Of a DNA stretch of 35,679 nucleotides, positions 1-35,679 are shown one piece after another (within the stretch, counting starts at the first letter, position 1; each line of letters opens with the position of its first letter). The position numbers and the translations under genes were made by a program. Source of the stretch: Planctomycetales bacterium (GTDB lineage: Bacteria > Planctomycetota > Planctomycetia > Isosphaerales > Isosphaeraceae); NCBI GenBank assembly GCA_027449865.1, contig DAIDKV010000005.1, forward strand, positions 1 through 35,679, written 5' to 3'. The notes under the pieces are model-generated. The model was not told where the DNA came from. It did no database searches and was given only the letters and a program-made list of their open reading frames with translations.

Positions 1-141
1 ACCGTCGAGCACCACCAAGGCGCGATCGACATGGCCAGGTCCGAGTTGAAATCCGGCAAAAGCCAGGAAGTGAAGGACAAGGCCCAGGAGATTATCGAGA
101 AGCAGGGCAAGGAGATCGCCGAGCTCAAGCGGATGCGATAA
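1..141 (+). CDS. DUF305 family protein, C-terminal 46 residues (5' end outside window)
   Basis: Frame 1 is open from the first base and ends in TAA at 139-141. The visible peptide begins TVEHHQGAIDMAR, the HHxxAixMA signature of DUF305 proteins (CopM-like), followed by a Lys/Glu-rich helix ending ELKRMR. DUF305 proteins are small, usually exported, helical proteins often found beside copper and other metal resistance genes; the paired His and the Met of the signature are thought to bind metal. Only the last helices are seen here, so signal peptide and length cannot be judged. The metal-resistance neighbourhood supports a copper or metal role. Family assignment is confident; function is inferred. 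Confidence 0.85.
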   Translation, partial: TVEHHQGAIDMARSELKSGKSQEVKDKAQEIIEKQGKEIAELKRMR

Positions 142-163
142 AATAGGCCAAAGTTCACATCGT

Positions 164-1261
164 ATGACAGACCGCCGTACCAGTCCCTCCGGCCCGAGCT
201 TGTTCGCATCCCTCCAAGCCGGCCGCGCGCTTGCCGCCATTCTCGTGGCATTCTACCACGCAAGCGCCTATATCTTCTCGCTGGATAAATACTGGGGCTT
301 CGATCCCGCCCGCCATTTCATGGACTTCGGCCGCGCCGGCGTAGAATTCTTCTTCGTGCTAAGCGGCTTCATCATTTTTTACATCCATGCCAAGGATATA
401 AACCGCCCAGATCGCGTCTTTCCCTACGCTGCGAAGCGTTTCCTCCGCATCTATCCGATCTACTGGCTGATCGTCGGCGTCGTCATGGCCATCTATTTCG
501 CAGTCCCTTCATTCGGCTTGCCTTACCAGCGAGAACCTGGCACCATCCTCTCCTCTCTCCTGCTCGTGCATGTCGACGGTACCTCCGACACCGAGCTGGC
601 CGCCGCCTGGACCCTCTACCACGAGATCCTGTTCTACGCCGTGTTCTCCCTGCTGATCCTGCGTAAAGAACTCGGCGTCGCCGTGCTGTCCCTGTGGATG
701 GCGCTCTCCGCGGCCACCCTCTTCGTCACGCCGTCGGTATATATCGTCGAGTTCTTCTTCTCGCCGCTGCACCTCCTCTTCGGCATGGGGATGATCGCCT
801 GCTGGACCGTGAGCCACGGGCCCATCCGCAGGCCCGGCCTCGTGGCCCTCGGCGGTATCGCCCTGTTCCTCTCCGCCGGAGCGGACGAGGACTTCTTCTC
901 CCTCGTCTCGGCTATGCCGCGCAACCTGATCTACGGCGTCGCCTCCGCCCTGGCGGTGGTCGGGGCAGTGGAACTGGAGCGCCAGGACCGCCTTAAGGTT
1001 CCCGGCTGGCTCGTCCTCTCAGGCAATGCATCCTATGTCATTTACCTGATCAATTTCACCGTACTGTCCTTCCTGGCGAAGATTCTCGTCTTCGCGGGGG
1101 CGCGGGAAATGCTGAACCCGCTCGCGGCGTATGTGATCGTCACAGCGTTGTCGGTGGTCTCCGGGGTTATCTTGCATCTCTGGATTGAGAAGCCGTTGAT
1201 GAAGACCACAAGGGCATGGTTTCGAAAAGCAGCGATGGGGCCCTCCCCATCTCTCGGTTGA
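164..1261 (+). CDS. Acyltransferase family 3 (OafA/YrhL-type) membrane protein
   Basis: A 365-residue polytopic membrane protein. The N-terminal segment LQAGRALAAILVAFYHAS carries the R-x-x-A-x-x-x-V-x-x-x-H pattern of acyltransferase family 3, whose His is needed for transfer. It is followed by GRAGVEFFFVLSGFIIFY, the FLRIYPIYWL membrane segment, about ten hydrophobic segments in all, and the terminal EKPL that is usual in this family. These enzymes transfer acetyl or other acyl groups to sugars of exported polysaccharide, lipopolysaccharide or exopolymers at the cytoplasmic membrane. The gene starts 22 bases after the DUF305 stop, so the two may be co-transcribed. There is no strong ribosome binding site. 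The exact acceptor cannot be told. It is unrelated to metal efflux except by position and marks the left boundary of the island. Confidence 0.88.
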   Translation: MTDRRTSPSGPSLFASLQAGRALAAILVAFYHASAYIFSLDKYWGFDPARHFMDFGRAGVEFFFVLSGFIIFYIHAKDINRPDRVFPYAAKRFLRIYPIYWLIVGVVMAIYFAVPSFGLPYQREPGTILSSLLLVHVDGTSDTELAAAWTLYHEILFYAVFSLLILRKELGVAVLSLWMALSAATLFVTPSVYIVEFFFSPLHLLFGMGMIACWTVSHGPIRRPGLVALGGIALFLSAGADEDFFSLVSAMPRNLIYGVASALAVVGAVELERQDRLKVPGWLVLSGNASYVIYLINFTVLSFLAKILVFAGAREMLNPLAAYVIVTALSVVSGVILHLWIEKPLMKTTRAWFRKAAMGPSPSLG

Positions 1262-1287
1262 CAGCAATAATGAATGCATGAAAGCAA

Positions 1288-1947
1288 TCAATCTTTCCGT
1301 CCGGCGAGATGGTCGGCGTTTCCACGGGCTAATCGGAGGATCGTTGTCCTGACCCAGACCGGCAGGTGCCGCCAGATTGCGACCAGCTCGTGCAATGCCG
1401 CGTCGCCCCAGACCTCCCACCAGAACTCCTCCTCGAGTGCGGGCAGCGGCCTGGAATCGGTCCAATAGTCTCCTTCCCGGAGCATGGCCACGCGTAATTC
1501 ATCGATGCTCTCGGCCATCTTCCGGTTAGGAGGATTGTTGAAACGGTTGGTCGTGTGGGCATAGTCCTCGAATTTCTTCGCGAATTTCGCCACGTTGTCC
1601 TTCGGGATGTGGATGGTCGCCCGCTGGCTGCCATCTTCCTCCAGCCGGACGTAAATGACCTCAGAGCCGATGGTCTTGTTGTCCAGGCTGTCGAGCCACA
1701 ATATAAAGTTCGGGTCGCTTTTCACGACGATGGGGACGAAGGAGACCCCCTCGGCCGGCGGTTCTACCTGGGCCTGCGCCTGGGTTGCCGCCTGGCGGAC
1801 GGCATTTGCCAGGCGCCCGCCGTGGGCCGCTCGTTGGTCGCGGGGTGGCGTCCTGAAATCCCCCGATCCCCGGGCCGTCGAGACATAGTTCTGCGGCTGG
1901 GCGGTGCCCTGGATGACGAAGTGGCGAAGACGCGCCATGATGCTCAC
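1288..1947 (-). CDS. Truncated N-terminal part of a subtilisin-like (S8) peptidase, likely a remnant
   Basis: 219 residues with a GTG start at 1947 that overlaps the TGA of the upstream AAA-ATPase remnant (GTGA), a normal translational-coupling geometry; an internal ATG at 1938 is also possible. Residues 33-45 (RTPPRDQRAAHGG) resemble the PxRDRxAHGxxL segment at the N terminus of a group of large S8 peptidases that are regularly encoded next to an AAA ATPase. A conserved WWEVW follows near residue 175. After that point the expected continuation is lost. There is no Asp/His/Ser catalytic core, and the tail looks frameshifted (the neighbouring frame also carries plausible remnants). This appears to be a decayed gene that kept only its N-terminal region. 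Alternative: an independent small protein of unknown function. Confidence 0.55.
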   Translation of the reverse strand: MSIMARLRHFVIQGTAQPQNYVSTARGSGDFRTPPRDQRAAHGGRLANAVRQAATQAQAQVEPPAEGVSFVPIVVKSDPNFILWLDSLDNKTIGSEVIYVRLEEDGSQRATIHIPKDNVAKFAKKFEDYAHTTNRFNNPPNRKMAESIDELRVAMLREGDYWTDSRPLPALEEEFWWEVWGDAALHELVAIWRHLPVWVRTTILRLARGNADHLAGRKD

Positions 1948-2258
1948 CGTTCCTCTGGCTTAAACGACCGGCGACCCTTCCTTCGGGCGATGGCGTCTTT
2001 CAAGGCGTCGAGTTCCACCGCCTTGATCTCTTTGAGGACGGCTTCCTTCGCCGCATCGTCGCAGGACTGACAGATATCCGCATGGCTAAGGCCGGAAGCA
2101 AGTTCCGCGGCCATCTCGAGGTCGGTTTCCTCGAGGCCGAACCGGGCGAGCCGGTTCTGGATCAGCTCCCGGGTCTCGCTCCCGTTCGGTTTCTCTTAGC
2201 GGATCACCTCGTCGAACCGGCGGAATAACGCCTCGTCGAGCATGGAAGCCATGTTGGG
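1944..2258 (-). pseudogene. C-terminal remnant of an AAA ATPase with an internal stop codon
   Basis: Read on minus, the frame gives NMASMLDEALFRRFDEVIR, then a TAA stop at 2198-2196, then about 83 further in-frame codons (beginning EKPNGSETRELIQNRLA and containing LSHADICQSC) to a TGA at 1946-1944. The first part has the sensor-1 Asn and the A-L-F-R-R-F-D arginine-finger segment of AAA ATPases; the rest is the helical C-terminal lid. In relatives the stop position is usually an aromatic residue (Y or F), so a single base change explains it. Walker A and B are absent: homology ends near 2255, against the zntA-like 3' end. The overlap with the S8 fragment shows the two once formed a coupled pair. 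The exact left limit is uncertain. Confidence 0.65.
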
Positions 2259-2288
2259 CCCGCCTGGCATCTCACCGGTGATTGGCGC

Positions 2289-4649
2289 TCACGCCGGGTG
2301 TCCGGCGGTGTCCGGCACTCGAAGAGCACGCAGGCCGTTAGCGACGACGACGAGCGATGCCCCCATGTCCGCGGCGACCGCCATCCACAAGGTGGCAAGG
2401 CCGGTAAGCGCCATCACGATGAAGACCGCCTTAATGGCGAGCGAGAACAGAATATTGACCTTGATGATGCGAAGCGTCCTCCGGCTTAAGCCGATGGCCA
2501 GCGGGAGCTTCGACAGGTCGTCGGCCATGAGGGCGATGTCGGCCGTCTCCAGGGCGACGTCGGTGCCGGCCGCACCCATCGCCAGGCCGAGCGTCGCCCG
2601 GGCCAGGGCCGGGGCGTCGTTGACCCCATCGCCCACGAAGGCTACCCGCTCCCCGCGCTCCTCCAGCTCTCGGATCACGCCCACCTTGCCCTCCGGCAGC
2701 AGCTCGGCCCGGACATCCTCGATGCCAAGTCTCTCCCCGACGGCGCGGGCGGTCCCGGCATTGTCGCCGGTGAGCATGATGACGTGGCGTATCCCGATCG
2801 AACGCAGGGCCTCGATGCTCTGCCTCGCCTCCGGCCGCACAATGTCGGCGATGGCGATGATGCCCAGCGGTTCGTTCGCGCTGGCGAGGAGGACGGCGGT
2901 CTTGCCCTCCCGGGCGAACCGGTCCAGGGCCTCCTCGCTCTGCGGCGTGCAGACGCCCCGCTCGAGGCAGAGCCGTTCATTGCCCAGATAGTAATCCCCG
3001 CCCTGAATGCGGGCCCGCACCCCGCGGCCGACCAGGGCCTCGAAATCCGCAGCCGGCGCGAGAGGGAGGCCGTCCGCCTTGGCCTTCTCAAGGATGGCCC
3101 GGGCGAGCGGATGTTCCGACCCCTGCTCGATCGAGGCGGCGAGCCGGAGGATCTCGGCGTCCTCGATGCTTCCCAGCGACATCACGTCCGTCACGGCGGG
3201 CCGCCCGTAGGTGAGCGTGCCGGTCTTGTCGAAGGCCATGGCCGTGATCTTCCCCGCGTTCTCAAGATGCAGGCCGCCCTTGATGAGGATGCCGCTCCGC
3301 GCCGCCCCCGCGAGGCCGCTCACCAGGGACACCGGCGTGGAGATGACCAGGGCGCAGGGGCAGGCGATCACGAGCATCGCCAGGGCCCGGTAGAACCACA
3401 CGCTCCAGGGGCCGAATCCGAGCAGAGGCGGCAGGAGGAGGACCAGGACGGCGAAGGCGACTACGGCAGGGGTGTAGATGCGGGAGAAGCGATCGACGAA
3501 GGATTGCGACGGCGCCCGGCTGGCCTGGGCCTCCTCGACCGCGTGGATGATGCGGGCGAGGGTGGTGTCGGCGACCAGCTTGGTGACGCGGACCTCGAGC
3601 AAGCCCTGCTCGTTGATGGAGCCGGCAAAGACCTCAGAGCCGGGTTCCTTGCCGACCGGGAGGGATTCGCCGGTGATCGGGGCCTGATTGACCGCGGAGC
3701 GGCCCGCCACCACCTTGCCGTCGAGCGGGATCTTCTGGCCGGGCCGGATCACGATGATCTCCCCGACCGCGACATCCGCAGCCGGGATGGTCATCTCCTC
3801 GCCGTCGCGCCGGACGGTCGCCTCCGTCGGCGACAGGTCCATCAGGGCCTTGATGGCGTTGCGCGCGCGGTCCATCGAGTAGGTCTCGAGCACCTGGGCG
3901 AGCGAGAAGAGGAAGACCACCGACGCCCCTTCCGCCCATTCGCCGATGACCGACGCCCCCACGGCGGAGACCATCATCAGGAAATTCATGTCCAGCGTGA
4001 GGTTCCGCGCCGCCCGGTAGGCGCGGGGCGCGATGTACCACGCCCCGGCCAGGGTGGAGAGCGCGAATAGCGGGATCGAGAAGATTCCGCCTACGCCAGC
4101 CCATTCGAGGGCGAGGCCCCCGGAGAGGAAGAGGCCGGAAATGCCCATCAGTACCAGCCGGCCGCGCCGCTGCCAGAAGCGCGAAGGCTTCGCGTCCTCT
4201 CCCTCGGGCCGCGCCGTCAGGCCGACGCCCCTGAGCGCCCGCTTGATCTCGGCCGAGGTGATGGCGCCTTCCACGCTCAGCCGCCGGTTGAGGAGGTCGA
4301 ACTGCAGATTGGTGACGCCCGGCAGGCGTCCGAGCTTATCTTCGATCTGACGCACCTCCTCGGCGCAGTCCATCCCCTCGACGATGAAGCTCGCCCGCCT
4401 GACCTCGCCGTCCACGACGGGGAACCCGACCCGCGTGATGGCCCCGGCGATGTCGCCACGGGCCAGCTTCCCCTCGGCGTAACGCACGCGGACCCAGCCA
4501 CCCAGCACATCGACCTGCACGTCCTGGATGCCTTCGAGCCCACGCAGCGAGGCTTTGATGCTCTCCGCGCAGCTCGGGCAGTCCATCCCACCGACCCGCA
4601 GGTCGCAGGATGCGGCGGGGCTCTCATCGGCGTCCCGTTGGTGTTCCAT
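2289..4649 (-). CDS. zntA: P1B-2-type heavy-metal ATPase, Zn2+/Cd2+/Pb2+ exporting
   Basis: 786 residues when started at the ATG at 4649; an ATG at 4733 is in frame but lies inside an AT-rich palindrome without a ribosome site, so the shorter form is preferred. Two N-terminal metal-binding domains are seen: GMDCPSC at about 22-27 and GMDCAEE at about 92-98. Then come the membrane helices, the phosphatase loop TGES near 326, the ion-binding ACPCAL (Cys430, Cys432), the phosphorylation site DKTGTLT (Asp474), the HP pair (SEHP, about 511-514) and GDGVNDAPAL. The last helices carry a Lys (AIKAVF) and an Asp (ADMGAS), the ZntA-class pattern, which points to export of Zn, Cd or Pb from cytoplasm to periplasm. 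The gene is intact, unlike the second ATPase at 24501-26786. It lies 141 bases after the exchanger gene and probably has its own promoter. Confidence 0.95.
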   Translation of the reverse strand: MEHQRDADESPAASCDLRVGGMDCPSCAESIKASLRGLEGIQDVQVDVLGGWVRVRYAEGKLARGDIAGAITRVGFPVVDGEVRRASFIVEGMDCAEEVRQIEDKLGRLPGVTNLQFDLLNRRLSVEGAITSAEIKRALRGVGLTARPEGEDAKPSRFWQRRGRLVLMGISGLFLSGGLALEWAGVGGIFSIPLFALSTLAGAWYIAPRAYRAARNLTLDMNFLMMVSAVGASVIGEWAEGASVVFLFSLAQVLETYSMDRARNAIKALMDLSPTEATVRRDGEEMTIPAADVAVGEIIVIRPGQKIPLDGKVVAGRSAVNQAPITGESLPVGKEPGSEVFAGSINEQGLLEVRVTKLVADTTLARIIHAVEEAQASRAPSQSFVDRFSRIYTPAVVAFAVLVLLLPPLLGFGPWSVWFYRALAMLVIACPCALVISTPVSLVSGLAGAARSGILIKGGLHLENAGKITAMAFDKTGTLTYGRPAVTDVMSLGSIEDAEILRLAASIEQGSEHPLARAILEKAKADGLPLAPAADFEALVGRGVRARIQGGDYYLGNERLCLERGVCTPQSEEALDRFAREGKTAVLLASANEPLGIIAIADIVRPEARQSIEALRSIGIRHVIMLTGDNAGTARAVGERLGIEDVRAELLPEGKVGVIRELEERGERVAFVGDGVNDAPALARATLGLAMGAAGTDVALETADIALMADDLSKLPLAIGLSRRTLRIIKVNILFSLAIKAVFIVMALTGLATLWMAVAADMGASLVVVANGLRALRVPDTAGHPA

Positions 4650-4730
4650 GGATGTCTTTCGCCCCTTGAGTGATCCGGGATTCGCGCGACGGCGGTCGGC
4701 GGCTTTCCTGGAATCCGGGTTGCCCAATTT

Positions 4731-4743
4731 CATTAATGTAATG
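4731..4743. promoter_or_regulatory. Palindrome upstream of the zntA-like gene, candidate operator
   Basis: Within an AT-rich patch in otherwise GC-rich DNA, the bases CATTA-ATG-TAATG form a perfect 5-bp inverted repeat with a 3-base centre, about 80 bases upstream of the chosen ATPase start. The 11-mer ATTAATGTAAT at 4732-4742 also occurs, in reverse complement (23681-23691), at the divergent czc/mgtC promoter. That makes a shared metal-responsive repressor site possible. No ArsR/SmtB-like or MerR-like consensus was recognised, and no regulator gene is in the window. Confidence 0.35.
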
Positions 4744-4790
4744 GCATATTGGTGTGAATTCGCAAGCAGTAGTGCATCGGGGCCGGGACA

Positions 4791-6053
4791 TCACGGCGCT
4801 CCTGACGGCGGCGAAACGGATTCCTCGCTTCCCCGCCTGGCGAGGACTCCAAGGCGGGCGACCCCCACGAGCTGCCGGCGGTCAAACAGGACCAGGCCGC
4901 CCGCCAGGACGAGGTAGACCCAGGCGACCGCCGTGAGCACCCGGATCTCCCGCGCTTCGTCGTCGCGGAAGGCGAAACCCAGGCCCAGCTGCATGAGGAA
5001 CAGGCCGAGCAGCGACGCGGCGCCCGCACCGCCCAGTCTCAGCCGCAGGAGGAGGGCCACCCCGAAGAGCGACTGCGCGGCCGTCAGGAAGAATTCCTCG
5101 TGCTGCCGCACGTCGAGCGGCAGGGAGCCCGTGTGTCCCGCGCCGAAGGAGTAGGCGAGCGGCAGCATCCCGACGAGCAGCGTCCACTGGTTGATCTTAT
5201 CGCTGACGAGCGCACCGAGCGCATACGTCGGCATGCCGCGGAGGGTGAAGGGGATGGTAATGACTACCTGCGGGGCCTCGCTGGCCAGGGGGGCCACCCA
5301 CTGGATCAGCAGGAACTGATTCAGGCTGAGCGTCCGGCCCGCGGCGATGAGCGACTCGGCGAAAGGCTCGGCCGAGGCGAGGATGACGGCGGCGGCGTAG
5401 GCGGCCAGCACGCCGATGACGAGGTGCTGTCGCTTGTGGGGCAGACTCAGGATGGCTGCGACCGGGCCGACCGCCGGCTCTTCGTCCTCGTCCCCCTCCT
5501 CTCCGGGGAGGCGGCCGACGCGGCGGAGATAGGCGGCGAAGATCGCGGCGAGGATCGCCCCGTCGACGAGGCCGATCGAGCCCTTGAGCGTTATCACGAA
5601 GGAATACAGGGTGGCGATCGCCAGGAAAGAGATCTCCGCGGCGTTGGACCCGCGGAGGGCGACGCCCCAACCGCGGGCCCGCCAATAGGAGAGCAGGACG
5701 ATGAGCGGCCAGGCGACCCCGATGAGGAGGCGGTTGGCCCCGGTCATGTTGGCGGCGGCGAATTGGACATAGTCCGATTCCGGATAGCGGCCCGCCTCGA
5801 AGGCGTAGTAGATGTCGACCGCGTATTCGGGGAGCACTGTGATCAGCGCGAGCCCGGCAATCGCCAGGCCCTGCGAGATGTGCGTCTCGGCCGCTTCGGC
5901 CGCCCAGGACAGGAGGAAGCCCGCGCCCAGGATCGCCACGCCGAAGAGGATGGCGGAGAGCGGGGCGGGCGCGTGCAGGCCGGCGAGCCGCATGACGAGG
6001 CCCGGGGCCGTGGCTGCCACGGCCGGGATAAGGAAGTGGACGAGTCCTCTCAT
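4791..6053 (-). CDS. CaCA-superfamily cation exchanger (Na+/Ca2+ or H+/Ca2+ antiporter type)
   Basis: 420 residues from the ATG at 6053, which has a strong GAGGAGGA ribosome site seven bases upstream. The open frame extends to 6116, but that start has no such signal. About eleven hydrophobic segments. The two alpha repeats of the family are recognisable: ALITVLPEYAVDI with AANMTGANRLLIG in the first half, and VAPLASEAPQVVITI with ALVSDKINQWTLLVG in the second; the Glu of each PE / SEAP segment is where exchangers bind cation. An acidic cytoplasmic loop (EEGDEDEEP, about residues 203-211) separates the halves, as in regulatory loops of this family. It probably exchanges Ca2+ or another divalent cation for H+ or Na+ at the inner membrane. 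Substrate is uncertain. It sits between a TolC gene and the P1B ATPase. Confidence 0.82.
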   Translation of the reverse strand: MRGLVHFLIPAVAATAPGLVMRLAGLHAPAPLSAILFGVAILGAGFLLSWAAEAAETHISQGLAIAGLALITVLPEYAVDIYYAFEAGRYPESDYVQFAAANMTGANRLLIGVAWPLIVLLSYWRARGWGVALRGSNAAEISFLAIATLYSFVITLKGSIGLVDGAILAAIFAAYLRRVGRLPGEEGDEDEEPAVGPVAAILSLPHKRQHLVIGVLAAYAAAVILASAEPFAESLIAAGRTLSLNQFLLIQWVAPLASEAPQVVITIPFTLRGMPTYALGALVSDKINQWTLLVGMLPLAYSFGAGHTGSLPLDVRQHEEFFLTAAQSLFGVALLLRLRLGGAGAASLLGLFLMQLGLGFAFRDDEAREIRVLTAVAWVYLVLAGGLVLFDRRQLVGVARLGVLARRGSEESVSPPSGAP

Positions 6054-6217
6054 GATATCCTCCTCGGGATGCTTCGCCTCGGCCGATGCTGCGCGGACCT
6101 CCGCTTTTTGGGCCAACTGTAAAGCTATAGGCGTAAGTTTTTAATATGGTTTATCGCTTGGCGCGGCGGGCCGCGTCATTACGCCGAAGGCTTGCCCGGT
6201 ACGGGCGGCGGAGCGGG
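6054..6217. other. Intergenic region with a likely promoter for the cation exchanger
   Basis: This 164-bp gap separates the TolC-type stop from the exchanger start. On the minus strand an AT-rich stretch (about 6118-6150, containing ATTAAAAACTTACG and CCTATAGCTTTAC) is the likely promoter of the exchanger. A small stem GCCCG-GTA-CGGGC at 6194-6206 lies just downstream of the TolC gene but has no T-run, so it is not called a terminator. Confidence 0.3.
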
Positions 6218-7903
6218 TCATGGCAGGACCCGCAGCCCTACGGCCGTGTTCAGCGCCAGCATCGCGCGCCGGTGACGGACCAGGGCGTCGCGGTACAGGC
6301 GGAGGGTATCGTTGTAGTCTCGCTGCGCGTTCAGGTAGGTGACGATGTTCTCCTGCCCCTCCCGGTACAGGCGATAGCGCTCGTCGCGCAGGTGCTTGGA
6401 TCGCGGCAGGATCGTCCGCTCGAACCGCTCGGAGGCGGCGCGGGTGGTCCGGTAGTTCAGGGCCGCGTCCTGGACCTCGGCGGCGACCTGGCGCTCGAGG
6501 CCCGACACCTCGATCTGGGTCTGCATCACGTTCCGCTCGGCGCGGCGGATGTTCCCCTGGTTGCGGTTGAACAGCGGGACGCTGGCGAAGACGCCCGCGC
6601 CCCAGGAGGTCGCGCCCCGGGCCCCCGGGTCGCCGTTGTTGGCGTCGAAGCCGTAGGGCGTGTAGAGCGCGAAGACGTCGGGGAACCGCTCGCGGCGCTG
6701 CACCTCCACATTCGCCGTCGCCGAGCGCACCCCCAGCCGGTAGGCGGCCATGTCGGGCCGGTGGCAGAGGGCGAGCCGGACCAGCTCCTCGTCCGGCGGC
6801 GCGGCCGCGGCCCCGTCGCGGAGCGCCCCGCGGACCTCGATGCGGTCGGCCTGGGCGGGCGGGATGCCGAGCAGGACGGCCAGGGCCCGCTTGGTCTGGG
6901 TCAGCCGCGCCGCGGCCTCCTCCAGCGCGTTGGCGATCGTCTCCTGCTGGATGACCACGGTGTCCAGGTCGGTCTCGGGGACGGCCCCCCGCTTGATCTG
7001 GTCCTGGGTCGTTCGCACCAGGGCCTCGGAGTTGGTCAGGCTCGTCCTCAGGTAGCCGAGCGTCGTGCGGGCGGCCAGCACGTCCACCCAGGCGGCGTGG
7101 AGCAGCTCGACCTCCAGCCGCACGGCGTCCTGGTACTGGGCCTGGAGCACGTTCTTGGACGACTGGGCCAGGCGGACCCGGGCGGGGATCTTGCCGTTGA
7201 CGTCGAACGGCTGGACGATCGAGACCGAGTAGCCGGTCGAGCCGGGCCGCTGCGGCGAATAGCGGCCGTAGGGCACCTTGTCGACGCCCCCCAGCACGAG
7301 CGGGTTGCCGTAGAGGCCGGCGGTCAGGATGTCGGCCTCGGCCTTGGGCAGCTCCTGGAACTTGACGGCCAGCTCCGGGTTGGCCTGGATGAGCCGGGCG
7401 ATGGCCCCCTCCAGGGTCAGGCCGCCCGGCGGGCCCTCGTCCTCGGCGGCGGGCAGGTCAATCGGGCCGTAGAGCGGGGGCTCGACCCGGGCCGCCGCCT
7501 CGGGCAAGGCGGGCGGGAGGATGCCGGGCCGGCGATCGGCGCGGTTGGTCCCCGCGGGCTGCTCCCGGGCCGCCGCGGACAGGATGTCGAGGGCCCGCGG
7601 CTGGGGGAGGCGCTCGCCCAGGCGGGCGGCATCGGCGCCCGGGGTCTTCTCGAACGGCCGCTCCACGCGCCCTTGCAAGGCCCCCAGATGCGTGAAATCC
7701 TGCTCCCGCGCCCGCTCGCCCTTGGCGATGATGCTGCTGATGATGTCGTCGGCGATGACCGACGTGCCCTGGCCCCGGGCCTGGCCTGCCCCGAGGCAGA
7801 GGCCCAGGGCGAGCATCAGGCCCCCCGAAAGTAATCGACGTCCCACGGCGACGGCCTCCCCTCCTGGCGTTGCGGGCTCGCGCATCCGTGCGCCGACGCC
7901 CAT
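6218..7903 (-). CDS. czcC: TolC/CzcC-type outer membrane efflux channel with a long N-terminal extension
   Basis: 561 residues from the ATG at 7903, chosen because AGAGGAAG lies seven bases upstream; the frame is open much further but overlaps the GT9 gene. Signal peptide: RRLLSGGLMLALGLCLG, cleavage near ARG-Q. The first 160 or so residues (DDIISSI, GERARE, ILPPALPE, DEGPPGGLTLE) are unusual for TolC proteins and are matched piece by piece in the paralog at 32958-34589. The TolC repeats follow, with the typical PLFNRNQGNIRRAERN and LNAQRDYNDTLRLYR. It forms the trimeric outer-membrane duct for the CzcB/CzcA pump. It is the last gene of the unit that begins with the CzcI-like protein and is separated from czcA and czcB by two glycosyltransferases and two small genes. 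Confidence 0.92.
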   Translation of the reverse strand: MGVGARMREPATPGGEAVAVGRRLLSGGLMLALGLCLGAGQARGQGTSVIADDIISSIIAKGERAREQDFTHLGALQGRVERPFEKTPGADAARLGERLPQPRALDILSAAAREQPAGTNRADRRPGILPPALPEAAARVEPPLYGPIDLPAAEDEGPPGGLTLEGAIARLIQANPELAVKFQELPKAEADILTAGLYGNPLVLGGVDKVPYGRYSPQRPGSTGYSVSIVQPFDVNGKIPARVRLAQSSKNVLQAQYQDAVRLEVELLHAAWVDVLAARTTLGYLRTSLTNSEALVRTTQDQIKRGAVPETDLDTVVIQQETIANALEEAAARLTQTKRALAVLLGIPPAQADRIEVRGALRDGAAAAPPDEELVRLALCHRPDMAAYRLGVRSATANVEVQRRERFPDVFALYTPYGFDANNGDPGARGATSWGAGVFASVPLFNRNQGNIRRAERNVMQTQIEVSGLERQVAAEVQDAALNYRTTRAASERFERTILPRSKHLRDERYRLYREGQENIVTYLNAQRDYNDTLRLYRDALVRHRRAMLALNTAVGLRVLP

Positions 7904-7917
7904 TGTCCCACTTCCTC

Positions 7918-9069
7918 TTATCGGCCCGCGTCCGAATGGCGGTGCAATGATCCGGGCGACTCGCCCGCGCCGGGAAGCTCCGCCGGTCCCATGGCCGCGG
8001 ATAATGGATGCGGAAAGCCCCCTTCGTCCAACTGCCGCCGGACCGTCGCCCAGACACGTTCGGGGTCGAGTTCGGCCATGCATTCCAGGCGCCCGCACCG
8101 CTTGAGCCGGCTCCCGGCGCACCAGACGCCCGTGCGCACGGCGACCGCGAGCGGGCCGTAGGGCCCGGTGCGGCCAGGTCTCGTGCAGGTGTAGATCCCG
8201 ACGACGCCGGCGCCGGCGGCCGCCGCCAGGTGGAGGGGCCCCGTGTCGTTGGACAGGAACACGTCCGCTTCGGCCGCCACGGCGGCCAGCTGCGGCAAGC
8301 TCGTCGCGCCGGCGAGGTCGCGCACGGGCAGCCCGGCCAGCCGGGCAAGGAGGGCCTCGGCCAGGGGGCGGTCCTCGGGGGCACCGACGATGACCAGGCC
8401 CGCGCCGCGTTCCGCGACGGCCAGCCGCGCGACCTCTGCGAAGTGTTCGGGGGGCCACCGCTTCGTCATCCAGCGGGCCCCGGGATTGAGCACGAGCCGC
8501 GGGGAGGGCACCCCCGCCAGCGCCTCGCACGCCCAACGCCGGTCCTCCCCGGTCATGACGGGGCGGAACCGGGGCCGGGAGACGTCCGCCCCCAGGGCCT
8601 CGGCGACCCGCAGGAGACGGTCGACGGCGTGGACCTCCCCTTCGCCGGTCGGTACCCGGTGCGTGTAGAACTGCGGGGCGCCCTCGCGGGCCTCGGCCAG
8701 CCCGACCCGGACCGGGGCGCCGGTGGCGGCGGCCATGATCCCCGAGCGCAAGAGCCCCTGGAGATCGACGGCGACGTCGAACCGGCGACGGCGGAGGCCC
8801 GCGAGGAACCGGCAGGTCGTTGCGACCCCGCCGGGGCTCAGGCGGAGGCGTGCGCGGTCGAAGGGGATGACCTCGTCGAGCTCCGGGTGGCCGTCGAGCA
8901 GCCCGCGCAGGCCCCGGTTGACCACCCAGGCGATGTGGGCGTGGGGCCAGAGCGCACGCAGGGCCGAGAGGACCGGCAGGGCGTGGACCACGTCGCCCAG
9001 CGAGCTGGGTTTGATGAGGCAGACCCGCTCGGGGTGCAGCCCCCGCAAGTAGATCGGAACTATGGGCAT
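7918..9069 (-). CDS. Glycosyltransferase family 9 (heptosyltransferase-like)
   Basis: 383 residues; ATG at 9069 with GAGG seven bases upstream. The N-terminal IKPSSLGDVVHALPVLSALR is the classical GT9 / LPS heptosyltransferase opening. The second Rossmann half shows LNPGARWMTKRWPPEHFAEV, VIVGAPEDRP and FLSNDTGPLHLAAAAG, the donor-nucleotide binding segments. GT9 enzymes transfer heptose or related sugars onto lipid A-core or other surface glycans at the inner face of the membrane. A non-heptose donor is possible. The stop lies 14 bases before the TolC start and the gene follows the GT39-type gene by 80 bases, so all appear co-transcribed. A glycosyltransferase inside a metal efflux operon is unusual. 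Confidence 0.9.
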   Translation of the reverse strand: MPIVPIYLRGLHPERVCLIKPSSLGDVVHALPVLSALRALWPHAHIAWVVNRGLRGLLDGHPELDEVIPFDRARLRLSPGGVATTCRFLAGLRRRRFDVAVDLQGLLRSGIMAAATGAPVRVGLAEAREGAPQFYTHRVPTGEGEVHAVDRLLRVAEALGADVSRPRFRPVMTGEDRRWACEALAGVPSPRLVLNPGARWMTKRWPPEHFAEVARLAVAERGAGLVIVGAPEDRPLAEALLARLAGLPVRDLAGATSLPQLAAVAAEADVFLSNDTGPLHLAAAAGAGVVGIYTCTRPGRTGPYGPLAVAVRTGVWCAGSRLKRCGRLECMAELDPERVWATVRRQLDEGGFPHPLSAAMGPAELPGAGESPGSLHRHSDAGR

Positions 9070-9149
9070 GGTGTACCTCGGACTCCTACGACGCCGGACA
9101 CCCGAACGCCGGGCCCGCCGCGACGTGCGGCGATGGGCCGGCCCTCGGC

Positions 9150-10739
9150 TCAGCGTCTCGCCGCGTCGTACCGGGTCCTTTCAGCCAAGGGGGAGACCGG
9201 GTGTCTCCCCACGGCCAGCCCGCCGGACGTGGCGCCGTAACCGAACGGGAAGGGCTCGATCTGTTGGAGGCAGCGATAGAGGCGGACCGTCCGCACCGTG
9301 GCCCCGCCGCGGCGGACGGGGAATTCGCCGAGCGGCTCGACCCGGCGGAACCAGCGGGCTGCGTCCACCGGCTCGGTCGTGCAGTCGCTCGCCTCGACGA
9401 AGACGGCGTTACGCCCGACCCAGTCCCCGGGCTCGCTCCAGCAGGAGAAGCCCCGGGAGTCCCGGTGATAGCAGGCGACCGGTATCTTTTCCCGGACGGC
9501 GAAGGCGAGCTGGGCGCTGTGCCGCCAGGAGTCGGCGAAGAGGAATGTGCCCGGTGCGTCGAGCAGGCCGCGACGCGCCAGTTCCCGGGCGACCTGGTCC
9601 CAGCCGTAGAGCTCGACGGTCGGGTCGTCCCGGGGCGCGACGAGGCCGAGGAGCCGGCCCCGGCCGTCCTGGAACAGGCCGAATCGGGCTTGCGCCGCGG
9701 TGAGCCCGGCCAGGACGATCGGCACCGCCGCCACGATCGCGAGGCGGCGCCTCCTTCCCGGATCGGCGGCGAGCATCCGCGACCACTCGCGACCCAGGAG
9801 CGGCATCAGGGCCACGAAGCCGATGAGCGGCCAGTGCGGCATGATGTGCCGGAAGGAGGCGACGCCGAGGAACAGGCCGAGGGCCGGCGCCGCCTGGCAG
9901 GCGAAGAACGCCTCGGGCTCGGTCCAGGCCCGAGGCCCGCCCTTGAGGAGGCGATACGAGATCGCGACCAGGGGGAGCCAGATCCAGGGGAAGAGGAACA
10001 GGGCGCCCGTGCCGACGGCCTCCGCCAGCCGTTCCGGCCGGAGCCTGAAGGCGTTCGCGGCCCGGGAACCCTGGAAGGTGAAGGACGCCCAGTGGTGGGC
10101 GGCGTTCCACTCCACGACGGGCAGGAACAGGAGCGCGCCCACCGCGACCGCCAGATAGGGGCCGGGGGCGCGGAGGCACCGCCGGCTGCGGGGCCAGGCG
10201 AGGAGGTAGAGCGCGAACCCGGCCGGCAGGAGGACCGCATGGTATTTGCTGAGCATCGCCCCGCCCCAGGCGAGGCCCACCGCGAACCAGGCGGAGAGGC
10301 TCCGCGGCCTCTCCGCCGCGGCCGCGAGCCGGTCGAGCGTCAGGAGCCAGAAGAAGAGGAGCGGCCCGTCCGGCGCCGCCGTGGCGCCGACCACGAGCCC
10401 GAAATAGCCGGCGGCGTTCAGGGCCAGGGCGGCGAGGAACCCCGCCCGCGGCCCGAAGAATCGGGCCGCGAGCCGGGCCATGAGCCAGGTCGAGCCGGCG
10501 AACAAGAGGAGGAAGCCGGCCCGGAGCGCCAGGGTCGTGGGCGCCGCGTCCCCGAGCGTCAGGCCGATCTTCCCGACCAGCGCCACCATCGGCGGGTGGT
10601 CGAAATAGCTCCAGTCGGGGTGCCGCGCGTAGAGGTAATAGTAAGCCTCGTTCGTGACCGGCCCCAGGATTGCCGCCCAGGCGAGGCGGAGCAGGCCGGA
10701 AACCGCGATCAATACCCAGAGCGCTTTCCTCGCCGTCAT
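9150..10739 (-). CDS. GT39/ArnT-like membrane glycosyltransferase (lipid-linked sugar donor)
   Basis: 529 residues with about 10-12 hydrophobic segments. The first periplasmic loop has TNEAYYYLYARHPDWSYFDH followed by PPMVAL, the hallmark of PMT/ArnT-type GT-C enzymes; the usual DE pair reads NE here (Asn30, Glu31), with the DHPP turn at about 47-50. The C-terminal third is a soluble domain of about 150 residues with several Cys and an FADSWRHSAQLAF segment. Such enzymes move a sugar from a polyprenyl-phosphate carrier onto lipid A, protein or glycan on the outer face of the membrane. The ATG at 10739 overlaps the stop of the preceding 84-aa gene (ATGA), implying coupled translation. The acceptor is unknown; the position in an efflux operon suggests envelope modification. 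Confidence 0.88.
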   Translation of the reverse strand: MTARKALWVLIAVSGLLRLAWAAILGPVTNEAYYYLYARHPDWSYFDHPPMVALVGKIGLTLGDAAPTTLALRAGFLLLFAGSTWLMARLAARFFGPRAGFLAALALNAAGYFGLVVGATAAPDGPLLFFWLLTLDRLAAAAERPRSLSAWFAVGLAWGGAMLSKYHAVLLPAGFALYLLAWPRSRRCLRAPGPYLAVAVGALLFLPVVEWNAAHHWASFTFQGSRAANAFRLRPERLAEAVGTGALFLFPWIWLPLVAISYRLLKGGPRAWTEPEAFFACQAAPALGLFLGVASFRHIMPHWPLIGFVALMPLLGREWSRMLAADPGRRRRLAIVAAVPIVLAGLTAAQARFGLFQDGRGRLLGLVAPRDDPTVELYGWDQVARELARRGLLDAPGTFLFADSWRHSAQLAFAVREKIPVACYHRDSRGFSCWSEPGDWVGRNAVFVEASDCTTEPVDAARWFRRVEPLGEFPVRRGGATVRTVRLYRCLQQIEPFPFGYGATSGGLAVGRHPVSPLAERTRYDAARR

Positions 10740-10990
10740 CTTGGGCCTCCTTGCCCGCGGGCCGCTTCCGGATCTCTGACCTCGAACTCACATTCCTGGA
10801 CCTCGCCCCGGGCGGTCCTCCGGGTCGACAGCAGGCGGACGAGCAGGAACCGCCCCCCTTCGGTTCGGAACTGACCCTCGTCGAGCATCTCCCTGGGGTG
10901 CCCCATCGTCGGAGGCGCGACACGGCCCGGCGCGGCGGGGTCCGGGCCCCGATAGGCGTACCAGGCGAATCCCACGACCGTCCGGCCCAT
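10736..10990 (-). CDS. Small protein of unknown function (84 aa)
   Basis: Starts at the ATG at 10990 with GGAGG eight bases upstream and ends in a four-base overlap with the GT39-type start, so it is very likely translated. No signal peptide and no membrane segment. The N terminus reads TVVGFAWYAYRGP, followed by a polar, Arg/Glu-rich body with a beta-like stretch GGRFLLVRLLS and ending VQECEFEVRDPEA. It has one Cys. No family recognised. Its coupling to the glycosyltransferase suggests an accessory role there, but this is inference. Confidence 0.6.
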   Translation of the reverse strand: MGRTVVGFAWYAYRGPDPAAPGRVAPPTMGHPREMLDEGQFRTEGGRFLLVRLLSTRRTARGEVQECEFEVRDPEAARGQGGPR

Positions 10991-11003
10991 GCCCGCGCCT
11001 CCT

Positions 11004-11219
11004 TCAGGCGTCGATCGCCAGGACCTCGGACGGGTGGGGGATGCCGCGCCCCGAGCGGTGCTCGAGCCGCTTCACCTTCCCGCGCAGGTGCATCACCTCG
11101 TCGCGTAAGTCCCGCACCTCGTCCAGCAGCTGCAAGACGGTGCCGGCGAGCGACTCGTCCTCGATCACTTCGAAGCCGGCTTCGTCGCGAGCCGGCGGCG
11201 TTTGTTGGTTCTGAGACAT
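11004..11219 (-). CDS. Small coiled-coil protein of unknown function (71 aa)
   Basis: ATG at 11219 is preceded by GGAGG with six bases of spacing; an in-frame ATG at 11252 has no comparable signal. The centre (LQLLDEVRDLRDEVMHLRGK followed by VKRLEH) has a clear heptad pattern and should form a coiled coil of about 30 residues. The N terminus is acidic and the C terminus short and proline-containing. No transmembrane segment. It begins 38 bases after the czcA stop and ends 13 bases before the next start, so it belongs to the operon. A role as an oligomerising adaptor or regulator is possible; no family was recognised. Confidence 0.62.
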   Translation of the reverse strand: MSQNQQTPPARDEAGFEVIEDESLAGTVLQLLDEVRDLRDEVMHLRGKVKRLEHRSGRGIPHPSEVLAIDA

Positions 11220-11257
11220 CACCATCCTCCAAGAATCTGGGGAAACATCCATGAACG

Positions 11258-14200
11258 TCAGACCTTTAGCAGTTCGCCGGGCACGGCTACGGCCCCGTTC
11301 CCCTCGTGGCGGGCGTCCTCGCGGGCCACGTCCTCCCGCTCGGGGCCCTTGCCGAAGAGGAGGTAGAGGACGGGCAGGGCCAGCATGGTGAGGAACGTGT
11401 CGCAGACCATGCCGAAGAAGACGACGGTGGCCAGCGGCCGCTGCACCTCGGCCCCGATGCCGGTCGAGAGCATCATGGGCACGAAGCCGAGGGCCGCGAC
11501 GGTGCCGGTCATGAGCACCGGCCGGAGCCGCGCCAGCCGCGCCTGCTCGATCGCCTCCCGCTTCGGGACCCCGTGCGCCATCCGGTCGCGGATGTAGCTG
11601 ACGAGGATCAGCCCCTCGAGCATCGACGCCCCCGCCAGCGCCACGAACCCCACCCCGGCCGAGATGGTGAACGGCAGGCCGCGAATCCACAGGCCGAGGA
11701 CCCCGCCCACCCGGGCGAAGAGGACGCCGCTGAAGATCATCAGCGCGTCGCGGAAGGAGTGGAACGTGAGGTAGAGCAGGCTCAGGATGAGCGCCAGCGC
11801 CAGCGGCACGACGATCAGGAGCCGCCGCTCGGCGCGCTTCAGGTGCTCGAACTGCCCGCCCCACTCGATGTGATAGCCGGCGTCCAGCTTCACCCCGGCC
11901 TTGACCCGGGCCTGGGCCTCCTCGACGAACGAGCCCAGGTCCCGGCCGCGGACGTTGGACTGGACGACGATCCGCCGCTGGCCCCATTCGCGCTGGATGG
12001 TCGACGGCCCGGTGACCTCCTCCAGGCGGGCGAGCTGCGTGAGCGGCAGCCGCTGGCCGGAGGCGGTCGCGACCAGAACCTGGCCCAGGGCGGCGGGATT
12101 CTGGCGATAGTCCTCGGAGAGCCTGACCACGAGCGGGAAGCGCATCCCGGGCTCGAGGACCTCGCCGACGGGGAGGGCGCCCGCGGCCTTCACGGCGTCG
12201 AGCACCTGCCGGGCGGAGACGCCGTAGCGGGAGAGGGCCTGCCAGTCGACCGCCACGCGGAGCACCGGCTGGCCGGTGATCTGCTCGAGGCTCACATCCG
12301 CGGCGCCGGGGACCTGGAGCATGATCCGCAGGATGTCCTCGCCCTTCTCCTTGAGGACGGCCAGGTCGTCGCCGTAGAGCATGATCCCGAGATCGGCGCG
12401 GATGCCCGAGACCATCTCGTTGATCCGCATCTCGATCGGCTGGGTGTAGGCCGCCCGCATCCCCGGCAGCGTCTCGGTGACCTCGGCCATCTCCTTGACC
12501 AGCTCGTCCTGGCTCTTCGCCCGCGTCCAGCCGCCCTCGGGCTTCTGCGTGACGTAGCGCCACCAGGCGGCCGGGCTGCTCGCAATCGCCGGCCGCGCGA
12601 TCGGGTAGCGGCCCTCGCGGGGCTTGAGCGTGATGAAGATGTCGCCGACCTCCAGGCCCATCGGGTCGGTCGCGACCTCCGGCGTCCCGACCCGGCTCCA
12701 GATGTTCTCGATCTCGTCGGGGAACTCGCGCTTGAGCATCCGCTCGATCCGCGTTCCGTAGCGCAGCGACTCCTCCAGGCTCACCCCGGCGAGCCGCACC
12801 GTGTTGATCACGATCGTCCCCTCGTTCAGCCGGGGGACGAACTCCGAGCCGAGCGACAGGCCGAGGATGGTGGTGGCCACCGTGATGGCGCCGACGAAGA
12901 CCAGGGTCGGCCAGGGGAAGCGCAAGCCCAGCCGCAGGATCGGCTGGAAAAGCAGGTGCGCCAGCCGGTCGACGAGCGTCTCCTTCTCGGAGATCTTGCG
13001 GGGCAGCGCGAAGGAGGCCAAAACCGGCATGAGCGTCAGCGACATCACCATCGAGCCCAGCAGCGCGAAGATGACCGTCAGGGCCATCGGCCGGAAGAGC
13101 TTGCCCTCGACCCCCTCGAGCGTGAGGATCGGCAGGTAGACGATCATGATGATGAGCTCGCCGAACATCGTCGGCTTCCTCACCTCGACGGCGGCGTCGC
13201 GCACCACATCGAGCTTCTTCCGGGCCGTGCCGTCATGCGCGATGTGCCGGACGCAGTTCTCGACCATGACGACCGAGCTGTCGACCACCAGTCCGAAGTC
13301 GATGGCGCCCAGGCTCATGAGGCTGCCGGCGATGCCGATCCGCTCCATCATCGTGACGGCGAACAGCATGGAGAGCGGGATGGCGGAGGCCACGATCAGC
13401 CCGGCGCGGAAGTTCCCGAGGAAGGCGAACAGCACGGCGATGACGAGGACCGCGCCCTCGAAGAGGTTCTTCTCGACCGTGTGCAGCACCTGGTCCACGA
13501 GATGGGTCCGCTCGTAGACTTCCGCGATCTCCACCCCCTTGGGTAGGGCGGAGCGGACGTCCTGCATGGCCTTGTCGAGGCCCATGGTGACCTCGCGGCT
13601 GTTCTCGCCCATCCGCATGAAGGCCAGCCCCAGCACCGCCTCGCCCTTACCCTCGGCGGTCACCCCGCCGCGGCGGATCACGTGGCCGACAGCGACCTCG
13701 GCCACGTCGCGGACGCGGACCGGCACCCCGTTATGCGCGGCGATGACGACGCCGGCGATCGCGTCCGTCGTGGCGACGCGGCCCACCCCCTGGACCAGGC
13801 TCGCCTCGCCCGCCTCGGTGACGTAGCCGCCGCCGACATTGGCGTTGTTCTCGCGTAACGCCCCGGTTACGTCGTCGAGCGTGAGCTTGTACTTGGCGAG
13901 CTTCACCGGGTCGACCCGGGCCTCGAACTGCTTGGCCGTCCCCCCCCAGGCGTTGATCTCGGCCACGCCCGGCACGCGCCGGAGTCGCGGGCGGATCACC
14001 CAGTCCTGGAATGTCCTGAGCTCGGTCAGCCCGACCTTAGGATCCGAACTCGTAAGCAGGTAGTGGTAGATCTCGCCCAGTCCGGTCGCCACCGGGCCCA
14101 TCTCGGGCTTGGCGATCCCCTCCGGGAGCTGCGCCTCACCGAGCCGCTCGTTGACCTGCTGGCGGGCGAAGTAGATGTCGGTGCCGTCCTCGAACGTGGC

Positions 14201-14482
14201 GACGACCTGCGAGAGCCCGAATTTCGAGATCGAGCGGACCTGCTCGAGGCCCTTGAGGCCACCCAGCGCCATCTCCACCGGGAAGGTGATCTGCCGCTCG
14301 ACCTCTTCGGGCCCGAGTTCCGGGGCCACCGTGTTGATCTGGATCTGGACCGGGGTCGTGTCCGGAAAGGCGTCGAGCGGCAGGCGCCCGGCCGCCCGGA
14401 CCCCGAGCGCGACGAGGATTCCCGCCAGGAGCAGGATGACGAAGCGGTTCTTCAGGCTGAAGCCGATGAGCGCGTTGAGCAT
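11258..14482 (-). CDS. czcA: HME-family RND metal efflux pump, CzcA type (operon 1)
   Basis: 1074 residues from the ATG at 14482, which has a GGAGGG ribosome site; the frame is open 15 codons further but without one. Typical RND layout: TM1, a large periplasmic domain, TM2-TM7, a second periplasmic domain, TM8-TM12. Within TM4 the proton-relay acids of CzcA are conserved: Asp395, Asp401 and Glu408 in IDFGLVVDSSVVMVENC, with the same spacing as D402/D408/E415 of Cupriavidus CzcA. The second pore-domain segment PIEMRINEMVSGIRADLG matches CzcA/NccA rather than CusA. This supports proton-driven export of divalent cations (Co, Zn, Cd or Ni), not Cu(I). The start follows the czcB stop by 22 bases. 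The exact metal cannot be read from sequence. Confidence 0.95.
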   Translation of the reverse strand: MLNALIGFSLKNRFVILLLAGILVALGVRAAGRLPLDAFPDTTPVQIQINTVAPELGPEEVERQITFPVEMALGGLKGLEQVRSISKFGLSQVVATFEDGTDIYFARQQVNERLGEAQLPEGIAKPEMGPVATGLGEIYHYLLTSSDPKVGLTELRTFQDWVIRPRLRRVPGVAEINAWGGTAKQFEARVDPVKLAKYKLTLDDVTGALRENNANVGGGYVTEAGEASLVQGVGRVATTDAIAGVVIAAHNGVPVRVRDVAEVAVGHVIRRGGVTAEGKGEAVLGLAFMRMGENSREVTMGLDKAMQDVRSALPKGVEIAEVYERTHLVDQVLHTVEKNLFEGAVLVIAVLFAFLGNFRAGLIVASAIPLSMLFAVTMMERIGIAGSLMSLGAIDFGLVVDSSVVMVENCVRHIAHDGTARKKLDVVRDAAVEVRKPTMFGELIIMIVYLPILTLEGVEGKLFRPMALTVIFALLGSMVMSLTLMPVLASFALPRKISEKETLVDRLAHLLFQPILRLGLRFPWPTLVFVGAITVATTILGLSLGSEFVPRLNEGTIVINTVRLAGVSLEESLRYGTRIERMLKREFPDEIENIWSRVGTPEVATDPMGLEVGDIFITLKPREGRYPIARPAIASSPAAWWRYVTQKPEGGWTRAKSQDELVKEMAEVTETLPGMRAAYTQPIEMRINEMVSGIRADLGIMLYGDDLAVLKEKGEDILRIMLQVPGAADVSLEQITGQPVLRVAVDWQALSRYGVSARQVLDAVKAAGALPVGEVLEPGMRFPLVVRLSEDYRQNPAALGQVLVATASGQRLPLTQLARLEEVTGPSTIQREWGQRRIVVQSNVRGRDLGSFVEEAQARVKAGVKLDAGYHIEWGGQFEHLKRAERRLLIVVPLALALILSLLYLTFHSFRDALMIFSGVLFARVGGVLGLWIRGLPFTISAGVGFVALAGASMLEGLILVSYIRDRMAHGVPKREAIEQARLARLRPVLMTGTVAALGFVPMMLSTGIGAEVQRPLATVVFFGMVCDTFLTMLALPVLYLLFGKGPEREDVAREDARHEGNGAVAVPGELLKV

Positions 14483-14504
14483 GGCAAGCCCTCCTTCGGG
14501 CCGT

Positions 14505-15968
14505 TCAGTCGTCGGTGCAGCCGGCACCGAGGGCGTCCTTCATGGTCTCGGTCTTCAGGAAGAAGGCCCCGGTGGTGACGACCCTCTGACCGGCCGAGAG
14601 CCCCGCGGCCACCTCGACCCGGTCGCCCCGGGCGGAGGGGCGGACCCGGACCCGCTGGGGGTGATACGTCCCGCCGGCCAGGGCCACGAACACCAGGTGG
14701 TCCTGGTAGCGGCGCTGGACCGCGCCCCGCGGGACGACCACCGCCTCGTGCTCGTCGCCGAGCTTGACCTCGGCCCGGCCGAACTGGTGGGCGCGCAGGC
14801 GCCCGTCCGGGTTGGCCAGCTCCGCCCGGACGCGGGTGGTGCGGGTCTGCGGGTCCACTTCCGTCCCGACCCAGGTGACCTTGCCCTCGAAGGCGGGAAC
14901 CTTCGCGTCCGGGTTCGCGCCCGAGATGGCGAAGGTCACCGCCTGGCCGGCCTTCACCGTGTCGATGTCGGCCTCGTAGACGTCGATCCAGAGCCACATG
15001 GAGCGGGTGTCGGCGAGGGCGTAGATCTGGGTGGTGGGCTCGACCGCCTCGCCCGGCACGGCCTGGAACGCCACGACGGTGCCGCCGATCGGTGCGGTGA
15101 TCTCCAGCAGGCTCGAAGTGTCCTGGGACTTGGCGAGCCGGGCCAGGGCCGCGTCGTCGAAGCGCAGGTTCTTGAGCCGCTGCGCCGCCTCGCGCGAGGT
15201 GGCCTGCGCCTCGGCCAGCGCCGTTCGCGACTCGAGCTCCTGCCGGGCGGCCACCGAGCCGGTGGCGGCGAGGCCCTTGGTCCGGTCATACGTCGCCTGG
15301 GCGAGCTCGACCGTGGCCCGAGCGGAGAGATAGCGGGCCTTCGCGGCGCCGACCTCCGCCGAATCGACCACCGCGAGTACCTCGCCCTTGCGGACCGCGG
15401 CGCCGAGGTCGGCCTTCACTTCGCTCAGGAATCCGGGGACGCGCGGCCGGATCTCCGCGTAGCGCCGCGCGTCGTAGGCCGCCTCGGCGTTGGCCCGGAG
15501 GGTGGGGGCCCGCTTCTCCGTCGTGGCGGGGGCGGTCTCGATCCCGATGTCCTCGGCCATCGCGGCCGAGGCGAGCTTCACGTCGGGCACCTCGCCCGGC
15601 GCCGCCGAGGCGGCGGGGTTGGTGCCGCACTTCTCGCAGAAATGCTTCGGCAGGCCGTGGCCCTTCGGGCACATCTCGATGTCGTATTTCTCCTTGAGCT
15701 CCGGGTGGCAGAGCGTGCAGATGTCCTCGGGGATGTTGCCGTGCTCCTTGCAGAGCGTCAGGCTCGATTTCAGCTCCTTGTGGCACAGCGTGCAGAACTT
15801 CTCCGGGACCCCGTGCTCCTTGCACTGAAGGGCGGTCTCGGACGTCCCGCCCCCGGCCCGCGGGCGGGCCCAGGCGGGCATGAGGTCGGGGCGCAGGACG
15901 GCGACGCCGAGGCCCGCGGCGGCGGCGACGCCGGCCGCGATCAAGAGGCCAGAAACGACGCGTTTCAT
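14505..15968 (-). CDS. czcB: CzcB-type periplasmic adaptor with an N-terminal Cys/His-repeat domain (operon 1)
   Basis: 487 residues from the ATG at 15968 (AGGAA eight bases upstream). A signal anchor at about 4-26 is followed at 49-114 by three imperfect repeats with the pattern C-x2/3-H-G-x-P-x-x-x-C-x-x-C: Cys49/His52/Cys59/Cys62, Cys73/His76/Cys84/Cys87 and Cys100/His104/Cys111/Cys114. The first two end in CTLCH. Then come the usual lipoyl halves, a helical hairpin of moderate length (about 255-340), beta-barrel and membrane-proximal domains ending near GAFFLKTETMKDALG. It links CzcA to the outer-membrane channel. The repeats probably capture metal for delivery to the pump; CTLCH also fits a c-type haem site, so haem binding cannot be excluded. 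It follows the CzcI-like gene by 182 bases. Confidence 0.93.
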   Translation of the reverse strand: MKRVVSGLLIAAGVAAAAGLGVAVLRPDLMPAWARPRAGGGTSETALQCKEHGVPEKFCTLCHKELKSSLTLCKEHGNIPEDICTLCHPELKEKYDIEMCPKGHGLPKHFCEKCGTNPAASAAPGEVPDVKLASAAMAEDIGIETAPATTEKRAPTLRANAEAAYDARRYAEIRPRVPGFLSEVKADLGAAVRKGEVLAVVDSAEVGAAKARYLSARATVELAQATYDRTKGLAATGSVAARQELESRTALAEAQATSREAAQRLKNLRFDDAALARLAKSQDTSSLLEITAPIGGTVVAFQAVPGEAVEPTTQIYALADTRSMWLWIDVYEADIDTVKAGQAVTFAISGANPDAKVPAFEGKVTWVGTEVDPQTRTTRVRAELANPDGRLRAHQFGRAEVKLGDEHEAVVVPRGAVQRRYQDHLVFVALAGGTYHPQRVRVRPSARGDRVEVAAGLSAGQRVVTTGAFFLKTETMKDALGAGCTDD

Positions 15969-16150
15969 GGGTTCGTTCCTTGATGCAGGGATGTGGAGCC
16001 GCAATGCCGCCCGGGGCGCCAAACGGCGATGGTCGCCGAGGCGCAAAGGCATGCATGCGAGCGGATTACGGAGGATTTGATTGGCCCCGGGACGGGGCGA
16101 GGGACGTGCACAGCCCCTTCAGGAGGAAGGGTTGCGAGCGGCGGGGCGGA

Positions 16151-16501
16151 TCAGCAGCGGAAGTTCTGGAGGAGCGCGCGCAGTGTCCCGGCATCGCCGG
16201 GTGACGCTGGGGAGGGGAGGGCGCTACTCGACTGGCCCTCGGCTTGCGGGGGCAAGCCCAGGGGATCGAGTGCCCAGAGCTCGGGGAGCGGCTGGCCTAC
16301 CGCATCGGGGACGGGCAGCGGTACCTGATCAGCCTGGACCGCCCCGGCGGTGATGCAGGACACCCCGTCGTCCGGGCAGGGCACCGGGACGTTGCGTCCA
16401 TCCTCATTCAACTCGGCGCAGCATCCCGACTCGACCGCCCGGCAGAGGATCGGGCAGGCAGAGAGGATGCCGACCAGGAAGAAGACGAGGATCGATCGCA
16501 A
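16151..16501 (-). CDS. Small exported Cys-rich protein, CzcI-like leader of operon 1
   Basis: The reading frame is open from a GTG at 16531, but a TTG at 16501 preceded by GAGG at six bases gives 116 residues that align from residue 1 with the protein at 34935-35288: MRSILVFFLVGILSACPILC versus MRTLISTLLACLILACPFLC. A hydrophobic signal segment ends in LSAC, a possible lipobox, with Cys16 and Cys20. Further Cys are at 27, 28, 42 and 49, in the pattern PVPCPDD...SCI-x-x-GAVQ. The C terminus is LRALLQNFRC. The middle is Pro-rich. It heads the czcBA operon. By position, size, export signal and Cys content it resembles CzcI of Cupriavidus, but residue similarity to CzcI is not evident, so a new family is likely. 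Confidence 0.72.
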   Translation of the reverse strand: MRSILVFFLVGILSACPILCRAVESGCCAELNEDGRNVPVPCPDDGVSCITAGAVQADQVPLPVPDAVGQPLPELWALDPLGLPPQAEGQSSSALPSPASPGDAGTLRALLQNFRC

Positions 16502-16713
16502 CGCTAACCTCGCACAGAAAGGGCGGATCACCCCCTCATTCTACGCCGGGCGGGGAAATCCAACTAGCTCAAGTCCGAATTCTCCGGACATTCCTCCTTC
16601 TCATCGGATAAGTCCGGGCGCATCCTGAAACGCGAATCGGAAAAGCTGCCCTCGAGCATACCCCGCCCTTGCGCCTGTCTCGGGCTACTCCCGGAAGCGC
16701 TGCACGCAGGGCG
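16502..16713. other. Intergenic region upstream of the CzcI-like gene
   Basis: About 210 bases without a gene. It contains GTCCG-AATTCTC-CGGAC (about 16575-16591), a 5-bp dyad with a 7-base centre, and a second ATAAGTCCGGG copy some 20 bases on, which could be repressor half-sites. No convincing -35/-10 pair was found. Confidence 0.2.
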
Positions 16714-16908
16714 TCACACGTTGCCTGAATCATTCGCCTGTCGCGCCGGTGCGAGCGTCATGACGTAGCCGCAACAACGCGGCCATCCGGATCTAATAAA
16801 TCCAACGATGTCTGACACGGAGACGATCGTCGCCTTGTTGCATATCGTGCATCGGACAATGCCGCCTGAGTTTGCGGGATCATCGGCCGGTACGCTGGGC
16901 TGGTTCAT
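16714..16908 (-). CDS. Small cytoplasmic protein with CxxC and CC metal-site candidates (64 aa)
   Basis: ATG at 16908 preceded by AGGAGG with six bases of spacing, a strong start. The 64 residues hold VRCTICNKAT (Cys20, Cys23) and, some 20 residues later, GWPRCCGYVMTL (Cys45, Cys46), a layout like a zinc ribbon with two Cys knuckles. There is no signal peptide. It lies between efflux operons 1 and 2, on the same strand, 190 bases after the lipoprotein stop and 212 bases before the CzcI-like start. It may bind zinc or a related metal. No named family was recognised. Confidence 0.6.
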   Translation of the reverse strand: MNQPSVPADDPANSGGIVRCTICNKATIVSVSDIVGFIRSGWPRCCGYVMTLAPARQANDSGNV

Positions 16909-17100
16909 GTCTGCCTCCTTTCCAGTTCAAAGAAGTACTGTTGCGGCGTGTAAATGTGCATGCCCGCCCGCGCGCTGACCGTAAGCCGAACGCGATGACC
17001 GGCCTGCCTAGACCGGCTCAAGGGTCCGTGGGCGTCCGGCTCGTACTCTGTCAGCGGGCGGGGGTAGAGTCCTTGTGACCCCGAAACTTCACCCCGTCGG

Positions 17101-17373
17101 CTATCGCAGTTCGGGCCCGAGCCATTGGGGATTGAAATTTACGGGCCGGCCCATGCTTTCCTCGCAAATCCGCTTCATGTCCGCGGCGTGCTGCAGCTTT
17201 CCAGGTTCAGCCTCCTTCAGGCTGTTGGCGATCTCCTTGCCGCATTCCTGGGCGAGGATTGCGCGCCGTTCGCCGGATGCCTTGCCCGCGAGCGTCTGTT
17301 CCAGCGTTTCGTCATACGTGGGGGTACAGCCCGCGAGGGTCAGAGAAGTGAGAATCAGGATTCGGAGTTTCAT
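17101..17373 (-). CDS. Small lipoprotein, paralog of its upstream neighbour (operon 2)
   Basis: 90 residues from the ATG at 17373 (GGGAGG seven bases upstream), which overlaps the preceding stop as ATGA. Lipobox LTLAGC with Cys16 as the lipidated residue. The mature part aligns with the product at 17370-17666: TLEQTLAGKASGERRAI against TLEEKLASKSPEQRQEI, followed by two Cys in shared positions (QECGKE and KRICEES) that may form a disulfide. The last gene of czc operon 2; it would sit on the inner or outer membrane facing the periplasm. Function unknown; a chaperone or assembly aid of the pump is possible. Confidence 0.8.
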   Translation of the reverse strand: MKLRILILTSLTLAGCTPTYDETLEQTLAGKASGERRAILAQECGKEIANSLKEAEPGKLQHAADMKRICEESMGRPVNFNPQWLGPELR

Positions 17374-17666
17374 CGGGTGGCCTCCCATTTCTGTCTATTC
17401 GGCGCGTTCTCGGCTGCCATCTGACGGCAGATGGCCTTGAGGCGGCGGGTTTGCGCGGTGTTCTGGTCCAACTTGGCCCCGTGCGCCGTCCGGGTCTCCT
17501 TCGACTCGTTACCGAGATGCTCCGCCTCGTTCAGGCATGCCACTCGCAGGATTTCCTGACGCTGCTCCGGCGACTTGCTGGCGAGTTTCTCCTCGAGCGT
17601 CTGGGGCGGCTGCGGCGCGCAGGCCGTTAATGCCGCGGCGGCGGCGATGGGCAAGAATCGTTTCAT
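17370..17666 (-). CDS. Small lipoprotein following czcA (operon 2)
   Basis: 98 residues; ATG at 17666 overlaps the czcA stop (ATGA) and its own stop overlaps the next start in the same way. Signal peptide MKRFLPIAAAAALTAC with Cys16 as the lipobox Cys. Mature protein is helical and charged with two further Cys (RVACLNEAE, KAICRQMA), matching its downstream paralog. The tight overlaps tie its amount to that of CzcA. No family recognised; a periplasmic or outer-membrane accessory of the pump is the simplest guess. Confidence 0.8.
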   Translation of the reverse strand: MKRFLPIAAAAALTACAPQPPQTLEEKLASKSPEQRQEILRVACLNEAEHLGNESKETRTAHGAKLDQNTAQTRRLKAICRQMAAENAPNRQKWEATR

Positions 17667-20600
17667 AGTTCCTCCTTGTTGGTGACTTCGTCTGCTAGGG
17701 AAAAAAAGTGGTACAGCGCGGGGATGATGAGCAGCGTCAGGATGGTCGCCGCGATCAGCCCCCCGATCACCACGATGGCGAGCGGCTTCTGCACCTCGGC
17801 TCCCGCGCCGTGGGAGAGCGCCATGGGCACGTAGCCAAGCGAAGGGACGACCGTCGCCATAATCATGGCCCGCAAGCGGTTGAGCGTCCCCTGCCGCACG
17901 GCCTGGTCCGCCGGCACTCCCTCCTGGACGAGCTGGTTGATGCTGTTGACCATGACCAGGCCGTTCAGCACCGAGATCCCAGACAGCGCGATAAAGCCGA
18001 CGCCCGCCGAGATCGAGAAGGGCATGCCGATCACGAGAAGGGTGAACACGCCGCCCACGACCGCCAGCGGGATGCCGCTGAAGACGAGCAGCGCCTGCCG
18101 GATCGAATCGAGCGCCGCGAAGAGCAGCAGGAAGATGAAGAAAAAGCAGGCGGGCACCACCACCATGAGCCGGTCGCTCGCCTCCTTCAGGTTTTTGAAC
18201 TGGCCGCCCCATTCCAGCGAGTAGCCTGCGGGCAGCTTGACCTTGGCGTCCGTCGCCGCCTGGGCCTCGGCCACGAAGGAGCCGATGTCGCGCCCGCGCA
18301 CGTTGGCCTGCACCACCATGCGCCGCTTGCCGTTCTCGCGGCTGATCTGGTTCGGCCCCTCGGTGAGCTGCAGGCTCGCCACCTCTTTGAGGGGCACGTA
18401 GCGGGGGCGACTGTGCGGCAAGGCCGGGTTCTCCTCCACGCCCATGTCTTCGGGCAACAGGATGGGAAGGTTTTCCATCACGGACAAGTCCCCGCGCAAC
18501 CCGACCGGTAGGCGGACGAGGATGTCGAAGCGGCGGTCGCCCTGAAACACCAGCCCGGACTCGCGGCCCCCGACCGCGATTGCCACCACGTCGAGGACGT
18601 CGTTGACATTCAGGCCGTAGCGGGCGATGGCTGGGCGGTCGAGGCGGATCTCGAGGAACGGCAGGCCGCTGGTCTGCTCGACCTTCACGTCGGCGGAGCC
18701 GGGGATGTTCCGAAGCACCTGCATGATCGCCCCGGCGGTCTTGCCCATGGCGGCGAAATCGTCCCCGTAGACCTTCACCGCCACGTCGCCGCGTACGCCG
18801 GCGATGAGCTCGTTGAAACGCATCTGGATCGGCTGCGTGAACTCGTAATTACTGCCCGGCACTTTGTGAACTTCCTCCTCCATCTGCTTGATCAGCTCGG
18901 ATTTCGGCAATTTCGCATCGGGCCATTCCTCGTGCGGTTTGAGGATGATGAAGGTGTCGCTGGCATTGGCCGGCATAGGATCCGCAGCCATCTCCGCCGT
19001 GCCCGTCTTACTGAAGACGAAGGCGACCTGCTTGAATTGGCTGACCACCTTCTCCACCTCGAACTGGATCGCCTGCGACTGGGTGAGCGACGTGCTGGGG
19101 ATGCGCAACGCCTGCATCGCGATGTCCTTCTCGTCCAGGGTCGGGATGAATTCGCGGCCCAGGAATCCGAAGGCGGCGATCGCCAGCACTACCAGACCGG
19201 CGGCGATGCCGCTGGTGAAGAGCGGCCGCGCCAACGCGCGCTCCAGCCAGGGCAGATAGAGCTGCTTGGACTTGTCCATCAGCGCCCCTTCGCCCTCCTT
19301 GACCCGGCCCGTGACGAAGATCGCGATCATCGCCGGCACGAAGGTGATCGAGAGCACGAAGGCCGCGACCAGGGCCAGGATGACGGTGATCGCCATCGGC
19401 TCGAACATCTTGCCCTCCACGCCCGTGAAGGTGAGCATCGGCACGTAGACCATGATGATGATGGCCTGGCCGAAGACGATCGGCTTGACGATCTCCGTGC
19501 CGGCCGCCATGACCTCGTGCAGGCGCTCCTTGAGCGAGAGCACCCGGCCGTAATGCGCCTGCGCGTGCGAAAGGCGGTGCAGGCAGTTCTCCGTGATAAT
19601 GATCGCCCCGTCGACGATCAGCCCAAAATCAAGGGCGCCGAGGCTCATGAGGTTGCCGCTGATGCCGAACTTGATCATGCCGATGAATGTCATGAGCATC
19701 GAGATCGGGATCACCAGCGCCGTGATCATAGCGGCGCGGATGTTCCCGAGCACCAGGAAGAGGACGGCGATGACGAGCAGTGCACCCTCGGTCAAGTTCT
19801 TCTCGACCGTGCCGATGGTGCGGTTGACCAGCGTGGTGCGGTTCAATACCGTCTTGGCCTCGATGTCGGGCGGCAGCGATTTGACGATCTCCTTGAGCTT
19901 CGCGTCCACCGACTCCGACACGGTGCGGCTGTTGGCGCCGATCAGCATCAGCGCCGTGCCCACCACGACCTCCTGGCCATTTTCTGAGGCCGAGCCGGTG
20001 CGGAGCTCCTTGCCGATGCCGACCTCGGCGATGTCGCGCATATAGACAGGCACGCCGCCCCGCGTGGAAACGACGATGTCGCCGATCGCCTCCGGGGTGC
20101 CGATGCGGCCGTCGGCGCGCACCACGTAGGACTCGCCGGATTTCTCGATGTAGCCCGCGCCGAGGCTCTTGTTGTTATTCTCCAGGGCCTCGACGACATC
20201 TTTAAAGCTCAGGCCCAGCGCCACCAATGTCTGGGGATAGGGCTGCACGTGGTATTCTCGCTTATAGCCCCCGATCGCGTCGACACCGGCCACCCCCGCC
20301 ACGCCTTTGAGCTGCGGACGGATGATCCAGTCCTGCACGGTGCGCAGGTAGGAAGCGAGCTCCACATCACCGTGCAGACGCTCGCCCTCCGGCGTGAGAT
20401 AGCTCCCGTCCGGCTGCCAGCCGGGCTCCCCGTCCCGGGCTTCGGCGCCTTCCCCCTGCGGGTGCCCGTAATGCACCGTCCACATGTAGATCTCGCCCAG
20501 GCCCGTCGAGATAGCGCCCATGCGCGGCTCGGCGCCGGCGGGCAGGCTCTCCTTTGCCTCCGCCAGGCGCTCGTTCACCTGGGCGCGGGCGAAGTAGATA

Positions 20601-20905
20601 TCGACGTCGTCGCGGAAGACGGCGGTCACCTGGCTGAAGCCATTGCGGGAGATCGAGCGGGTGTTCTCCAGGCCCGGGATGCCGGCGAGCGCCGTCTCCA
20701 CCGGGAAGGTCACCTGCTTCTCGATCTCCGTCGGGGAGAGAGCGGGCGCGGTGGTGTTGATCTGCACCTGCACGTTGGTGATGTCCGGGACGGCGTCGAT
20801 CGGCAGGCTCTTGAGCGAATAGAGCCCGAACGCCGCCACCGCCGCCGTGAGCAGCGCCACCAGGTAGCGATGATGGAGAGAGAATCCGAGAGTGCGCTGA
20901 ATCAT
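17663..20905 (-). CDS. czcA: HME-family RND metal efflux pump, CzcA type (operon 2)
   Basis: 1080 residues, full length. TM4 holds Asp426, Asp432 and Glu439 in LDFGLIVDGAIIITENC, identical in spacing to the essential acids of Cupriavidus CzcA. A periplasmic insertion at about 149-180 (rich in Gly, Glu and Pro) is typical of CzcA/CnrA. The segment YEFTQPIQMRFNELIAGVRG is the CzcA/NccA-type metal path, not the Met-rich CusA type. Predicted to expel Co, Zn, Cd or Ni with protons. The start follows the czcB stop by five bases. Compared with the pumps at 11258 and 27642 this copy looks classically proteobacterial, and its base composition appears less GC-rich, which fits separate acquisition. Confidence 0.95.
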   Translation of the reverse strand: MIQRTLGFSLHHRYLVALLTAAVAAFGLYSLKSLPIDAVPDITNVQVQINTTAPALSPTEIEKQVTFPVETALAGIPGLENTRSISRNGFSQVTAVFRDDVDIYFARAQVNERLAEAKESLPAGAEPRMGAISTGLGEIYMWTVHYGHPQGEGAEARDGEPGWQPDGSYLTPEGERLHGDVELASYLRTVQDWIIRPQLKGVAGVAGVDAIGGYKREYHVQPYPQTLVALGLSFKDVVEALENNNKSLGAGYIEKSGESYVVRADGRIGTPEAIGDIVVSTRGGVPVYMRDIAEVGIGKELRTGSASENGQEVVVGTALMLIGANSRTVSESVDAKLKEIVKSLPPDIEAKTVLNRTTLVNRTIGTVEKNLTEGALLVIAVLFLVLGNIRAAMITALVIPISMLMTFIGMIKFGISGNLMSLGALDFGLIVDGAIIITENCLHRLSHAQAHYGRVLSLKERLHEVMAAGTEIVKPIVFGQAIIIMVYVPMLTFTGVEGKMFEPMAITVILALVAAFVLSITFVPAMIAIFVTGRVKEGEGALMDKSKQLYLPWLERALARPLFTSGIAAGLVVLAIAAFGFLGREFIPTLDEKDIAMQALRIPSTSLTQSQAIQFEVEKVVSQFKQVAFVFSKTGTAEMAADPMPANASDTFIILKPHEEWPDAKLPKSELIKQMEEEVHKVPGSNYEFTQPIQMRFNELIAGVRGDVAVKVYGDDFAAMGKTAGAIMQVLRNIPGSADVKVEQTSGLPFLEIRLDRPAIARYGLNVNDVLDVVAIAVGGRESGLVFQGDRRFDILVRLPVGLRGDLSVMENLPILLPEDMGVEENPALPHSRPRYVPLKEVASLQLTEGPNQISRENGKRRMVVQANVRGRDIGSFVAEAQAATDAKVKLPAGYSLEWGGQFKNLKEASDRLMVVVPACFFFIFLLLFAALDSIRQALLVFSGIPLAVVGGVFTLLVIGMPFSISAGVGFIALSGISVLNGLVMVNSINQLVQEGVPADQAVRQGTLNRLRAMIMATVVPSLGYVPMALSHGAGAEVQKPLAIVVIGGLIAATILTLLIIPALYHFFSLADEVTNKEEL

Positions 20906-20910
20906 GCCGG

Positions 20911-21879
20911 CTATTCCCCTTCCTCGGCGCCGGCCTTGCCGATATCCGCCTTGATGATGAAGCTGTTGTCGCTGACATAGGTCTCGCCCGGTTTCAAACC
21001 TTCACGCACCTCCGTCCACTGGCCGTCGCTCGTCCCGGTCTTGATCGGCCTCATGGCAAAGCGGTCGCCGTCCTGCACGAATACGACCGTCTTGCCTTCC
21101 ATAGTCTGGATGGCGGAGGTCCTGACCGCGACCGGGACCTGCTTTTCGCGGATAACCACGTCGCCGCGCACCGTCATGCCGGCGCGCCACATGCCGTCCG
21201 GGTTAGGGAGGGTGACCCGGGCGATGACTGTCTGGCTCGAGGATTCCGCCACGGGGAGCACCAGTGAGATCGTCGCTGCGCCGACATGCCCGCCCTCGAA
21301 GCTCGTGACGCGGACCTTCTGGCCGCCCGCGATCTTGTCGATATCGCGGGGGAAGACGTGAAATTCCGCCCAGACATCGGAGATGTCTGCGATGGTAAAG
21401 AGCGGCGACTCGCCCGCGACGTCGCCTATATTAGTGTTGCGTGCCAGTACGACGCCCGTGATCGGGGATTTGACCGCGTAGGGCTGCAGGCTATCGTTGC
21501 TCTCGACCATGGCGAGCACGTCGCCGACATCCACGAGTTCGCCCTGGCCCTTCCTCACCTCGCGCACGATGCCGGGAAAACGCGCCTTAACCAGTGCCAG
21601 CGTGTTCTGGTTTAAGGTGATACGGCCGGAGAGGGTCACGGTCTCGGAAACGGTGCCGCTTCCGGCCGGCTCGACCTTGATGCCAGCGGCCTGGGCGGCC
21701 TCCTGGCCGATGACGGTGCTATCGGGCTGCGATTTGGTCTCGGCTTCGTCCTTGTCCTGCGAAGTAGCGACCGTCTGCGCATGATGCTGAGCGATGAGCC
21801 AGTAACCAGCCCCTCCCAGCGCCAGGATGGCCAAGGTGATATATTTCCTATTAACCGAATCTTTCGACCTTCTAACCAT
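20911..21879 (-). CDS. czcB: CzcB-type periplasmic adaptor, short form without helical hairpin (operon 2)
   Basis: 322 residues; ATG at 21879 with AGAGGA upstream, overlapping the czcC stop by eight bases. An N-terminal membrane anchor (about 14-30) is followed by the lipoyl half VGDVLAMVESNDSLQPYAVK, which runs directly into SPITGVVLARNTNIGDVAG, so the helical hairpin found in most adaptors is missing. WAEFHVFPRDIDKI and the beta-barrel follow. Hairpin-less CzcB proteins are known from proteobacterial czc systems. It bridges CzcA and CzcC in the periplasm. This structure contrasts with the moderate hairpin of the operon 1 adaptor and the long hairpin of the operon 3 adaptor. Confidence 0.93.
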   Translation of the reverse strand: MVRRSKDSVNRKYITLAILALGGAGYWLIAQHHAQTVATSQDKDEAETKSQPDSTVIGQEAAQAAGIKVEPAGSGTVSETVTLSGRITLNQNTLALVKARFPGIVREVRKGQGELVDVGDVLAMVESNDSLQPYAVKSPITGVVLARNTNIGDVAGESPLFTIADISDVWAEFHVFPRDIDKIAGGQKVRVTSFEGGHVGAATISLVLPVAESSSQTVIARVTLPNPDGMWRAGMTVRGDVVIREKQVPVAVRTSAIQTMEGKTVVFVQDGDRFAMRPIKTGTSDGQWTEVREGLKPGETYVSDNSFIIKADIGKAGAEEGE

Positions 21880-23254
21880 TGGAATCCTCTATTATTTTGG
21901 CTGTTTGGAGATGTTCCGAGGTAAGTCGCTCGACTTCGGCCCGGCTTCGATGGTAATTGCGTAGCGTGTCCTGGTACTCCGCGCGCGAGCTGTAGAGGGT
22001 GCGCTGTGCGTCGAGCACTTCGAGATACGAGAACTTGCCTGCGTTGTAGCCCTCGCGGGCCAGCGCAAATGCCTTCTTGGCGGCGGGCAGGATGTTGTCC
22101 CTCATCACTACGGCCTGCCGATAGGACGCCTCGAGTTCGGCCTGCGCGCGGGTCAGATCGGCCTGGAGGGCCTTCACCGTGGAGTCCCTCAGACTCTCGG
22201 TGCGGCTCACGTCGTGGCGTGCCCTTTCGATATTCCCCTGGTTGCGGTTCAGGACCGGGATCGGGAGCGAGACGCCCACCACCAGGGCCCGGTCATTGCT
22301 GGCCCGGAGGTCGCGCACGCCCGCGTTCAGGCGCGGATCAGGCACGGCGTTGGCCCTCTCCAGGTCGAGCTCGGCTCGACTCCTTGCCATTTCGGCATCG
22401 AATCGGGCCAGGTCGGGGTTCACCCTCAGCGCACCGAGCGTGTCGCCGAGCCGTGCCGGTTTGGTGATTTTGTAATACGAGGCCGTGCTGAGCCTGAAGC
22501 TGTCCGTGGGCTCCCCCATGAGCAAGGCGAGGGTACGCTTCGCGGCCGCCAGCTGGCGCAGGGCGGTGTCGTAGGCGATAATGCTCGAGGAAAGAGTTAC
22601 GCTCGCCTTGCTCTCCTGGATCAAGGGCTCGCGTGCCGCGCCGACACGCCTCGAAACCTCATCCATGACTTGCTGCGCCAACGCCTTCTGCTCCTTGGTG
22701 ATCGTCACCATCTCCTGGGCAGTGGCGGCATCGGCATAGGCCAGCTGGACGTCCCGGATGAGGTCCAGCCGCGCCGCCTGGTAGTCGAATCCCGCCAGCG
22801 TCACCCCCTGGTCGGCCACGGCAACGCGCGCGGCTCGCTTTCCCCCGACCTCGAACAGTTGGGAGACGCCGTAGGTGATCTCACCCGATTTGAGGCCCCG
22901 GTACTCCCCCCGCCCGCCCACGTTTTCCGCACCGACGCTGGCCTCGGGGTTGACCCATTTGCTCGACTGCCGCCGCGTCCCGCGGCTGGCCAGCTCGGCG
23001 TCGCGCGACGCCTTGAGGCGCGGGGACGTCGCCAGCGCTTCTTGAATGGCCGCGTCGAGGGTGACCACATCGCGCTTGGTGGGCTTGTGACGGGCCGAGT
23101 ACTCGCCGGTCGGGGGCGATTGCGCCGGAACCACCGTTCCGTCCTGATCGAGGAGGGGCTCGACGCTCGCCTGGGCGAGCAAAGCCCTGTCGGCGCCATA
23201 CGCTGCACCAGAGAGGGCGGTCGCAGCAAGCAAGCATGCAAGCAATTTGGTCAT
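21872..23254 (-). CDS. czcC: CzcC-type outer membrane efflux channel (operon 2)
   Basis: 460 residues from the ATG at 23254 (GGAAGGA upstream); the frame is open to 23320 but that part has no signal sequence. Signal peptide MTKLLACLLAATALSGAAYG. Two TolC repeats are seen, with EVGGKRAARVAVADQ in the first and SLPIPVLNRNQGNIERARHD in the second, ending YLEVLDAQRTLYSSRAEY. It lacks the long N-terminal extension of the other two TolC-type proteins here, so it comes from a different lineage. It is the exit duct for the CzcB/CzcA pair that follows on the same transcript. Confidence 0.93.
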   Translation of the reverse strand: MTKLLACLLAATALSGAAYGADRALLAQASVEPLLDQDGTVVPAQSPPTGEYSARHKPTKRDVVTLDAAIQEALATSPRLKASRDAELASRGTRRQSSKWVNPEASVGAENVGGRGEYRGLKSGEITYGVSQLFEVGGKRAARVAVADQGVTLAGFDYQAARLDLIRDVQLAYADAATAQEMVTITKEQKALAQQVMDEVSRRVGAAREPLIQESKASVTLSSSIIAYDTALRQLAAAKRTLALLMGEPTDSFRLSTASYYKITKPARLGDTLGALRVNPDLARFDAEMARSRAELDLERANAVPDPRLNAGVRDLRASNDRALVVGVSLPIPVLNRNQGNIERARHDVSRTESLRDSTVKALQADLTRAQAELEASYRQAVVMRDNILPAAKKAFALAREGYNAGKFSYLEVLDAQRTLYSSRAEYQDTLRNYHRSRAEVERLTSEHLQTAKIIEDSNG

Positions 23255-23347
23255 GGAGTCCTTCCGTGAATGATTGGGGATGCAAAACATCGACGCTCGC
23301 AAGCACGTCGCGACGAGCATTGCAGGGCGGTCTGGGTAACCTAGTCG

Positions 23348-23671
23348 CTAGGCCTTGGAGGGAGGCTCGAGGAGGGGGCTCGGGACCGGGCCCTGGGGGA
23401 AATCCTCGGAGATCACTGAAACGCGCGTGCCCGGAGCAAGGCGGGGCAACGCGACCGAAGTGGCAGGCGCCCGGTCCCCGTAATGGGCATGCGCCAGGCA
23501 GCAATGATGGCTGCAGACGATACCCTCGTCGGGATCGCTCGCCTTGTCCTGCTCGGTCATTGCGACTGCGGCGGCCGCTTGGGCGGCACCCTTCAAATCG
23601 CAGCAACCGGCGAAGGAGGGGGACGCGACCAATGCGGCAATCAGCCAAATGCAAACGATCCGGGCAATCAT
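23348..23671 (-). CDS. Small exported Cys/His-rich protein, CzcI-like leader of operon 2
   Basis: 107 residues. Signal peptide to about Ala21 (ALVASPSFAG), then CCDLKG (Cys23, Cys24), an Ala-rich segment, and a dense metal-site candidate VCSHHCCLAHAHYGD: Cys53, His55, His56, Cys57, Cys58, His61, His63. The C terminus is Pro-rich (PVPSPLLEPP). It lies 93 bases before czcC and is first in the operon, as CzcI is in Cupriavidus czcICBA; CzcI also has a signal peptide, a Cys/His centre and a Pro-rich end. A periplasmic metal-sensing or modulating role is inferred. There is no Shine-Dalgarno sequence before the ATG at 23671, and the promoter lies almost on top of it. Confidence 0.72.
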   Translation of the reverse strand: MIARIVCIWLIAALVASPSFAGCCDLKGAAQAAAAVAMTEQDKASDPDEGIVCSHHCCLAHAHYGDRAPATSVALPRLAPGTRVSVISEDFPQGPVPSPLLEPPSKA

Positions 23672-23674
23672 GCG

Positions 23675-23687
23675 ATGTAAATTACAT
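23675..23687. promoter_or_regulatory. Palindromic operator candidate ATGTAA-A-TTACAT
   Basis: A perfect 6-bp inverted repeat with a one-base centre, placed exactly over the predicted -10 box of the czc operon 2 promoter and four bases from the start codon. A repressor bound there would block transcription. The flanking 11-mer ATTACATTAAT (23681-23691) recurs in reverse complement upstream of the zntA-like gene. Regulator unknown. Confidence 0.45.
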
Positions 23688-23706
23688 TAATATAATATAC
23701 TTTCAA
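23679..23706 (-). promoter_or_regulatory. Predicted promoter of czc operon 2
   Basis: Read on minus: TTGAAA (23706-23701), 16 bases, TAATTT (23684-23679). The transcript would start within a few bases of the ATG at 23671, giving a leaderless or nearly leaderless mRNA, in agreement with the absence of a ribosome binding site. Confidence 0.4.
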
Positions 23707-23743
23707 CTAATTTTGTTCATTAGTTATTCAATTTTTGTCGCCA

Positions 23744-23771
23744 TTTAACATTATAAAGATTAATATATAAT
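23744..23771 (+). promoter_or_regulatory. Predicted promoter of the mgtC-like gene
   Basis: TTTAAC (23744-23749), 16 bases, TATAAT (23766-23771) in a strongly AT-rich stretch. It would give a leader of about 90 bases before the ATG at 23870. Back-to-back arrangement with the czc operon 2 promoter leaves only about 40 bases between the two -35 boxes. Confidence 0.4.
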
Positions 23772-23869
23772 AGTAATATTATCAATTTTTTCACAGTCTT
23801 CAGGATTATGGATCAAATTACCTTGGAGATCGTAGTGATTCAGCCATGCACGGGACCGAGGGAGCGGTG

Positions 23870-24445
23870 ATGGGAAAGCTGGCCGAAGAGATCCTGGAGG
23901 CCCTCAGGCAGGAATTCTCAGACCTTCCGGATCCGAGCAGCGTGATCCGGGTCATGGTCCGCCTCCTCGTCGCCGGGCTCCTCGGCGGCCTGATCGGGTT
24001 CGAGCGGCAGTTGAAGGGGCGGTCCGCCGGCCTGCGGACTCACATGCTCGTGGCTCTCGGCTCCGCCTGCTTTCTGTTAATCCCCCAGCAGGCGGGGGTG
24101 CCGATGCCCAATCTCGACCGTATCGCCGCGGGTCTCATCACCGGCATCGGATTCCTGGGGGCCGGTGCCATCTTCAAGGCCGAAGGGGAGGGCCAACCCA
24201 GGGGGCTAACGACCGCGGCTGCAATCTGGCTGACGGCGGCCGTCGGGATGACGGTCGGCATGGGCCGGCTGAGTTCGGCCGTCGTGATCACGGCCCTGTC
24301 CCTGGTCATCCTGGCGCCGCTCAGCCGCCTGGACCGGATGATCGATCGGGCCGCCAAAGATGTGCCGTCGCCGGACCCCGAATGCCGGAATGCGCGTAGC
24401 CAGGACCGGTCGCTCCCGAATCCTCCCGGGGAATCAGGGAAGTGA
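23870..24445 (+). CDS. mgtC: MgtC/SapB family membrane protein
   Basis: 191 residues from the ATG at 23870, preceded by GAGGGAG at five bases; an ATG eight codons upstream (23846) has a weaker context. Conserved MgtC core: GLLGGLIGFERQLKGRSAGL, RTHMLVALGS, IAAGLITGIGFLGAGAI and RGLTTAAAIWLTAAVGMTVG, forming about five membrane helices. The C-terminal ACT-like domain of Salmonella MgtC is absent; the tail is a short polar segment. MgtC proteins act in Mg2+ limitation, pH or membrane-potential homeostasis, partly by modulating the F-type ATPase. It is the only complete plus-strand gene between 1.3 and 35.6 kb and shares its regulatory region with czc operon 2, suggesting linked control. Confidence 0.93.
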   Translation: MGKLAEEILEALRQEFSDLPDPSSVIRVMVRLLVAGLLGGLIGFERQLKGRSAGLRTHMLVALGSACFLLIPQQAGVPMPNLDRIAAGLITGIGFLGAGAIFKAEGEGQPRGLTTAAAIWLTAAVGMTVGMGRLSSAVVITALSLVILAPLSRLDRMIDRAAKDVPSPDPECRNARSQDRSLPNPPGESGK

Positions 24446-24500
24446 TCGGGCAGGCATCCGGACGCCGATATCGTACTCCAGAGCTTTTACTACGGGAGTT

Positions 24501-26786
24501 TTACATGATATTCCGCCCCGAAGCATCCTTCCCGTAAGTCAGCAGGCGTAGGGCGTTGGCCAGAACCACCAGCGTGCTGCCCTCGTGGACGAAGACCGCC
24601 GTGCCAATCCCGAAATAGCCCGTCGTCGTAGCAAGTATCAAGAAGGCGATCACCCCGAGGGAGACGTAGAGATTTTGGCGGATGACGCCCTTCGCCATCC
24701 GGCTAAGGCCCACAGCGAAGGGGAGCTTGGCCAGGTCATCCCCCATGAGGGCCACGTCCGCCGTCTCCAGCGCGACGGCCGTCCCGGCACCGCCCATGGC
24801 GATGCCCACGGTGGCGTGGGCGAGTGCGGGTGCGTCGTTCACGCCGTCTCCCACCATCGCCACCCGTCCGTGGGCCGAGAGCATCGCCTTGATGGCCGAG
24901 ACCTTGTCCTCGGGCAGGAGGTCGGCCTTCACCTCGTCCACGCCGACTTCCTTGCCGAGGGCCTCGCCAACGCCCCGGTTGTCGCCGGTCAGCATGACGA
25001 GCGGGCGTATATCCAGGGCACGCAATTGGCCTAGAATCTCTTTCACGCTCTGCCGGGGCCGATCCGCGACCCCGATGACACCGAGCCAACGTCCTGCGTA
25101 CCGGACGGCCATGATGCTTCGCCCGGCGTCCTGGAGCTTGTCCACGGCCGCCTGGATCTCTTCCGGGATCTTGCCGCCCTCCCACAGGCGCAGCGTACCG
25201 ATTTCGACCTTCTGGCCTGCAATCGTCGAGCGAACGCCGCGGGCTGTGACGCTCTCCAACTCGTCCCCGTTTTGTCGAAGGCGATCGCCCGGAGCGTGCC
25301 TAAGTTTTCCAGGTGAACGCCGCCTTTGATCAGCACGCCCTTGCGAGCGGCCTGGGCGATAGCGGCTAGCACGGCCGCTGGCGTACCCAGGGCCAGCGCA
25401 CAGGGAGATGCCGCCACGAGGAGCGCCATGCCGCGATAGAAGCTCGTCTGCCACGGCCAGAAGCCCAACAGCGGGGGCACCACAATGAGGAGGAGGTCCG
25501 CCACGAGGACCACGGGCACGAAGATCGCCTCGAATCGGTCGGTGAATTGCTGGGTCGGAGCCTTCTGCGTCTGGGCTTCCGAGACGAGCTTGATGACCCC
25601 GATCGAGCGTCCGGTCGCCTGCGGCACGGGTGGTTTCGATCTCCAGCGCCCCTTCGCCGTTGATCGTGCCGGCATAGACCTCGGCCCTAGGCTCCTTATC
25701 CACAGGGACGGACTCGCCCGTGATCGGGGCCTGATTCACCGCCGAGCGGCCGGAGAGGATGGTGCCGTCCACAGGAATTCGCTCGGCGGGCCTGACGATA
25801 ACCACTTCGCCCTTGGCCACTTGCTCGACCGGGACCTCGACTTCACGGCCTTCGCGCAGGATGCGGGCTACGGGCGGGGCGAGGTCGGCGAGCACACGAA
25901 TGGCCCCCCGGGCGCGGTCGAGGGCGAAGTGTTCCAGTGCGTGGGCGAAAGAGAAGAGGAAGAGGAGGAACGCCCCCTCGACCCACTGGCCCAGCACGGC
26001 CGCGCCGAGGGCGGCGAGGAGCATCAGGAGGTCGATGTCGAAGTGGAAATGTCCCTTGCGGAGCGACTTGGCGGAATGCCCAGCGAGGTCGAAGCCGCCG
26101 AACCCATAGGAGACGACATAGAGGGCAACGGCGACCCCGCGCTGGAGGCCCGCCCATCGCTCGCCCGCCCAGGCGAGGCCGAGGAATAGGCCGCCGATGA
26201 GGCTCCAGACTAGCTCCTTGTGATGGGCATACCAGCCCTCTTCATGCTCCTCCTGGTCCTCGCTCTCTTCGCCACCAGCCTCGGCCGCTCCGGTGGCCTT
26301 CGCCGCGCGTGACACGCCTCGTGGGGGAATATTTATACCCATGTGCTTCAGTCGCTGCTCGATCGTTTCCAGGGAGACGATCGAGCGATCGAATTCGACC
26401 CGGGCGGCCTGGGCCGGAAGGCTTACCGAGACGCCCAGCACTCCATCCAGGCGGGAAAGTTCCGTCTCGATGCGCCGGGCCGCATCCTCGCCGCTCATCA
26501 GGCGGAAGGGGATGATCGCATGACCGAAGCGTTGAGTGATCTGCAAGCCGGCGGCGGTGGCCAGTCGCTCGACCTGGGCGAGCGTTACCACGTCCGGGTC
26601 GTAGTGCAGGCAGAGGGCCGGGGCTTTTCCGTCCTGGCCGTGGATATGGGCGCGGCTGATGCCCCGTCCCTCGCCGATGATCGCCTCAAGGCGGTCGACG
26701 CAGGCGTCGTCGGCGTCGGGCAGCTCGGGCAGGAGGAGGTGAGGTTGATGGTCGTTCGGCGAAGACTCATGAGGTGCATCCAGCAA
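24501..26786 (-). pseudogene. P1B-4-type heavy-metal ATPase gene broken by a frameshift and an internal deletion
   Basis: The outer parts are in one frame: His-rich N terminus, membrane helices, TGES loop, GDGVNDAPALA and the HEGSTLVVLANALRLL last helix typical of P1B-4 (CoaT/CtpD) pumps. The middle lies in another frame (about 25265-25600), with VAASPCALALGTPAAV (SPC ion site) and FDKTGT. The first shift is one extra G in a run of four (plus 25597-25600 CCCC). The second is a deletion at about 25258-25268 joining DKTGT directly to the segment before ARGV. By comparison with the intact ATPase at 2289-4649, about 55 residues are missing, including LT of DKTGTLT and the HP dipeptide. The product cannot be an active pump. 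The start is a TTG at 26786, 14 bases after the ZIP stop, so it was once co-transcribed with it. Confidence 0.85.
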
Positions 26787-26800
26787 AGTTGGGGTGAGCT

Positions 26801-27517
26801 TTACGCGATCATCTCGACCATGCAGAGCAGCAGGAAGCCGGCGAAGAACATCGCGGTGATGAGAGGGGTCTGCGGCTCCTCGTGCGCCTCGATCAGCAAT
26901 TCCTCGGTGACCAGATAGAGGAGCGCGGCGAGGCCGAAGGAGAGCACCGCCTCCATGACGGCTCCCGAGAGGTTACCGAGGAGGCCCGCCCCCGTCGCCG
27001 CGCCGCCAGCGAGGAGGAGGCCGAGCCCGGAGGGTATGGCGATGACCTGGCGCCGAGGAGCCCCGGCCTTCACCAGGGCGGAGGCGGTCGAGAGTCCAAG
27101 GAAGAGGACCTCGATGGTGAGAGCCACCGTGAGGAGGATGCCCTGCTTGCCACCCGCCGCGAACCCGATGCCGATGACGACCCCGTCAATCAGGAGGTCG
27201 ATGCCGACCGTCGTAGCGAGCCCCGTCGCGCCGCCGGAGCCGGACGTCTCAAGCCGGTCCGTGAGCCACTTCACCGCCAGCATCACGACAGTGCCCAGGG
27301 CGAAGCCGACGAACACGCCGCCGGGCGACCCCCGGTGCATGATGTCGGGCAGGAGTTCGCCGGCCGCCGCGGCGAAGACCACCCCGGCCGCGAAATGCTG
27401 GGTAGCGCTGCGGATGAAAGGCCCGGGCGGGCGGAAGGCGGCTAGGGCGGCGCCCGCCGCGACCGCCGCCGCTGGTATAAGGGCATAGGCAGCTGCGGTG
27501 ATGGATGGATGTGTCAT
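26801..27517 (-). CDS. ZIP-family divalent metal transporter
   Basis: 238 residues with eight hydrophobic segments. Features: QHFAAGVVFAAAAGELLPDI in the second helix region, VGIDLLIDGVVIGIGFAAG in place of the usual HNxPEG of helix 4, ALTIEVLFLGLSTA in helix 5 and LYLVTEELLIEAHEE near the end. The helix 4 metal ligands are therefore acidic (Asp, Asp) rather than His/Glu, a variant seen in some bacterial ZIP homologues, and metal selectivity may differ. It would move Zn, Fe, Mn or Ni across the inner membrane, usually inward. The ATG at 27517 has no Shine-Dalgarno sequence and follows an AT-rich promoter region directly. The next gene is the broken P1B-4 ATPase. Confidence 0.85.
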   Translation of the reverse strand: MTHPSITAAAYALIPAAAVAAGAALAAFRPPGPFIRSATQHFAAGVVFAAAAGELLPDIMHRGSPGGVFVGFALGTVVMLAVKWLTDRLETSGSGGATGLATTVGIDLLIDGVVIGIGFAAGGKQGILLTVALTIEVLFLGLSTASALVKAGAPRRQVIAIPSGLGLLLAGGAATGAGLLGNLSGAVMEAVLSFGLAALLYLVTEELLIEAHEEPQTPLITAMFFAGFLLLCMVEMIA

Positions 27518-27641
27518 AATTTATATAGTTATTTGATGAATTATTAATATTCCATAAGGATCTGCGCCGGGGCCCCTCACGGCAAGACATGCTGACCGAC
27601 TCGGCGATGTGACGGCCCGGTAATGGTTGGTGGCGCTAAAG
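27518..27641. promoter_or_regulatory. AT-rich promoter region of the ZIP gene
   Basis: Between the czcA stop (27642) and the ZIP start (27517), the bases nearest the start are strongly AT-rich (about 27518-27560, including TATATA eight bases from the ATG on minus and the dyad AATATT). This contrasts with the GC-rich flanks and implies an independent promoter with a very short leader. No exact -35 box could be assigned. Confidence 0.35.
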
Positions 27642-30600
27642 TCAGGCGTAGTGCTCAGGCCGGCCGGAGTCTGTTCCGGCCGCTCCGACCATCGGGCGCT
27701 GGGTAGTCGGCGGCACGAACCAGTGGTAGATGGTCGGCAATACCAGCAGGGTCAGCAACGTCGAGCTGACCAGGCCGCCGATGACGACCGTGGCGAGCGG
27801 ACGCTGGACCTCCGCCCCCTCGCTGCTCGACAGCGCCATCGGCAGGAACCCCAGGTTGGCGACGAGCGCGGTCATCAGGACCGGCCGCAGCCGGACCATG
27901 CCGGCCTGGAAGGCGGCCTCGGTCGCGTCCGTCCCGTCGGCCCGGAGGTGCTCGGCGTAGCTGACGAGCACCAGGCCGTTCAAGACCGCGACGCCGAAGA
28001 GCGCTATGAAGCCCACGCCTGCCGAGATCGAAAACGGCATGCCCCTGAGCCACAGGGCCGCGATCCCGCCGATCGAGGCCATCGGGACGGCGAGGTAGAT
28101 GAGGAGCGCCAGCCGCGCCGAGTTGAAGCTCGAATACAGCAGGAGGAAGATGAGGAACAGGGCGAGCGGGACCACGATCGCGAGCCTCCGCGACGCCGAG
28201 ACCAGATGTTCGAACTGGCCGCCCCAGGTCAGCGAGTAGCCCGTCGGGAGCTGGACCCGCTCGGCGATGCGGCGCTGCGCCTCGGCGACGAAGCTGGCCA
28301 CGTCCCGGCCGCGCACGTTGCACTCCAGCAGGATGCGCCTCCGGATGTTGTCGCGGCTGATCTGCGCCGGGCCCTGCTCGACCGCGAGGTCGGCGAGCTG
28401 CTCCAGCGGGATCTGCCGCCCCTGGGGGTCCGCCACCTTGATCCGGCGGATCGCGTCCAGGTCCTTGCGGACCGCCGGGTCGAACCGGACCTGCAGGGCG
28501 AAGCGCCGCTGGCCCTCGAACACCTGGCCAACGGTCTTGCCGCCGACGGCGGCGACGGCGTCGAGGACGTCGGAGGCGTTGATGCCGTAGCGGGCAATCT
28601 CGTCCCGCCGGATGTGGACGCGCAGCACCGGCAGCCCGGCCACCTGCTCGGCCTTGGCGTCGGCGGCGCCCGGTACGGACTGGAGCACCGAGACGATCTC
28701 GTCACCCTTACGCCGCAGTGTCTCCAGGTCGTCGCCGTAGAGGCTGATGCCCAGGTCCGAGCGCACGCCGGCCACCAGCTCGCTGACCCTGAGCTCGATC
28801 GGCTGGGAATAGCTGAAGATGTTGCTGGGCACGACGGCGTTCAAGAGCTCGTTCATCGCCTTGACGAGCCGGTCCTTGGGGTTGACCAAGTTCTCCTTCT
28901 CGAACGTGGCAAATACGTCGGCCGCACGCCGACGAAGCACCTCCGCGGGCTCGCCGACGTGGCCCCGAGCCATCACGGCCGCCAGGTCCTCCGGGCTCCG
29001 GACCGAGGTCCATTCCTCGCGGGGTTTCAGCATCACGAGGATGTCGCTAATCTCCACCCCCATCGGGTCGGTGGCGATCTCTCCCCGCCCGGTTTTTGAG
29101 ACGACAGTGTCGACTTCGGGGAACGCTTTCAGGACCTTCTCGATCTGGGTGGCCGACTCGACCGATTTCTCGAGCGAGACGCTCGGCAGCCGCCAGGCCT
29201 GAACCGCGATGGACCCCTCGTCGAGCTTCGGCATGAACTCGGCGCCGAGGCCGAACGCCAGCCAGACGGCGCCCGCGAACAGCGCCGAGGCCGTCCCGAG
29301 GGTGAGGAGGGGGTGATTCAGGACCCGATGCAGGATCGGCTCGTAGGCTGCCTTCGCCCAGCGGATCAGGAACACGTCCTTCTCCTTCACCGGCCCCCCG
29401 AGCAGGATGGCGGTGAGCGCGAGCCCGATGAGGATCGCGGGCGTCACGACGAGAAGGATCAGCTCCTCGGTCGGGATGCTCCCCCGGAGGAGGACGTAGG
29501 CACAAAGCGGGTTCACGAGCGATGCCAGCGGGAGCCCGAAGCCGGCGAAAACCCCGGCGAGCGGGAGGCCGAGCGCGACGAGGGCGATGACGAGGGACGT
29601 GGCGACGCGGTGCGAGCGGCACCACCGGACCACGCCTCCCTCCGGGTCCTTCTCTCGCTTGAGCGCCATCGAGGCGAGCACCGGCATGAGGGTTAGCGAC
29701 AGGACGAGTGAGCCCGCGAGCGCGAAGACGACCGTCAGCGCCATCGGCCGGAAGAGCTTCCCCTCCATCCCGATGAGCGCCAGGATCGGCAGGTAGACGA
29801 TGGTGATGATCAGCTCCCCGAACATCGTCGCACGCCTGACCTCGATGGCGGCGTCGCGCACCACCTCCTCGACGCTCCGCCGGTCGTCCTCCGGCGCGCC
29901 GTGGCCGGAGAGCCGCAGGACGCAGTTCTCGATCATGATGACGGAGCTGTCGACGACCAGTCCGAAGTCGATGGCCCCGAGGCTCATCAGGCTCCCGGCG
30001 ATCCCCCAGTAGAGCATCATGTCGATCGCGAACAGCATCGCCATCGGGATGGCGCAGGCGACGACGAGCCCCGCCCGGAGGTTCCCCAGGAGGATGAACA
30101 GGACGACGATGACGAGGAGGCCGCCCTCGGAAAGGTTCTTCAGGACCGTGAGGATGGTCTTCCGCACCAGGTCGGTCCGGTCGTAGTAGGACTCGATGGT
30201 GACGCCCTTAGGCAGGGTCTTCCTGATCTCCTCGATCTTCGCCTTGACGCGGTCGACGACGACCCGCGAATTCTCGCCCATAAGCATCATGGTGATGCCC
30301 GAGACGACCTCGCCGCGGCCGTCCCGGGTGACGGACCCCTGGCGGATCATCGGGGCGAAGCGGACCTCGCCGACGTCCCGGACGTGGATGGGGGTGCCGT
30401 CCAGCCGCGAGTCGAGGACGATGTTGGCGACGTCGTCCAGCTTCTCGATGAGGCCCTCGCCGCGGACGATCCGCTGCTCGTCGTAGTGGACGATGTAGCC
30501 GCCGCCCTCGTTGGCGTTGTTCCGCCGGAGCGCCTCGAAGACCCGGCCCAGCGAGATGTCGTAGTTGAGGAGCTTCTCCGGGTCGATGCGGACCTCGTAG

Positions 30601-31154
30601 GTCTTGAGCTCGCCGCCGAAGGTATTGACCTCGACAACGCCGGGCACGGTCTTCAGCTGATAGGCGACCGACCATTCGAGGATGGTTCGCAGTTCCATCA
30701 GCGAGTGGCCCTCGCTGCGGACCTCGAACTGGTAGATCTCGCCCAGGCCCGTGGAAACAGGCGCCATCCCTGGCGAGCCGTAGCCGGCCGGGATCTCCTC
30801 CCGGGCCTGGGAGAGCCGCTCGAGCACCAGGGCCCGCGCCCAGTAGATGTCGACGCCCTCCTCGAAGACGATCGTGACGTTCGAGAGGCCGAACTTGGAG
30901 ACGGAGCGGATCTCCTCCACGCGCGGCATGCCGCTCATGGCCCGCTCGACGGGGAAGGTGATGAACTGCTCGACCTCGAGCGGGCCCAGGGCCGGGGAGT
31001 TCGTGAGCACCTGGACCTGGACGTTGGTCAGGTCCGGCACGGCGTCGATCGGCAGCCGCGCGGTCGAGTAGATGCCCGAGCCGATGAGGATGACGCTTAA
31101 GACCAGGACGAGGAAGCGGTTCTTGAGCGAGAACTCGATGATCGTGTTCAGCAT
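27642..31154 (-). CDS. czcA: HME-family RND metal efflux pump, CzcA type, with an extra hydrophobic insertion (operon 3)
   Basis: 1170 residues, about 90 longer than the other two pumps here. TM4 carries Asp396, Asp402 and Glu409 (IDFGLVVDSSVIMIENC), the proton-relay triad. The periplasmic segment PIELRVSELVAGVRSDLG is of CzcA type. The extra length is between TM6 (ending PVLASMALKREKD, about 503) and the next conserved region (FLIRWAKAAYEPIL, about 595). It holds two strongly hydrophobic stretches (about 517-545 and 563-587) separated by a short polar turn, so two or more added membrane helices are likely. Predicted divalent cation/proton antiport. GGAGGG lies 12 bases before the ATG; the czcB stop is 87 bases upstream. 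The exact metal is unknown. Confidence 0.94.
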   Translation of the reverse strand: MLNTIIEFSLKNRFLVLVLSVILIGSGIYSTARLPIDAVPDLTNVQVQVLTNSPALGPLEVEQFITFPVERAMSGMPRVEEIRSVSKFGLSNVTIVFEEGVDIYWARALVLERLSQAREEIPAGYGSPGMAPVSTGLGEIYQFEVRSEGHSLMELRTILEWSVAYQLKTVPGVVEVNTFGGELKTYEVRIDPEKLLNYDISLGRVFEALRRNNANEGGGYIVHYDEQRIVRGEGLIEKLDDVANIVLDSRLDGTPIHVRDVGEVRFAPMIRQGSVTRDGRGEVVSGITMMLMGENSRVVVDRVKAKIEEIRKTLPKGVTIESYYDRTDLVRKTILTVLKNLSEGGLLVIVVLFILLGNLRAGLVVACAIPMAMLFAIDMMLYWGIAGSLMSLGAIDFGLVVDSSVIMIENCVLRLSGHGAPEDDRRSVEEVVRDAAIEVRRATMFGELIITIVYLPILALIGMEGKLFRPMALTVVFALAGSLVLSLTLMPVLASMALKREKDPEGGVVRWCRSHRVATSLVIALVALGLPLAGVFAGFGLPLASLVNPLCAYVLLRGSIPTEELILLVVTPAILIGLALTAILLGGPVKEKDVFLIRWAKAAYEPILHRVLNHPLLTLGTASALFAGAVWLAFGLGAEFMPKLDEGSIAVQAWRLPSVSLEKSVESATQIEKVLKAFPEVDTVVSKTGRGEIATDPMGVEISDILVMLKPREEWTSVRSPEDLAAVMARGHVGEPAEVLRRRAADVFATFEKENLVNPKDRLVKAMNELLNAVVPSNIFSYSQPIELRVSELVAGVRSDLGISLYGDDLETLRRKGDEIVSVLQSVPGAADAKAEQVAGLPVLRVHIRRDEIARYGINASDVLDAVAAVGGKTVGQVFEGQRRFALQVRFDPAVRKDLDAIRRIKVADPQGRQIPLEQLADLAVEQGPAQISRDNIRRRILLECNVRGRDVASFVAEAQRRIAERVQLPTGYSLTWGGQFEHLVSASRRLAIVVPLALFLIFLLLYSSFNSARLALLIYLAVPMASIGGIAALWLRGMPFSISAGVGFIALFGVAVLNGLVLVSYAEHLRADGTDATEAAFQAGMVRLRPVLMTALVANLGFLPMALSSSEGAEVQRPLATVVIGGLVSSTLLTLLVLPTIYHWFVPPTTQRPMVGAAGTDSGRPEHYA

Positions 31155-31241
31155 GGCTTTCGGGCCCTCCGGGCGGCCGGCATCGATTCGGGGTCTCTGG
31201 GGGTAAGATCGCTCTGGACCGTTCGGCCCGCGGGCCTGCTT

Positions 31242-32744
31242 TCAATCCTCGCCGATCTGCTCGCGGAGCAGCTCGGTCTTGAGCGCGAACGCCCCCCGGA
31301 CGACCACCGGGTCGCCCGCCTTGAGCCCCTCGATGACCTCCGCGGCCTGCTCGTTCGTGCGGCCGACCGTCACGTCCCGCCGCCGGAACTGGCCGTCTTC
31401 GAGCCGGACGAAGACGAAGGTCTTCCCCTCGTACTCCTGGAGGGCCGATGCCGGGACGTGGACCACGCTTTCCGACGCCCCGACCGGAAGTTCCACCTCG
31501 ACGAACATCCCGGGCTTGAAGGCCCCGTCGGGGTTATCCGCCGCGGCCGTTAGTCGTACGGCGCGGGTCTTCTCCTCCACGATGTCGCCGGCGTAGAAGA
31601 CCTTGGCCTCGAACCGCCTCCCGGGGTAGGTGCCGGCGCGGAACCGGATCGCCCGGCCCTGCAAGCCCGAGAGCGCCGGCAGGTCCTTCTCGAAGATGTC
31701 GGCCTGGACCCAGACCGTGGAGAGGTCGGCCAGGTCGAAGAGCTTCTTCTCGGGGCCGACGCGTTCGTTCAGGACGACATCCTTGCTCGTCACCGTGCCG
31801 GCGAAGGGCGCCTTGAGGGTGTAGTGTGCCACTTCCTCCCCCTCGGAGAGCGGGTCCATCTTCCGGACGTCCGCCTCGCGGTAGCCCAGGATGACCAGGG
31901 CCGACCGGCTCGCCCCCTCGGCGACCCCCGCCTGGTCGAGCGCCTGCTGGGCCTTGAGCAGCTGCTGTCCCGAGGTGAAGCGGATCTGCTCGAGGAGCGA
32001 GCTGTAAGTGGCCTGCGCCGCCTCGAAGTCGGCCTTGGCCTTCTGGTACTCCCGCTGGCTGAGGCTGCCCCGATCGGCGAGCGACTTGGTGCGTTCGTTT
32101 TCGGCCCGGGTCTGCTGCAGGCGGGCGTAGGCCGACACCAGTTGCTCGCGATTCTCCCCGATCGGCTTATCGCGGAAGCGCTCGGCGATCTCCTGCGGCG
32201 CGCCGCCCTTCTCCAGCTCGCGGATGAGGGCCTGGGTGTTGTCGTGGACCTTCTGGGCCCAGTCCTTGTTGACCGCGGCGATCCGGGCGTCCTGCCGGTC
32301 GGCGACGAGGGCGAGCTTGGCCTTGCCGACCTGCTGGCTGTCGACGACCGCGAGCACGTCGCCGGCCTTGACCCGCTGGCCGTAGCGCACCGGCACCTCG
32401 TGGACGACCCCCTCGACCTGGGAGTAGACGTGGGCCAGCCGGTCCTCGTTCGGCGTGAGCCGGCCGGTGACCCATTTCGTGATCGCGAATCGGCCCTGCT
32501 CGGCCGGGGCGACTTCCAGTCCAGCGGATTTCTGCTTCTCCTCGGCCAGGGCGACCACGCCGGGTTCGTGACCTTCGTGCTTCTCGCCCTTCTTCTCCTT
32601 TTCGGCCTCTGTGCCCGATACCCTGGGGCCTACCCGGGCCGCGTACATGGCCCCGGCCCCGAGGACGGCCCCGAGCAAGAGGCATGCTGCGAGCGGCGCT
32701 GTCCGGGTCCCGCTCGGCTTCATGGTTCGTGGAGCGGTGCTCAT
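31242..32744 (-). CDS. czcB: CzcB-type periplasmic adaptor with a long helical hairpin (operon 3)
   Basis: 500 residues from the ATG at 32744, which has GGAGG eight bases upstream; the frame is open to 32906 without a signal. A signal anchor (about 15-36, LAACLLLGAVLGAGAMYAA) is followed by a charged His-bearing linker (EKHEGHEPG), the lipoyl half VKAGDVLAVVDSQQVGKAK, a hairpin of about 170 residues rich in Lys/Glu/Gln heptads, the second lipoyl half LKAPFAGTVTSKDVVLNERV, the beta-barrel (VWVQADIFEKDLPAL) and the membrane-proximal domain. The HxxH linker may bind metal. It joins CzcA to the TolC-type channel encoded just upstream (32958). Confidence 0.94.
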   Translation of the reverse strand: MSTAPRTMKPSGTRTAPLAACLLLGAVLGAGAMYAARVGPRVSGTEAEKEKKGEKHEGHEPGVVALAEEKQKSAGLEVAPAEQGRFAITKWVTGRLTPNEDRLAHVYSQVEGVVHEVPVRYGQRVKAGDVLAVVDSQQVGKAKLALVADRQDARIAAVNKDWAQKVHDNTQALIRELEKGGAPQEIAERFRDKPIGENREQLVSAYARLQQTRAENERTKSLADRGSLSQREYQKAKADFEAAQATYSSLLEQIRFTSGQQLLKAQQALDQAGVAEGASRSALVILGYREADVRKMDPLSEGEEVAHYTLKAPFAGTVTSKDVVLNERVGPEKKLFDLADLSTVWVQADIFEKDLPALSGLQGRAIRFRAGTYPGRRFEAKVFYAGDIVEEKTRAVRLTAAADNPDGAFKPGMFVEVELPVGASESVVHVPASALQEYEGKTFVFVRLEDGQFRRRDVTVGRTNEQAAEVIEGLKAGDPVVVRGAFALKTELLREQIGED

Positions 32745-32957
32745 CGGTCCGGCCTCCGTCTCGGGCGAATCCAACTGGGCGCGACTCCCGCGATTGGCGA
32801 CCAATCGTGGCCGGGCGATCGGGACGGGTCCGTACTGCCGATTCTCGAATGTAGGGGTTTCATGGGTGCCTCGGATCGGTGATGGCTTCGGCGTTGCGTC
32901 GGGCATGGTGCGGACTCGTCACGGCGGGCGAGCGGAGATGCGGGGAAGTCTTGCGTC

Positions 32958-34589
32958 TCATGGCAGTATCCTCAGGCCCACGGCCGTGTTGAGCGTGAGC
33001 ATCGCCCGCCGGTGGCGGATCAGCGCGTCGCGATACTGGCGGATGATGTCGTTGTAGTCCCGCTGGGCGTTCAGGTAGACGTCGAGGTTCTCCTGGCCCT
33101 CCGTGTACAGGCGGCGGAGGTCCTCCAGCCGGTGCTCGGCCCGGGGCAGGATCAGCCGCTCGATCCGCTCCACCGCGGCGCGGGACGACCCGTATTCCAG
33201 GCTCGCGTTCTCGACCTCGGCCGCCACCTGGCGCTCCAGGCCCGAGACCTCGAGCTGGGTCTGGTGGACGTTGCGCTCGGCGCGGCGGATGTTGCCCTGG
33301 TTCCGGTTGAAGAGCGGCACGGTGGCGAAGACCCCCGCGCCCCAGGACGTGGCCGCTTTGGCGCCCGGGTCGCCGTTGTTGGCGTCGAAGGCATAAGGTG
33401 TGGCCAGTGCGAAGACGTCCGGGAACCGCTCGCGGCGCTGCAGGTCTACGTTCGCCGTCGCCGAGCGGACCCCGAGGCGGGTGGCGGCGAGGTCCGGCCG
33501 GTTGGCGAAGGCCATGCCGACGAGCTGATCCGCGGGCGGTGCCTGGGCCGCCCGGTCGTGGATCGTCCCGCGCAACTCTACCCGATCGGCGGCGGCGGCC
33601 GGGATGCCGAGCAGGACACATAGGGTACGCTTCGCCTGCCTCAGCCGCGTCTCCGCCTCTTCCAGGGCGTTCACCGTCGACTCGCGCTGGATGAGCGCCG
33701 TGTCCAGCTCCGACTCGGGGGCGGCCCCTTTCTTGACGCGGTCCTGGGCGGTCTTCAGCAACGTCTCGAAGTTCGCCACGCTCGTCTGGAGATAGCGGAG
33801 CGTCGTGCGGGTCGCGAGCACGTCAACGTAGGCCGCGTGCAGGTTCTCGGCCTCGAGCCGGACGGCGTCCTGGTACTGGGCGCACAGGACCTGCTTGTTC
33901 GCCTGGGCGAGGCGGGTCCGGGCCCTGATCTTGCCGTTGACGTCGAAGGGCTGCACGAACGAGACGTTATAGGTGTTCGAGCCGGGCCGCCGCGGCGAAT
34001 ACTTGTCGCCATAAGGGACCCCGTCGGCCGCGGCGAAGACCAGGGGATTCCCCCAGAGCCCGGCTGTGAGGATGTCGGCCTCCGCCTTGGGGATCTCCTG
34101 GAACTTGATGGCGAGGTCGGGGTTCGCCCGGGCGAGGAGCGCGATGGCTTGTTCGAGGGTCAGCCCGTCCGGGGGGCCCTCATCCTCGACGGCGGTTCGC
34201 TGGATCGGCCCGTAGAGGGGGGCCGCCGTCCGCGCCCGCTCGGGCAGCGCGGGCGGGAGGATCGGCGAGCGCCGGTCCCGGGGGGAGGAGGCCTCGGTCT
34301 GCCGGGAGAACGCCTGGAGCGTGTCCAGGGGCCGCGCGCTGGGCAGGCGATCTCCCAGCCGCGCCTTGTCGACCCCCGCGATCCTCGGGAAACCGCTCTC
34401 GCGGGCCCCGTGGATCGGGCCCAACCGGGTCGAGTCCCGCGCCCGCTCCTTGGCCCGTTCGCCCGAGGAGATGGCGATGATGTCGTCGAGAAGAGTGGTG
34501 GTCCCCTGGCCCCGGGCCTGGCCCTCGCCAAGGCCGGCAGCAGCCGCGAACACGAGCCCGTACAGGCCGAGTCGGTAATGCAACGTCAT
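32958..34589 (-). CDS. czcC: TolC/CzcC-type outer membrane efflux channel with a long N-terminal extension (operon 3)
   Basis: 543 residues from the ATG at 34589 with GGAGG upstream. Signal peptide LGLYGLVFAAAAGLGEGQARG. The first 150 residues repeat the motifs of the paralog at 6218-7903 in the same order: LLDDIIAI, GERAKERARD, ILPPALPE, YGPI, DEGPPDGLTLEQAI, then FQEIPKAEADILTAGLWGNP. TolC repeats follow with PLFNRNQGNIRRAERNVHQ and LNAQRDYNDIIRQYR. It is the exit duct of pump 3. The two proteins are clear paralogs, unlike the channel of operon 2, so operons 1 and 3 probably arose by duplication within this lineage. Confidence 0.93.
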   Translation of the reverse strand: MTLHYRLGLYGLVFAAAAGLGEGQARGQGTTTLLDDIIAISSGERAKERARDSTRLGPIHGARESGFPRIAGVDKARLGDRLPSARPLDTLQAFSRQTEASSPRDRRSPILPPALPERARTAAPLYGPIQRTAVEDEGPPDGLTLEQAIALLARANPDLAIKFQEIPKAEADILTAGLWGNPLVFAAADGVPYGDKYSPRRPGSNTYNVSFVQPFDVNGKIRARTRLAQANKQVLCAQYQDAVRLEAENLHAAYVDVLATRTTLRYLQTSVANFETLLKTAQDRVKKGAAPESELDTALIQRESTVNALEEAETRLRQAKRTLCVLLGIPAAAADRVELRGTIHDRAAQAPPADQLVGMAFANRPDLAATRLGVRSATANVDLQRRERFPDVFALATPYAFDANNGDPGAKAATSWGAGVFATVPLFNRNQGNIRRAERNVHQTQLEVSGLERQVAAEVENASLEYGSSRAAVERIERLILPRAEHRLEDLRRLYTEGQENLDVYLNAQRDYNDIIRQYRDALIRHRRAMLTLNTAVGLRILP

Positions 34590-34934
34590 GGGAACCCTCC
34601 TGGTCGATGAGTGGGCATCCTATCCCTCCCGCGCCCGGCCAGCGGCCTCCCGGCCTCGCCTAATGCGGGTTGATCATTATGTCCGGCGACGAAATACAGC
34701 ATGTGCATACGAGTTAACAAAAAGTAGGGGTCGGCAGCACGGTCGTGCCGGTGGCGACGAATCGCTTCATGGGGCAGTCCCTCGTGCTCGAGATATGGGC
34801 GCGCAACGCCTCACACCGGGGGACGGCCCTTACGGAAACGACGGGGTGATCGACGTGTCCGGGCCCGAAAACGGGCAAGGGACCGGCTCAGAGCGCGCAA
34901 TGGCACCCCGGCAGTCCAGGAGGGAAGGGAGGGT
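34590..34934. other. Intergenic region between CzcI-like gene and czcC (operon 3)
   Basis: 345 bases without a convincing gene. It holds a promoter candidate (34693-34720) and a small stem GCCCG-AAAA-CGGGC at 34863-34876. The stem lies 58 bases after the CzcI-like stop on minus but has no T-run, so a terminator cannot be claimed. Confidence 0.4.
34693..34720 (-). promoter_or_regulatory. Predicted promoter of the czcC-czcB-czcA operon 3
   Basis: Read on minus: TTGTTA (34720-34715), 16 bases, TGTATT (34698-34693), inside a locally AT-richer patch. It would give a leader of about 95 bases to the ATG at 34589, and would allow czcCBA expression apart from the CzcI-like gene. Confidence 0.35.
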
Positions 34935-35288
34935 TTAGAAGCGGAAATTCTGTAGGAGGGCGCGGATGGTCAGGGAATCGCCCCAGCTCGCTAGCCCGGT
35001 GGGCGAGCCTTCCCAGGTGAGGTGATGGAGGGGGTGGGCCAGGGACAGCGGCGGCACGAGGAAGAAGAGCGGCGCGGACACGTCCAGGCCGGGCGTGCTC
35101 GCCCGCATGTCGCTGATCTGGACGGCCCCGCGGCAGACGCAGTTGTCGCTGCTCTCGGGGCAATGAACCGGGGCGTCGCCCTTACCGGTATGCTCATGCT
35201 GCACACTATGGCCGACCTCGTCTGCCCCGCAGAGGAAGGGGCAGGCCAGAATCAGGCAGGCCAGGAGCGTGGAGATGAGAGTGCGCAC
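34935..35288 (-). CDS. Small exported Cys/His-rich protein, CzcI-like leader of operon 3
   Basis: 117 residues, GTG start at 35288. The signal segment MRTLISTLLACLILACPFLC aligns without gaps with the operon 1 leader; Cys16 in LILAC may be a lipobox Cys. Mature part: HSVQHEHTGKGDAPVHCPE with His27, His31, His33, His42 and Cys43, then DNCVCRGAVQ (Cys50, Cys52), a Pro/Leu-rich middle and the C terminus IRALLQNFRF. The order CP-(E/D)...C-V/I...GAVQ and the ending RALLQNFR are shared with the protein at 16151-16501. Role inferred as periplasmic metal binding or regulation of the pump, as proposed for CzcI. It is divergent from the copper-storage gene at 35620. Confidence 0.75.
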   Translation of the reverse strand: MRTLISTLLACLILACPFLCGADEVGHSVQHEHTGKGDAPVHCPESSDNCVCRGAVQISDMRASTPGLDVSAPLFFLVPPLSLAHPLHHLTWEGSPTGLASWGDSLTIRALLQNFRF

Positions 35289-35619
35289 CGGAAGTTGCCC
35301 GTGAGGACACAGACCGCGTCAATCGTCAATGGTACGACCTCGCGGCCTTCTAGGTCAAGCTCGACCAAATGTCGAGTCGGCCCGGGACCAACGCGTCGTC
35401 CTATACAAGATCGGGCGGCCGGCGGGATTTCTGAAGATGAACCGGTTTTACTTGGTGAAAAACTCTGGCCCGTAATACCTCGTCTTTCCCCTCACACGAC
35501 GGGTCATTATCGTAATCTTATAAAAACGCAGCGTTTTAGAATTGATAATTTAATCCTTCATTGCCACCATCGCCGGCTCTCAGTGCAAGTATCAAAACGG
35601 CCATAAGAGTAGAGGTTTT
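35289..35619. other. Divergent intergenic region between CzcI-like and copper-storage genes
   Basis: 331 bases without a gene, serving two divergent starts. The half near the plus-strand gene is AT-rich (about 35510-35560) and includes GATAATTTAAT, a possible -10 area. Two dyads are listed separately or in the findings: 35360-35376 and 35523-35537. No regulator gene is present. Confidence 0.4.
35523..35537. promoter_or_regulatory. Palindrome AAAACGC-A-GCGTTTT, candidate operator
   Basis: A perfect 7-bp inverted repeat with one central base, in the AT-rich part of the divergent region and about 83 bases before the copper-storage start. Length and placement fit a dimeric repressor. The bases do not match the site upstream of zntA or that of operon 2, so it would use a different regulator. 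Confidence 0.4.
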
Positions 35620-35679
35620 ATGCACCAGCCCGATCCCCGAATGGAAGAATGTATCAAGCAGTGCTGGGAGTGCCGCGAC
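35620..35679 (+). CDS. Four-helix-bundle copper-binding protein (Csp/DUF326), N-terminal 20 residues
   Basis: ATG at 35620 preceded by AGAGG at four to five bases. The visible residues, ending MEECIKQCWECRD, carry the C-x3-C-x2-C spacing that lines the inside of the helix bundle in Csp copper-storage proteins, which hold many Cu(I) ions through Cys thiols. No signal peptide precedes it, so a cytosolic Csp3-like form is likely. The rest lies beyond the window. It is transcribed away from czc operon 3 and suggests the island also deals with copper. Confidence 0.8.
   Translation, partial: MHQPDPRMEECIKQCWECRD

Follow-up and report, generated by a model that had tools for sequence, protein, structure and literature searches.

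How might a periplasmic adaptor take part in handing metal to its efflux pump? RND metal efflux is textbook material, and the steps of periplasmic delivery have been worked out closely mainly for the route CusF/CusB/CusA, which is Met-based. The window, by which we mean the whole analysed stretch of 35,679 nucleotides from a Planctomycetales bacterium, raises this question through an adaptor gene whose product carries three Cys/His repeats ahead of its lipoyl domain and a further Cys just before its C-terminus.

The gene starts at the ATG at 15968, with a further in-frame ATG at 16052, and its product is recognized as an RND periplasmic adaptor both by PF16576 (161 bits, cut-off 30) and by the adaptor family model TIGR01730 (158.7 bits, cut-off 94.9), with ZneB (3lnn), which it matches in fold, as the best solved relative. 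The score against the CzcB/NccB subfamily model TIGR00999 was 169.3 bits, below the cut-off of 319.3, and judged by its sequence the adaptor is kin of this subfamily and not filed in it. The body of the adaptor is well predicted in the full-length AlphaFold2 model. The protein contains exactly ten Cys residues: the repeats account for nine, and C484 in the C-terminal tail is the only other one. Many related adaptors (L033, L040, L062, L182 and others) also conserve a Cys pair, WEGCC(N/H/Y), in the membrane-proximal half, which is absent from the window's family.

Table 1. Positions of the adaptor, its parts, its operon partners and the CxxU forms of a small secreted protein (window coordinates unless a related locus is named)
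Feature	Position	Strand	Basis
RND heavy-metal efflux periplasmic adaptor (CzcB/CusB type), Cys form, 487 aa	14505..15968	(-)	translation, PF16576, TIGR01730, ZneB 3lnn
N-terminal membrane anchor helix, residues 2-25	15894..15965	(-)	AlphaFold2 helix 2-25, hydrophobic sequence
CHCC repeat array, residues 47-118	15615..15830	(-)	translation, relatives, array-only model
Repeat 1, CKEHGVPEKFCTLC, C49/H52/C59/C62	15783..15824	(-)	translation, relatives
Repeat 2, CKEHGNIPEDICTLC, C73/H76/C84/C87	15708..15752	(-)	translation, relatives
Repeat 3, CPKGHGLPKHFCEKC, C100/H104/C111/C114	15627..15671	(-)	translation, relatives
C-terminal tail GAGCTDD, residues 481-487; C484 codon TGC 14517-14519	14508..14528	(-)	alignments, TGA relatives
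Cognate RND pump (CzcA type), ATG at 14482 likely, motif DFGLVVDSSVVMVEN	11258..14482	(-)	pump tree, motif
Outer-membrane factor (CzcC/TolC type), start approximate	6218..7900	(-)	directly after pump in L009
Na+/Ca2+-exchanger-like cation antiporter, start approximate, family by eye	4791..6060	(-)	beside pump in L009 too
P1B-2 type (ZntA-like) P-type ATPase, CPC motif, ADMGASL in last helix	2289..4733	(-)	kept in L009
Small secreted protein, CxxU forms	L167:4858, L171:4975, L174:4223	+	
Small secreted protein, CxxU form	L169, position 4799 of reverse complement	minus	

The preliminary description had reported three C-H-C-C units between the membrane anchor and the lipoyl domain, and the translation confirms all twelve ligands (Table 1) as well as two occurrences of the motif CTLCH in the protein. 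The regularity ascribed to the units holds for the order of the ligands but not for their exact spacing, repeat 2 being one residue longer (HGNIP) and repeat 3 having the form C-x3-H. The repeats are far above chance and under purifying selection relative to the nearest relatives: the motif C-x2-3-H-x5-7-C-x2-C occurs 3 times, against a mean of 0.00045 and a maximum of 1 when the protein was shuffled 20,000 times, and a comparison of the array codons with two close relatives, both of which retain all twelve ligands, gave 11-13 synonymous versus 4 non-synonymous changes. When the repeat was searched as a known domain, as had been advised, no curated Pfam or NCBIfam model scored above its cut-off on the array of the window protein. 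The array of a six-repeat relative does pass the cut-off of the Pfam B-box zinc model (28.8 versus 27 bits), which is a resemblance only. Structure prediction, likewise proposed beforehand, returned a compact domain for the array alone (pLDDT 87.1, pTM 0.75), with a confidence of only 61-69 for the same residues in the full-length AlphaFold2 model. A fold search with the array model against solved structures returned nothing below E 3.6 and nothing with Z of 2 or more, which does not show a new fold, because short arrays are hard for Foldseek.

Beyond the window, a repeat match was found in 43 of 294 genomes sampled across the phylum and in 16 of 45 from the window's own family, and thirteen of the related loci with repeats come from named genomes, nearly all of them Planctomycetota and one from Verrucomicrobiota. 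The number of repeats per adaptor varies from 1 to 9 across relatives. The non-ligand positions of 166 repeats, chosen by the C-H-C-C ligand pattern itself, follow the consensus W-C-x-E-H-G-V-P-E-S-x-C-x-x-C-[HN]-P-E-L. In many relatives the pump gene is also adjoined by a small lipoprotein made of the CHCC unit, usually in two copies; the genome of the window has the one array only, and no second array or repeat lipoprotein was found in it. Of the earlier suggestion that the twelve ligands form metal sites feeding the pump, the conservation of the repeats, their range of copy number and the recurrence as a lipoprotein bear out a metal-ligand-like module, while binding and feeding would be inferred from it.

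The second conserved element, absent from the preliminary description along with its TGA forms in relatives, is the C-terminal tail, which in the AlphaFold2 model is disordered (pLDDT under 50 for residues 481-487) and whose GAGC is invariant in alignments A3 and A4. In the per-locus table, GAGC or a near form ends all 26 repeat-bearing adaptor reading frames, save for L062, which ends in GAG-TGA, the TGA replacing the tail Cys codon; the adaptor of L122 ends in LGAACCE. The repeat-less adaptors of the same table lack the GAGC tail, among them that of L002, which is 55% identical and serves a pump 74% identical. The exception is L021, with a tail and no repeats, where the adjoining lipoprotein carries two repeats. 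A broader regex count, which recovered only 20 adaptors and should be read beside the per-locus table, found repeats and tail together in 14 and neither in 6. A tail on a repeat-less adaptor was also seen in a few selenocysteine (Sec) forms (L166) and in Verrucomicrobiota, so that the tail is wider than the array and the two are no obligate partners. The tail often holds a single Cys or Sec with no partner, as in GAGCTDD or GAGUADDE.

The window adaptor has no in-frame TGA, its C484 codon being TGC, and is not itself a selenoprotein. Among its relatives, a search of 392 genomes with a profile built from the last 106 residues recovered 16 tails whose frame runs through a single TGA; no tail ran through TAA or TAG. 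In 16 of 16 the TGA stands at the tail Cys codon, and the frame then ends after a short stretch at a true stop (UCPEE, UADDE or UAD from the TGA onward); these post-TGA tails vary synonymously. All 16 also have a SECIS-like hairpin with its loop 20-26 nt 3' of the TGA. The mean stem of 6.06 bp exceeds both that of 44 Cys relatives (4.07 bp; Mann-Whitney p 7e-7) and that of shuffled sequences (mean 4.29, maximum 5.38), and stems of at least 4 with a GGU loop occur in 7 of the 16 TGA forms versus none of the 44 Cys relatives (p 3e-5). Several loops read GGUC, like that of the E. coli fdhF element; the loops are not uniform, GU being missing in L172 and L175. SelA scored over its cut-off in 14 of the 18 genomes with a TGA form and, among the control genomes, in E. 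coli only. The four TGA-form genomes with no SelA above the cut-off have assemblies that are 80%, 59%, 61% and 77% complete, and most of the Sec cases come from genomes assembled from metagenomes. SelB and strong tRNA-Sec matches were found in several genomes, including that of the window; the Rfam search for tRNA-Sec gives weak matches in every genome, and matches were accepted only above about 65 bits. In L033 and L040 it is the last Cys of the third repeat that is encoded by TGA (CxxU), the frame running on into the adaptor, and the hairpin that these two share is similar to those of the tail forms. The Sec tails are placed on the pump tree such that at least three separate Sec/Cys changes are needed. 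With an in-frame TGA at a Cys position, a SECIS-like hairpin and the Sec machinery found together in these relatives, the end cysteine of the adaptor is apparently encoded as selenocysteine in at least 16 related genomes.

In one class of loci the Sec adaptor gene is immediately preceded, in the same operon, by a gene for a small secreted protein that matches no Pfam or NCBIfam family and has CxxU in 4 of 6 loci (Table 1) and CxxC in L173 and L176. Three of the four TGA forms have 7-bp hairpins with altered stem sequences. The Cys form of L176 likewise has a 7-bp stem, so the hairpin is here supportive, not decisive, and we regard the protein as a candidate for a second selenoprotein family.

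The pump that adjoins the window adaptor has the TM4 acidic spacing D-x5-D-x6-E (DFGLVVDSSVVMVEN) expected of an HME-RND partner, and we take these residues to be the equivalents of CzcA D402/D408/E415. The pumps of tail-bearing adaptors form a clade (SH-aLRT 99). No pump Cys specific to the tail-bearing systems was found, only a near-invariant His (H159, alignment numbering). Pump, outer-membrane factor, cation-exchanger-like gene and P1B-2 type ATPase have a common order in the window and in L009; two glycosyltransferase-like genes (window 7918-10739, minus strand) separate the pump from the outer-membrane factor in the window, the two being adjacent in L009. The P-type ATPases near such operons are mostly of P1B-2 type (ADMGASL) or P1B-4 type (SPC, HEGST), classes which were assigned from established motif knowledge and not by profile search, and these neighbours indicate divalent metals. 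A single copper-type ATPase, set apart from the operon, is found in L018.

Taken as a whole, these features make it reasonably probable that array and tail constitute a thiol/selenol relay that handles divalent metals of the soft or borderline kind, in which the array and the tail Cys or Sec feed the CzcA-type pump. The adaptor would serve a pump for Zn/Cd, possibly Pb/Hg/Co, and its three C-H-C-C units would capture periplasmic metal delivered by the P1B-type ATPase; in many relatives the lipoprotein made of the same unit might also hand metal to the array. From there the metal could pass to C484 on the flexible tail, at the membrane-proximal side beside the pump entry, and from this Cys or Sec to the pump for export. 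Such a sequence of capture by array or lipoprotein, mobile tail and pump, modelled by analogy on CusF-CusB-CusA and ZneB, is most likely the way in which the system would work. Repeats, tail, their joint occurrence, operon partners, TGA at the Cys codon, hairpins and Sec machinery are observed; the translation of TGA as Sec, for which the evidence is computational, the metal binding, the direction of transfer and the identity of the metal are what we infer. It counts against the relay that Sec serves in redox chemistry more often than in metal binding, that the window copy is itself the Cys form in a genome with no second array or repeat lipoprotein, that array and tail do not always occur together, that the array scores modestly in the full-length model, and that the TGA forms stem mostly from metagenome assemblies, with hairpin loops that differ and four genomes short of a SelA above cut-off. 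For the wider proposal, that planctomycete RND adaptors are an unlisted selenoprotein family whose Sec, in the tail and sometimes in the array, would be a metal ligand feeding the pump, joined in the relay by the second secreted selenoprotein, we see the chances as evenly balanced.

One could object that TGA in the 16 relatives is a plain stop and that the adaptor has merely lost its last residues, the more so as a genuine stop would also be TGA in some cases. This we regard as quite improbable, given that the codon read through is always a single TGA, that in all 16 a brief tail, itself conserved, runs on to another stop, that the hairpins lie at a fixed distance and are stronger than in Cys relatives and shuffles, that SelA is present in most of the genomes, and that the tree calls for repeated Sec/Cys changes. 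We give practically no credence to the idea, raised in the preliminary description, that the two CTLCH motifs bind c-type haem. The CxxCH pattern does fit the consensus, but His follows CxxC in only 67 of the 166 repeats, with Asn in 52 and R, G, S, D, Q, A, K or T in the others, so that the match is incidental and no haem motif; each CxxC lies inside a C-H-C-C unit that is conserved with or without the trailing His, and neither the adaptor nor its repeat-carrying relatives match a cytochrome family above cut-off. The conserved CxxCH of a c-type cytochrome is not found here, and the haem reading was rejected on this conservation pattern.

The remaining alternatives concern what the Cys and Sec residues do. 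The CHCC repeats could be structural zinc knuckles that serve only to dock or rigidify the N-terminal part of the adaptor and pass on no substrate metal, as short-spaced C-H-C-C is typical of structural Zn sites, the six-repeat array passes the B-box cut-off and the predicted array fold is compact. A range of one to nine copies between relatives would be unusual for a fixed structural part, the unit also stands alone as a lipoprotein in the same operon, and a repeat Cys codon is TGA in two genomes, where Sec would be unusual for a purely structural Zn site; we think knuckles of this kind unlikely. It is also feasible that the tail Cys/Sec and CxxC/U form a thiol or selenol redox device, such as a disulfide switch or a reductase tail, and involve no metal ligands. 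Known selenoproteins are mostly redox-active (PMC13188914), there is a likeness to redox motifs in the CxxU of array and partner protein and in the adjacent U-C of GAGUCPEE tails, and the tail is flexible in the model. We find such a device harder still to favour, in view of the His and three Cys in fixed order in each repeat, which is a metal-site pattern, the location of the adaptor in a metal-efflux operon, the many tails in which the Cys or Sec has no partner, and the profile searches, which reported no thioredoxin-like domain for adaptor or partner.

Returning to the relay, adaptor-based presentation or transfer of metal has a precedent in ZneB and CusB/CusF (PMC4446572). The CzcB/ZneB/CusB adaptors of HME-RND pumps have the same fold, membrane anchor and operon place beside a CzcA-type pump, whereas their N-domain is Met-rich or missing where the CHCC array stands here, and the conserved C-terminal Cys/Sec tail sets the present family apart. 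As with CusF and the CusF-like domain of SilB, the module occurs as a fusion to the adaptor and also on its own as a distinct protein of the system, although CusF is a beta-barrel and the present module consists of a short CHCC repeat carried by a lipoprotein. The view that known CzcB/CusB N-terminal sites are Met- or His-based, from which the preliminary description had set out, is incomplete in that it overlooks the HMBD domain (PF19335, CPMHP...CPxCGM). This domain has the same C-H-C-C ligand order at the adaptor N-terminus and is present in other adaptors of the window's genome, but it has a longer H-to-C spacing and a different consensus. An assignment of the array to PF19335 was rejected, with no profile match up to E 10 and an hhalign probability of 2.5%.

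Sec in metal transport, suggested as a metal ligand, is known from the E1-E2 cation ATPase (UxxC), a MerP-like protein (C/SxxU), the SO_0444 Cu/Zn efflux transporter (UxC) and SaoB/SaoC, whose folds and motifs differ from the GAGU tail and the CHCU repeat and none of which is an RND adaptor; nor is an RND adaptor entered among the 119 prokaryotic selenoprotein families inventoried in 2026 (PMC13188914). A literature search, with subscription papers outside its reach, found no published work on Sec in RND adaptors, and a thiol or selenol relay seems new for RND metal pumps and not previously reported. The adaptor family points to a thiol-based route that combines a variable number of capture units with a C-terminal handover residue. 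The natural exchange of Cys and Sec at the tail implies that this residue is functionally critical, and it would offer a direct test of selenolate as a metal ligand outside enzymes. The family probably goes unseen in databases, since annotation pipelines that take TGA for a stop would end these genes at GAG.

Several other genes of the window, all on the minus strand, may be of interest in their own right. A P1B-4 type ATPase at 24501-26972 looks frameshifted, its SPC motif being encoded in a different frame (ORF 25046-25735). Each of two small secreted proteins rich in Cys, with RALLQNFR[C/F] ends (16151-16531 and 34935-35288), lies upstream of a metal-efflux operon, and at about 16690-16910 a small ORF that has no annotation (MNQPSVPADD...CTICNK...CCGYV) contains both a CxxC and a CC pair. 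Finally, 17663-23320 holds a third, divergent RND metal operon with pump, short adaptor and outer-membrane factor, the pump of which shares 71% identity with a pump of L009 and falls into one group with it in the pump tree.
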